A stretch of 64,000 nucleotides of DNA from Prosopocoilus inquinatus (Eukaryota > Arthropoda > Insecta > Coleoptera > Lucanidae), in NCBI GenBank assembly GCA_036172665.1, contig CM069876.1, positions 45,663,001-45,727,000 on the forward strand, written 5' to 3'. Below the pieces are notes generated by a model. It was given only the letters and a program-made list of their open reading frames with translations, had not been told where the DNA came from and did not search any database. Positions within the stretch are counted from its first letter, which is position 1; the number at the start of each line of letters is the position of its first letter. Shown here piece after piece: positions 1 through 64,000 of the stretch. The position numbers and the translations under genes were made by a program.

Positions 1-1650
1 CATTCTTTCGTGAAGTTTCTTTTTCTTTTGTTTATTCTTGGTGTTGTTTCTTTTTACTCTCTCTTCTCTTTCTTGTTTTTTTATATGTATTTTTCTTGTA
101 CGCAAAAAATAGAAGCTGACAAGAAATAATTGAAAATCGTTTCAGAAGTTTCATTTCAAAATGCTCATTTGTTTCTTTGTATTTCATTATTTTTTTGTCT
201 ATTTTTGTGAGCGAGAAAAATGTTTTTCGTTTTCATTTTTTTTTTTTAGTTTCTTCTCGCATTATTTTTCTTTTAACTATTAAGGCGGCATTGATTTTCG
301 AATGATTTATTAACCCCACATCAGCAACCTTCTCTTGTTTTTTGTTCATCGTTCAAAGCTTTCGTTTGTTCCTTTGCATTTCATTGTTTTTTTTTCTTTT
401 GTTTCTTCTTGTCACGTTAACTTTGTGTGTTTCTTTCGCTTCTTCTTTTGTTTACGATTTGTTTTTTTTTTACACTCCGCCGTGGAACCTTCAAATTGTT
501 TTATTAATATTTTTTGCTGTTTATTTACACATCTTATTTTACTTGTCTCTATTATTTTTATCACGCTGCGTTTCATTATGTTACAATCGACACTTCTCGT
601 TGTTTTCCGTTGTTGCTGAATCGACTTTTTTACATCCCGCTTTGGTATTAGATCGTCGATCTTCTTTTGTTTTCTGTTCATCTTACTATTTATTTCATTT
701 TTCATAAGTGGAAAGGTTGCGTTTTTTTTGTGTTTTCTTGTAGGTTTTCCGATCGGTCCACTTAACAGTACTCTTCATTATTTATACTTTGATTGTTTTT
801 ATCTTCGCGGTTCATTGTTTTGCGTTCGCATTTTCTTTTGTTTATTACATATTATAGTCGTATTAATTGACAATTGATAATTCATACTGATTTTTCTTTT
901 GTTTTTTTTTTATTAAAGGTTAGGTTTTCTTCTGCTCCGCCGCGTAATATCGCCGATCGTTTTTTGTTTTGTTTTTCGGTTGACGTTATTTTCCGCGTTT
1001 GATCGCTCTTTATTTTTAACCTCCTCTGTAGGGAATTATTATGATTTTTCTTTCTTTTGTTTTTTTTGGAAATGTCTCGAACAACTGGCCTCATAACAAT
1101 GATCCAACGCCTATTTTCTTCTTGTTTTGTTTTTTGTTCATATTGTTCTTCGTATGTCGTCGTTTTTTGTTTCAATCTTTTGGTTTCATGAAACAGTACT
1201 CTTCATTTACTTTTATTTTAATTATCTTTTTCATCGCGGTTCATTGTTTTGCATTCACATTGTCTTTTGTTTATTACTTGTAATCGCATCAATTAACAAT
1301 TGACAATTCACACTGATTTTTTCTGATTGTTTTTTTGTTTTCCTTTTATTGGAGATTTGGTTTTCTTGTGCTCCGCCGCGTAATATCGCCGATCTTCTTT
1401 TGTTTTGTTTTTCGTTAGGCGTTATTTTTCATGTTTCACCGCCGTTTGTTTTTTAACCTCTTTTGTAGAATTATTATTAAGATTTTTTTCTTTTGTTTTT
1501 TTTGTAAGTGTCTCGAAAGACTCGCCTATCACTGACCGGCCCAATGCCTTTTTTTATTGTTCATCTTTTTCTTCGTATTGCGTCGTCCTTTACATCATAA
1601 AACCCCAATACATTTTTCACATCATTACCATAATTTAAATTTACCATCGA
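1..1650 (+). repeat. T-rich repeat array (GATCTTCTTTTGTTTT family)
   Basis: The plus strand is strongly T-rich and carries CTTTTGTTT-type words again and again, often preceded by GATCTTC or GATCGTC. A tandem duplication is visible: the stretch from about 764 to 1190 (starting AACAGTACTCTTCATT) recurs at 1191-1620, and both copies contain the block CTCCGCCGCGTAATATCGCC (about 935 and 1371). Open frames here encode only Phe/Leu/Ser-rich low-complexity peptides and are not genes. The same family recurs at 2.84-4.67, 6.6-7.3, 31-32.6, 47.2-49.07, 52.0-52.7, 53.4-54.7 (reversed) and 59.2-62.0 kb. Confidence 0.75.
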
Positions 1651-2839
1651 CGTTCCACATATAGATTATTATTTTGTCTTTTTTTCTGTTGGCGCGGCGA
1701 TTTGATTCATCTCACGCCTCGTCAGCGAACTGTCGTTTTTCTTTTGTTTCAGAGAAATTGAAAATAACCCTAATTAAATATTTACGAAAAATTTTCCGAT
1801 ACGTTTGATCGTGTCTCGCTGCAGAAAATAACATCCGTTCCGGTTTGCAAAACGAACGAGTTTAGATCATCTTCGCATGACAGCCGCTAGTTTATAATTA
1901 TAATTTCAGGAATCCGGTTTTCGCAGCAAACGATAAGGTTATCTGCATACTTGAATATATTTGCATACATTTCAGATAGTGTGAAGTTTCTTTTTTTGTA
2001 ACGATTTAACCCGAACACAATTACAAGCGCTCGCTTTCTTCTTTTTTTTTCACGTAAACGCCAATTTAAGGCTCGGTTAACATCAAGTCATTCATTCCGT
2101 TCATGCATTTTAATTCAGTCATGTCAGAGTTTCACGTTATCGTTCAAATTAGGCAACCAAACTTACACTATACGATGATGATAATAAAACACTCAAATTG
2201 TAATAATACGCAGAATAATAATTGAAATGTTACAAAATTACGTCAAAATTTCTATACAATTAATTAAAATAACAAATCAAATTGACAATTGCACTTCGTG
2301 TTTATGAAACAAACGAACAACGCGCGCACGCGCTTTACATTTTTAGTAACAAAAGATGACATGCAGTGTCGCCAATCTGTGAAAAACAAATTTTCCTGGA
2401 AAGGTAGGAAAGGATTTTTAAAAATATTTTTCTGTGAATAAATCGTAAATAAAATTCTGAGCTTTTCCCCATTTTTTTTTTTTTTTTAGACAATTTAATT
2501 ACATGCTCAAGTATAATTGCGGTGACATATTCCGAACTGTCAAACAAAAGAGATCTGACACACTTAGAACCAATCGAAACTAGGCATCTCTCCAGGGTTG
2601 CCAGATTCGGCGAAATTCCGCCATTTGTGCTACGTTTCAAACATATTTGACGTTTAAAAATTTTATTTTTCTTCTTCTTCTTCTTTTTTCTTCTTTTTTT
2701 ATTAGCCAATGATCTCATTTGGCCCTGGTTTGGGCTACTTTTGTTCTCTTCACGAAACGACAAGGAAAATATATACCATGCGATCAATAATGAGTGTTCA
2801 TGACGCTACTTTAATTTAGGTATTATATGACGAGAATAC
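1651..2839. other. A+T-rich intergenic DNA, no gene seen
   Basis: This is mixed A+T-rich sequence without a credible coding exon. The minus-strand frame at 2335-2787 is lysine-rich because of a TTC/T run near 2660-2700 and is not supported as a gene. The text AGGGTTGCCAGATTCGGC near 2594 resembles the GTTGCCAG motif that ends several mobile elements elsewhere in the window. The segment around 2770-2850 matches the segment around 30900-30990 and appears to mark the left border of a repeated T-rich element. Confidence 0.4.
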
Positions 2840-4670
2840 TTCGAGCATCGTTTTCTTTTGTTTTTTTTTTGTTCATTTCATATTTGAACTTTCTTTTTGT
2901 TTTCTTGTTGCTGTTTTGTTTTGGGAAGTTGTTGTTCATTTCTTTATTTTGTCATTTTGTTTTATTCTAGCTTCCTGACTTTTACCGAAGAACCGTCGTT
3001 TTTTATTTAATTATTTTTTTCCTGTCCAATCTTTTTTCTTTTTCATGTTTTTCGCATTTCTTTTCTTTTAATTCTTGGTTTTCACATTTCACTGACTTTT
3101 ATTAATTTAATTTTTAGTCTATTCGTCCTTCGACTTTTATTTCTTCTTTTGTTTTCGCCTTCATCTTCTTTGACTCCTTTTTACGGTTCTCTTTTGTTTC
3201 CTATGAGTTATGGTATTTACTTGCAAAAACTTTCGTCGATTTTCATTTTTTTTTCTCCATCTTCATTTCTTAACAATGCACTCGGTTTAATTAATTTTGT
3301 ACTTTGTTTATTTTTATGTTTATTTAATTGATTTCACACATTTTGTTGATTGACGCTTTTTACAGTTGCCTTTTGTTTTCTACTAGTTTTTTTTTCGTCT
3401 GGAGATTAGTTTTTCGTTGATCTACGCGGTCGACCTTCTTTTGTTCTGTTTTCTGTGTTTCTTTATGATTTTGCAGCAATGATTCCTTGATTCTTTGTGC
3501 TGTTTCTCTCTTGTTTTCTACGAGTTTCTTTTTATTTGCAAAAGAAAACCCGTCGATTTTCATTTTTTTTGCCCAGCATAACATTTTTTAATTCATTTTG
3601 TTTACTTTTATCTAATTGATTTTTCACATTTTATTGATTGACGCCATTTTACCTTTGTCCTTTTGTTTTCTACTAGTCTTTTTCGTCTTGAGATTCATTT
3701 GTTTTTGGTTCATCTATGCAGTCGATCTTCTTTTGTTTTTTTTGTTTTTATGTTCCTTACGCTTTCGCACTATGTATTTCTCTTTAGTTTTTCAATCCTT
3801 TTGTTAGTTCTCTTTTGTTTCCTGCGAGCTTTTTATTTGCAAAAAAAAGAGTTTCGGCGATTTTCATTTTTTTTATTTATTCATCTTTGTATCCTGGTAG
3901 GTACTTTGTTTTTTTTAATTCGTTTTATGGAGTTGTCTTTTGTTAAAATTTATCAAATTGATTTTTCACATTTTGTTGATTGACGCCATTTTACAGTTAT
4001 CTTTTGTTTTATACGGGAATTTTTTTTTAATTTTTCGTCTGGAGATTCATTTGGTTTTTGTTCACCTTAGTCGTCAATTGTTTTTTTTTTGCTTTCGTAT
4101 TATGTATTTTTCTTTTCTTATACAATTGATTTGATTGACGCGTTTTATTGACGCTTGTTGGTGATTCGTCGTTTATCATTTGTTCTAAGTCTCATTTGTA
4201 ATCTTTCGTTTTGCGCACTGTATTTCATTTTCTTTTTTGTTTTTTGTTTTTAATCGTATTGTTGACTTTTCTACAGTTTATACGTATTGTTGTTATCGAT
4301 CTTCCTTTGTCTTTCTTTTTTTGCTGTTGCTTTCATTTATCTTTTGTTTGTTACTTTTTGGCAAGTTTCATTTGTTTGTTTTTTTTTAATTCGTTTGTGA
4401 TTCGTCGTTTTTCATTTGTTTTGAGTTTCATTTGTAATCTTTCGTTTTGGGCACTGTATTTCATTTTCTCTTTTGTTTTTTTTTTATTTTTAATCGTTTT
4501 ATTGATTTTTCTATAGTTTATACGAATTGGTGTCATCGATCTTCCTTTGTTTTTTTTTATTGCTGCTGCTGCTGCTTTCATTTATCTTTTGTTTGTGACT
4601 TTTTGGCAAGTTTCATTTGTTTTTGTTTTTTTAATTTATTCTGATTTTTTTAATATACCAAAACGATTTC
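2840..4670 (+). repeat. T-rich repeat array, second block
   Basis: It has the same one-strand T-rich composition and CTTTTGTTT words as the first block. Local tandem structure is obvious: the unit around 4150-4400 (CGTCGTTTATCATTTG, then a T-rich stretch, then TTGCTGTTGC and TTTTTGGCAAGTTTCATTTG) is repeated at about 4400-4630. A GCTGCTGCTGCTGCT pentaplet at about 4562 sits in the second copy. Its left flank (about 2770-2850) is homologous to the left flank of the block at 30.96 kb, so this is probably one transposed element family. Confidence 0.7.
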
Positions 4671-5639
4671 TTTGTTTACGACTTGACTGAAAAAATCGGC
4701 GCCCCTTGGCTACATTTTGTTAATAGGTTGGCGACATTGCCTTAAAAAAATCTGGCAACCCTGCATCTTTCTCCTACTCGAGAGTTTGAAGAAGCACAAG
4801 ACTTTCTCTATTTTTTCAATAATAATAGAATTATTTGCACATACATAATTTGGAATTGTTCATGTGAGTCATTCATCAATCACATCACATATGAGTATGA
4901 GTATAATTTAAGGCTCAATCTGGATCGGATCATCATTGTTTTCACGATTAACCGCTAATTACGTTAAAACAAAATAATTCGCCGCCCGTGATTTCTGCGA
5001 TCTTGCACAGAAAAGACCGGCGGCGGTGTTTGTTCTAATCATTGTCGAATTGCGTCTAATAATGCGGATGGTAAATAATTATTTTGCACAGATCTAATCG
5101 GCCCGCAAATATTTTCATAATTCGTAATTGCACGATCCCGATCGGTTATTAAGTTCTTAAGCGATGGTGATTTTCAAATTACCGAGAACGCGTTAAGTTT
5201 TTGTTGACGATAAGTTCGGGCGCAAATATTTTTGTTGGCAGCCTGGCTCGAATTGGTAGCGAACACAGAAGTGAAAAAATAATATCGGGGACCTTGAGTT
5301 TTCACCGAAATACCTGAGCTGTTTGAAAACGTGAGTTGTTTTTTAGCGCCGCGGATTTTTCCGCCGGTTCGTTTCGACGGAAATAGCAACTCTTCGATCC
5401 CGAAGGACCGTTCAGCGGTGCGGTGCGAACCGGGCCTTAAAAAGTGCATGCACGGCGAATAACTACTGGAAATCAGTTACCGCGGGAAATTATGAAACGA
5501 AACTGCTTAGTATGTAGTTACCTGTGTCAAGGTCACGAAGCTGTACTCAAATGGTAATAAACAATTAATTAGCAAATTATGCAAATGATAAATAAACAAA
5601 CTTGGGACGGATAAATTACGTGCACGATCACGTAATATA
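4671..5639. other. Unassigned single-copy-looking DNA
   Basis: The sequence here is less T-biased and more complex than its flanks, with several CG-containing stretches at 4970-5450. No splice-compatible coding exon could be recognised. It may hold an upstream non-coding exon or promoter of the kinase gene starting downstream, whose 5' end is missing, but nothing in the sequence proves that. TTGGCGACATTG and TCTGGCAACCC at about 4728-4760 resemble the mobile-element end motifs seen elsewhere. Confidence 0.3.
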
Positions 5640-6290
5640 GCTTTGGATTTAGATAAAAAAAGAAACTGAAAAAGCTCTGAAAATTAGTTGGGTCAGAAGG
5701 CATTATTAAATTAGGGCTGGTTTCCACTGAGGCAGCAAGCAACACCCAGGCAAGGCAGTTTGAATCAAGTTGCAACTTTTCATCCAAATCGGCCCTTATT
5801 TGTTATTATAAATTTATCATTACCTTCGCCTTAACTTATTAATTAGGATTATCTAAATTATTATTTCTTCGTTCGAATTCCTTAATGTGTAATATAATTC
5901 TAGATTTAGACAAAAAAAAGAAAACTGAAAAGCTGTGAAAATTTATTGGGCCAGGTCAGAACGTGTTATTAAATTAGGGCTGGTTTCCACTGAAGCAACA
6001 ACATGGGGCAACCCGGGCAACGGCGCGCGGCGTAAGGCAATTTGAAGCAAGTTGCAACTTGTCTTCTTCTCCAAATCGATTTATCGACGTTTACTTTTCC
6101 ATCCAACTTTCTTAATTTGTAATGCAGAATACAGCTCTAGATTTAGACGGAAAAAAGCTCTGAAAATTAATTGGATCAGAACGCATTATTAAATTAGGAC
6201 TGGTTTCCACTGAGGCAACATGCAACACCCGTGCAACGGCATAAGTCTGTTTGAGGCAAGTTGCAACTTGTCTTCTCGTCCAAATCGTGA
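5640..6290 (+). repeat. Three-copy tandem repeat of about 240 bp
   Basis: Three degenerate copies each run from a TCTAGATTTAGA-like start (about 5640, 5900, 6130) through GAAAATTAATTGG, TATTAAATTAGG and CTGGTTTCCACTGA, then a GCAACA/CAACCC-rich segment, and end at TTGCAACTTG and CCAAATCG (about 5797, 6080, 6288). A fragment (TCCACTAAGGCAGGCAAC) recurs at about 6370. Open frames on either strand are fragmentary and unrelated to known proteins. Confidence 0.75.
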
Positions 6291-6599
6291 GTGTGGAGGA
6301 CGAAAGACGAGACAAAACAAAAAAGATTAAAGATTGTCGGATTAGAAGGAAGAACATGTTAGGAATGTATTCCACTAAGGCAGGCAACATGCAAAACACA
6401 AGCAACATTGAGGCAGTTCAAAGCGAAATACACAAGCTGTTGCTTATTTTTTTTGTCATTTGTTTTTCTTATTTCCGTTAGGAATTTTATTATTAGATAC
6501 AATTTTTTTTTGTTTCAATTGGATTTTTTGAACGTCTTTTTTTATTGTTTACCAATTTTCAGAAATTAAATACGTAATCATTTTTCGTGCTTTTGTTTC

Positions 6600-7330
6600 T
6601 CTTTCGTAAATATTGTCTGCGATTGTCACTGTCATTGTGCTTTTTCTGTTTTCTTCTTTTTTTTTTTTGGTGAATTTCGAATTGCCTTTACATTTTGTCA
6701 ATTATTTTCTTGCGTTCTATATTTTTTTATTGCGATCGTCATTTGTTTCTCTTAGTTACTTTAGACCTTTCCTTTTTTTCTTTCTCTTTTGTTTTGTGAA
6801 TTTCGAATTGCCTTTAAATTTTGTTAATTATTTTCTTGCATTCTATATTTTTTTATTGCGATCGTCGTTTGTTTCTCTTAGTTACTTTAGACCTTTTCTG
6901 TTTTTCTTTCTCTTTTGTTTTGTGAATTTCGAATTGCCTTTAAATTTTGTCAATTATTTTCTTGCATTCTATATTTTTTTTTATTGCGATCGTCGTTTAT
7001 TTCTCTTAGTTTCTTTAGACCTTTGATGTTTTTCTTTCTCTCTTGTTTTGTGGATTTTGAATTCCCTTTACATTTTGTTGATTATTTTCTTGCATTCTAA
7101 ATATTTTTTTCATTGCGATCGTCATTTCCAGTTCAGTTTTATTTTTTATTTCCAGTTTTCTTTCGCTGCTTCTTTTTTCTTTTCTGTGCTTGTAAATTTC
7201 ATTTTGGGATTTTTTTTATCATAAATTACTTTTTAGAGAAATTCGAAATCTACAACTCGTTTCTGATTCTTAATTTATGTATTTCTTTTTTTTAATTATC
7301 TTCGCCATTTGTTCGACTTTTCTTATTTCC
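6600..7330 (+). repeat. Four-copy ~125 bp T-rich tandem repeat
   Basis: Four successive units begin with TGAATTTCGAATTGCC-like text at about 6670, 6796, 6921 and 7050 and continue through TATTTTCTTGC, TTGCGATCGTC(A/G)TTTGTTTC and TTTAGACC. The period is about 125 bp. The GATCGTCATTTGTTT core ties this block to the larger T-rich family. The apparent repetitive 137-residue frame here is a by-product of a repeat unit read without stops. Confidence 0.8.
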
Positions 7331-8766
7331 CTCGGAAATTTTTATTTCAACTGCGTTTTTCGATCGCCGGAAACTTTTTTCAAAAATTAAAAAAAAGTAT
7401 TTAAGAGAAAGTAGATTTGCTATTTTTTGCGCGCGTTTTTATTTTTCTTTCATAACTGTTGCCTGCGATTATCATTTGTTTTTCTTTTTCTATCTATAAT
7501 GAAATTTTTGTTCAAAATCAGAAAACGTGTATTTTATACCAAAAGTTTGTGCAAACAAATGAACGCGATTTTGTTCGCGTTTTTTCTTTTGCTCGTCTAA
7601 AAAATACGTGTTGTGACATTTATTTAAATACGCAGGGGGAGGTGTTTCCGAAAAATAAACTCAAGCTCTTTTTTTCGGCGCGAGGCCCTAAAAACATCTG
7701 AAAGTGGTGTATTCTGATAATTTTGTTATCATCCGACATTTATTGAGCTAAAATTAACTTCTCTAATCCGACCATTGACGTCACACAAGATGATGTCATA
7801 GATAAAGTCCGCTCGCGTTCTTTTTTTTTCTCGGTAATAAATTTTACAGAGAATGCGACACGTAATTATAAATATTATCGTTTTTATTTCGTACTTAAAT
7901 ATCATATGTACTCGAAACACAGACCATGGATCATGTATACGGTGTGTTTCGTTTTGAACCGAAACAAAAGCGCATTTCTAGTGCGCACGCGCCCTACGAA
8001 GGCGTGGCTTAACAAACAAAACTCTACACCAATGTTGCCAATTTATTGAATTTGACATTACATCATTTGGTAATTTTCTGTTGAAATTTCAGACAGTTTC
8101 GTGATTATTTCATGATTAGTTTAGTGATTCCACGTGAGAATAATTTTCAGGATTTTTTTATTTAATGTTGACTGGTTTTGGTAAACATTTTGTCTCCCTA
8201 ACCAAACAGCCACGTGTAGGCAGCCTAATGTTGACATTCGCCATAAAATAGTTGACATTCGAAAAACAAGAAAATCGTCATCTTCTTTACCAACAACTTA
8301 TTCGTAGGTATTTTTTTCCATTTTGCAAAACTTTCTCAAAACTTTTCTTTCCAAAGTATTTTTGCGTTTGATGCCAAACGGAAAGCAATCGTCATTCACT
8401 TTTCGATTTAAAAAAAAAAAAAAAAAAAACGATTCGAATTTAATTTTTTTGTTTAAAAAACAAGCAGGAATCCTCTTTTTGGGTTTTAGGATATTTATCT
8501 CCAACCTCTCCCCGATCTTTTTTAATCCAAAAACCTGTCTTCTGGCCACACCTTTCTTCTTGCCTTCCATGCAGACTTCGCAGCTGTCGGTTAGTCTCAT
8601 ATGGGATTCCTCTTTTTTTTCCCCAATTCTTTTGGAGAACTTCATCTTTATTAACAACTGTCCGAGGCAACAGTCACATCCACCTCCAAAATAAACGGTC
8701 AAAATTATTAAGACATCCTTACCAAAAGAATCTTTTGAATTGAAGAATTTTTTCTTTCGTCAATAG
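7331..8766. other. Non-coding region upstream of the PKG exons
   Basis: Nothing here supports a coding exon. It contains a 20-nt A run at about 8410, GC-rich words at 7980-8010 and an ATGTTGCCAATTT motif at 8033. It most likely belongs to an intron or promoter region of the kinase gene at 8767-11613, because that gene's first recognised exon begins with a splice acceptor (TCAATAG) rather than a start codon. The N-terminal exon(s) lie in this stretch unrecognised, or beyond the left end of the window. Confidence 0.35.
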
Positions 8767-11613
8767 AGTGTCCTCCAGCAAACGACCATAATCTACCAAG
8801 ATGGCGACATTCTCACTAGCCTTCAAGAAAAGCACGCGATGGCCAACAGGGTCCCCCAACACCAACAATTCCCCATCGCCACCTCCATGAACAAGAAGCA
8901 GGGCGTCTCGGCCGAATCCAGCGACACCAGCGGCCAACCCTGCGACATACCCATCACGAAACACGAGAAGGATTTCAGGTGGGTAATTAACTCCCCGTTT
9001 GCAGTTTCTGTCCTGGTTCAAGTTACCACCACCCCATTTATTTTGGTGCAGGTCGAAGCAACTGATCAAAGACGCGATCCTCGACAATGACTTCCTCAAG
9101 AACCTGGATTCGTCTCAGGTGCGCGAGCTGGTCGACTCGATGTACCCCAAGGAATTCCCCGCGGGCTCCTACGTGATAAGGGAGGGCGAAGCCGGGGCTC
9201 ACCTCTTCGTTTCCGCCGACGGTGAATTCGAAGTGATCAAAGACGGAAAGGTGCTGGGGAAAATGGGTCCGGGGAAGGCGTTCGGGGAACTCGCCATTCT
9301 ATACAACTGCACGAGGACCGCCTCCATTCGAGGTTGGTATGCTATGGTACACCCCATTAAACACATTACGTAATTGCTCAACCCCCCCAGTGATCACCGA
9401 TTCCAAAGTCTGGGTGTTGGATCGAAAGGTATTCCAGCAGATCATGGTGAGGACGGGTATGCAGAGGCTACAAGACAACATCAACTTCCTTAGGTCGGTG
9501 CCTTTATTGCAAAACCTCAGCAGCGAAGTGCTTGCAAAGATCGCCGATGTATTAGAAGTCGTAAGTATTGGATTTCTTTTGGAGGGAGAAAAATTGAACG
9601 GCATGTTTTTTTTTCCTCAAAGGAATTCTACCCTGCGGGGGCTTACATCATCAGGCAAGGCGCAAGCGGAGACACCTTCTTCATTTTAAGCAGCGGGAAA
9701 GTCAAAATTACTCAGCGAATTCCAGGTAAGTCCAATCCCATTTCTGGATTTCCCCCGGGGGGGTTAAGCACCATTGCACTTTCCCAGGTCATTTGGAGGA
9801 AGAGGAGATCCGGACGCTCGAACGTGGCGATTACTTCGGGGAGCAAGCCCTTTTGAAAGAGGACTGCCGCACTGCGTCTGTGATCGCCTCGCACCCTGGG
9901 GTTGAATGCCTAACTCTAGATCGGGATTCCTTCATCCAGCTGATTGGGGACCTAAGCGAAATCAAGGAGAAGGACTACGGTGATCACCACCGCGCTTTAA
10001 ATAGGCCCATGAGCACGGCGAATTTTTCCCCGGAGCAAGGTAAGAGCCCCCCTCCCCAAAAACTCCCAACCCCCCACAATTCCGTTTGGCATCACCTCAG
10101 AGTACGAATACATCAAACTGGATGACCTGGAGGTCGTAGCCACTTTAGGAGTGGGCGGTTTTGGAAGGGTCGAGCTGGTGCAGTACTCGAGGGACCCCTC
10201 CTTGACGTTCGCCTTGAAATGCCTCAAGAAACACCACATCGTAGACACCCAACAGCAGGAGCATGTGTACAGTGAGAAGCAGATTATGATGAGTTGCAGG
10301 AGCCCTTTCATATGCAGGTGGGCGTTTGCGCTTGCGTCGAGCTCGTCGCCGTCAATCGTCACCTCTGAGCTCTTCTTCTTCTTGCCACAGGTTATACCGC
10401 ACCTACAGGGATACCAAATACATCTACATGTTGCTGGAGGCTTGCCTGGGAGGTGAAGTTTGGACCATCTTGAGGGATCGGGGTTGCTTCGATGACCACA
10501 CGACGCGCTTCATAACGGCGTGTGTCGTAGAGGCCTTCGATTATCTGCACGTCAGAGGGATCATCTACAGAGATCTGAAGCCTGAAAATCTTCTGCTGGA
10601 CGCCAAGGGATACGTGAAGCTCGTCGATTTTGGTTTCTCCAAGTGCCTGGGCTATAGCAGTAAAACTTGGACCTTCTGCGGTACCCCTGAGTACGTCGCA
10701 CCCGAAACGATCTTGAATAAGGGACACGACAGGGCCGTTGATTATTGGGCTTTGGGGATTTTGATGCATGAACTGTTAACTGGAAAGTAAGTACTTGTGT
10801 TCGTCACAATCGGTTTATGCCCTGGTGGACAGGGGGTCCGGTCCAAAGCTCAAAACGCTCTTATTACCTCATTCATAACTGGCACATTTCAATACGACAC
10901 GCTTACATTCAGCAGAGTCTGCACTTTTTTTACAGTACGGAATACGAGCGTGTGTAACGCGGTTGACCTGCTAAACGCTTAATGGATGCTGATGCCGTGC
11001 AATTTTGTAATGCAATCATTTCGAGATGCATTTAATTTAATTTTTGTCACATGAAATAATTTTATCGTGACGAAATTTCCTCAACACAAATCCTAATTCG
11101 CGGGAGTTTGTTGAGCAGTCAGGTCAAATAACCTCCGGTCGCCTTAAGGCTGTTGTTTTGCAACGAAAAGCAAAGCACTTAACGTCTTGCCCAATTTATA
11201 TTTCAGTCCTCCCTTCACGGCAGCAGATCCCATGAAGACCTACAACTTGATCTTGAAGGGCATCGACATGATTGATTTTGCCAAGTACAACGTGAGTAGA
11301 TCGGCTCAGAGCTTGATCAAGAAACTCTGCAGGGATTCGCCTTCGGAACGACTGGGGTACCAACGTGGGGGAATCCAAGACATTAAAAAACATAAGTACG
11401 TGGGTGCGCTTCCCTTTTGGGCGAAGACGTCACTCTTTCTTTTTTTGTAGGTGGTTCCAAAGTTTCGACTGGGATGGCGTCAAGGCCCAAACCCTACCGG
11501 CCCCGATCGTTCAGCACGTCCGAGGACCTTGCGACTCTTCCAATTTCGACTGCTTCGGAAAGGATAACGACATTCCACCAGACGACCCATCCGACTGGGA
11601 CATCAACTTTTGA
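8767..11613 (+). CDS. Pkg21D: cGMP-dependent protein kinase, Pkg21D-like (5' incomplete)
   Basis: A Ser/Thr kinase activated by cGMP (EC 2.7.11.12). Nine exons join in one frame: 8767-8978, 9052-9332, 9391-9560, 9623-9725, 9788-10039, 10101-10317, 10391-10786, 11207-11395 and 11451-11613, giving 660 codons plus stop. Two cyclic-nucleotide-binding domains come first, with phosphate-cassette motifs [15 protein letters not shown] and [15 protein letters not shown]. The kinase domain follows: [10 protein letters not shown] loop, ALKCLKK lysine, YRDLKPEN catalytic loop, VDFGFSK, and the activation segment [14 protein letters not shown]. An AGC C-terminal extension ends [29 protein letters not shown] and DIKKHKWF point to the Pkg21D (DG1) type rather than foraging (known from the family). 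The first exon opens with an acceptor, so the N-terminus (leucine-zipper/autoinhibitory part) is missing. ATG 8839 could start a shorter form of 636 aa. All catalytic residues are intact. Confidence 0.93.
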
Positions 11614-12192
11614 CGTCAGCTCTGCTTCACGACTGATTTTGACTTGTGTTCGTGAAGTCGCGCTTTATTTTATAATTAATTTTTTTCTTTTTTTTTTGAT
11701 ACCGGTAGTGATGGAGGCCGAATTGCCGCCGACGTTATTCAAGAACCAAATTCCCTGCCGAGGACTTCCATTATTATTATTTTAACGGTTCCATTGTAGT
11801 GAATATCCTTAAGGAAAGCAGATGTTATTTATTGTACGTAGTTTTTATAAATACCTGTATATGTATAAACAATTGTTGCAACAAGTCAATTATTAAGTAT
11901 CATTCCAAGAAAATTGGTGTTTTTCTTTCTTACAAACTTTATCCCCAAAATTGGGAAACCCTTTCGGAATTGCCGGCAATCTTTAAAAAATAAGTGACGT
12001 CTTTTCTTTACTTTCGCTCTTCACCACTCCATCTGATCTTCTTCTACGTTTGGTGGTGGCCAACACCAGGCAAACTTGATTTTCGTTATTCAATTTTGAC
12101 ATACCTGTCAGAACCACATCAAAATTCACACTAACACCGTCTTCCCGTGGCAAAATTTCCGTTCCACGACCATTCCGTTTGGACAATAACCG
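11614..12192. other. PKG 3' UTR and intergenic spacer
   Basis: This follows the kinase stop codon and is A+T-rich, with several ATAAAT-like words (about 11850) but no unambiguous AATAAA signal. The tail of the stretch (12120-12190) should hold the promoter and 5' UTR of the small gene at 12193. No other coding exon is evident. Confidence 0.4.
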
Positions 12193-12651
12193 ATGGAGTC
12201 ATCTCCAACGAAATCCTCCGGATCACGCTCATCAGTCCGCGGTGCCAAGCCCTCAAAGAAAAGAGCGATCGGTTCCAGTCCGCGCATCAACTCGCTGGCG
12301 ACGCCCAGATACCTCGGCCAGAAATACGTAAAGCCCGTCTACTCAGCACAGTCTGGGGTTTCCCCGAAAGCCCTAACGGCGAATCCCTCCACGAGGATCG
12401 AGCACCTGAGTATTCCACCGCTCAGGACGCTCATCGTAAACAAGCAGATGTACTCCAGGCTGCCTACCGCAGGCCCCGAATATGAGGATCGCCTGGACAA
12501 GATGATCCAGAGAAGCTGGAACTCCATGTACAACTGCTACAAGAGGGCCAGGAATGATGAAGACGATGAGATAGAGGAAGAAGCCGAGACCAACCAAGAA
12601 GCCGTCAATTCGACCAGGAACTCTACAAGCAAATTATTGAAATCAAAATGA
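12193..12651 (+). CDS. Small basic Ser/Arg-rich protein, possible THEG-repeat
   Basis: An intact single-exon ATG frame of 152 aa. Codon use is G+C-richer than the surroundings, which supports real coding. The N-terminal 35 residues are Ser/Lys/Arg-rich. Two similar segments, SPRINSLATPR (about residues 28-38) and STRIEHLSIPPLR (about 65-77), resemble the short THEG-type repeat (S/T-x-R-I-x-x-L-x-x-P-K/R) of sperm microtubule-associated proteins. That resemblance is weak and is inference. A basic mid-section is followed by an acidic stretch (DEDDEIEEEAE) and a Lys-rich tail. No membrane segment or signal peptide is seen. It lies 579 nt downstream of the PKG gene in the same orientation. The family is otherwise not recognised. 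Confidence 0.6.
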   Translation: MESSPTKSSGSRSSVRGAKPSKKRAIGSSPRINSLATPRYLGQKYVKPVYSAQSGVSPKALTANPSTRIEHLSIPPLRTLIVNKQMYSRLPTAGPEYEDRLDKMIQRSWNSMYNCYKRARNDEDDEIEEEAETNQEAVNSTRNSTSKLLKSK

Positions 12652-13117
12652 ACGATGTGTAAATATGGATAAATATATTTGTTCTGGCGTAACTAAATTG
12701 AATTTAACATTTTTAATTTAAATCCTAAACGATTTTAAAATAAAATAAATTTCAAACGATAAATCGACTGCAATTTAGGCAACTTGAATGACACAAGTGA
12801 CCTGAATTAGCGAGACCAAAGGGGCGTGCCTCAATAATAAACTAAAACTAAACTAAAGCAGCTATAAGTAAATTAGTCGACGGATCATGCATTGGGAAAT
12901 AAAAGAGAAAGCAATAAAAGAAAATGTACAGCTTGCAGACACGTATAAATGAAAACTTTGAAATAAAAATTATGTGAACATAATAACAATAAGAAAACTT
13001 AAAAGAAAAGAAATTTACATTTCAATCATTTTGTTTCAGTTGTTAATTCAGTTGCTTTCCTGCGAGGGGGTTTTAAACAAGTTTCAAACTTAAACCCCAA
13101 GTTCCTTTTATTAAATT
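12652..13117. other. Convergent 3' region
   Basis: An A+T-rich gap between the plus-strand small gene and the minus-strand PPCDC gene, so it holds both 3' UTRs. AAAATAAAATAAAT at about 12737 could serve the plus-strand gene. No coding frame is supported. Confidence 0.4.
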
Positions 13118-13805
13118 CTACAAGTTATTAATTTTTAACATTTTAAATTTAATATAGTCCACTATAGTTGCAACCTCCGCCATTGCACCAGGTCCAGCGT
13201 CACCACACATAAGCACTTTTTCCACCACGGGTAAACACCTGTAACCCCAATCCACAAGCACATCGATCTGCTTTTTCGTTAACGGATGCTGATACATTCT
13301 AGTATTCATCGCAGGGCAAAAAATCAAAGGCTTCGTCGTGTCCCAAGCTCGAGCAACGCACGTCAATAAATTATCGCAGAGACCCTGCAAGTAATTTCAG
13401 CATTTTAAATTTGATTTTCGGTTTCCAAGGATGATGGTACTTGCGTTTGCTAGTTTAGCCAGAGTGTTGGCATCCAGGGGGGCTATTAAAAAAATGTCGG
13501 CCCATTTACCTAGGTCGATGTGCAAGACAGGATCACCTCGTTGTGACCACAGTGACCACTCGTCTCTGTCACACAACACTGGAATATTTGAAGGCAGCTC
13601 TGCCTCGTCGTAAAAATGTTTAGCATGATCGGTTACAACTACTTTTATCTGAAATGCATTGGGTGAATTGAATGGTTTATTTAAATTATGCAAAACGTAC
13701 ATCAATTTCGTTTCCATCCACTTTAATATTTTGCAAATTTTCTAATAGTAATGGTAGTTTAATCGTGGCTACGCTGCCAGTGCAACCTACTAGTATATTG
13801 ACCAT
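13118..13805 (-). CDS. Ppcdc: Phosphopantothenoylcysteine decarboxylase (PPCDC)
   Basis: A flavoprotein of the HFCD family that decarboxylates 4'-phosphopantothenoylcysteine to 4'-phosphopantetheine, the third step of coenzyme A synthesis, in the cytosol. Three exons on the minus strand (13805-13701, 13648-13445, 13384-13118) give 191 aa; animal homologues are about 200 aa. The N-terminal GCTGSVA glycine-rich flavin-binding segment, the VTDHAKHF segment with the catalytic His, LDANTLAKLANG, the substrate-recognition PAMNTRMYQHP motif, and the CGDAGPGAMAE segment with the active-site Cys are all present. Intron 2 starts GCAAGT, a GC-AG intron, which is required to join LAN to GLCDNLL in frame. 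The ATG lies only 10 nt after the COX19 stop codon, so the two genes may share one transcript. Confidence 0.92.
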
Positions 13806-13815
13806 GTTAACAAAA

Positions 13816-14073
13816 TTATTTACTCTCTTCCAAGTCCGCAGCAAAACCTAATTTCGACCAGTCTTCCTTGGCCATCAAGTTGTTATTCATGCGACACTCC
13901 AAGTAACTTCTGGCCTCGTCTCGACAAGCACTATTATTGTTGCTGTTAATTCTTAAGCACCTCATATAATGGATCATCAACCTTTTGCAAATGCCCTCGT
14001 GATCAAGTGGAAAACTTCCCTTATCCGGAGGGGTCGGTGTGAATTTCTTTTGGCCAAAGGTCATAGACGACAT
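13816..14073 (-). CDS. COX19: COX19, cytochrome c oxidase assembly protein
   Basis: An 85-aa single-exon protein. COX19 is a twin CX9C protein of the intermembrane space and cytosol that partners COX11 in copper delivery and redox control during cytochrome c oxidase assembly (family knowledge). The sequence has the family N-terminus FGQKKFTPTPPDKGSFPLDHEG and both CX9C motifs: CKRLMIHYMRC (about residues 29-39) and CRDEARSYLEC (about 50-60), followed by RMNNNLM. Length equals the usual size. The start is the first ATG of the family alignment (a second Met lies four residues in). It sits 243 nt downstream of the Hsp70-A stop on the same strand and ends 10 nt before the PPCDC start codon. Confidence 0.95.
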   Translation of the reverse strand: MSSMTFGQKKFTPTPPDKGSFPLDHEGICKRLMIHYMRCLRINSNNNSACRDEARSYLECRMNNNLMAKEDWSKLGFAADLEESK

Positions 14074-14316
14074 TACATTGATGGTGTGGACAGTTCAATA
14101 AGTACCAAAAGCCTCCTTCTTTTTTAATAAAAATGCAAATTTGTGATTTGTAACCTCAAATTTGACATCTGTCATTATTTTGTACAAACAACTTCAGCAC
14201 CCTCTATAGGAAATAAAACTAAGTTTTACAAAAATAAAAACTTTATTTACAAAAAATATAATACAACTTATAAATTAATTAAGTAACAAATATGTACAAG
14301 TAATTATAAATCAAGT

Positions 14317-16257
14317 TCAGTCTACTTCCTCGATAGTTGGCCCCGATTTCTGCGCTCCTCCGAAACCTCCGGCTTCTTGACCGCAAGACCCAGGCATTCC
14401 ATGTGATGCCCCACTGGTGCTTCCTCTGTGTAGCTTCGTCATAATGGCAGAGCACACTGAGGTTAGCTGCTTTTGCTTGTCCTCGTATTCTTCCTTCTCT
14501 GCCAAACTGTTAGCGTCGAGCCATTTCAAACAACTCTCACATTCCTGTTCCACTTTTCTCTTATCTTCGGCAGATAACTTGTCTCCGGCATCGCTCACGG
14601 CTTGTTTCATATTGAATACCAATGCTTCTAACTGATTGCGAGCTGCGATGCGTTCCCTCTGCTTTTCATCTTCTTCACGATATTTCTCTGCGTCGGCCAC
14701 CATTTTGTCGATGTCTTTCTGCGATAGCCTGCCTTTGTCATTCTTGATGGTGATGTTTCTTGAATTGCCTGAACTGGTGTCTTTGGCGGAAACGTTTAGA
14801 ATACCATTGGCATCCATATCGAATGTCACTTCTATCTTCGGGACTCCTCTTGGTGCTGGGGGTATTCCAGTGAGGTCGAAGGTACCCAGGAGATTGTTGT
14901 CCTTCGTCATGGCTCTCTCACCCTCAAAAACTCGTACGGTAACAGCCGGCTGGTTATCCGAGTACGTAGTGAAAGTCTGAGTTTGTTTGCAAGGAATTCT
15001 TGAGTTACGCTCGATGATCTTGGTCATTACACCTCCGGCAGTTTCAATGCCCAGAGAGAGAGGTGCCACGTCCACTAGAAGAACGTCTTGAATTTTGCTG
15101 TCAGTTTCTCCGCTGAGGACGGCCGCTTGTACCGCTGCACCATATGCAACGGCCTCATCTGGATTAATTGAAAGATTCAAGGGTTTACCACAGAAGTAAT
15201 TTTGCAGTAACGACTGAATCTTTGGAATTCTGGTAGACCCACCAACCAGAACCACGTCGTGAATCATTCCCTTATCCATTTTCGCATCCGTCAGGGCTTT
15301 CTCAACAGGCTGGAGAGTGCCTCTGAACAAATCGGAGTTCAGTTCTTCAAATCTTGCTCTAGATACTTTGGTGTAGAAATCGATGCCTTCAAAGAGAGCA
15401 TCGATTTCGATTGTGGCTTCTGTACTGGATGACAGCGTGCGTTTAGCTCTTTCAGCTGCCGTTCTCAGGCGACGCAACGCCCTGGGGTTTGAGCGCAGGT
15501 CCTTCTTGTATTTACATTTAAATTCATCGCACAGGTGATTTACTAATCTGTTGTCGAAGTCTTCACCTCCGAGGTGTGTGTCACCTGCTGTCGCTCGAAC
15601 CTCAAACAAGGAGCCCTCGTCGATGGTCAGAATGGAGACGTCGAAGGTACCTCCACCCAGATCGAATATCAACACGTTTCTTTCCCCCTTCAAATTCTTA
15701 TCGAGACCGTAAGCTAGGGCAGCTGCAGTCGGTTCGTTTATTATTCTCATCACGTTAAGGCCGGCTATTGCCCCTGCATCCTTCGTGGCCTGGCGCTGTG
15801 AATCGTTGAAGTATGCGGGGACGGTGATGACGGCATCTCTCACTTGACATCCAAGGAACGCCTCGGCGGTTTCTTTCATTTTCGTCAACACCATCGAGCT
15901 GATTTCTTCGGGCGCGAACTTCTTGGTTTCCCCCTTGTACTCGACTTGTATTTTGGGCTTGCCGCCTTCGTTGGTAACTTTGAAGGGCCAGTGTTTCATG
16001 TCCTCCGCGATTTTCGGGTCGTCGTACCGGCGGCCGATCAATCTCTTCGCGTCGAAAACTGTGTTGCTGGGGTTCATGGCGACCTGGTTTTTGGCGGCGT
16101 CGCCGATGAGCCTCTCCGTGTCCGTGAAGGCGACATAGCTGGGCGTCGTGCGGTTACCTTGGTCGTTGGCGATGATTTCCACTTTGCCTTGCTGCCATAC
16201 TCCGACGCAGGAGTAGGTCGTTCCCAAGTCGATGCCAATCGCTGGTGCTTTAACCAT
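14317..16257 (-). CDS. Hsp70: Cytosolic heat-shock protein Hsp70, copy A
   Basis: An intronless 646-aa ATP-dependent chaperone. Signature 1 IDLGTTYS (about residues 9-16), signature 2 [10 protein letters not shown] (about 200) and signature 3 [11 protein letters not shown] (about 337) are present, and the C-terminus GPTIEEVD is the EEVD co-chaperone signal of cytosolic forms. No introns and a strong heat-shock promoter indicate the stress-inducible class. It is near-identical to copy B (17532-19472), arranged head-to-head. The differences I see are scattered: KK for KR near residue 115, CKYKKDL for RKYKKDM near 257, and several in the last 100 residues. The polyadenylation signal (AATAAA on the minus strand) lies near 14243. 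Confidence 0.97.
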
Positions 16258-16410
16258 TTTGTTTTAATTCAGAATGGTTTTCAATTTAACACTTTTAACC
16301 ACTTTTTAACACAGAATAGTTTCGCTCGTTTGTCGTCGGGCTGATCTTTTGCAGATCACTCGCTCTTATCAAGCTTTCAAATGTTTCTGTTTTCGCGGCC
16401 AACGCTCGTG

Positions 16411-16467
16411 GTTTATATATGAAAGCTTCGGGTTCTCGAAAGTTGCCGAAGGTTCTGGAACGCCTTC
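16411..16467 (-). promoter_or_regulatory. Hsp70-A promoter: TATA box and heat-shock element
   Basis: On the minus strand a TATATAAAC box covers 16411-16420. Immediately upstream (higher coordinates, 16433-16467) is a run of alternating TTC and GAA pentamers: TTCtc GAAag TTgcc GAAgg TTCtg GAAcg. This is at least six units of the HSF-binding consensus. The spacing to the start codon (about 155 nt from TATA) fits an Hsp70 5' UTR. Confidence 0.9.
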
Positions 16468-17260
16468 CGCGTTAACGTCTGGATTTTTCTGGAATTTATG
16501 TGCTTAATATTTGTTTACAGGCATTTTATTGCTAAATTGTAATAAATAAATTTATCAACGACAACTTACTTAATTAATTATTAACCTTTGTTAATTCCTT
16601 CATGAGAAATATACAGAAATAGTTTAATTTAAAAATATTTAAAGTGTTTCTTTTAAATGAGATGGATTTATTTTAAACTTTGAAAAAAGAAAAACTCCTG
16701 GAATTAAACTAGGTAAATAACTGATTTAAACGAATTTAGATATAAATAAAATAATATATTGGACAACTTTTGTATTGAATTAAAACTGAACACGTTACAG
16801 TAATTGCAAAAATTATTAAATTTTATGCATTCTGCATTTATTAGACATTCTATTTTATTCTAAATTGGAAGATATTTATTTATTGCTGCAACTAAATTAC
16901 ATTTCATGTAGAGCAATGAATTATAATAAATATTACTCTTAAGTCACTGAAAAATGAAAGTATGCAGTTTCCACATAATTAAAAACAAACCTCTTAAACC
17001 CTGAAGAAAAATAAATGCATTTTTTGCTCACATCAGAAACTTTGTTATTTATTATTTACAATTAAAAATGCTGGAAACGATATATTTATTAAGAAAATTA
17101 TTTATTAAATACCTAGTAAATAATAAACGAAGAGAATTAAAGACGATTACATTTTTAGTTTAACGCAGCGATTGTATAATTGAACGAAATCGCTCTCCAA
17201 TATTTATTTTTAAAGTATATTACGCAATGAAATAAATTAAAGTCTCGGCCTTTCCATCTC
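16468..17260. other. A+T-rich spacer between divergent Hsp70 genes
   Basis: About 0.8 kb of A+T-rich DNA lies between the two divergent Hsp70 promoters. No open frame is supported and no repeat from the rest of the window was recognised in it. The two Hsp70 coding regions form inverted arms around this unique spacer. Confidence 0.5.
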
Positions 17261-17376
17261 TAGAACATTCCAATTCACGTAGCATGGAATAGAATCGATC
17301 GACGGCCTGTCTACCCTTCGAGAACCTTCCAGAGCGTTCGTGAGTATTCGAGTGAGCCGAAGCGACTCATATATAA
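17260..17376 (+). promoter_or_regulatory. Hsp70-B promoter: heat-shock elements and TATA box
   Basis: A proximal heat-shock element at 17317-17352 reads TTCga GAAcc TTCca GAgcg TTCgt GAgta TTCga, seven alternating units with small deviations. A further GAAcaTTC pair is at about 17263-17270. TATATAA is at 17370-17376, about 155 nt before the start codon, leaving an A-rich 5' UTR typical of insect Hsp70 messages. Confidence 0.92.
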
Positions 17377-17531
17377 GCCGGCGGATTTCGCGGCAAACGC
17401 AGTTATTTGAAAGATAACAGTGAGTGAGCAAGTTGCAAATCGAAAGAAGCGCTGCTACAACTTTTTCTGCAAGTGAAAAACTTAACTCTGTCTGCAATAG
17501 TCGAAAAGAGAAAAGAATTAAATCAAACAAA

Positions 17532-19472
17532 ATGGTTAAAGCACCAGCGATTGGCATCGACTTGGGAACGACGTACTCCTGCGTCGGAGTATGGCAGCAA
17601 GGCAAAGTGGAAATCATCGCCAACGACCAAGGTAACCGCACGACGCCCAGCTATGTCGCCTTCACGGACACGGAGAGGCTCATCGGCGACGCCGCCAAAA
17701 ACCAGGTCGCCATGAACCCCAGCAACACGGTTTTCGACGCGAAGAGACTGATCGGCCGCCGGTACGACGACCCGAAAATCGCTGAGGACATGAAACACTG
17801 GCCCTTCAAAGTTACCAACGAAGGCGGCAAGCCCAAAATACAAGTCGAGTACAAGGGAGAGACCAAGAGGTTCGCGCCCGAAGAAATCAGCTCGATGGTG
17901 TTGACGAAAATGAAAGAAACCGCCGAGGCGTTCCTTGGATGTCAAGTGAGAGATGCGGTCATCACTGTCCCAGCATACTTCAACGATTCACAGCGCCAGG
18001 CCACGAAGGATGCAGGGGCAATAGCCGGCCTTAACGTGATGAGAATAATAAACGAACCGACTGCAGCTGCCCTAGCTTACGGTCTCGATAAGAATTTGAA
18101 GGGGGAAAGAAACGTGTTGATATTCGATCTGGGTGGAGGTACCTTCGACGTCTCCATTCTGACCATCGACGAGGGCTCCTTGTTTGAGGTTCGAGCTACA
18201 GCAGGTGATACACACCTCGGAGGTGAAGACTTCGACAACAGATTAGTAAATCACCTGTGTGATGAATTTAAACGTAAATACAAGAAGGACATGCGCTCAA
18301 ACCCCAGGGCGTTGCGTCGCCTGAGAACGGCAGCTGAAAGAGCTAAGCGCACGCTGTCATCCAGTACAGAAGCCACAATCGAAATCGATGCTCTCTTTGA
18401 AGGCATCGACTTCTACACCAAAGTATCCAGGGCAAGATTTGAAGAACTGAACTCCGATTTGTTCAGAGGCACTCTCCAGCCTGTTGAGAAAGCCCTGACG
18501 GATGCCAAAATGGATAAGGGAATGATTCACGACGTGGTTCTAGTTGGCGGGTCTACCAGAATTCCAAAGATTCAGTCGTTACTGCAAAATTACTTCTGTG
18601 GTAAACCCTTGAATCTTTCAATTAATCCAGATGAGGCCGTCGCGTATGGTGCAGCGGTACAAGCGGCCGTCCTCAGCGGAGAAACTGACAGCAAAATTCA
18701 AGACGTTCTCCTGGTGGATGTTGCACCTCTCTCTCTGGGTATTGAAACTGCCGGAGGTGTAATGACCAAGATCATCGAGCGTAACTCAAGAATTCCTTGC
18801 AAACAAACTCAGACTTTCACTACGTACTCGGATAACCAGCCGGCTGTTACCGTACGAGTCTTTGAAGGTGAGAGAGCCATGACGAAGGACAACAATCTCC
18901 TGGGTACCTTCGACCTCACTGGAATACCCCCAGCACCAAGAGGAGTCCCGAAGATAGAAGTGACATTCGATATGGATGCAAATGGTATTCTAAACGTTTC
19001 CGCCAAAGACACCAGTTCAGGCAACTCGAGAAACATCACCATCAAGAATGATAAAGGCAGGCTGTCACAGAAAGACATCGACAAAATGGTGGCCGACGCA
19101 GAGAAATATCATGAAGAAGATGAAAAGCAGAGGGAACGCATCGCAGCTCGCAATCAGTTAGAAGGATTGGTATTCAATATGAAACAAGCCGTGAGCGATG
19201 CCGGGGACAAGTTATCTGCTGAAGATAAGAGAAAAGTGGAAGAGGAATGTGAGAGTTGTTTGAAATGGCTCGACGCCAACAGTTTGGCAGAGAAGGAAGA
19301 ATACGAGGATAAGCAAAAGCAGCTAACCTTAGTGTGCTCTCCCATTATAACGAAGCTACACAGAGGAAGCACCAGTGGGCCATCGCATGGAATGCCTGGA
19401 TCTTGTGGTCAAGAAGCCGGAGGTTTTGGGGGACAGCAGAATTCGGGGCCGACCATCGAGGAAGTAGACTGA
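17532..19472 (+). CDS. Hsp70: Cytosolic heat-shock protein Hsp70, copy B
   Basis: An intronless 646-aa inducible Hsp70. I chose ATG 17532 (MVKAPAIG), which matches copy A exactly. The open frame extends upstream to 17424, but that part is the translated-looking 5' UTR and has no counterpart in the family. Nucleotide-binding signatures [18 protein letters not shown] and [11 protein letters not shown] and the EEVD terminus are intact. Compared with copy A there are about a dozen amino-acid differences, concentrated in the C-terminal lid/tail (SPIITKL for SAIMTKL, FGGQQNS for FGGAQKS). Near-identity in inverted orientation suggests recent duplication or ongoing gene conversion (inference). Confidence 0.97.
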
Positions 19473-19914
19473 ATTTAGATACTTATAATTTAATATGTAG
19501 AATGAAATAGCTTGTACATGTTTGTAATGTAGTTAGTTATGAAATACTGTGATATTTTTTTATGATGAGTAAATATATAATTTTTTTTATTTAATGAAGT
19601 CTTTTATTTGTTCCTTTACTTCTAAGTTGAAACGAATTAAAAAATTAAAATAAATTTAATTTTTAGAATGCATTTCACATAACATGGCAAAATGAAAATA
19701 GAAATAAAACTCCTAAGGAAAAAATAGGAATTTTTTGCAAATCGTTTTTGATGTTGCTGTTTTAGCATATATGTATATATATAACAACTCAGTAATTGAA
19801 AACATTAACAGCCCTTCGCCCTAGATGGTTATATTTAAATAAAATTTATAAAAGAACAAAAAAGGAATAAACATGCAAATCAAATTACAATTTTTATAGC
19901 CTCAAACATTCTTA
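19473..19914. other. Convergent 3' UTRs of Hsp70-B and NOP16
   Basis: A+T-rich sequence between the two convergent stop codons. An Hsp70-B processing region is suggested by AGTAAATATATAA near 19567. The ATATGTATATATATA run near 19768 is simple sequence. No gene is seen. Confidence 0.4.
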
Positions 19915-20581
19915 CTAAAAAACATCATCATCATCTTCATCAACATCACTTGTGTTAATTACTACATCTGTGCTTTCACTACCACTTTTCTTCTCTAAAT
20001 ATTTGGAATATTGTTCAGGTACAGACATAAACCGCTTAATCTTAGCCCGTAACTGCTTCCAAGTCTCCTGATAATAATTTCGTTTATCTCTGGCCATCGC
20101 TTTGTAATCACTCCCGTACTTATCCATCAGGTAAGTAATAAACTCAACTTGACCGTTCGGCAGGCGAAATAACTTCACCCTCGGGGCCTTCGCGTCCTTC
20201 TCCAGTGCTTCCGCAACATGACCCTTAACAAACCGCGTACTTTCTTCAGTTTCCTCTTCAAGCCACTCGTTTTCGTTCGAAGACATCGAGGCCTTAAACT
20301 CTGCCTTCATTTTGGGTATTTTGAGGGTATGGTTTGGGTCGTAGGACAATCCCATTTGTTCCAAATTAGTTTTTACCGACCTGCTCCTATCCCATGCTTG
20401 TTTTATTTCCTTGCTGGAGAGAACGAAGGATTAGCAAGGCAAGCAGAAGGAAATTGTGATACTGATGAGGTAGTACTTGCCATTCTATGTTTCCCACGCT
20501 GAATATTTTATTGCGTAGTCGTTTGCGATTTACGTTATATTTGTACGTTTTTCTTCTCCTCTGTTTTCTAAGTTTTGTCAT
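19915..20581 (-). CDS. NOP16: Nucleolar protein 16 homologue (NOP16)
   Basis: A 60S ribosomal subunit biogenesis factor of the nucleolus. Two exons (20581-20481 and 20413-19915) give 199 aa; vertebrate NOP16 is about 178 aa. The conserved basic N-terminus (LRKQRRRKTYKYNVNRKRLRN), IEC, the KQAWDRSRSVKTNLEQMGL segment and GSDYKAMARDKRNYYQETWKQLRAKI are clearly visible. The C-terminus is a short acidic tail (DVDEDDDDVF). The intron begins GCAAGT, the second GC-AG intron in this window; a GT donor 4 nt further would break the frame before KEIKQAWD. I chose ATG 20581; an in-frame ATG-less extension upstream is not family-like. A truncated copy of exon 1 lies at about 22287-22330. Confidence 0.9.
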
Positions 20582-21176
20582 TTTCGGGCTTGGCAAAGAT
20601 CGTTTCAAACGAAATCAATGTATGCAAGTCACAAACATAAAAAAAATGAGGTTAGAAAGCACATGGGTGCGTGTGTTCTCCTTATTCTAATCTAGATGTC
20701 GCCCAAATCGCTGGAAAAGAATATGGAAATTATTCAATTAAATTATTTACTTCGTGTTTTATATTATAAAAAACGTGAATTCAAAAGACTTACGCTTTCA
20801 ATTTGTGATTAAATTTGAATAATTGTAATGATACTATCTTTTAAAGTTGGCAATAACAAAATTACCTAGTTGCTCCTAGATACAAACATCGTTTGGCACG
20901 AATTCAAATGTAAATATAATATACAGTAAATTTTCAAAGAATATTATTATCAATACTAAATTAATTAAATTATGCTATTCTGAAGCACAACACTTTATTT
21001 TAATAATTCACAGTTGGTAGTATTGACAATTGTGCCGCCGCCGATATTCAGTGAATAACCTAACTTTTCCTTTAAATTGTAAATAATTTCTGACGATGGC
21101 TGTTATGATCTGCAGATGTGATCCTTTTTATTGATCCGATAGAAAATCGTCTTTCCGTCGTTGATCTGTGCTTAAA
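20582..21176. promoter_or_regulatory. NOP16 / orphan divergent promoter region, duplicated elsewhere
   Basis: This intergenic stretch separates the divergent NOP16 and orphan genes. Its part from about 20590 to 21050 (including TAATCTAGATGTCGCCCAAATCG at 20690 and GCCGCCGCC at 21037) recurs at about 22330-22795, directly upstream of SMC1 copy A. The same proximal sequence therefore stands before two different genes. No TATA box is obvious. Confidence 0.6.
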
Positions 21177-21701
21177 ATGGCAACCGAAATGTATGGTGTG
21201 GGGATCGAGAACATACAAAAACTTCGCGATTTCTACTTTTCTCTGATGAAAAAAAAATTTATCAGACCATTCCACAAAATGGACTTTCTCAGTTGGGTTC
21301 AAGTTAAGAGTGAAACCGTTTTAAATCCACAGAGAGTGAGAGTTGCCGTTGCAGATTCAAATATTCACATTGATGATGGACTTGTTGTGATTTCGAAATC
21401 TATGATTTTAAGAATAGATAGCAACGACCTTGAGGTGACAGTAAAGCTAAAAAAATCGCATTTCAGTGTTGGGACATTCACATGTTTCATATTTAATCAC
21501 GATGCTAAAAAGCAAGAATTCCTTGACGCGCTCGGGGAAATTGATCAATACGCAAGGTGAGACAACTCAAAACAATATTAACGATTATTTTTCGGATGAC
21601 TGTTTTATTGTTGCAGCGATGATGATAGTATGAACAAAAGTGACCAAACTCCTCCAAGTTCAGAATCAAACAATGATGAAAGTGAAGAAAATCTAGCATA
21701 A
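21177..21701 (+). CDS. Orphan 154-aa protein with acidic Ser-rich tail
   Basis: Two exons (21177-21556 and 21617-21701) with good GT-AG sites join in phase to give 154 aa. The first 125 residues alternate short hydrophobic and charged strands (for example VRVAVADSNIHIDD, LEVTVKLKKSHFSVGTFTCFIF) and end in a helix-like segment (KKQEFLDALGEIDQYA). That pattern could suit a small PH-like or beta-sandwich fold, but this is only a guess. The final 28 residues are acidic and Ser/Asn-rich, ending EENLA. The family is not recognised. It is divergent to NOP16 with a shared upstream region and lies between NOP16 and a decayed SMC1/NOP16 duplication. Confidence 0.65.
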
Positions 21702-21786
21702 ATCAATAATTAAAATAATTTTGTAATATTACACAAGAAGCTAGGCATAATAATCTGAGTTAAAAGGTTACACATATTAGACTACT

Positions 21787-22262
21787 GCCAAGCGTTGGGT
21801 TGAAGGCTCATAAGGTATAAAACAATATAAATTTCCACAGGTTCTCTACTCACCAGGGGCCGTATTCTCAAATTGAGAGAAGAGGCAACCAACTGGCAAG
21901 AGAACGTGTTGTCAAAATGACATAATTGTTTTATGATGGAGTATTAGTTTTGTATGAGATTAGATTCTTATTATAAAATTAATTTAGTATTGTTTTTAAT
22001 TTTGAATGTAATTTCATAATTTTTTTCTTGTTTTTCTAATCTCCTAAAAATTTCTTGAAAAAAAAAATAAACCGCCTGTAATATAGGCAACCGTACGAAC
22101 TGCTGAGTTCGCCGGCTTGCCTATACTAAGGTTGTTCATTGAAAAAGTGTAATGTCTTTATTTCTAGGCCGAACTGGCACGTTATTAAATTGTTTATAAT
22201 TTTCAAAGGTTTACCAACAACTTTCTCCATTAATACACGTGAAAATTTAAAAATAAATCAAA
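21787..22262 (+). pseudogene. Duplicated fragment of SMC1-A exon 10 plus intron 10
   Basis: GCCAAGCGTTGGG, then TTGAAGGCTCATAAGGTAT, matches the end of SMC1-A exon 10 (25741-25788), including its donor, with an internal deletion of about 20 nt. The match continues into intron 10: the GGGGCC(G/T)TATTCTC element end, the TAGGCAACC hairpin with TTGCCTATACTAAGG (22084-22126 against 26164-26212), TTTTCAAAGGTTTA and TTAATACACGTGAAAATT. It is a dead piece, not an exon, because nothing flanks it in frame. It shows that SMC1 intron 10 sequence has been copied about 4 kb upstream. Confidence 0.8.
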
Positions 22263-22267
22263 TTGCT

Positions 22268-22800
22268 GATTTTTGTACATTATATCTGTGCGTTTTTCTT
22301 CTTCTCTGTTTTCTAAGTTTTGTAATTTCGGGCTGGGCAATGATCGTTTTAAACGAAATTAGCGTATGCAGATTATACACATGAAAAGTAAGGTTAGAAA
22401 GCACATGTGGGTGTTTTCTTTATCGTAATCTAGATGTCGCCCAAATCGCCGGAAAGAGAATTTGGAAATTATTCAATTCAATTATTTACTTCATGTTTTA
22501 TATTATGAAAAATGTGAATTCAAGAGACTCACGCTTTCAGTTTGTTATTGAATTTGCATGAATAATCGTATTTAATGACACTATCATTTAAAGTTGGCAA
22601 TAACAAGATTTCCTTGATTCAAACATCGTTTCGCATGAATTCAAATGTAAATATAATATACAGTAAATTTTAAAAGAATATTATTATCAATACTAAATTA
22701 AATTAAATTAATTAAATTATGCTATTCTGAAGCGCAACACTTTATTTTAATAATTCACTTCACAGTTGGTAGCATTGACAGTTATGCCGCCGCCATTGTT
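22268..22800 (-). pseudogene. Duplicated NOP16 exon-1 fragment and promoter
   Basis: The block is homologous to about 20535-21050. CGTTTTTCTTCTTCTCTG, then TTTTCTAAGTTTTGTAATTTCGGGC, corresponds to the NOP16 start region, but the start codon is lost (ATG changed to ATT on the minus strand) and the rest of exon 1 is missing. The intergenic part (TCTAGATGTCGCCCAAATCG, TGCTATTCTGAAGC, TTCACAGTTGGTAG, GCCGCCGCC) is preserved and ends about 75 nt before the SMC1-A start codon, so it now forms that gene's upstream region. Confidence 0.8.
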
Positions 22801-22871
22801 TACTGTTGTGTTTCTTGTTTGGTTTTGAAAGTAATATTTTCGTTAAAAAATAATAATAATTAAGTGTAAAA

Positions 22872-25800
22872 ATGCCGAGGCCCCGCCTAAAACACATCGA
22901 AGTAGAGAATTTCAAGTCGTACAGAGGTCGGCGCATCATCGGGCCCCTAAAACCTTTCAACGCTATAATCGGCCCCAATGGCTCAGGTAGGTACTCGTAC
23001 AGATTTATGCCGCTTGCAGAAAGTAGAGCTTATTCGACTGTGCATTGCAGGAAAATCGAATTTCATGGACGCCATATCGTTCGTCATGGGGGAGAAGACG
23101 ACCAGTTTGAGGGTTAAACGTTTAAGCGATTTGATTCACGGAGCTGCCATCAGCAAACCAGTATCTCGCAGGTAAATATTCTTTGCATGTATCTAAATAA
23201 TTACACTATTATATCATGCCAGATTTAGTTAGGATTCTTCAGGCATTGCCTTAATTGCGCATACCTTTTTTCGGTCCTCATACTGCCTAACATGTATTCA
23301 TTGGGCTTCTTACTGTGTAACCATACCTAAACCTGATCATGTGATAAAACTATTTTTTCTTTTACACTTTTCTGATTAAATGTACTTTCAGTGCTTCTGT
23401 GACTGCCGTGTTTATACTTGATGAAGATGAAGGCAAAGAAATTATATTTCAGCGATCTGTGCAAGGCGCTTCCTCAGAATACAGGGTTAACAACAGTGTA
23501 AGTTCAAACCTTCACCAGAATTATTTGTTTATCTGTATCATAAAAGACGTGTCTTATGGAGCATTCTTAATCAAGCCAGTTAAGAAGTGTTTAAGCGGAC
23601 ACGTACATTATTGAGCTCTGCAATCCTTCAAGTGAAGTTAGAGCGACATTTTTGCCTTATTAATTAATCTCATTGTTTTTTTTTTTTTTGTTGTAGGTGG
23701 TTTCTAATCACGAGTACATGTCCGAATTAGAGAAGCTGCGCATAAACGTCAAAGCCAAGAACTTCTTGGTGTTTCAAGGCGCAGTCGAATCAATCGCCAT
23801 GAAAAATCCCAAGGAAATGACCATACTCTTTGAGGAGATAAGCGGGTAATATCAACTGCAAACTCACGTTTTCGTGTAGACCGCCTACATAATTTTAAAT
23901 TTGTAGTTCGGGAGCTTTAAAAGAGGAATACGATCGCTTGAAACAACAAATGCAGAAGGCCCAGGAAGAAATCAACCTGGCCTATCAGAAGAAGAAGGGC
24001 ATCAACGCCGAGAGGAAGGAGGCCAGACTTGAAAAAGAAGAGGCCGATAAATATGCACGTTTAAAAGACGATTTGGTAAGCGGCGGTGATTACTAAAGTC
24101 TATTTGCGATGTACTTACTTTATTGCAGAATGACAAGTTAGTCGAGCACCAATTATTTAAATTGTTTCACAATGAGCGTGAAATGAAGAACCTGGAAGGC
24201 GATTTGAAGTCGAAACAAAGGGAAGTAGAGAAAATCGAGCGCAAAAAAGAGAAAGCCGAGGAGACTCTGAAAGAGAAGAAGAAAGAGCAGGGCCGCTACA
24301 GCCGCGAACTGGCGAAAATAGAGCAGGACATACGCGAAGTGGTCGGTTGATTCGTAACCCCCGTCGCATTTCAAGTTTTTTTTTTAATTTTGTGCTTGCA
24401 GGAGGTTGAAATATCCAAGAAGAAGCCGCAGTTCATTAAAGCGAAAGAACGCGTTTCCCACATGCAGAAGAAATTGGACGGGGCCATCAAGACGCTGGAG
24501 CAGGCAAGGAAAGCGAACGAGGCGCACATGAACGATATTCATAAATTAGAAGAAGAACTGGCGGAGGTGGAGCGCGCCAAAGATGATTATGAGACTGCGA
24601 TAGCTGGGGAATCACAGAGCCAGGGGAGAGACGTGCATTTGGAGGATGAGCAGGTGAGAGAGTACCATCGGCTGAAAGAAGAGGCTGCGAAGAGGTCTGC
24701 GAGATACATGCAAGAGCTAGATTCGGTGAACCGGGAACAGAAATCTGATCAAGATCGCTTGGATAACGTTTCGAGGTTACGCATTGAAGCCGAAAATAAA
24801 CACCGGCAGAAGGAGCATGAGAAAGAAGAGATGGAAAAGCGCATTGAAAAATTAGCTGAACACATTCGGTAAATAACAAAACGCCTTTTTGACCTTCAAA
24901 ATAAATAATTTATTCTTCCATGTGTAGTACAAGCGAGCAGGCTTTGATAGATCAACGTCAGTTAAGAGCTGACTTGCAGTCTGATGTTGGTTCATCAAAA
25001 GATCGTGTGCAGGAGATACAGAAGCAACTGGACGATGTTTTAGAGCAATTGGGGGATGCTAAAACTGACAAGCATGAAGATGCTCGCAGGAAAAAGAAAC
25101 AGGAAATTGTCGAGCGTTTCAAAAGTAATTATCCTGGTGTGGTAAGTGCTTGTAACCATCAATCAGGACTCCATATTCGAAGTTTTTTATTCTTTAAGTG
25201 ACTTTAAATTAACGTCTTGTGTGTTTCAGTATGATCGCATGATTAACATGTGTCAGCCAACGCACAAGCGTTACAATGTGGCTATCACTAAAGTCCTGGG
25301 TAAGTTCATGGAGGCCATTGTAGTTGACACGGAACACACAGCCCGTCAGTGCATTAAATACCTCAAAGAGCAGATGTTGGAGCCCGAAACCTTCCTGCCC
25401 ATTGATTATTTGCAATTGAAGCCGGTCAAGGAGAGGCTGAGGACCATTACGGAGCCTAAAGGCGTGAGGTTACTGTACGACATCCTGCAGTTTGAACCCC
25501 AGGCTATTGCAAGGGCTGTTATGTTCGCCACCAACAACGCCTTGGTCTGTGAGACGCCCGAAGATGCCATGAAGGTAGCTTATGAACTTGGAGGATCAAG
25601 ATATGACGTAATTATTTATGAAATCCAAAAGGTAGCAATTTTTTCTTTTCTATTTTGTATTATAGGCAGTGGCACTGGATGGAACTTATTATCAGAAGTC
25701 TGGAATTATTTCCGGGGGTAGTCTGGATTTGGCCCGGAAGGCCAAGCGTTGGGATGAGAAACACATGTCACAGTTGAAGGCTCAAAAGGTATATATTATA

Positions 25801-28519
25801 GATTTCGAAGAGGTTCCCACTTGATAGGGGCCTTATTCTCGATTAGAGGGAACTGCCGAAAAAAGGTGATGTCAAAATGACGTAATTCTCTTACGGTTTA
25901 TATTATTTTGTCGTTACTTTCTCTTACCGGATTGTTCCCTCATTCGAGAATAAGGTCCCAAGAAAGTCTGGGAAAAGTTTCATAATAAAGTCAGGGAATA
26001 CGTCTGCTTTAGTACAAAAATCAGTGAAAATAATTGAAGAAATGGAAATTTAATTTATTATTTCAATGTGTGCAGTGTTTTGTACGTCTAGGAAAAGTAT
26101 GAATTTATTTCCTTTTTAATTCTTAAAAACCTAATTGAAAAAATAAATTCTACCGCCTTTAGTATAGGCAACCACACATGCCGCTGAGTTCGCTGGCTTG
26201 CCTATACTAAGGCTGTTCATTGAAAAAGTCTAATGTTTTTATTTTTAGGCCAAACTGGCACGCACGTTATTAAAGTTAATTGCTCATAATTTTCAAAGGT
26301 TTATTGACAGCTTTCTCCGTTAATACACGTGAAAATTAAAAAAAAAGAATTACTAATTTTTGTGCATCGGTTATTTCTGTTCTGGAATCAATAAGAAATG
26401 GACGTAAAATCTTAATGAAAATAAAATGAGGGCCCTGTACCAACTATTTTTTTTTATTGCAATCTGTTATGCTTGTAGGAAAAGTTAACGGAAGAATTAA
26501 GGGATGCGATGAAGAAGTCGCGGAAAGAATCCGAACTCAACACGGTCGACTCTCAAATTCGGGGCCTTGAGACACGTCTGAAATACGCCAAAACCGACAT
26601 GGAAAGCACGGTAAGTAACAGAACACAAGGACATTCATCGCAATTATTAATTTAATTCGATCCACTTAGACCAAGCAGATTAAAGCTGTGGAAACGGAAC
26701 TCCTGAGACTCTCCAGCGAGATGACCCAGTACGGAGTAAGCCCCCTTTCGTTTACTTTTTAAATTTTCATTTAATCAATTTAATTTTTCAAGCCTAACAT
26801 TGCGGACATTGAGAAGACAATGCAAGTACGAGAGCAGCAGATCGAGGAAATCAAAATGAAGATGAACAGTGTCGAAGATGTCGTGTTCTCACGCTTCTGC
26901 CAGGAGATCGGGGTTCGCAACATCCGGCAGTACGAAGACAGAGAGCTGCGCACTCAGGAAGAGCGCAAGCAGAAACGGCTCGAATTCCAAAAGCAGATCA
27001 ACAGGATTTCCAGCAACTTGGAGTTCGAGCGCAGCCGAGACACACAAAGTACATAATTTTAAAATAAGTTTCTCATTCGCGTTTATTTACGATTTTAATT
27101 TGCAGATAATGTAAGTCGTTGGGAACGCACTGTGAACGATGAGGAAGAAAGACTTGAATCGTGCAAGAAACAGGAACAGAAGCAGAGGGATGAGATTGAT
27201 AAGGACCTGCGACAGATCGATCAGCTTAAAGCGGAGCGTTTGACAAAGAAGCAAGAGTGCGATAACATGGAGGATGACGTGGGCAAGGCACGACGTGAAG
27301 TTGGTTCCATTGCAAAGGATGTGCAGGCCGCTCAGAAACAAGTCGTTTCGTTAGAAGGGAAGATTGAAAGTAAGAAGAGTGAGCGACACGCGATTTTGAT
27401 GCAGTGCAAGGTAAAACTGACATTTAAATTATCAACAAAACGATCAGGTCAGATATTCTAGATGGATGACATAGCCATACCCATGTTAGTTGGCAATATG
27501 GAAGACATAGTGCAGGCAGATCCTTCACAATCATCATCATCAGTGGGAGACACCAGCAGTACTACACAACAATACGAAAGAGAAGCCAGGTAATTACCAT
27601 AATTAATTAAATCCCTCCCATGACGTTTACTTCACAAATTCATAATTTCTAGAATACAAATAGATTACAACATGCTGTCCGATAACTTTAAAGACCTGGA
27701 AGAGAAAGACGAAGTCAAGAAAACTGCCGACAAATTACTGAAATCAATACAATCTCTTCAAGACACGCTCACGAAAATCCAAGCTCCAAACATGAAGGTG
27801 AGCTATTCTTATTTATTTTAATCACAGAAGACTGCCTCATTAATAGAGACTTGTGTTTTCAGGCGTTACAAAAATTCGAACTGGCCCAAGGCAAGCTTCA
27901 ATCCACCAACAAGGAGTTCGAGTCTCTCTGTAAGCAAAACAAGAAAGCCAAGGCTGCCTTCGAGCGCATCAAACAACAGAGATACGAGCGTTTCACTCGT
28001 TGCTTCGATCACGTCTCCAATGAGATCGATAACATTTATAAATCTCTGGCTCAGAATCAGTCTGCGCAGGCGTTTCTGGGGGCTGAGAATCCCGAAGAGC
28101 CTTACTTGGATGGCATCAATTATAACTGCGTGGCCCCCGGGAAAAGATTTCAACCGATGTCGAACTTGTCCGGTGGTGAGAAGACGGTGGCTGCGTTGGC
28201 CTTGCTCTTTGCCATACACAGCTATCAGCCTGCGCCCTTTTTCGTTCTTGATGAGGTTGACGCGGCCCTGGATAACACCAACATAGGAAAAGTGGCCAAG
28301 TATATTACGGAGAAAACTGAGTCGCTGCAGACTATTGTTATCTCCCTGAAGGAGGAATTTTATTCGCATGCGGATGCCCTCATTGGAATTTGTCCACAGG
28401 TAATAAAGAAAGCGGAATAATTTGTGGGGGGGATTTTAAATTGCTTTTGGTTTCAGCCTGCCGAGTGCTTGGTGAGCCAGGTTTTAACTTTTGACCTTAC
28501 GAAGTATCCATATTCTTAA
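22872..28519 (+). CDS. SMC1: SMC1 cohesin ATPase, copy A
   Basis: A core subunit of the cohesin ring, which pairs with SMC3 at the hinge and bridges to kleisin through its ATPase heads. I assembled 18 exons: 22872-22986, 23051-23171, 23392-23497, 23697-23845, 23907-24075, 24129-24341, 24402-24868, 24928-25141, 25230-25607, 25666-25788, 26479-26610, 26670-26735, 26793-27048, 27106-27410, 27462-27589, 27653-27797, 27863-28399 and 28457-28519. They total 3687 nt, 1228 aa (human SMC1A is 1233). Walker A is [14 protein letters not shown], split by intron 1. A coiled coil precedes the hinge (exons 9-10, [18 protein letters not shown]), and the head ends with LSGGEKT, Walker [12 protein letters not shown] and the conserved [10 protein letters not shown] tail. 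Reading through the last donor would give a short false end (VIKKAE), so the final exon was added. Copy B follows in tandem. Confidence 0.95.
25827..25959. mobile_element. MITE-like inverted repeat in SMC1-A intron 10
   Basis: The ends GGGGCCTTATTCTCGA and TCGAGAATAAGGTCCC are near-perfect inverted repeats enclosing about 100 nt, with a second matching pair (GAGGGAAC and GTTCCCTC). A related left end (GGGGCCGTATTCTC) occurs in the duplicate at about 21857. No target-site duplication could be confirmed. Confidence 0.65.
26164..26340. repeat. TAGGCAACC hairpin satellite monomer in SMC1-A intron 10
   Basis: TAGGCAACC pairs with GGCTTGCCTA about 30 nt later, forming a potential hairpin followed by TACTAAGG. 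After it come TTCATTGAAAAAG, TTTTTAGGCCAAACTGGCACG, TTTTCAAAGG and TTAATACACGTGAAAATT. The same string of landmarks makes up the monomers of the 42.66-45.22 kb array, so this is a solitary monomer of that family. A second copy is at 22084-22260. Confidence 0.75.
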
Positions 28520-29332
28520 GCTATTTAATGTACCTTTTTTTTTTGGTATCTAGTAATTAGGTTAAAACGATTAGGAATCAAAGTACAACAGTCAAAATTG
28601 ATTTATGTTTTTCTATTACTAAAAAAAATATTGTTTTTGGGATTTTCTTTTCAATAAATATTTTTAATTCTTTTGTCCGTTTTTTCTTTCTTTTGCTTAT
28701 GTTAAAAATACACACGTTTTTAGATTATCAAATCGTTACACTGTTTTGAAAATCCCGCGTATAAATATTGAGGGGGAAGGCATCGCTGATTGGTTACTCC
28801 ATTTCCGTACGCTAGAAGTCATGTGCAATTTAAAATCTCGCGGCACAAACCTATCTGCGCTTCAATAAATCACTATCGTAAAATAGTCCTTCTACATTTT
28901 AAACAATAATTAAAAAAATAACTTTATTTAATCTTCGAATAATTACCCGCGATAGCAAACGGTTTGAATTTCTCCTGTTAAAGACTGGCGCCATCTGTTA
29001 GCTTCTAAATGAATTCGAACACCCGCCCCTTTTTTCCTTTAAATTCAAATTAATTTCCGGGAACATTCCGTTTACAGGCGTTTAACAGTTTGAATCGACG
29101 ACAAAATAATTCAAGTTGTTTTAATTTATTTATTTCCAGGCGGCATTCCAGGCAATTCTTCGCGAAATTCGAAAAATAATGTCTTAAGGGGGCGTGGTGG
29201 GGATAAAACAATAAAAGAACGCTGAACGTTTGCCGTTATTTTTAACCGACGCCGCGGTCGATGTTTTTTCCTTCGTTTAATTAATTCATTAATTGCGAAC
29301 AACAATTATCATCAACAAATAGACGCAAAAAA
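28520..29332. other. Spacer between the two SMC1 genes
   Basis: The SMC1-A 3' UTR (AATAAA near 28654) is followed by the presumed promoter of SMC1-B. AGACTGGCGCCATCTG at 28982 resembles the AGATGGCGC core of CTCF-type sites read on the minus strand (inference). No coding exon is evident. Unlike the upstream flank of SMC1-A, no copy of the NOP16-side promoter was recognised here. Confidence 0.4.
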
Positions 29333-32300
29333 ATGTCGGCGGTACGCGTGAAACGCATAGCGATCGACAATTTCAAATCGTTCAAAGGATTGAATGTTGT
29401 GGAGAAATTCAAAGACTTGACCGCCGTAATTGGACCTAATGGATCAGGTGAGCCGCACAAGCTCTCTTGTTGTTGTTGTCGTCATTGTTTATTGTTACCA
29501 TCGAATTTAAATGTTGTTGCAGGAAAATCGAATTTCATGGATGCCATCTGCTTTGCCGTCGGTGAAAAATCGAGCGGCTTACGGATGAGTAGGTTGGCGG
29601 ACCTCGTACACGGATCTGTTGTAAAACAACCGATTTCTCGCAAGTAAGTACAATTTAGCTAATCGTTAGGTAATAGGAGTAGTTAAATTATAATTACGCG
29701 ACCAAAATCAGTCGTGTAGGGTAGAAGTGTTAGATATTGATTTTAAAAGTTCAAATTTGGCGCTCAAAATACCGCCGCAGAGGAGTGCGGTTCAAATAAA
29801 GTAGCCAGCATACATGACGCGCGCCACCGACGCTCATAAGTATAACTAACTTATAACAATCACATGATTAGTAACAAAAAGTGTGATTTTTCTTTATTTT
29901 TCTTCAGAAAGGTTAGTGTAATGTTCACCAAGATAACAGTTGAATGGGGGGGAGGGGGTTGACAATGGGCGCGTTCAGCGGCTGAGTTCAGCGATGATTG
30001 GCTCACATGAAGGTAATAGCCAATCATAAACGACTGCTGAGTAAGCAACGCATCCGCTGAACGCGCTCAATCTTTTTTCGTGGTTTTCGTGGATTTCTGA
30101 ATATTGTAACGTTCAGAAATTTGAAATCAACCAATCACGAATAGGGTCCCGGACGCCGGAGGTGTGGAAACCTAGCATAACTTTAATCTCCTGTTAGTAA
30201 TAATTACGAAATTAATTATGGGAAAAAATTGAAGATTAAAGTTAAACTATTGTATGACCGATGAGTCTGATGACAGAAAATGTCCGTTAGTCGATGTTAC
30301 CACAGAATTCTGTGGTGTTGCGGTGTTGCCGTTTTATGTGTTGCCAACTGTACGAGTACGAACTTTCGGCATGAAATGGAACTATAATAAGGGAAAATTA
30401 TTATAGTTTTTCTTTGTACCTTTTATTTATTGTTAAGTGTGGCTGGCGATTTTTAAGATCATTCTAATACCATGCGATCATCGGAATTTATAATTAGAGC
30501 AGTCAGTGATATTTTCCAAAAAGTTGGCAACAGGCTTACAGTTTGAAATTAAAAAAAAATTAAATATCAGAATTGTGACATTTTTTTTTAATGATTGATA
30601 ATAAATGGATTTGTCTTGTGGAGCCCCCGCTAATATTCTAAAAATGATTCAAACCGGCATCCATACAAAATAAAATAACAAAATAAAGATTGTATAAAGC
30701 ACGAACATAACCTCAAATATGAGAACTGTCAACGCATCATTTATTTCTCATTGTACCCAACCACAGAGCATAAAATAGCACCAATCACAGCTAATCCTCT
30801 AATTATGAATTCCATTGATCACCCGGTATAATCCCCGTGGAACGGAAGTACACCACTTTTACCGCTGTTCAAAAAATTGAAACGCAAAGTCGACTCAAAG
30901 AGAAAATATACAACGTGATCAGTAGTGACTGTCCATGCCTCTATTTTAATTTACGGATATTATGTGACCAGATTATGTATTTCGGGTGTCGTTTTCTCTT
31001 GTTTTTTGTTCATTTCATGTTCTTCATTTCTCTTTTTGTTCTTTTTTTTTTAAAGAATTGATGTTTTGCATTTTATTCATTCGTTTGTTTTAGTTTGTTC
31101 TTTTGTTTCCTGTCAGTTTCATGTCTTGCAAAAGTTTTCGCCCGGAAATTCGCCGTTTTTTCATTTGTTTTTTGTCTGTCCCTTCTTCTGTCTCTGTTTC
31201 TGTTTTTTCTGTTTCTGGCATTCTTCTCTCGAATTGGTTTTCGCATTTTATTCGCTCCTCCAGTTCTCTTTTGTTTCCTACGAGTTTATTTTTATTTGCA
31301 AAGACGTTCGTCGTCGGTTTTCATTTTTTCTTGTCCATTTTTTAAATTCGTTTTTCTCTTTTGTTTATTTTTACAATATCAAATTGAATTTGCACATTTT
31401 TTTATGGTTGTCTTTTGTTTTCTACTCTTTTTTTTTTAAAGTTTTGTCTGGAGATTCATTTGTTTTTTTGGTTCATCTCAGTCTTAATTTATATTCAACT
31501 CTCGTTTTTCTCTTTTGTTTATTTTTGTCTTATTGATTTTTCACGTTTTCTACGTTTTTTTTCTTTTTTTTAGTTTCCGTCTGAAAATTCATTTGTTTTT
31601 TTGTTTATCTTGGGACGGATTTCATAATCGAACCACAGGAGATTTTAAAATAAAGGTCACCATCTGATGTATAAATAACTACATTTTGGCATCTTTTTGG
31701 ACATATGACTGTGACTTTCATTTTAAAGTCTCCTTTAGTTCGATTATGAAATCGGGCCTAAGTCTTAATTTTCTTTTGTTTTTTCCGTTCTTTATGCTTT
31801 TGTACACTGTGGAATTCTCTTTTGCTCTTCTTATCGATTGACTGCTCATTTCATTAGCGCTTTTTCGTAGTTCATCGTTTTTCATTATTTTTTTTTGTGT
31901 CCGTCACAGTTGTGATCTTCGTTTGTTTCATGCATTGTATTTCGTCGTTCTTCGTTTCTTTTTTTCGTTTTTTTTATTTTATCGTATTGCAGTTCATTGA
32001 ATTACAGTTTATCGTTTTTCATTTATTTTGTGTCAATCACAGTTGTTATCTTCTTTTGTTTTATGCACTATTGCACTGTATTTCGTCGTTCGTTTTCTTT
32101 TTCGTTTTTTTTTATTGTATTATAGTTCATTGTATTATAGTTCATCGTTCTTCATTTGTTTTGTGTCCGTCACAGTTGTGATCTTCTTTTGTTTTATGCA
32201 CTGTATTTCGACGTTCGTTTCTTTTTTCGTTTTTTTATTGTATTATCGTTCATTGTATTGTAGTTCATCGTTTTTCATTTGTTTTGAGTCAATCACAGTA

Positions 32301-35300
32301 TTTCGTCGTACGTTTCTTTTTTCAAAAAATTTTGTGCAAATCGTTCTTGATTGCAGTCGCTATTTTATCTGTTCCTTTTTTCGTTTTTTCTTATTGTATT
32401 GTTGACTTTTTTATATTTTACAGTTTGCCTTATTGATTCGTTTGGAGAACTTGGTGTTGTCGATCTTCTGTTGTTTTTGTTTCTCGCTTCACGCCTTGTA
32501 TTTTGTTGCTGTTTCTTTAATTTATCTTTTGTTTCTGTTTTTTTTTTCTTATTATTCGTATATCTTTCTCTTTCGGTTCCTTTCTGCTTTACGAGCTTAC
32601 GGGACACATATTAACTCCCTCTTAAATTGACAGACTTTCTTTTAGTTTAAATTCCAATTAAAAAAAAAAAACTCGACAGTTCATTTGTGTCGAGTAAAGA
32701 TAAAATAAGTGCAGTTTACTTGATTTATTTACTCTTATGTCGAAGTGAAGTATTTAAATTTTTTCTGTATATTACTTCGTGCATCTTGAACTGAAGAAAT
32801 CTGAGAAATCAATAATCTGTCGGTAATTGTATATGAGCCGGGGGAAAGCAAGGTTAACTCTCGAAAAACACTGCGTAATTTCGACGGAAAAACTCAAAGC
32901 TTTGGCGCCCAACACGGAGTGTCGGTTAATAAAGCAGCAATAAATTTGGCGCCCAACTTGAAAGCGTCTTACTAACACATTAGTAACTGCATTATCGCCG
33001 CCAAACTGCTTGTCGTTTACAAACTGATTTTAATTTGTTTACCCAAACAAACAAAATATGGTATGTAAGGTATTAAAATATTATTATTAATATGATTTGG
33101 CTGTTTATTACACCGTTTATTCAGAAAACTAGGATTATTTAAATCATGTCTAGTGTTATGTAATTATGTATTACAGAAATAATCACTTCAGAAAGTACGA
33201 TATTGTTAATTTAGTTTCAGTTTAAACAACGAGAGCGACAGAATATTATCATCATCAACAAACTCAGCTAGACATTGCATGGTTGCAACTTTATTTCATA
33301 TATGAGAGATCACAGCACAGGGGTGTAATAGGTAGAATACGGTCCTGAATACCTTCCTTTTCTACAATAATTTTCGTATAGCAATAGCTAGCTATCACAC
33401 TCATACCTACTACTTTGCGTAGCAATCCTGAAGTATCCGTTAGGCTAGCTATCACATACCTACCTACTGTGATTTCCTTTCATTAATACTTTCTTCACGA
33501 TCCCTATTGTTTATAAATATGATCTCTATTCGTTCCTCCACCTTAGTGCTTCCGTGACAATTACTTTTGAAAACGTCGAAACCTCAGAAGAGTTAGTATT
33601 CCAGCGTTCGATTCGAGGCAACTCTTCTGAGTACAAGTTCAATGACGAGGTAAGTCTCGGTGCTAATATTATCTTCTGCCTAAATATAAATATTTAATGA
33701 TTTCATTCATTTGGTATAAGGTGGTTAGCCACGGTGAATACGTGAAACAGTTGGAAACGATCGGAATAATGACGGGGGCAGGCAATTGCTTTGTGTTTCA
33801 AGGCGCTGTCGAATCGATTGCTATGAAACACCCCAAGGACATGACGAAGATGTTTGAGGAAGTCAGCGGGTGAGAGAATCAGGAGGGTAAGGGGGAAGAA
33901 GCAGATAATCATCGCTCTTCTTCATCTTGCAGTTCTGCAGAATTAAAGGAGCAGTATAACAGATTGAAGGCGCAAGTTGAGGAAGGGCAACAGAAACTAA
34001 GCGTGACACTCCGAAGGAAAAGGCATTTGATATCGGAGTGTGCGGAAGCCCATAAGCAAGGAAAGGCCGCCCAACAGTACCTACAAGATTTAAACGACTT
34101 GGTACCTTTCGTTACGCACTGACTTTTTCTTTACTGAACGCACTCAACGATTCTGTTTTAGAATAAAACGTTAACGACACGCTGCCTCTTCAAATTATTC
34201 CACAACGAACGCCAAATTAAGAAGCTCGAGGGTAGTTTGAGGTCGCAGCGAGACGAGCTTGAGAAACTCGAGTCGGGGGAAGTCGCAAAGGCCGAGGAAG
34301 ACCTGAGAAGCGCAAAGAAAGATTTGGGAAAGCACGATCGGGATTTGGCGAAGACAGAACAAGACATTCGAGAAGCTGTAAGTTAAAAAGAAGAAAATTA
34401 GTTATGATTGTTAATCGTTTTCATCAAGTTCCTGCGCGTGAGAATTGCAGAAAGGATATCAAACAAATAAGACGATACTTTAATAATAATAATAATAGTA
34501 ATCGTATTTATTGGTCCAGAAGCAGTACATACAACTTGGACAGGTCATACTTATGCATAATACTAGAGAGAAATGAGCTAAAATTAATTTTTATTACTTG
34601 GACGTCTTGCAAACAGGATTGTTTGCTTTTTTAAAAGCGAATGAATAACGAAATAATGTTAACAGGAGGTGGAACTCGGAAGGAAGAAATCTCAGCTGGT
34701 GAAAGCCAAAGAAGAGGTCTCCCACATCCAAAAGAAACTGGAGGGTGCTCTGAAAACTCTGGAAAGCGCCAGGAAAGCAGATGAGGCGCAAGCCGAAAGT
34801 ATTCGTAAATTGGAAGAGGAGTTAGCCGAGGCGAACCGAGTCAGACAAGAATACGAGGCTGAAATTCTAGAGGAATCGCAGAGTCAGGGTGTGCAGATCG
34901 AAGAGCAAGACGTTCATGAGTACGGCCGGTTGAAAAGTGAGGTTGCCAAGAGGACAGCCCGGATAATGCAAGAGCTGGAGTCGATTAACCGAGTGATTCG
35001 ATCCGAACAGGATCGGTTGGATAACGTGGATAGATTAATTGCCGAGTCTCAGGATAAATTCAACCAAAAAGAGCAGGAAGAAAAGGAATTGCAAAGAAGG
35101 GTTACCACCTTGTCGCAAGTAATCCAGTCAGTACTCCAATTACCAATTACTTCGTGCGGTTTTGAAAATTCATTTTCGTTTTTAGGGCAAGCGAAGAAAC
35201 CCTAGCCGACAAACACAAGCAACGCACAGAGTTACAATCGGGGGTGGTGGCTTCGAGAGAGCGCCTCGAAAACATGCAGGCACAACTGGAAACCGTCATG

Positions 35301-38300
35301 GAGCAAATCGGGGATGAGAAAATAAACAAATACGAAGAGGAACGCAGGAAAAGGAAGGCCAGCATCGTCGAGCAGCTTCAAGTCTTCTACAAAGGAGTGG
35401 TACGCTGTGCTTTTTAAAAATTTTAATTCAATGTGTTATAGTCATGGTCAATTTTGCCCTCCGCATAGTACGGCCGGATGATTGATTTGTGTCAACCGAC
35501 GAATTCGAGGTACAACATCGCATTCACCAAGGTTTTCGGGAGCAACATGGAAGCGATTGTTGTTGACAGCGAGCAGACGGCACGTCGTTGCATCAAATAC
35601 CTCAAAGAGCAAAGGCTGGGTCGAGAGACCTTCCTCCCTGTCGACTACGTCCAGTATAAACCAATCAAAAATAAGCTCAGAGACATTACACAACCGAAGA
35701 ACGTCTATTTACTGTATGACCTTCTGGCTTTCGAGCCGCAGGAAATAGCTCCGGTTGTTTTGTACATCGTCAGCAACGTCTTGGTTTGCCAGACGCCAGA
35801 AGACGCCTGTAAAGTCGCTTATGAACTCGAAACAAGAAATAACGTACGTTGAGACGCGCGACTTCTTGAATTTGCTCGCCTTAAATCGATTAAATTGTAG
35901 GCGGTTGCTTTAGATGGGACGTATTATCAAAAATCCGGGATAATTTCCGGAGGCACTGTTGATCTGGCCAGGAAGGCGAAACGTTGGAATGAAAAACATA
36001 TGGCGCAGTTGAAGGAGGAAAAGGTAAAAAAACATCTCATCACGCCTTTAAAAAAAATATATATATATATAGGCAATCCATTCTACTTCCGTGCGTTGCG
36101 TTTTGACAACGCCAAGTTGTTTCCGATTTGATTGATGGATTGCCTAGTCTACTAATCTTTTCGGGGGACACGAGTCGAATGCTTGTGAGCAAAAAAAAAA
36201 ATATTTGAACCAAATTTAGGAGAAACTAACTTATATAGGCAACCCATTCTACTTCCGTGTGTCAACGCCAAGTTGTTTCCGACTTGATTGATGGGTTGCC
36301 TAGTCTAATCTTTTCGGGGGACACGAGTTGAATGCTTGTGAGCATAAAAAAAATATTTTTACAAAATTTAGGAGAAACTAACTTATGTAGGCAACCCATT
36401 CTACTTCCGTGCGTTGCGTTTTGAAAACGCCAAGCTGTTTCCGACTTGATTGATGGGTTGCCTAGTCTAATCTTTTCGGGGGACGCGAGTTGAATGCTTG
36501 TGAGCAAAAAAAATATATATTTTTACAAAATTTAGGAGAAACTAACTTATATAGGCAACCCATTCTACTTCCGTGCGTTGCGTTTTGACAACGCCAAGTT
36601 GTTTCCGACTTGATTGATGGGTTGCCTGGCCTAATCTTTTCGGGGGACACGAGTCGAATGATTGTGAGCAAAAAAAAGGAAATTTTTACAAAATTTAGGA
36701 GAAACTAACTTATATAGGCAACCCATTCTACTTCCATGCGTTGCGTTTTGACAAAGCCAAGTTGTTTCCGACTTGATTGATGGGTTGCCTAGTCTAATCT
36801 TTTCGGGGGACGCGAGTTCAATGCTTGTGAGCAAAAGAAAGAGAAATTTTTACAAAATTTAGGAGGAACTAACTTATATAGGCAACCCATTCTACTTCCG
36901 TGCTTTGCGTTTTGACAACGCCAAGTTGTTTCCGACTTGATTGATGGGTTGCCTGGTCTAATCTTTTCGGGGGACGCGAGTTGAATGCTTGTGAGCAAAA
37001 AAAAATATATATTTTTACAAAATTTAGGAGAAACTGACTTATATAGGCAACCCATTTTACTTCCGTGTGTCAACGCCAAGTTGTTTCCGACTTGATTGAT
37101 GGGTTGCCTAGTCTAATCTTTTCGGGGGACGCGAGTTGAATGCTTGTGAGCAAAAAAAAATATATATTTTTACAAAATTTAGGAGAAACTGACTTATATA
37201 GGCAACCCATTTTACTTCCGTGTGTCAACGCCAAGTTGTTTCCGACTTGATTGATGGGTTGCCTGGTCTAATCTTTTCGAGGGACACGAGTCGAATGATT
37301 GTGAGCAAAAGAAATTATATTTTTACAAAATTTAGGAGAAACTAACTTATGTAGGCAACCCATTCTACTTCCGTGCGTTGCGTTTTGACAACGCCAAGTT
37401 GTTTCCGACTTGATTGATGGGTTGCCTAGCCTAATCTTTTCTGGGGACACGAGTTGAATGATTGTGAGCCAGAAAAAAAAAATTAACAAAATTTAAGAGA
37501 AACTAACTTATATAGGCAACCCATTCTACTTCCGTGTGTCAACGCCTAGTTGTTTCCGACTTGATTGATGGGTTGCCTGGTCTAATCTTTTCGGGGGCAC
37601 GAGTCGAATGCTTGTGAGCAAAAAAAAAACATATTTTTACAAAATTTAGGAGAAACTAACCGAAGAATTACGAACTGCAAGGACGGACTCACATAAACAA
37701 TCCGAGATAGTTCTGCTCGACCTACATATTGATGGCCTGGAAAAGCGACTTAAATATTTCAGAACTGACTTAGAAAATACGGTACGTAATCCAAAAAAGT
37801 TATTAATCATTTTTTTTTAATTATCGTCTTTTGTCTCGTAATTTGTTTTTTTTTTGCAGAGGACTCCGTTTGGTTTTAATTATTATTTTTTTTTAATCAT
37901 TGTGTATGTTTGTAGGACGACTTCTGTTTCTTTTGTTTTTCTTAATCGGCCGCTATTTGTTTTCATCAAGTAATCGCTCTCAATTGTTTATTAAATTTTC
38001 ACAAACTGGTCTGATTTTAATTAATTTTTTAAAAATCATTGTTTATGTTTGTAAGCCGGCTCCTTTTTCTTTTGTTTTCTTTTTCAATCATTCGCAGTTT
38101 GTTTTCATCAAGTTATCGCTCTCAATTGTTTATTGATTTTCCACAAACTGATCTTTTTTTGGGCGGAGCTAGGTTGCATAGTATACTTGGGTTGACCTTG
38201 AAATGCGTTGGACTTAATTTGAAAGCATTTGTTTGAGTTTTCATTTTTTAAAATTAATTTCCTTGGCTGGGTAGTTATGTTGATTTCAGTTGGGTTGGCC

Positions 38301-39249
38301 TTGAGTCGAATTGGACTTAATTCCATACTTGTCTGGACTTAATTTTTATTAAGTTTTAACTTTTTGCTTAGATTGAGAAGAGTTAGGTTATGTTGTCTGG
38401 ATTGGGTAGTTATGTTGAGTTCAATTGTATTGACCTTGAGCCGAATTGGACTTAATTCTATACTTGTCTGGACTTCATTTTTATTAAATTTTAACTTTTT
38501 GCTTGGTTTGAGAAGAGTTAGGTTATGTTGTCTGGATTGAGTTGACCTTGAGACGAGTTGGAATTAATTCGTACTGATTGTTATTTTTTCTTAAATTTTT
38601 AATTTAGTTGGCTGTACAGAATTAGGTTGTATTGAGTCGGTAGACCTTGGGTTGAGTTTGTATTGAGCTGGTAGACCTTAGACAACTGGGTTGACCTTGA
38701 GTCTGATTGGACTTAATTCTTTACTTGTCTGGGCTTGATTTTTATTAAGTTTTAACTTTTTGCCTAGATTGAGAAGAGTTAGGTTATGTTGTCCGGATGT
38801 CTGAATTGGGTTGACCTTGAGACGGGTTGGACTTAATTCATATTGACCGTTATTTTTTTCTTAAATTTTTAAATTTAGTTGGCTGTACAGAGTTGGGTTG
38901 TATTGAATTGGTAGACCTTGGGTTGAGTTTTATTTTATTTTATTTTTTGGTTGGAGAGAGTTAGGTTGAGTTTGGTCGGGTTGACCTTGAGACGGGTTGG
39001 ACTTAACTTATACTTTTAATTTTTCGAGTTCAAACTTCAACTTTTTAATTTTCTTGAGCTTTAAATGTGTCTTGGATTGAGTTGAGTTGAGCTGAATTGG
39101 ACTAAATTCCAACGGAGTATTTTTTTAAAGCTTGGCATTTATTTACTTTGAATCCTTTCCTGTATTTAATTTTTTTTTTTAGGTTATACCTACTAATTCC
39201 AGCTAATTCTAATTCACTTTTAATTTTTTGAGCTTTTGAGTTTTTTTTA

Positions 39250-39285
<36 letters not shown>

Positions 39286-42200
39286 TAAGTGGGCTGGTCT
39301 TAATTTTTATTAAATTTTAATTCTTCACTATCTGCTCAGTTTTATTTCATTTTTTTTGAGTTTCATTTTCTTGCTTGGCTTGAATTGAACGGTTGGTGTA
39401 TTTAATTCCCGTTAAGTTTTCACTTTACGAGTTAATTTTGAGCTTTAATTATCCCGAGTTAAAAAAATTGAGCTTTAAGCGTGTCTCGAGTTGAGCTAAG
39501 AATTAATTCCAATAGATTTTTCTGAGTTTCCAATTTGTTTAATTTGAGTCATGAACTTCTTCTACGTTGGATTAATTCCAATTAAGTTTTTCTTTTGTTT
39601 TCAGTTTTGAAACTTGAAGTTTTTTGGGTTTTAATTTTTTGTTTTTTTAATTCAATAAGTCGGCTATTGTGTATTCTATTTTTTACTTTGTCTCATTAAT
39701 TTGTTCTTATTTGTTGTCAATTATCTCTTAGGTTTTTTAAATTTTATTAAAAAATTTTGTTGCAATGTCAGGTCAAAAAGCGATCGTAAGATGTCGCTTA
39801 ATGTAGAAGATCTCATTCTTTTTTAATTTAATTATCTGTTAATCCTAATTGTTTTTAATTTTTTTTTCTCCTTCAACTGCCTTGATTTTCGCGACGGTTC
39901 TTCTTCTTCTTTTTTTTTTGAATTTCATATTGTAATTTTAATGATTAATTATGAGTACAAGATACTTTTTCTTTGTTGATTTTTTTTAAAGCAAAAACGC
40001 ATTATTTTTTTAATTTATTTACTGTTTATTATTCAGAGTAATTGCCTGTCAATTATCACTTCGGTTTTCGTTAAATTGTTGATTTCATTTCTTTTTAATT
40101 AATTTTTAATATTTAGGAGTACAAATCAGAATAAAAAAAATCAGGAACCCAAGTCATCCTCTTTCTATTATAGTTATTTATTTATTTGTTAATTGTTTTA
40201 ATTCCAGAAAATCAACAGAAAATGTTTTATTTTCATTTTAATCAACCGCTAATTGCTTTTCATTTTTTTTATTATTCACTATGACAGCCCGTCAATTGTT
40301 TCTTTTTACTCTTGTCGTTTTTATTTTGAAATTGATGTTACCTCCGCTTGCAATGAATTTGATCATGTCTTATTTAATCGTATATTTTTATTATTTTTTC
40401 AATACAGAAAAGTGTCGTTCATTTTTTTTTCTCGCTCTCTCAGGAATTTGCAATTTGTTTTTTTACAATCCTTTACACTACAATCATAACTTCTTGTTTG
40501 GTTTGTTTTAGTTCTTTTTACTTAACTTGCTTTAATTTAACAACAAACAACTTTCTCGCTCTTCACAATCACTTCTTCTTCTTCACTATTTTTAAATATT
40601 GTTGTGTGATCAAACCAAATCAAGTGTCAAATCATTAAAACGAAAGTTGTTTTGCAGAAAACACGCCAACAGAGCAACAAAACGGAACTGTCAAGACTCA
40701 CAGAAGAAATCAACAATTACAAAGTAAATCTCACTCCCTTAGGCCCACCGAACACAATCATTTAATACTCATTGACTTTCCAGCTTAACGCAGGAAGCAT
40801 CCAACAAGCCATACAATCCAACGAGCCAAAAATACAGGAATTAGAAGCAAAATTAAACGGTATAGAAGACACGGTCTTCGCTAACTTCTGCCGACAAATC
40901 GGAGTACTCAACATCAGACAATACGAAGACAGAGAATTACTAATACGAGAGAAATACAAACAGAAGCGGCTTGATTTGCAGGCTCGAATCGATAAGATTT
41001 CCAACTTGCTGATATTTGAGCGCAACCATGCAACGCATGGTAAAAAATCCATTTTCTTCACTTTCACAAAATTACTTTCGTTCTTTCAGCGAACGTCACT
41101 CGTTGGACTGATGCGGTCGAAGCAGAGCAAAAAAAACTTGACAAGCACAAGAAACACCAACAGAAAACGAAGGACGATGTGAATACGGCTTCGCAAGAGG
41201 TGGCCCGCCTTCAAAACGAACACTCACGGAAAACCCAGGCAGGCAACACGATGAAAACGCAAGTCAACAAAGCAAAGAAAACCTTCAATAACTTAAACAA
41301 GAAAGTGCAGGACACGCACAAGCAAATAATACTATTGGAGTCGAAGATAGAACAAGGAAAGAGTGAAAGACATGGAATTTTAATCGATAGCAAAGTAAGA
41401 TTACAATCGTAATGAAGTGGGTTCGCTTTTTATTATTTTTTTTTTGTTTGAGGTTGACGGATTGGATTTGCCTTTGCTAGCCGGAAATATAGAAGAGATC
41501 GCTGAGTCCGGCCCCTCCCAAACCTCTTCGTTGGACCTAAGCAGCTCAATCAGGCAATACGAAAAGGAAGCCGGGTAAATCCCCCCCACACACAAGATTT
41601 ACTTGAACTAACTTTACTGTACTCTTTAGTCTTGAGTTCGATTACAGTGACCTACCAAAAAAACTGAAGAGCTTGGTTGATGAGAAAGAAATCGCAAACG
41701 CTTCCGATAAACTACTTCAAGAAATCCAATCGAAGCGTGACTTGCTCTCGCAGGAAATACTCAACACTAAAGTATGTTGGGTGATGGATGGCTTATTCAC
41801 TGATTTGAATATTACACAATTAAATAATTTTAGGCCGATGAAAAACTTCGAAGTCTCCAGCAAGAGCTGAAGCAAGAGAACGAAGCGTACAACAAAATAA
41901 AAAAGGACATCAAGAACGCCAATCAGGAGTTTGTCAGGGTCAAGGAGCAGCGCCTTGGACTCTTCGATGCTTGCTTCCAGCATGTATCGAATGAAATCAA
42001 GAATATCTACAAGGAGCTTACGAGGTGTGAATATGCCAAGGCGATTCTGAGCGCTGTCAACGAAGAGGAGCCGTACTTGGGGGGCATCAACTATCACTGC
42101 ACCGCACCGGAGAAACGGTTTCAGATGATGACGAACATGTCCGGGGGGGAGAAGACTTTGGCAGCGCTGTCTCTGGTGTTTGCCATACACAGCTATAAAC

Positions 42201-42543
42201 CTGCACCGTTCTTGGTCCTCGATGAGGTGGATGCTGCCCTGGATAAGGTGAACATCGCCCAAGTCATCGGTTACTTGAAGAAGAGGTCTCAAGCCATGCA
42301 GATCATCATTATATCTTTGAAGAAGGAGTTTCATGCCAGTGCTAAGCTGCTTATTGGACTTGACGCAAAAGTAAGATCCTTTTTCTTTATAATATTGGTT
42401 AATTAAGTTCCACAATTTGTAAAATGTCTTTCCTGTTTGATAAAGACTTGACATTTCTGAAACTGGAAAATGATTTGACAAAATAGGAAAACGTAATTGA
42501 CAAAAGGAAAGACCAATCAGATACACAAATAACTACGAAATGA
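29333..42543 (+). CDS. SMC1 cohesin ATPase, divergent tandem copy B
   Basis: A second full-length SMC1 in the same orientation. Exons: 29333-29447, 29523-29643, 33547-33649, 33721-33869, 33933-34101, 34162-34377, 34666-35126, 35186-35399, 35469-35843, 35901-36023, 37650-37781, 40658-40723, 40784-41039, 41090-41394, 41453-41574, 41630-41771, 41834-42370 and a tentative 42487-42543. The sum is 3663 nt, 1220 aa, with every intron at the same position and phase as copy A. Walker [15 protein letters not shown], hinge [18 protein letters not shown], signature MSGGEKT and Walker [12 protein letters not shown] are intact, so it should be an active ATPase. The coiled coils are strongly diverged. The last exon is uncertain: ENVIDKRKD fits in frame but lacks the [10 protein letters not shown] tail. 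Introns 2 (3.9 kb), 10 (1.6 kb) and 11 (2.9 kb) are inflated by repeats. It could be a germline/meiotic form like vertebrate SMC1B (inference). Confidence 0.9.
29967..30067. mobile_element. MITE-like inverted repeat in SMC1-B intron 2
   Basis: GGGCGCGTTCAGCGG at the left and CCGCTGAACGCGCTC at the right are inverted repeats. Inside them, ATGATTGGCT and AGCCAATCAT form a second pair. The total is about 100 bp. No clear target-site duplication is seen. Confidence 0.65.
30960..32620 (+). repeat. T-rich repeat array in SMC1-B intron 2
   Basis: This is the same plus-strand T-rich family, with CTTTTGTTT and GATCTTCTTTTGTTTT words throughout. Short tandem units with TCATCGTT(T/C)TTCATTTG recur between about 31870 and 32330. 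Its left border (about 30900-31000: ATACAACGTGATCAGTAGTG, then TCTATTTTAATTTACGG) is homologous to about 2770-2850. None of its open frames is a credible protein. It lies within the transcribed strand of the SMC1-B gene. Confidence 0.75.
31612..31759. mobile_element. Hairpin MITE-like element
   Basis: GGATTTCATAATCGAAC at the left pairs with GTTCGATTATGAAATC at the right, and GGAGATTTTAAAAT pairs imperfectly with ATTTTAAAGTCTCC inside. It is about 148 bp and is inserted in the T-rich array of SMC1-B intron 2. The right end reads ATCGGGCC, a terminus similar to that of the element at 58891-59016. Confidence 0.7.
32621..33546. other. Remainder of SMC1-B intron 2
   Basis: A+T-rich intronic DNA follows the T-rich array. 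A short direct repeat, CTAGCTATCACA(C/T) followed by ATACCTAC, occurs at about 33388 and 33442. No coding exon is seen. The intron ends with the acceptor CACCTTAG at 33546. Confidence 0.45.
36071..37649 (+). repeat. Ten-unit tandem array of decoy splice acceptors, SMC1-B intron 10
   Basis: Units start with AGGCAACC at 36071, 36237, 36389, 36553, 36716, 36880, 37045, 37200, 37353 and 37514 (152-166 bp each). Every unit contains an inverted pair (AGGCAACCCATT and TGATGGGTTGCCT), then CTAATCTTTTCGGGGGAC, AATGCTTGTGAGC, an A-rich run and ACAAAATTTAG followed by GAGAAACTAAC. That last string is the true exon 11 acceptor and the first 11 nt of exon 11. Decoy acceptor AGs precede 36220, 36372, 36536, 36699, 36863, 37028, 37183 and 37336; the ninth (about 37497) is mutated to TTTAAGAG; the tenth (37648-37649) is the genuine site. 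Some units (2, 7, 8, 10) lack about 11 nt in the TTCCGTG(CGTTGCGTTTTGA) section. Confidence 0.92.
38160..39010 (+). repeat. Degenerate repeat with seven TGACCTTGA (NR5A-like) motifs
   Basis: In SMC1-B intron 11, a degenerate tandem sequence repeats GGTTGACCTTGAG, TTGGACTTAATTC, GTCTGGACTT, TTTTTATTAAGTTTTAACTTTTTGC and AGAAGAGTTAGGTTATGTTG. TGACCTTGA (or TGGCCTTGA) occurs at 38193, 38296, 38431, 38543, 38692, 38812 and 38982. Its complement TCAAGGTCA is the consensus site of FTZ-F1/NR5A and ERR nuclear receptors. The same repeat appears again at 55.48 and 55.92 kb. Confidence 0.7.
39011..40657. other. A+T-rich remainder of SMC1-B intron 11
   Basis: T-rich intronic DNA with an (ATT)n microsatellite at about 39250-39285 and scattered simple runs. 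The frames at 40253-40511 are hydrophobic low-complexity peptides and are not supported. The intron ends with acceptor TTTTGCAG at 40657. Confidence 0.5.
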
Positions 42544-42659
42544 AATATTTTCTTAAAAAAGAAGAATCTGTTTATTCTGAAAGCAACAACAAAATTTAAA
42601 AAAAAATAGGAAAGTTGCATAATCTCAATGAATCGTTACATTTTTTTTTATATAAAGAA

Positions 42660-45221
42660 AAAGTATGTTGAGAGCCTTTAGTTTAGGCAATCGCACAAAC
42701 GACTGTGCACATGGGGTTGCCTATCCTAGGGCTTCTGTTTTTTTGGAAAAGTTTAATTCATTGTTTTTTAAATGAACTGGCACATTATTTGTTTTTTAAT
42801 TTTTGAAAGTAATTCAATAAATAAAATAACTACTGAGTTCGCGAGTTTGCCAGTAATAAGGTTTTTCGTTGAAAAAAATCAGATTTGCTTATTTTTAGAC
42901 GATCCGGCACGTTATTAAAATTACAAATTAAAAAAATATATTTGTTTACGTTCTTTTCAAGGTCATTTGATAATTTTCCCCGTTAATACATGTGAAAATT
43001 GAAAAGAAAAACAAATAGATTGTTGATTTTAATTCTCTTTTAAAATTATTTCTGCACTGAAATCAGTAAGAAATAAATAGCAAGTTGTTTAAACATTGAA
43101 AAATTGCATAATCTCACTCAATTGTGCAAAAATAATGCGTTTCTTGGCAAGAAGTTATTTTTGACGCCTGTAGTGTAGGCAACCAAATACACTGCGCAGT
43201 TCATCGCTTTGCATGTCCAAAGGAATTTTCGTAATTAAAATTTATTAGAATTCGTAATTTTTAAAGACAGTTAAATCATTTTCTTCATTAATACACGTGA
43301 TAATTAAAAAATTACGCGTTTAAAAATTAGGAAAGTTGTGTAATTTCTTCAATTGTGAAAGTTTGTAAGTTCTTTGGCAAACATTTTTTTTTCTTACAGC
43401 CTTTAGTGTAGGCAACCATACAAACTGCGGAGTTATTGGTTTGTCTATATTTAGGCTTTTCGTTACAAAAAAATCTAATTTATTTTTATACTTACTGGCA
43501 TTTTATTAAATTTAATGATCGCTAATTTTCTCCATTAATGCACATGCAAAAAAAAAATAAATTACTAATTTTTGTACGCCTATTATTTCTGTTCTGAGAA
43601 CAGGAAGAAATAAACAGAAAATCGTTCAAACATGTAAAAATTAGAAAAGTTACTCATAATCTCAGTTAATTGCGAAAGTTTATAATTTTTTGACAACAAA
43701 TAAAATTATTCTCATTGCCTTTAACGTAGCCAACCAAACACAATGCTGAGAGTTCATCGGTTTTAATTACGAAAGTTTATAATTTCACGACAAAAAGTAA
43801 AATTATTCTTACTGCCTTTGGTGTAGGCAACCGAACACACTGCTGAGAGTTCAACGATTTGCCTAACTTTCTGCAAAACTCAATTTGATTTGACTATACT
43901 TATTTAATACTGACTTTTTGTTGCAAAAATTTTATTTGTTCATTATTAGAGGCAAACGGGCACTTTATTGAAATTAATTGCTCGTAATTTTTAAAGCCAA
44001 TTTAATAATATGTGTCCATTAATACAATTGATATGTGAATAAAAAATATATTATTTACTAATTTTAGATGCCTATTATTCCTGTACTGAAATCAATAAAC
44101 GGAAAAAATTGATTAAATATTTAAAATTAAAAATATTATGCGTATTCTCAGTCAGCACGAAACATTATTTTTACCGCCTTTAATGTAGGCAACCATACTT
44201 AACTGTGGAGTTCACTGGTTTGCCTGAACTAAGGGTTTTCGTTGAGAAAACCAAATTCATTTATTTTTGGAAGAAACTGAAATCTTATTAACATGAACTG
44301 TTCATAATTTTTGAAACCAATTCATTAATTTTCTCGATTAATATACCTGAAAGTTAAAAGAAAAATTAAACAAAACTATTTTTTGTAAAGAAGAAATAAC
44401 AGGCGTTAATTCTGTACTCAAATAAAAAAAGTAATAAATGGAAATTTGTTTTTAGATATTAGAAATTAGGAATGTTGCATAATCTCAGCCAGCGGTGAGT
44501 TTCTTGACAAAAAGAAAAATTATTTCTACCGCCTTTCGTATAGGCAACCGCCCAAACTTCGGAGTTTATGGATTTGCCTGTACTAAGGCTTTTCGTTGAA
44601 AAAAAAAACGTAATTTATTTATTTTTAAATAAACTAGCATATTTTTAAAGTTCATTGTTCGTAACTTTTAAAGATAATTCAGAATTTTTCTCCATTAAAA
44701 TACGTTAGGAAAACATTATTAAATTTTGTGTGTATTATTTTCCGTTATAAATCAGGAAAAAATAAGTAAAAAATTGTGTAAACATTAGGAGCTGCATTTT
44801 CTTGAAAAAATAAATAAATAAATAAAAATCTTACCTCCGCCTTTAGTGTAGGCAACCCTGTAAGCTGCGGAGCTTATCGGTTTACCTATATTAAGGCTTT
44901 TCGTTGAAAAAAATCTAATTTATTTACTTTTAAATAAACTCGCATGTGTTGAAATTAATTGTTCGTAATTTTTAAAGTTATTTCAATACTGTTCTCCATT
45001 AATATGCGTGAAAAATTAAAAAAAAAAATTACTGATTTTTGTACGTGTGGTTTCTGTTTTAAAATCACGAAGAAATAAATAGGAAATTATTTAAACATTT
45101 AATAACACATTAGGAAAGTTGCATAATCTCAGTCAACTGTGAAAGAAAAATATTCTTACCACCACCGCCTTTAGTGTAGGCAACCATACAAGCTGCGAGT
45201 TCATGGATTTGCCTATACTAA
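42660..45221 (+). repeat. Degenerate ~330 bp satellite array with TAGGCAACC hairpins
   Basis: About nine monomers follow the SMC1-B gene. The landmark (C)CTTTAGTGTAGGCAACC occurs at about 42684, 43177, 43410, 43725, 43825, 44187, 44542, 44850 and 45178. Each is followed 25-35 nt later by a TTGCCTA-type partner and TACTAAGGCTTTTCGTTGAAAAA. Further shared words are AAACTGGCA, AATTTTTAAAG, TTAATACACGTGA and GAAGAAATAA. Monomers are of the same family as the solitary copies at 22.1 and 26.2 kb. No coding frame is supported. Confidence 0.8.
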
Positions 45222-45344
45222 GGGCGTTTTCAATTGACTATTCTAGAACACTCTCAGAGCATTCCCATCTCTTTTTTAACTTCGTATAATAACAAGAGAC
45301 GGAGATATTCCCAGAGTGCGTTGGAGCAGTGAATTGAAAACCCG
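45222..45344. mobile_element. MITE-like inverted repeat at the satellite edge
   Basis: GGGCGTTTTCAATTGACT at the left and AGTGAATTGAAAACCCGT at the right are inverted. ACACTCTCAGAG pairs imperfectly with a CCAGAGTGCG stretch inside. It is about 123 bp and abuts the last satellite monomer (TTGCCTATACTAAGGGCG). Confidence 0.65.
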
Positions 45345-46659
45345 TAAGACTTTTTGTATTTCATTTTTAAACAAATTTTAAAGTGAGATAAAAATATGTT
45401 ATTTGTGTAACTGTAGCCATCAGTCCTACAAACAAAAAAATTAGAAGTTTTTCTTCGAGTAAAATATTCAAAGCGTCAAATGATTGTTACAATTACATTT
45501 TTTTTTTCAGAGCGAACATTGTCTAGTGAGTAAATTTGTCTCACTGGATCACGATAATTATAACCATCTCTTTTAAAGTACATAATTGCTTGCAAATTTT
45601 ATAATTAATTTTAAACAGACCGACTCTAAATACTTACATAATTATGTGTAAAGAGTTTGTGTCGATTTTGTTCTTCTTTTATTGTAATTGTTTCGTAAAG
45701 CCTCACTTCACTTGTTTTTTTTTATTGTTCAAGAAACATTCTTGGGTAAAATTGTTGATAGAAATACAAATTGACGTGTTCAGATTTTAATTATTAAATA
45801 ATAATATTAATTTAATACTTGCGTTGCTGTATTGTTGTTGATTTATTAATTTATTTTTAGTAGAAGTATAGATTCGTATAATTTTCGCTTGACATGTTCA
45901 GATTTTAATTTATTGAATAATAATGTTAATTGTTAATTCCCAAAATTAATTATTTTCATTCAATTGTTTATTTGTTCGTTAAAACACAAAATAGAAGGGA
46001 GCAAAACGTGATTTTATTTTATTTTTCTGATCCTGTCCCTAATTATTTTTTTCTTTTAAATAATTGGTTGGGGTTTTATTTACGAAACTGATATTTTTGG
46101 CATTCTTGGTATTTATTTAATAAGATAAGATGTCTTACAAATTAAGTATTTTTGCAGGTCCATCAAAAACGCGCTTAAAAATCTAAAACTGTTTCCAGAC
46201 CAGATCTAAATGCAATACGCTATAATCAACAATTTTCAGTTTCAAGTTACCTGGAGCTCTCGATGAACGATAATAAAAAGAAGCACTTCCATAACTATAA
46301 TAGTAGATAGAATGTTTTCGTATCAATAGAATGCATACAACGAACGATGATAATGAAATTTAACAACGTTTTTGGAGCACATTGATGATTTAAGCGAGTC
46401 CTAACAAAAATACATTAAACATTGATAAAAATCTTCTTAACCCTAACGTTCATGAACAAAAAGCTAGAAGGTATAATAAGTCACTGCTGAGTGAGAGAAA
46501 ACTAAAGAAAATTCATTAAAAAAAAATTGTAGGTATTTTAAAAATGAAAAACAAAAAATAAATATACGTTAAACATTTTTCCTTGTAAAGTGTTAAGCGA
46601 TGATCACCTGGAATAATAATTGTGGCTGTGTGAAACGTGCTGCTGCTGTTTTCATTTAT
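45345..46659. other. A+T-rich intergenic DNA between SMC1-B and Pin1
   Basis: This is A+T-rich sequence with no supported exon. A splice-acceptor-like TTTTTGCAG at about 46156 is followed by a short open stretch, but in the phase required by SMC1-B exon 17 it stops after six codons, so I do not use it. The right end near 46560-46659 contains the Pin1 3' UTR on the minus strand. Confidence 0.4.
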
Positions 46660-49600
46660 TTAAACTGTGCGAAGGATAATATGCACTCCAGAATCCGTGA
46701 AGACCGGATCGCTCAGCTCGCCGACCTTTAGCGAGAAAGCGCAGTCTTCGAAGGGCTTCTGCATTGCGCCCCTGTTGAAGGGGCCCAGGTCGCCGCCCCT
46801 CCTTGCCGAGGAACAGTCGGAGTATTTTTGAGCCAGTTCTGCGAATGAGGATTTTCCTTGGACGATTTGTTCTCTGTAAGCTGAAAGGTAAAATAAAATA
46901 TCGCGTCAAATAAATTCCTGAAGCGCAAACATATAATTAAAAAAATAAAATAAAAATGGAGGTTTTGCACCACTGCAGATTAAATAAGAAAATGTTTTAC
47001 AGAAACTCATCACTTCTTTATTTTTTGTGACTTTCGAGAAGAAAGAAAATGCGATTATTCTAAATTTATTTCCCTGTTGTTCGTGTTTTTTTTTCTGTTT
47101 CAATGACAAAATGGACGAAATTAAAAAAAAATCTGCACTTGTTCGAAAAACATATTTCATTTTTCCCTTTCTTTTTTTTGGAAATTAAGAAATTTCTATT
47201 TAGTTTCCTGTAGTTATTTTTTGTTTTTAGGATTTATTACGATTGTAATTTATTTATTTTTTATCTTAAGAAATTTTAAATCTGTAGTTTATTATGGTCG
47301 TCATTTGTTTTTCTACCTACCTTTCGCAATTTTTATTTATTTTTCAACTAAGTTTTCTTTCAAACGTTCTTCATTTTTTTTTGTTTGCGTTAATTGTTTA
47401 TCTTTTTCAAAACGGAACTTTCTTTTACTAATTTTTAATACTTGTTATTAATTACGTATTAATTATGTATTTTCTTGAGTTTTTATCTTTTTATTACGAT
47501 CTTCATTTGTTTTGTGTTTTGTGTTACATTCGAACAAGCATTTCAGAAATGTTCATTTTTTTAAAATTTATTATTAATTATATTTTTGCGTTTTTATTTT
47601 CGTAACGGTCTTCATTTGTTTTTTTTTGTTACTTTTTTTAGGAATCCAAATTTTTTTCCATTTCGAATGAGCATTTCAAAAATGTTCACTTTTTTAAAAT
47701 TTATCATTAATTATATTTTAGAGTTTTTATTCTCCAAATGATCTTCATTTGTTTTCATCTGTTTATTTTTACTTTTATTTTTTTTTCGACGTCATCTGAG
47801 TTTTTTTTGAAAAGTTCACCTTTTTCTCATTTTTATTTCGTTTTATTTTTTCACAAATTAAATTAAAATTTTTATTTTTTTGCGTTTGTTTCTCTTTTCG
47901 TTTTTAATTTCGTAATGATCTTCATTTGTTTTTTTGTTTCTTTCTTTAGGAATCCATATTTTTTCCATTTCGAATGAGCATCTCAAAAATATTTTTAAAT
48001 TTTTTTTATTAACTACATTTTTTAGTTTTTATTTTCCAAATGATCTACATTTGTTTTCTTCAGTTTATTTTTACTTTTATTTTTTTTTCGACGTCAACTG
48101 AGTCTCTTAAAAAGTTGACTATTTTCTCATTCTTATTTCGTTTTATTTTTTCACAAATCAAATCAAAATTTTATTTTTTTTTGCGTTTGTTTCTCTTTCC
48201 TAGCAAAACATTTATAACTGTGATTTTTTTTTTATTACGATCGTCATCTATTTTTATCACCTTATCTAGGAATTCTTATTTATTTAATTTTTTCATTTAA
48301 GTAATTGCGTTTCTTAACTGTCAAAAATGTTCTACTTTTCTTTTGGTTATATTTTTCATTCCTTGTTTCTTTTTTTTTACTAATTTTTAACATTTGTTAC
48401 TAATTACGTATTAATTATGTATGTTCTTGGGTTTTTATCTTTTTATTATGATCTTCATTTGTTTCGAACAAGCATCTCAGAAATGTTCATTTTTTAAATT
48501 TATTATTAATTATATTTTTCTCCGTAAAAGTTGCGATTGTCTTTTGTTTTTCGTTTTCCTTATTTTTTTAGTGATTTTTATTTATTATTAATTAAATTTT
48601 TGAGTTTTTTTTTTTATTTTCTTAATGCTCTTCATTTGTTTTCTTCGGCTTATTTAGAAATATTTATTTTTTCCACATTAACCGAGTTTCTTAAAAAGTT
48701 CATTCTTTTCTGTTTTTATTTCATTTCATTTTTTTCCAGAAATTAAATCAAAATTTTATTTTATTTTTTTTGCGTTGGTTTCTCTTTCCTACCAAAATAT
48801 TTATAACTATGTCTTTTTTTATTACGATCGTCATCTGTTTTTTACCTTATTTATTTGTTTATTTTACATTTAAGTAATAGTATTGACCGTCAAAAATGTT
48901 TCTCATTTCTTTTTTTATTTTATTTTACACCATTCTAAGCCCCAATATTGTTTCTGTTTTTTGTTCTTTGTTTGTTGCGATTGTCTTTTGTTTTCCGATG
49001 TTCCTTATTTTTATTAAGGAATTTTCATTTTGAATTAATCACTATTTTTTTTTAAAGAAATTTACATTTTTATGTTAAGAGTTTTGTCATGCGCCAAAAA
49101 CGAGCACAACCAGTGTTGCCAGACGAATAAAATTTTCTCTGCTAATGCAATCAGCTGCAAGGCTAGTCATAATTATTTGAAAATTGAAACAAGCATGCAA
49201 GTTATCTCTATCAACAATCAAACGCGCCGAACATCGATTGCCATCTCAAAAATCCCTCCAAAACGAGATTATCTCGGTCATCTGGCAACACTGCGCGTAC
49301 AAATCAAATCTCCGGATGTCAAAAAATTCCGAATTTTTATCCAATTTTCTCGTTTCCGGTGAGATTTTGCTGCTCCTCTTCACTGAACATTTCCTTTTTT
49401 AGATTTAGATACAGAACGAGCAATTTCAACTGACTCTTCAAGTGACTCAACATTTTAAGTTGGGAACACTGCAAAGTTGGTATTAATTAGATTGCAAGAT
49501 TGCCTTAGATGGTAAACGCATTTAAATTTATTATGTATGCAAATACTACACAATTTAAACTTTCAAAAGGCAATTAAAAAAATTGAATCGATTCTCCCAT

Positions 49601-50569
49601 CCATACATTTTTTTTTTACACCATAAGCGTATTTCGGCAGCGAAGCTACCATCTACAGTAATTACTTCTTTGCTTCTTAACCGCCAGAGATGAAAAGGCA
49701 GTTAAAAATGATTTAAAACAAGGTGTGCAAACTGTTAGAACAAAAATTTTCTTTAATCTTGGAGACTTTTTGATACCAACCATGCTCAGCTGAATTAAGT
49801 CACTCTGTATATCTATGTTGAAATTTCAAAACTGAATGTAGGAGATGCACATAGATGTTGGGGTCTTCTTTGCACTTGCCAGAGGCACTTTAAAAGAAAA
49901 AACGACTGCCTACCTCTCACCATGTCCAACGCTTCCTCTTTCGACCTGGTTATGTTTTCCTCTCGCCAAGACGATGGCCTTCTCGAGTCCTTGTGTTTTA
50001 CCAGTAAGTGCGAGCACTGGACTCGCTCGGGGCCCGCAGAGGTCGCCGGCTCCGCTGGCTTGTCAGGAGCATCCCACTGCGATTCTTTGGTGTGGATATT
50101 CAAGTAGTAATACTGCCCTGCATTCAAAGAAAAAACAAAAAAACAAAACGAAATCACACTTTATTCTTATAAGCCCCCCCAAACAATAAGGGGGTGAGGT
50201 GAGAAAGTTTCAAGCTGCGCGGAGTTAACGCATCATAACCTCCCGGCAAAAATTTTGATTGCAGACAAGTCCACCAAAGGTTAAAAGGTATGTCCGCGGA
50301 GGTGACAAGCCTTTCTTTTATTTCGATTAGAGATAACGCAGGTAAATACAATGTGAAGAAGATTGTGCAACAAATGAGACGCCTGGGCTTTGATTTTTCA
50401 ATCATCATAACCTCACAGCGAGTGACAAGTATGACAGTTAACTCGGCCATGCTAATAATACTCTCTCTTTGGTTTCGACTGAGGTGTTATGAATAATTAT
50501 GAATGATTACTAACCAGTAGAGCGGCTTAATCGCTTTTCCCAGCCGGCAGGTAGCTGCTCGTCCGCCAT
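46660..50569 (-). CDS. dod: Pin1-type peptidyl-prolyl isomerase (dodo homologue)
   Basis: Isomerises phospho-Ser/Thr-Pro bonds and acts in the nucleus. Three minus-strand exons (50569-50515, 50117-49914, 46880-46660) give 159 aa; family members are about 160. The WW domain spans residues 5-38 ([21 protein letters not shown], then SQWDAP). The parvulin domain follows ([77 protein letters not shown]). The phosphate-binding Arg pair (SRRPSSWR) and active-site Cys (SDCSSA) and His residues are present. Exon 2 must end at GAGAG with donor GTAGGC to join exon 3 in frame. Intron 2 is 3.0 kb and filled with T-rich repeat. The start is fixed by [10 protein letters not shown]. Confidence 0.95.
47180..49070 (+). 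repeat. T-rich repeat array inside Pin1 intron 2
   Basis: T-rich on the plus strand (A-rich in the Pin1 transcript). ATCTTCATTTGTTTT and GATCGTCATCTGTTTT words recur every 100-250 bp. Internal duplication is visible: 47560-47880, 47930-48180 and 48480-48790 share AATGATCTTCATTTG, TTTTTTTCGACGTCA and AGTTTCTTAAAAAGTTCA. The right border AAAGAAATTTAC at about 49066 recurs at 52729, marking a common end of copies. Confidence 0.75.
49111..49293. mobile_element. MITE with CAGTGTTGCCAGA ends
   Basis: CAGTGTTGCCAGACGA at 49111 and TCATCTGGCAACACTG ending at 49293 are 15-16 bp terminal inverted repeats with one mismatch, enclosing about 150 bp. CAGTG/CACTG ends suit hAT- or Transib-type elements. 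I could not match a target-site duplication. It lies in Pin1 intron 2. Confidence 0.65.
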
Positions 50570-51090
50570 TTTTTCGATTGGGTTCGACTGCGCATGCGCG
50601 TCATCATCCCATCCGGCGCAAGTGTAAACAAGCAATTAAACCCCAAGCTCACGCCAATCGACTCGTAAATTGAATTTCCCGCCCTGATGCGAATTTTTGA
50701 TTGGTGGAAGGCGGCTGAATTCGTTGCGCCCTCCAATGAGCGAATGAGCGCAAATGTGTTGGCCTACGTGAAGTGAAGTTAGCGGCGAAAGCTGTGCCGG
50801 TCAGCTGGGCGGTGACAGTTCGATTTTAGTGGCTCTGAAATACGTTTAGGGAAGTGGTCTCGCCGCGTCGTCGGGCGCGCGTATTCAGCACGTCGGTTTT
50901 AATTTCCGTTTTAAATCGCAGTCGCTTTTTTTTCTTGCTCGAAATAAAGTCAGTTTTGTGTTGAGTTTTTGTTTTGCGAGCGGCTATGTGACGTTCCTTC
51001 GGCCGATTTTGCTCGAACAGGTGTGGGAGTAAACATTTATGGTAAACAAACCGTTATCATAGCTGCTGTGATAACACGTTGCATGCAAGG
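50570..51090 (+). promoter_or_regulatory. Pin1 promoter region and possible divergent non-coding exon
   Basis: The sequence is CG-richer than its surroundings between the Pin1 start and 51090. It ends in CATGCAAG followed by GTAAGTG, a strong 5' splice donor after a stretch without a long open frame. This could be a first non-coding exon of a plus-strand gene whose coding exons lie right of the window, divergent from Pin1. That is inference; no TATA box or downstream exon was identified. Confidence 0.35.
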
Positions 51091-51686
51091 TAAGTGTCAT
51101 TTGTGTCTTCTTTAGCGGGGGTTTTTGCAAACTGTATTTTACAAGAGAGAATTTATTAAAAAAACGAGGTGCATGTAACAGGGGATTGAACTACTAAAAA
51201 AAATAATAAAATGTAACACCTGTTTCGGTTCCGTTAGCGCGGTGAAATTACATCTCCGATTTGCTTTCGAATATTAGTCATCGAATACCTGTAGTGTAAG
51301 TAAGCAAGCAAGCAAGTAAGTGAGATCACAAACGTGGCTTGCCTGCACCTGTAACAACGTTGTTTCTTCTCCGTTTCCAATTAAAATGTATTGTTCTACA
51401 TCGTCAGTGTTCACTCCATAATAAATAGTATCTAGTTACCTGCGCATAAATAATAAACAATAGGCGTACGGAAATATGCTAGCGATCCAAGTAGGTTTTG
51501 TATATAATTAGCCTTGATTTGAGCGCATGCCATGTGCTTTTGAACAACGTTAACGTCAATGGGACGGTGTGGGTATGAATTATCGGTCGCCTCCTTCTTT
51601 GTAATTTGTAAAGGCTTTCGAGTGGCAGCACTTTTTTATATTATTAAAAAAAAAAAAGAAATCGCGGCAGAATTGACTGCGAATTA
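51091..51686. other. Unassigned intergenic or intronic DNA
   Basis: Mixed A+T-rich sequence. A (AAGC)n-like run AAGTAAGCAAGCAAGCAAGTAAG is near 51299, and a short A run is at about 51646. No coding exon is supported. Confidence 0.4.
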
Positions 51687-51924
51687 AAAGGCGCTTTCTT
51701 TCGCTTAAAAGTTTGAATCGTGTTTCGAATAGTTTGGACCTGAATTTCGCAGTTGTTGCAACAAAACACCTGATTTGAATTTTTGATTGACAGTTCATTC
51801 ATAAATAACCATAATTCAATCCGAACAAGTTTTAAAAATCGACAGATTCAAAGAAAAGGATGTCTGTTTTTGAATCAGAACACGTTTGGATCACGATTTT
51901 GTGAGCAAAAGAAAGCACCTTTAA
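51687..51924 (+). mobile_element. MITE with GCTTTCTTTCGC ends, copy 1
   Basis: The left end AAGGCGCTTTCTTTCGC, then TTAAAAGTTTGAATCGTG, is complementary in inverted order to the right end ATCACGATTTTGTGAGCAAAAG, then AAAGCACCT. Both ends are flanked by TTAA, suggesting a piggyBac-type target site (tentative). Further copies are at 52730-52952, 56469-56607 (reversed) and 56773-57028. Confidence 0.7.
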
Positions 51925-52003
51925 TGTTGTTTAAAATGTGCAATCAACCCACAGGTGCAAACGTTGCGAGGAACTATATAAAGGAACGTCTGTCGTCGGT
52001 CTC
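51702..52003 (+). repeat. 302 bp direct repeat, left copy
   Basis: The stretch from CGCTTAAAAGTTTG to CTGTCGTCGGTCTC recurs at 52730-53031 at roughly 97% identity by eye. It contains most of the MITE plus a tail with GGAACTATATAAAGGAACG, a TATA-like element. A T-rich fragment of 726 bp separates the two copies, so the whole resembles a composite with long direct terminal repeats. Confidence 0.8.
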
Positions 52004-52729
52004 TGTTTTTTCATCTGTTTTTATTACCTTATCTAGGAATTGTTATTTATTTATTTTTTCATTTAAGTAATTGCGTTTATTAACTGTCAAAAATATTCTA
52101 CATTTCCTTTGTTTCTATTTTTCATTCCTTGTTTCTTTTTTGTTCCCGTAAACGTTGCGATTGTCTTTTGTTTTTCGTTTTCCTTATTTTTTTTACTGAA
52201 TTTCATTTATTTATTATTAATTATATTTTTGAGTTTTTTATTTTCTTATGCTCCTCATTTGTTTTCTTCGGTTTATTTAGGAATATTTTTTTTTTTTCAC
52301 GTCAACCGAGTTTCTTAAAAAGTTCATTCTTTTCTATTTTTATTTCATTTCTTTTTTTTCAGAAATTAAATCAAAATTTTATTTTAATTTGTTTTTGCGT
52401 TGGTTTCTCTTTCGTACGAAAACATTTACAACTATGTCTTTTTTTTATTACGATCGTCATTTGTTTCATATTACGATCGTCATCTGTTTTTTTTACCTTA
52501 TTTATTTATTTATTTTACATTTAAATAATAACATTGCATTTCTTGACCGTCAAAAATGTTTCTCATTTCTTTTTTTTTTTAATTTATTTTACAGCATTCT
52601 AAGCCCCAAGTTTGTTTCTGTTTTTCATTCTTTGTTTGTTGCGATTGTTTTTTTGTTTTCCGATGTTCTTTATTTTTATTAGTGAATTTTTATTTTGAAT
52701 TAATCATTATTTTTTTTTTAAGAAATTTA
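52004..52729 (+). repeat. T-rich fragment between the 302 bp direct repeats
   Basis: Homologous to about 48235-49068 of the Pin1-intron array (TTATCTAGGAATT(G/C)TTATTTA, AAGTAATTGCGTTT, TTGCGATTGTCTTTTG, CTAAGCCCCAA(G/T)), with the same right end AAGAAATTTAC. It is a shorter copy of that element that came to lie precisely between two copies of a 302 bp sequence. Confidence 0.75.
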
Positions 52730-53031
52730 CGCTTAAAAGTTTGGATCGTGTTTCGAATAGTTTGGACCTGATTTTCGTAGTTGTTGCAACAAAACACCTG
52801 ATTTGAATTTTTGATTGACAGTTCATTCATAAATAATCATAATTCAATCCGAACAAGTTTTAAAAATCGACAGATTCAAAGAAAATGATGTCTGTTTTTG
52901 AATCAAAACACGTTTGGATCACGATTTTGTGAGCAAAAGAAAGCACCTTTAATGTTGTTTAAAATGTGCAATCAACCCACAGGTGCAACCGCTGCAAGGA
53001 ACTATATAAAGGAACGTCTGTCGTCGGTCTC
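52730..53031 (+). repeat. 302 bp direct repeat, right copy
   Basis: The second copy of 51702-52003, again with most of the MITE and the TATATAAAGG-containing tail. After it the sequence becomes unique (CTGATAACTGCCTGC). The few differences between the copies (for example GGATCG for GAATCG) suggest a relatively young duplication. Confidence 0.8.
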
Positions 53032-53379
53032 CTGATAACTGCCTGCGATGTCGTGGATGACACGTGCTTTAAAGTTCATTAACGTTCAGTAAATTAGTTA
53101 CAAGCGGCAGGTAATTACATAATGGACGACTTAATTGCGTGAAATTACACAGAAAAGTAGGAGAGTTAACTGCATCTGTCAAAATGACACTTAAAACGTC
53201 TGCAATTGTTTTTGTTTTTATGTCGGTGCAGGATTGCCAAGTTTGTTGCCAATTACGCCAAACTCCGAAGTGTAAAAAAAGTAGATACCAATTAATTTTA
53301 ATAAATAAAAATATGTAAATTTTCTCTAATAACAAAACAACATAACCTACCTACCATCTTAAAATTTTCTAATTAGAAA
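53032..53379. other. Short unique spacer
   Basis: Unassigned sequence between the direct repeat and the A-rich array. GGATTGCCAAG, then TTTGTTGCCAATTACG, near 53231 resembles the mobile-element end motif TTGCCA seen elsewhere. No exon is seen. Confidence 0.35.
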
Positions 53380-54730
53380 CGTGGTGATAAAAAAACAAAA
53401 CAAAAGCGAATCATTAATTAATCATGCAAATGTTATTAATTTGACATTTGACAGTTTTGTCGAGGTGAACCATTGCCTTTTAGTAAGAGAGGTAATAAGA
53501 CAAAAAAATAAAAAAAATCGCCGATTTGGAATGTATCAAAAATCAGAACAAAATAAAAGAAACAAACTAAATTTCAAGGCATGAAACGAAAGAAAAAACA
53601 AAAGCAGATCGACACCAAGCTGAACGAAAAACAACTTGTTGTTTGTTTTTTGCTAAAAATAAGAACAGAAAGGAAAAAAATATTAAGCAAAGAACAATAA
53701 ACCTACGCTTATATAAGATAATATGATTAAAAAGCAAAAACTAATAAAAATATCGCCGATTTGGAGTATCACAAATAAAAACAAATAAAAGAAACAAATG
53801 AAACCTATAAAAAATCAGAAACAAGAGAAATGAAAGAAACGGCAGTAAAGTACAAGGCATGAGGCAAAAAAGAAAAAAAAAAAACAAAAGAAGATCGATA
53901 CAAGGCCGAACGAAAAAAACATGTTAAAAATAAGAGCAGAAAGGAACACAACAAATTTCAAGCAAAAAACACACAAAAATACGCGAATAATCAGATAAAA
54001 AACCGATTTGGAGTATCAAAAGTCAAAACAAAAAAACAAGAAACAAATGAAACCTACAAAAAAAAAACAGAAACAAGAGAAACGAAACAAACAGCAGCGA
54101 AATACAAGGCACGAAGCGAAAGAAAAACAAAAACAAAAGAAGATCGATACAGAGCCGAACGAAAAGCATGCTAAAAATAAGAGCAGAAAGGAAGTAAAGA
54201 AATTTCAAGCAAAGAACAAATATACCTACACGAAGAACAAGATAAAAAAAACAGAAACTAATAAAAAAAAGTCGCTGATTTGAAATATCGAAAATCAGAA
54301 CAAATTAAAGAAACAAATGAAACCTGCAAAGAAAGTCAGAAACAAGCTCGCAAACAAGAGAAATGAAAGAAACAGTGTTGCAAAATGTAAGGCACGAAGC
54401 GAAAGAAAAAACAAAGAAAAAAAAACAAAAGAAGATCGACGCCAAGCTGAACGAAAAATAACGTTTTCCAAACGAAATAAAAACTTCATAGAAAGCGAAA
54501 GCAACTTGTGTAAAAGTCAGTAGTGCCATAAAAGAAACGAAAAAAAGAAATAAACGATAAAATACATTTCGTAAAACAAAAGAAAATTAAAAAAAAGCGA
54601 AAAATCAATTCGATAAGAAAAGCGAAAGAGAAATACCTATATACAAAGTACGAAAGCAAAAACACAAGAAAAGATGCAAAAGAAGGTCGACAATCAAGCT
54701 GAACAAAATACAAATAAATTTCCAGATATA
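53380..54730 (-). repeat. T-rich family array in reverse orientation (A-rich on plus)
   Basis: The complement of the T-rich family: AACAAAAGAAGATCGA occurs at about 53597 (as AACAAAAGCAGATCGA), 53883, 54133 and 54426. Around each lie ACAAGGC(A/C)(T/C)GA(A/G)GC(G/A)AAA and GAACGAAAA. Units of about 250-290 bp repeat four times. Lysine-rich frames on plus and Phe-rich frames on minus are compositional artefacts. Confidence 0.75.
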
Positions 54731-55450
54731 ATTTTATTATATTTATTATAATTTTATAACAATCTTAATAGAAAAAATGAAGAAAAATTCTTTTGTTAGT
54801 TAGAACAATAAAATTTGCGAATAAAAGAAAAATCGAAAATGGAGTTTAATTTCAACTGTAAATAAAAAATGTATTAAAAGCAACAAAAATTGCTACAGCT
54901 GATTTTAACAATTTTTTTTACAATTTTCGTGCATTTTAATTCGGATTAAAAAGGTTCACTTGAAGAAATTGTCATAGATAAAGAAATAGTGTTACGCCAG
55001 CGCCATCTATGAACATTTCGCTGAATCACAATTTGATAACGCCAAATTTGAAATTATTTTTTTTTTAATGTCGGTCACTCTAAGTTGGTATTGTGAGTTG
55101 TTGAAATCGTTATTTGCAGTTGTGGTTACTGGCGTCGTTTAGTAAATTACGAAATCAATTTAAATAATAATGTGACTGACAAGGTAGTGTCATCTCTCCG
55201 TTTTAATTTGCAAGTGAAAATAGGCACGCTAACTGATGTTCCAGGAAAGCAGAACAACCAACCTCAAATGAATCACTGTCGCCAATTAACCAAACATAAA
55301 GGTGCTAAATACTTCCATAAATTTTTAAGATGACAGTATAAAAGTTTAAATTAGTAATAATAATAATAAATCGAGTTAGTTTGGATTGGGTTGACAATTT
55401 TTTTGTTTTCATTTCTTTATTGCTTTTTAAAAAATTTTTGCTTGTGTTGA
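54731..55450. other. Unassigned A+T-rich DNA
   Basis: No exon is seen. CGCCAGCGCCATCTATG at about 54995 is, on the minus strand, TAGATGGCGCTGG, which fits the CTCF-type core. The rest is A+T-rich sequence, with GAAATTGTCATAG and AATAATAATAATAA simple runs. Confidence 0.35.
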
Positions 55451-56170
55451 AAAGAATTTATTTCAGTGTTTGGAGTTGGGGGTTGACCTTGAGACGGTTG
55501 GACTTCGCTTTAATTGTTTTTTTTTTTTAAATTTGAGTTGGAGCGAGCAATTATAATTACATAAATATTTTGTTTTTTTTGTGATAGAAAATAATTTTAA
55601 TTTTGGACGGAATTTGCGACTTTCTATGCGAAATGTTGGCGACAATTGCGTGCATAAAGTTGGCAACACTGTGCTCATTTCTTTCATTGATCATTTTGTT
55701 AGGTTAGGTTGACGTGAAATTTACTGTAGGTACTTTGTTTTTTTTTTTTTAATTTGGGAGAGTACTTTGAAATTTGGCGCTAAAAACGAGCTTTGTCATT
55801 GGAGCTGGCCGGAATGGACCAATGGCGAAGCTCGTTTGACCAATGACGAAGCTCGGTTTTAGCACCAAAATTTCAAAGTACTCTCCCTATTAGAAGACAG
55901 AGTAAAGAGTAGAGTTGGGTTGACCTTGAGATGGTTGGACTTCGCTTTAATTGTTTTTTAATTTTTTTGTTTTTTGCTCAGATTAAATAGAGTTAAATTG
56001 AGTTCATTTCAGTTAGAGGGAGCAATTATAATAACATACATATTTTGTTTTGTTTTTTTTTTTTTGTGGTAGAGAATAATTTTAATTTAGACGGAATTCG
56101 CGACTTTCCAGACGGAAAGTTGGCGACATTTGCTTGCGTAGAGTTGGCAACGCTGCGCCGAGCCGATAAT
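55451..56170 (+). repeat. Two direct copies of the TTGACCTTGAG repeat around a MITE
   Basis: GTTGACCTTGAGACGGTTGGACTTCGC at 55482 is repeated at about 55919. Each is followed by TTTAATTG, AGCAATTATAAT(T/A)ACATA, ATTTTGTTTTTTT and a pair of GTTGGCGACA / GTTGGCAAC motifs (55635-55670 and 56121-56155). The period is about 440 bp. The family is the same as in SMC1-B intron 11. Confidence 0.7.
55755..55887. mobile_element. Long-hairpin MITE
   Basis: GGGAGAGTACTTTGAAATTT, then GGCGCTAAAAACGAGCTTTG, at the left is mirrored by CGAAGCTCGGTTTTAGCACC, then AAAATTTCAAAGTACTCTCCC, at the right: arms of about 45 bp. The inner CATTGG/CCAATG pair extends the stem. The total is about 133 bp. Confidence 0.8.
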
Positions 56171-56468
56171 GGTTTCCTAGGATATTAACCGACGGTTAAA
56201 TTTATCAGGAAGTGGTAAGATCGGGCCAATGTCGGTCGAAAAAGTGTCAAGTACAATAAACGTCAATCCAATCTAGGGACCCTAAGTTAGGCCATTTTGA
56301 CACCACGCAAGATTTGGTACAAAACCTTGAGCAAAATGACGGAGAAAATTCGAATCAATCAATGCACGGTAGCCTGTCTCTCTCTCTCACACACACTTTA
56401 TACAGAATTATACATTTATTGTTACAGTCGATAAGAAACTTCTAGGTTATGTAGAAGTTTATATAATA

Positions 56469-56607
56469 GATGCTTTCTTTTGCACACAAAATCGTGATCA
56501 AACGCAACATTACGCGTTTAGATTCAAAGCCAAATTGTTGCGATAACTGTAGAATCCAGATCCAAATTTATTCGAATCACGATTTAAACTTTTAAGCGAA
56601 GAATGCT
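56469..56607 (-). mobile_element. GCTTTCTTTCGC MITE, reversed internally deleted copy
   Basis: TGCTTTCTTTTGCACACAAA, then ATCGTGATC, at the left is the complement of the right end of copy 1, and CACGATTTAAACTTTTAAGCG at the right is the complement of its left end. About 100 bp of the middle is missing or diverged. Confidence 0.7.
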
Positions 56608-56772
56608 GTTAATGGCCGCCATTTTAATGAAAGACTACGAAACCCAAACGTTTAAGTTTGAACCTTTCAACAACTGTCAATAGCAGGAAGTGGAGATTTC
56701 AGGCATGCCAATTTCATCTGTAAAATATTCCATTACCAACTGAATTCTTCTTTTAAATTACACTGTATATCA

Positions 56773-57028
56773 GGTGCTTTCTTTCGCCTTAAAAGTTTGA
56801 ATCGTGTTTCGAATAGTTTGAACCAGAATTTCGCAGTTGTTGCAACAAAACACCTGACTTGAATTTTTTATTGACAGTAAATAACCGTAGTTCAATCCAA
56901 ACAACAAGTTTTAAAAATAGAGAGATTCAAAGAATAAAGAGATTCAAAGAAAAGAATGTCTGTTTTTGAATTAAAACACGACGTTTGGATCACGATTTCG
57001 TTAGCGAAAGAAAACACCTCTTGTCGTG
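56773..57028 (+). mobile_element. GCTTTCTTTCGC MITE, full copy
   Basis: AGGTGCTTTCTTTCGC at 56773 and GCGAAAGAAAACACCT ending near 57018 form good terminal inverted repeats. The interior matches 51702-51924 (TTCGAATAGTTTG, TTCGCAGTTGTTGCAACAAAA, GTCTGTTTTTGAAT), with a small internal duplication of AGAGATTCAAAGAA. TTAA flanks are not evident at this copy. Confidence 0.75.
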
Positions 57029-58749
57029 GTTTCAATTTGTAAAAAGAAATGCGTGCGCTTACAGTACGTGTCATAACCAAACATCGGATGAAAGTATGGA
57101 AGTCAATGTTCAAATTTTCATAACCGGCACGTTAGGTAGGTTATGGAGGCGTTCCTGATCTGGTTAGAGCTTTGAGCTATCCAGAACGGTCTGACATGAC
57201 CTGATATAGGATGAAAGTATGGAAATCAATGTCATTCTCATAAGTGGCATGTTAGGTAGACGGTCTCCCGTTCGTGTACTTCGTGTTTGTTACCGCATAT
57301 TCATCGCATTAACAGCCCGGCGCTCATGAACTGGCGGCGAGCGCGCGCGTTGCATTCATGAGACGAAGTGACTGCGATTATCCATACAAATATCCTAAGA
57401 TTGGTCATAACCTCATCAGTCCTAAATTGAAACAGTATTTCAACACTAAATTAATTAATTTACGTCAAGCATTATACTCTTTGATGAACGGGGTGGGGTG
57501 GGTGTTGGGGGGGGGGATCATTTGAACTACCTGTCTTAACGTAATATTAGTTCCTGTTAGCTGTCGTAGCTATTAATATGCTATTAATAGAGACGAGGAG
57601 CATTCGTGTGGTTTCCGTGCAATATTTGCAGCACTCTGCAACATATGTTAATGACATTTGAGACGCTTCGCCCACTCCGTGTAATTATATTTCCTCGCGG
57701 CCTTGTGTCGCCGGCCCCCGCACGTACGATACATTGCTGACATAATAAGAGGGACTTTTTTGGGCGGACAGACTGCGTCTTATTTTTATTTTATTGCCCG
57801 ACGAGATAAATTTATTATTGAATTCGTTTATGTACTGTTACGAATTTAGGTCGATTGCTTTAATATCCGGGCTGACGAAGATTCGAGGCCGGAATTTTCT
57901 TTATCCAGAAAATTCCGCACTCGCGAGGTACGCAGATGTTCTCGAAGCGTCGAGACTTGACTCGCCGGTTTCTCACCGTGTAAGACTAAATTCGTCACGC
58001 ATTAGATCATCACAATCTTACTACCGTGTCTCGTAATTTATTTATTTCAATTGACAGTTTTTTTTTTCTTGACTTCGGAAGCTTTTGATTAGTCGTTCCA
58101 AAAATAGTAAACCATTGTCTTCTACTGTTATGGAAAAATCATTGACGTCCAAAAATTAATCGTCACAGTGAACTTTCCGGCACGGAACGCCACGGCCGGT
58201 GGTAATAAAAGCGTGAACAAAGCAAATAAAAAAAAAAAAAACAAAAACGAGGAAGTGCCCCCCTCGTTATTCATTCAGGTAATTGGCACCACGTCCTCCG
58301 GAATGCTCGGCCGATGGTTTTGCAATGCCCATGACTATGAGGCTGCACGGTAAATTCATGTGTAGAGTTAACTTTCACTAAAATTCACGACCTACTTACT
58401 CCGGTAAATACACCCAGCGAGCGACCACCGTGTGATTTCCCAGCAATAATTAAAATGTAGTAATAAAATATTAAAACATTAAATAAAAAAAAAATCTACC
58501 TCAATTAGAATTCGTATTGCCACGAGGAGTATTCCAAATTGAGTGATGAGTTTCCATGTCAAATAATCAAACAGAAGATTAATTTATTCAAGTCAAAATT
58601 CTTTTATTGTTGACACAATTTTCATGCATCTGGCAACAATGTATAAAAGCTGACAATTCGAAAAACTACAACTAACCTTAAGTACAAATGTTTTATATAT
58701 CGTCGGTTCGTAACCCACTTACTTACTTCCCTTCCCCCTTAATTTCAAC
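57029..58749. other. Unassigned intergenic DNA
   Basis: No exon is supported. A diverged direct repeat, GGATGAAAGTATGGAA(G/A)TCAATGT followed by TCATAA, occurs at about 57085 and 57209. There is a G run near 57508. The frames at 57794-58036 and 58168-58353 do not start with ATG or lack any family signature, although the stretch from 57880 to 58020 is CG-richer than its surroundings and might be a non-coding exon or regulatory region. Confidence 0.35.
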
Positions 58750-58890
58750 CAGTGATGGCATTTGGGTAAATACGCGATGAGTGGGTTGATAAAAAACGGG
58801 TAAATACCCGGTATTTACACTTACCTAAACTAATTTTATACACCCAAAAAAATGGGTGCAGTGGGTATATTTCTATAATAGGTAAATATC

Positions 58891-59016
58891 TAATACCCGA
58901 TTTCTTCACCTCTTGATAAATTTATCTGCAAGGTAATATCCTAATGTTGTCGATACAATAGTTTCCAAGGATAATACCTGGCAGATAAATTTATCAGGAG
59001 GTGAAGAAATCGGGCA
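58891..59016. mobile_element. 126 bp hairpin MITE nested in the hAT-like element
   Basis: ACCCGATTTCTTCACCTC, then TTGATAAATTTATCTGC, is mirrored by GCAGATAAATTTATCAGG, then AGGTGAAGAAATCGGGC. The flanks carry the same 8-mer TAAATATC on each side (58883-58890 and 59017-59024), again hAT-like. A decayed relative is near 56200 (TTTATCAGGAAGTGGTAAGATCGGGCC). Confidence 0.8.
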
Positions 59017-59229
59017 TAAATATCGGGAAAATTCCGGGGTAAGTACGACATAATCTGATGCGTTCGATCTGGGTTTCCCCTGTTTCATCAGCGCTCTCAT
59101 TTTATTTGGTTCACTATAATACGCCATGGGTAATTTCAAAATTTTACTCCGAACAACATAACGCCCATTCCTCCGCAATTGTCTTATGATATACGCGCTT
59201 AGCGTTTGTTACTCCTATTACTTCTCGTA

Positions 59230-60130
59230 TTATAGAATTTTGTTTTCGTTTAATCCTCTAACGATAACGCCAACAAAAAAAACAAAAAGCGAATCACAGA
59301 GTAAAACAAAAAAATTATCAGCAAAATAAAACAAAAGACGATCGGCTTCCTTTTATAAACCTCTGACTTTTTTTCTCGTTTGCACGAGTCTTTTGTGTGC
59401 GTTTTTTTTTTAAATTTCATTAATCCTCCATCGATAATGCAAACCAAAAACAAAAAGAGAATTGCAGAGTGAAACAAAAAAAATAATAATAATCAACGCA
59501 ATAAAACAAAAGACAATCGGGCGCCTCTTATAAATTTTTTGTGATTTTTTTCCTCATTTGCATTTGCGTGTGCTGTTTCCTTTTATAATTCTTTTGTTTT
59601 GTTTTGTTTTTTTTTTTTCATTGATTCTATGTCAATCGTATTTTGTTTCTGTTCAATTTCATCGATCCTCTCTCTCTCTGTCGGTCATCAATAATGCAAA
59701 CCAAAAACAAAAAGCGAACCTCAAAGTGTAACAAAAAACGATCGAGGCAATGAAAGAAGAAGACAATCGGTTTCCATTTCTAAACATTTTGATTGTCTTT
59801 TTTCTCGTTTGCGTTTGCCGTCTTCTTTTTGCAAGTCTAGTTTTTAATTTCATCAATCTTCCCTCGATCGTATTTTGTTTTTTTTTTGTTTGTTTGTTTA
59901 TAATTTCATCGATCCTTTGTCGATAAAGTAAACGAAAAACAAAAAAAAGCGAACAACGTAATTAAACGACACAAAACAAAAGACAATCGCTGTCATTTTA
60001 TGTAAATCTTTTGATTTTCATTTAATTTTATCGATCCGTTTACATTTTCTTTGTCGGTCCTCTTTTGTTTTATCGTTTATCTTTTGCGCCTTGTTCCAAC
60101 GTTCGCCATTTTTTCTCTTTATTTGCGTTT

Positions 60131-60185
<55 letters not shown>

Positions 60186-62000
60186 AATATTTCTTCCGCG
60201 TTTACATAACTTCATCGATCGTCTTTTGTTTTTGTTGAATATTTTTAGATTCATTCTACCGTTCGCTTTTTGTTCTTCGTTTCTTTGAATAAAGACGGAT
60301 TTTCTTTTTTTTGTATTTTTTTACTATTTTTTTTTCTTTTTGTTTTCATTGATTCCCTGTCGGTAACGCAAAACGTAACACAAAGAACGAACAACAACAG
60401 AGCGAAACAAAAAATGACAAACGAAATCAAACAAAAGACGATCGACGTTTTTTTCACTTTTGTTTTAGTTCCATCCATCGATTTTCATTTTCTTTGTCGG
60501 CCTTCTTTTGTTTTATCGTTTATCTTTTGCTTTATTCCATCGTTCGCCATTTTTCTCCTTATTTGCGTTTCCCGTTTTTTTTTTTTTTTTTTTTTAATAA
60601 ATATTTCGTCCGCGTTTACAAAACTTCATTGGTCGTCTTTTGTTTTATTTTTTTAAATATTTTCAGATTCATTCTACCGTTCGCTTTTTGTTCTTTGTTT
60701 CTTTGGATTTTTATTTAATTCGATGGATTTTCTTTTTGTATTTCTTGACTGTTTTTTTTTTCTTTTTGTTTTCATTGATCTCCTGTCGGTAACGCAAAAC
60801 GTAAAACAAAGAACGAACAACAACAGAGCGAAACAAAAAATGACAAACGAAATAAAACAAAAGACGATCGGTGTCGTTTTATTTTATCTTTTTTTTTTTA
60901 CTTTTATTTTAGTTCCATCCATCGATTTTCATTTTCTTTGTCGGCTCTCTTTTGTTTTATCGTTTATCTTTTGCCTTATTCCATCGTTCGCCATTTTTTC
61001 TCCTTATTTGCTTTCCCGCTTTTTTTTAATAAATATTTTACATTTTATTTTGTTGAATATTTTTAGATTCATTCTACCATTCGCTTTTTGTTCTTCGTTC
61101 CTTTGGATTCTTATTTAATTTAATGGATTTTCTTTTCTCTTGTATTTCTTGACTGTCTTTTCTTTTTGTTTTCATCGGTCCCCTGTCGGTAATACAAAAA
61201 GGAAAGCAAAGAACAAACAACAACAGAGCGAAACAAATAATGATAAACGAAATAAAACAAATGACGGTCGATGTCATTTTATTGTCTTTTTTGACTTTTT
61301 TTAGTTTCATGGACCGGTTTTCATTTTTTTTTGTTTTACTGCTTGTCCTTTGTTTTATTCCAACGTTCACCGTTCTTTTCGTCATTTGCACTTCCCGTTT
61401 TCTTTTTTGTATTTTTATTTTTTCTTTTAATTTCGTTGATCGCCTTTCGTTTTCGATTTTTATTTAACTTAATCGATTGTCCTTTTTCTTTTTGTACTTA
61501 TTAACCGTTTTTTTTCTTCTTGTTTTGTTGTTTCGTCACTTGCTTTGCTTTGTTTTGTTTTCGTTTGCATTTAATCTAATTTTATTATTATATTCATTTT
61601 ATTTTATTAATTTTATTTTCTGTTTCGTTATTTTCGTCTTTTATTTGCATTTTTGCGTTTAAATTTTTGATTTTTATTGTTCCTTTTTTTTAAAAAAAAA
61701 TTATTGGTCGTCCCTTGTTGCTTCATTTTATGGATTATTTTGTGTTTGACTCTCTCGCTCTCACTTTTAGTTTTTCGCTTGCGCCACCCTCCTCCTTCAT
61801 AATTTTTTTGATTTTTATTATTTAATTTCAACGATCTTTCCTTATTTCTTTTACTGACTTATTATTCTCCTCTAGCTTTATTTTATACAAATTTCGTCTC
61901 TTGTTTTATTTTGTTGCCCGTCTCTGTTTTCATTTACGTCAAATTTGTTCTTAATCTAATTTTATTGTTCCTCTTTTCCTATTATTTTTTTTTGGCGATA
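59230..62000. repeat. T-rich array with both orientations, interior of the hAT-like element
   Basis: Units here pair a forward motif (CGATCGTCTTTTGTTTT) with an inverted one (AACAAAAGACGATCG), so each unit can fold. Inverted copies are at about 59330, 59505, 59755, 59975, 60430, 60860 and 61250. Two larger copies, 60220-60620 and 60640-61020, are nearly the same (CATTCTACCGTTCGC, ACAAAGAACGAACAACAACAG, AGTTCCATCCATCG). A T run of about 50 nt is at 60130-60181. Confidence 0.8.
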
Positions 62001-62065
62001 TCCTGAATTTAGCCCCAAATCTACGCATTTTTTTTGGGTAAATACCGGGTAAATTGCCATCTCTG

Positions 62066-63772
62066 ATTTCAACAATGTCACTCTGGTATAGTTGTAATTA
62101 GCTTTGATTTTATTTAGCAAATTAATTAATTAATTAAAGATTCCTTGCATTCTAATTTTCAAAACATCTCGTTTTATTTCGTCGGATGTTTATACTTCAG
62201 TCACCCTGTCCTTACTTATTTACTTACATCCCTTCCCCCTTATTTTTTTTTCAAAATATGTTCCTTCAGTCACCCTGTTCTTACTTACTTACATCCCTTC
62301 CCCCTTATTATTATTATTTTTTTTTCAAAATATGTTCCTCTGCTGCAGAGTTACATTTAGCAAATTATTTAGTCATCACTTGGAGATAACGTCTATACTA
62401 TTATTTAACCTCTGCGTAAACATTCATGTTTATCTTGCAATTAAGATACGTACTAAACCGAGCAAACGCGGGCCGCTTGAATTAACTTTATTTAAACATT
62501 GATCTGGCTGTGTAATGTTAATGTACTTGGCTTGCTGACCTCGTTCGCGGTGACTAACCAACACCGATATTCATAATTTACAAATTCCGGTTTACGTTGG
62601 CCAGACGGGTTATAGTTATACTATGTACATACGTATGTATAGGTGTCCCGTGTAGGTGAGCTCGGGGACCGTTTGCTCTGCGGCTCTGATTTATGGACGC
62701 CATCGCGTTAAGCATGCAAATTGAGTTGAGTGTTTGGTTGGCTTTTACAATACCCCCCCGGAGGCACCGTGACATAAGCATTTGTTTTGAAATCGTAATT
62801 ACCAATTGAATAAATTAACTGATTGATTGAAGTGTTTGAAAGTCGTGTAACTAACTTCGATCGAATAATTTATTTTAGATAGCAACTTTTATTTATGCCG
62901 GTGTCTATTGCGTGAAGAAAACAAAAAGCTACCATTTAATTATACAGGGTGACACACGGCACAAAAACGCGTACCACAATTCTCCAAGGTACACGCTTAT
63001 GTATGTACATACCAGTAACCCCCTGTATATTAGTGCTGTGGTGCTATTGTCGATGAGCACTCTTATTGGTTAGGCACTTCTGTCAAAATGCATTTTGTTT
63101 TTTGCCCCGCCTTGTTCGCCATTGAAATTTAGGTAGTGTGTCTTTGTTCCACATGAATGTTGCGTATTCTGTTGTAATGTGTTTATTTATTTGTTTTTAA
63201 TTTCATTCTCACGTTCTTCTTTTAATTTTTCTATTTTATCTCAATTTATCCTTTCACATTCTTTTTCTCTATATTTATTCATTGTATCTTTTTATATTCT
63301 TTTATCTTTCCTGAAATACGGACATACGGTTTCCCACGACGTTCTTCTATTGTTAAATTATCGTATCTTTTTCAAAAATTTTTGTTGCAAATCGTTTTTC
63401 GCTGTTTATTAAACCGTTCATATTTTTTTACTTCAATTTCCATCTCTCTTATTTTGTCATTTTTTTCATCTTTTATTCTGTGTTTAATTTCTTCAAAAAT
63501 TTCCTTTGTTTTTACATTTATTTATGTTTCCATACACATATTTTCCTAAATCACCTTTTTATGCTTCAAATAAATTTAATATTTCCGTCTTATTTTCTTC
63601 TATTTCTTTATTTGTTTCATGTGTATTCCTATAGTTTTCTCTTTTACTTCATTCTTAATTTATTTCTTCTCTGTTTAGTACCAATCTTTCCTTCATTTCC
63701 TTATTGTTTTGTTCTAGTTTCTCATTCACGTCATCTTGTCTCTCTTTCATTTCTTTATTGTATAGAAAGAGA
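62066..63772. other. Right-hand intergenic region with small repeats
   Basis: A direct repeat, TTCAGTCACCCTGT(C/T)CTTACTTA followed by CATCCCTTCCCCCTTATT, is at about 62197 and 62267, with a partial copy near 58718. A 90 bp element with ends TATACAGGG/CCCTGTATA lies at 62941-63030. From about 63180 to 63770 the plus strand is T-rich; part of its complement (about 63762-63655) reads as a charged coiled-coil-like peptide (KEMKERQDDVNEKLEQNNKE) with a stop soon after, perhaps a decayed retroelement fragment. Confidence 0.45.
62941..63030. mobile_element. Short element with TATACAGGG inverted ends
   Basis: TATACAGGGTGACAC at the left and TAACCCCCTGTATAT at the right are inverted termini of the type found on insect mariner-like MITEs. 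The interior has an imperfect palindrome around ATGTATGTACATAC. No transposase is present. Confidence 0.45.
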
Positions 63773-64000
63773 ATGACCGGACGAAAGAGATTGGAAAGTA
63801 AAAGCAAAGAACGAACAAATGAGGAACCTAGAGTAGATGGATTAGAAAGTTGTGGTGATGAAGAAGAAGTGAAAGTTGAAGAAAAAAAGAAGGAAGGAGA
63901 GGAGATGAAAATGATGTTTGCGTTTGCCATGACAATGGAAAATTTTGCTAAAAATAACAACAAGGAAATAAATGGGAAATTATTTCTAATTTCATTTTTA
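63773..64000 (+). CDS. Retroelement-like charged ORF, runs off the window
   Basis: An ATG frame stays open for 76 codons to the window edge. Residues 1-45 are Lys/Glu/Arg-rich (TGRKRLESKSKERTNEE, EEEVKVEEKKKEG), followed by EMKMMFAFAMTMENFAKNNNKEINGKL. The pattern of an acidic/basic N-terminus plus a helical segment resembles gag-like ORF1 proteins of insect retroelements, but no diagnostic motif (zinc knuckle, reverse transcriptase) is inside the window. The adjacent upstream sequence encodes a similar KEMKER-type peptide on the opposite strand, suggesting an inverted or rearranged copy. Confidence 0.35.
   Translation, partial: MTGRKRLESKSKERTNEEPRVDGLESCGDEEEVKVEEKKKEGEEMKMMFAFAMTMENFAKNNNKEINGKLFLISFL

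Follow-up and report, generated by a model that had tools for sequence, protein, structure and literature searches.

Intron 10 of SMC1-B, a diverged cohesin gene of the beetle Prosopocoilus inquinatus, is filled almost entirely by a tandem array of ten units, each closing with a duplicate of the exon 11 acceptor plus 11 nt from the start of that exon. We consider it probable that this array is a mobile-element-containing 'mirage', that is, a minisatellite with units that extend across an intron-exon boundary, and that transcripts are mostly spliced to its last acceptor. With a true acceptor preceded by nine false copies of itself, the locus amounts to a natural experiment on how an acceptor is distinguished from nearly identical sequence.

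The window, by which we mean the whole 64-kb stretch of DNA that was analysed, contains two SMC1 genes, which according to the gene models are head-to-tail tandem paralogues. The upstream gene, SMC1-A (22872..28420, + strand; 16 exons, 1192 aa), is the canonical beetle SMC1A, as indicated by its gene model, by 88% identity to the SMC1A of Tribolium and by Pfam, where SMC_N is found over the cut-off in the last exon and slightly under it in the first (38.2 vs 40). SMC1-B (29333..42406, + strand; Pfam, spliced model and tree) likewise has 16 exons, three of which carry SMC_hinge and SMC_N matches, and its open frame comprises 1191 aa, with a C-terminus and gene end at about 42406 that are uncertain. 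It is 52% identical to SMC1-A, about 50% identical to the beetle SMC1A proteins that top its listed matches, and at most 50% identical to any of the 120 database matches listed. The 15 introns of SMC1-A match the 15 of SMC1-B, and all 30 are of the GT-AG type; the shortest measures 50 nt and 22 of the 30 fall between 50 and 88 nt, while introns 2, 10 and 11 of SMC1-B extend over 1.6-3.9 kb and each contain tandem repeats. In a midpoint-rooted tree of 28 rows (the two window proteins and 26 hand-chosen sequences of the 120 homologues listed, 94 being left out), SMC1-B is placed nearest to SMC1-A with a terminal branch of about 2.0 changes per column vs 0.048 for SMC1-A, a length that makes its placement unsure. 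Motifs which we take to be the P-loop, the signature (MSGGEKT) and Walker B are visible in its translation. Judging from branch length and gene structure, SMC1-B is a very fast-evolving tandem duplicate of SMC1A whose frame is open and whose introns have all been retained. A second SMC1A-like protein also exists in the dung beetle Onthophagus taurus, at 71% identity to SMC1-A (matches P0011 and P0052), and it looks like an independent duplicate because it groups with the SMC1A of its own species.

Intron 10 of SMC1-B (36024..37649, + strand; 1626 nt in the gene model) sits at the position equivalent to intron 10 of SMC1-A (25789-26478), between the end of exon 10 at 36023 (AAAAG/GTAAAA) and the start of exon 11 at 37650 (TTTAG/GAGAAACTAACCGAAG). 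The array itself (36066..37660, + strand) was delimited by TRF, with a period of 164, 10 copies, 89% matches and a score of 2386, and by unit alignment; both agree with an earlier sequence-only reading, which had described ten units closing on a copy of the acceptor and 11 nt of exon. Each unit consists of an element core, a right arm, an intron tail, the acceptor and the 11 nt of exon 11, or, in terms of its sequence, of a conserved core (GGCAACCCATT...GATGGGTTGCC), a right flank, the motif GTGAGC, an A/T-rich tail and TTTAG/GAGAAACTAAC. The units are 146-166 bp long and differ from each other by 2.7-10.4% in pairwise comparison; the final GAGAAACTAAC of the array is the genuine start of exon 11 (EKLT...). 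Three bases kept by unit 1, CTA, are absent from units 2-10, which therefore probably descend from one copy. Since exon 11 of SMC1-A starts alike (GAAAAGTTAACGGAAGAATT) and the opening string of SMC1-B exon 11, EKLTEEL, is shared by 94 of the 120 SMC1 homologues listed, copying appears to have run from the exon into the intron. The proposal that a repeat had captured an exon-intron boundary was thus right, as the unit spans the acceptor together with 11 nt of exon 11.

All ten acceptor copies lie on the + strand. Decoy 1 (36200..36230; weight matrix), whose AG ends at 36219, is followed by GAGAAACTAAC. Acceptor scan and weight matrix locate decoys 2 (36352..36382), 3 (36516..36546), 4 (36679..36709) and 8 (37316..37346), with AGs ending at 36371, 36535, 36698 and 37335, respectively. 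Decoys 5 (36843..36873), 6 (37008..37038) and 7 (37163..37193) were placed by unit alignment and weight matrix; their AGs end at 36862, 37027 and 37182, and their exon copies read GAGGAACTAAC from 36863 and GAGAAACTGAC from both 37028 and 37183. Decoy 9 (37477..37507; unit alignment and weight matrix) is broken, with AA for AG at 37496. The true acceptor (37630..37660; gene model, weight matrix and homologues), an interval that takes in 11 nt of exon 11, ends its AG at 37649; the exon opens with EKLTEEL. Eight of the nine upstream copies have accordingly kept their AG, the number given from the sequence alone, and six of the nine carry the 11 nt of exon without a single change. Reading on from any of the nine upstream acceptor positions leads to a TGA after 23 or 25 codons, in keeping with the 20-26 codons or so that had been foreseen.

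In its sequence, most of each array unit is a dispersed, MITE-like inverted-repeat element of about 150 bp, which the earlier reading had not recognised. Using the array as query against the 650 Mb assembly and scoring 40 of 173 candidates, the element was found at at least 39 further places (at least 46 matches outside the window); it is present as a single copy at 35 of the 39, and three to five copies stand in a row at the other four (L026, L027, L028 and L046). The consensus was built from the 35 single-copy places, the 4 multi-copy ones being left out, following a first profile made from 17 copies. Mean column conservation among the single copies is 0.88 in the core (81 bp), a value inflated because it was by the core that the places had been located, 0.74 and 0.73 in the outer arms, and 0.51 in the flanks; the two arms are inverted repeats of each other, with agreement at 43 of 50 consensus positions, as counted from the alignment. 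The element thereby displays the dispersed copies with terminal inverted repeats by which MITE or foldback elements are recognised; inspection of its ends by eye established no target-site duplication. A decayed left arm (36033..36071, + strand; profile match from 36035 and consensus alignment) lies directly 3' of the exon 10 donor and is present only ahead of unit 1. The core of unit 1 (36070..36146, + strand; profile and unit alignment) has the inverted ends GGCAATCCAT and ATGGATTGCC around an inner loop, and nine more cores follow downstream; the core hairpin of unit 3 (36388-36477) folds at -27.1 kcal/mol with a z of -3.8. In the stem of unit 1, T replaces C at 36077 and A replaces G at 36139; these positions face each other, and pairing inside the unit is therefore retained. 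Rfam at gathering thresholds matched no known RNA family in the 64-kb window. Once the array and the element are subtracted, the leftover pieces of intron 10 come to about 50 nt (counted), like the 22 of the 30 introns that measure 50-88 nt.

Splice sites were scored with local weight matrices for donors and acceptors, derived from 29 of the 30 introns of both genes with intron 10 of SMC1-B left out. The true exon 11 acceptor reaches 3.1 bits, the eight intact decoys 1.9-3.6 (the lowest being decoy 1) and the broken decoy -3.7; of the 3086 AGs that the + strand of the window contains, 502 score at least 3.0. Because the decoys score like the true site and such scores are not exceptional, the acceptor motif cannot separate the true from the false copies; the true acceptor is itself weak, with 8 of the 29 other real acceptors scoring lower. 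On the donor side, GTGAGC occurs in ten of ten units, as had been stated, but its supposedly constant 5' neighbour AATGCTT is present in seven of them and replaced by AATGATT in three. Its description as a good donor needs correcting, since by score it looks weak, at 3.4-4.0 bits and thus at the low end of the 29 other donors of both genes, 28 of which reach at least 4.0. GTGAGC lies 33-37 nt ahead of the acceptor of its own unit and 186-201 nt from that of the next; a cassette would need the latter, because 33-37 nt is below every intron seen. Of the original interpretation, part is supported, namely the capture of the boundary and the decoys that score like the true acceptor; the donor looks weak, and the splicing sink or switch is a candidate role.

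The sequence behind the acceptors was compared by a 4-mer score over the 60 nt that follow the first 11, a measure of exon-likeness which was trained on the two genes only and partly reflects coding (27 real exons and the introns were included, exon 11 was left out and exons under 118 nt were excluded). Exon 11 scores +0.59, the nine decoys -0.06 to -0.30 and the 27 other real exons +0.03 to +1.12; among 134 intron windows, the median is -0.79 and the 75% quantile -0.31. The context of the decoys falls in between, below all 27 real exons yet above about three quarters of the intron windows. Over the first 118 nt, exon 11 folds at -12.5 kcal/mol and the decoys, mostly through the hairpin of the element, at -29.0 to -37.2 kcal/mol; six of the 27 real exons, at -30.3 to -34.2 kcal/mol, fall inside the decoy range, and two of the nine decoys fold scarcely better than shuffles (z -0.5 and -0.8). 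Against regular splicing, the use of a decoy is favoured by intron length, because the nearest one would give an intron of 196 nt, vs 1626 nt for the true acceptor, in genes where short introns dominate.

Poison exons and splicing decoys introduce early stops when they are used. The beetle decoys resemble them in that each of the nine positions would bring a premature TGA; they differ in the weakness of the GTGAGC donors, and their use or regulation is a candidate only. Closer parallels come from the 'mirages' of amphioxus, tandem repeats across intron-exon boundaries in the globins BflGb6 and BflGb9, in Adh3 and in TnC, and in imperfect form in PGBD5 (PMC3087553; PMC3902484). The unit of BflGb6 is 150-160 bp long and combines the 3' end of an intron with the 5' part of an exon, and two haplotypes carry 6 and 3 copies of it; many, not all, of the mirage copies retain splice signals, and the authors call the generating mechanism unclear (PMC3087553). 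RT-PCR of BflGb6 suggests that regular splicing is unaffected, with the authors allowing that some copies could be cryptic sites (PMC3087553), and the Adh and TnC mirages are stated to yield no aberrant mRNAs (PMC3902484). The beetle units equally cross the boundary with splice signals, eight of the nine upstream AGs being kept; unlike the amphioxus cases, they occur in an insect, number ten, and consist mostly of a dispersed inverted-repeat element, of which the available portions of the amphioxus reports make no mention (PMC3087553; PMC3902484). In Drosophila virilis, the foldback elements Tetris and TIR-220 are described as supplying satellite units (PMC4079207), so that an inverted-repeat mobile element serves there, too, as building block of tandem arrays; the satellites there are kilobase-sized and heterochromatic, whereas the beetle array is short, intronic and includes host exon sequence. 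By its anatomy, then, the beetle array is a member of the known mirage kind, to which it adds a mobile-element-like unit. Among the papers found that mention mirages, minisatellites and introns, one of which deals with pines, none concerns insects by its title, and titles and abstract beginnings on decoy sites, beetle SMC1 duplication, splice-site proximity, the element sequence and insect acceptor arrays yielded nothing usable.

The array suggests a possible origin for a mirage, namely the duplication of a mobile element, lodged in a short intron, along with the boundary. As its likeness to the other places in the genome shows, a MITE-like element of about 150 bp sat in a short intron of SMC1-B. 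A tandem duplication would then have taken in a segment that starts within the left arm of the element, crosses the element, the rest of the intron and the acceptor, and stops 11 nt into exon 11, and the structure of the units is consistent with amplification to ten, be it by slippage or by unequal exchange. Splicing of the pre-mRNA most likely joins 36023 to the last acceptor at 37649. The acceptor motif gives no mark of the right copy, and the difference lies in the exon body behind it: after 11 nt the decoys pass into the element and its hairpin, and the true site continues into exon-like sequence that folds weakly and opens with CGAAGAA. Context and folding of exon 11 and of the decoys are computed, and their effect on splicing is what we infer from them. 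Some leaky use of decoys may be expected, and owing to the early TGA the resulting transcripts would be removed by nonsense-mediated decay. Probably the array has no effect or does slight harm and is tolerated in a fast-evolving paralogue; because similar lancelet arrays are reported with normal splicing, it is probably a genomic curiosity and not a switch.

The same splice-site data could be read as a regulated sink or switch, in which the exon 10 donor would be diverted to decoys in some tissues, sending the transcripts to nonsense-mediated decay and thereby tuning or silencing SMC1-B, for example outside the germ line. The comparable scores of intact decoys and true acceptor, the TGA downstream of every decoy and the position of the first decoy, closer to the exon 10 donor than the true acceptor, are consistent with such a function, but each of the 27 real exons surpasses the sequence behind the decoys in exon-likeness, the GTGAGC donors are weak and mispositioned, and normal splicing is reported for the amphioxus mirages (PMC3087553; PMC3902484), so that we regard it as rather unlikely. 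That the sink is length-variable, with the number of decoys setting the loss of SMC1-B mRNA to nonsense-mediated decay, seems unlikely; if true, individuals or tissues would receive different doses of a fast-evolving cohesin paralogue. The pairing of docking and selector sequences in the Dscam exon clusters offers a model for looping out, by which the lone left arm near the exon 10 donor might pair with one of the ten right arms and bridge the array. The arrangement of a single left arm and ten correctly oriented right arms, every one of them shortly ahead of an acceptor, and a core stem able to pair inside or between units would suit this model; all units have the core stem, however, and it offers no choice, which leaves the model extremely improbable. 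The docking-selector candidate was rejected on its outer-arm duplexes, which are no stronger than shuffles for ten of ten arms (58-157 of 200 mononucleotide shuffles did as well or better).

Two further readings concern the array and the gene themselves. Tandem arrays are error-prone in assemblies, and the array could be an artefact, or real with an uncertain number of units; against this, the units stand 2.7-10.4% apart with unit-specific changes, the one assembly holds a single near-identical place, the next best match reaching 86% (40 of 173 candidates scored), and other such arrays exist in the genome, which makes an artefact highly improbable. SMC1-B might also be a dying gene in which the array has already blocked correct splicing, as its long end branch and the long, repeat-bearing introns 2, 10 and 11 would allow, but a frame open over 1191 aa, GT-AG ends in 15 of its 15 introns and the presence of P-loop, signature and Walker B in the translation speak against this, and we consider it very unlikely. 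A mirage that contains a mobile element and is mostly spliced to its last acceptor remains the reading that we prefer.

Arrays that include the element are also found elsewhere. TRF arrays with a period of at least 90 contain it at four of the 39 places (L026, L027, L028 and L033), a small number obtained with the array as query, and the profile detects three copies in a row at L046. For comparison, tandem arrays cover 1269 of 43841 flank bases (2.9%) and, with the intron 10 array excluded, 3773 of 64000 window bases (5.9%). Set against this background, the few places in arrays leave the element a conjectural inducer of tandem duplication. Unit lengths in the element arrays of L026, L027, L028 and L046 are about 381, 279, 232 and 185 bp, the last from profile spacing only. 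The window itself is rich in local tandem duplications with TRF periods of 97-469 bp, such as those at 4157-4636, 6642-7127, 31868-32299, 37874-38154, 38268-38539, 53756-54273 and 60161-61027.
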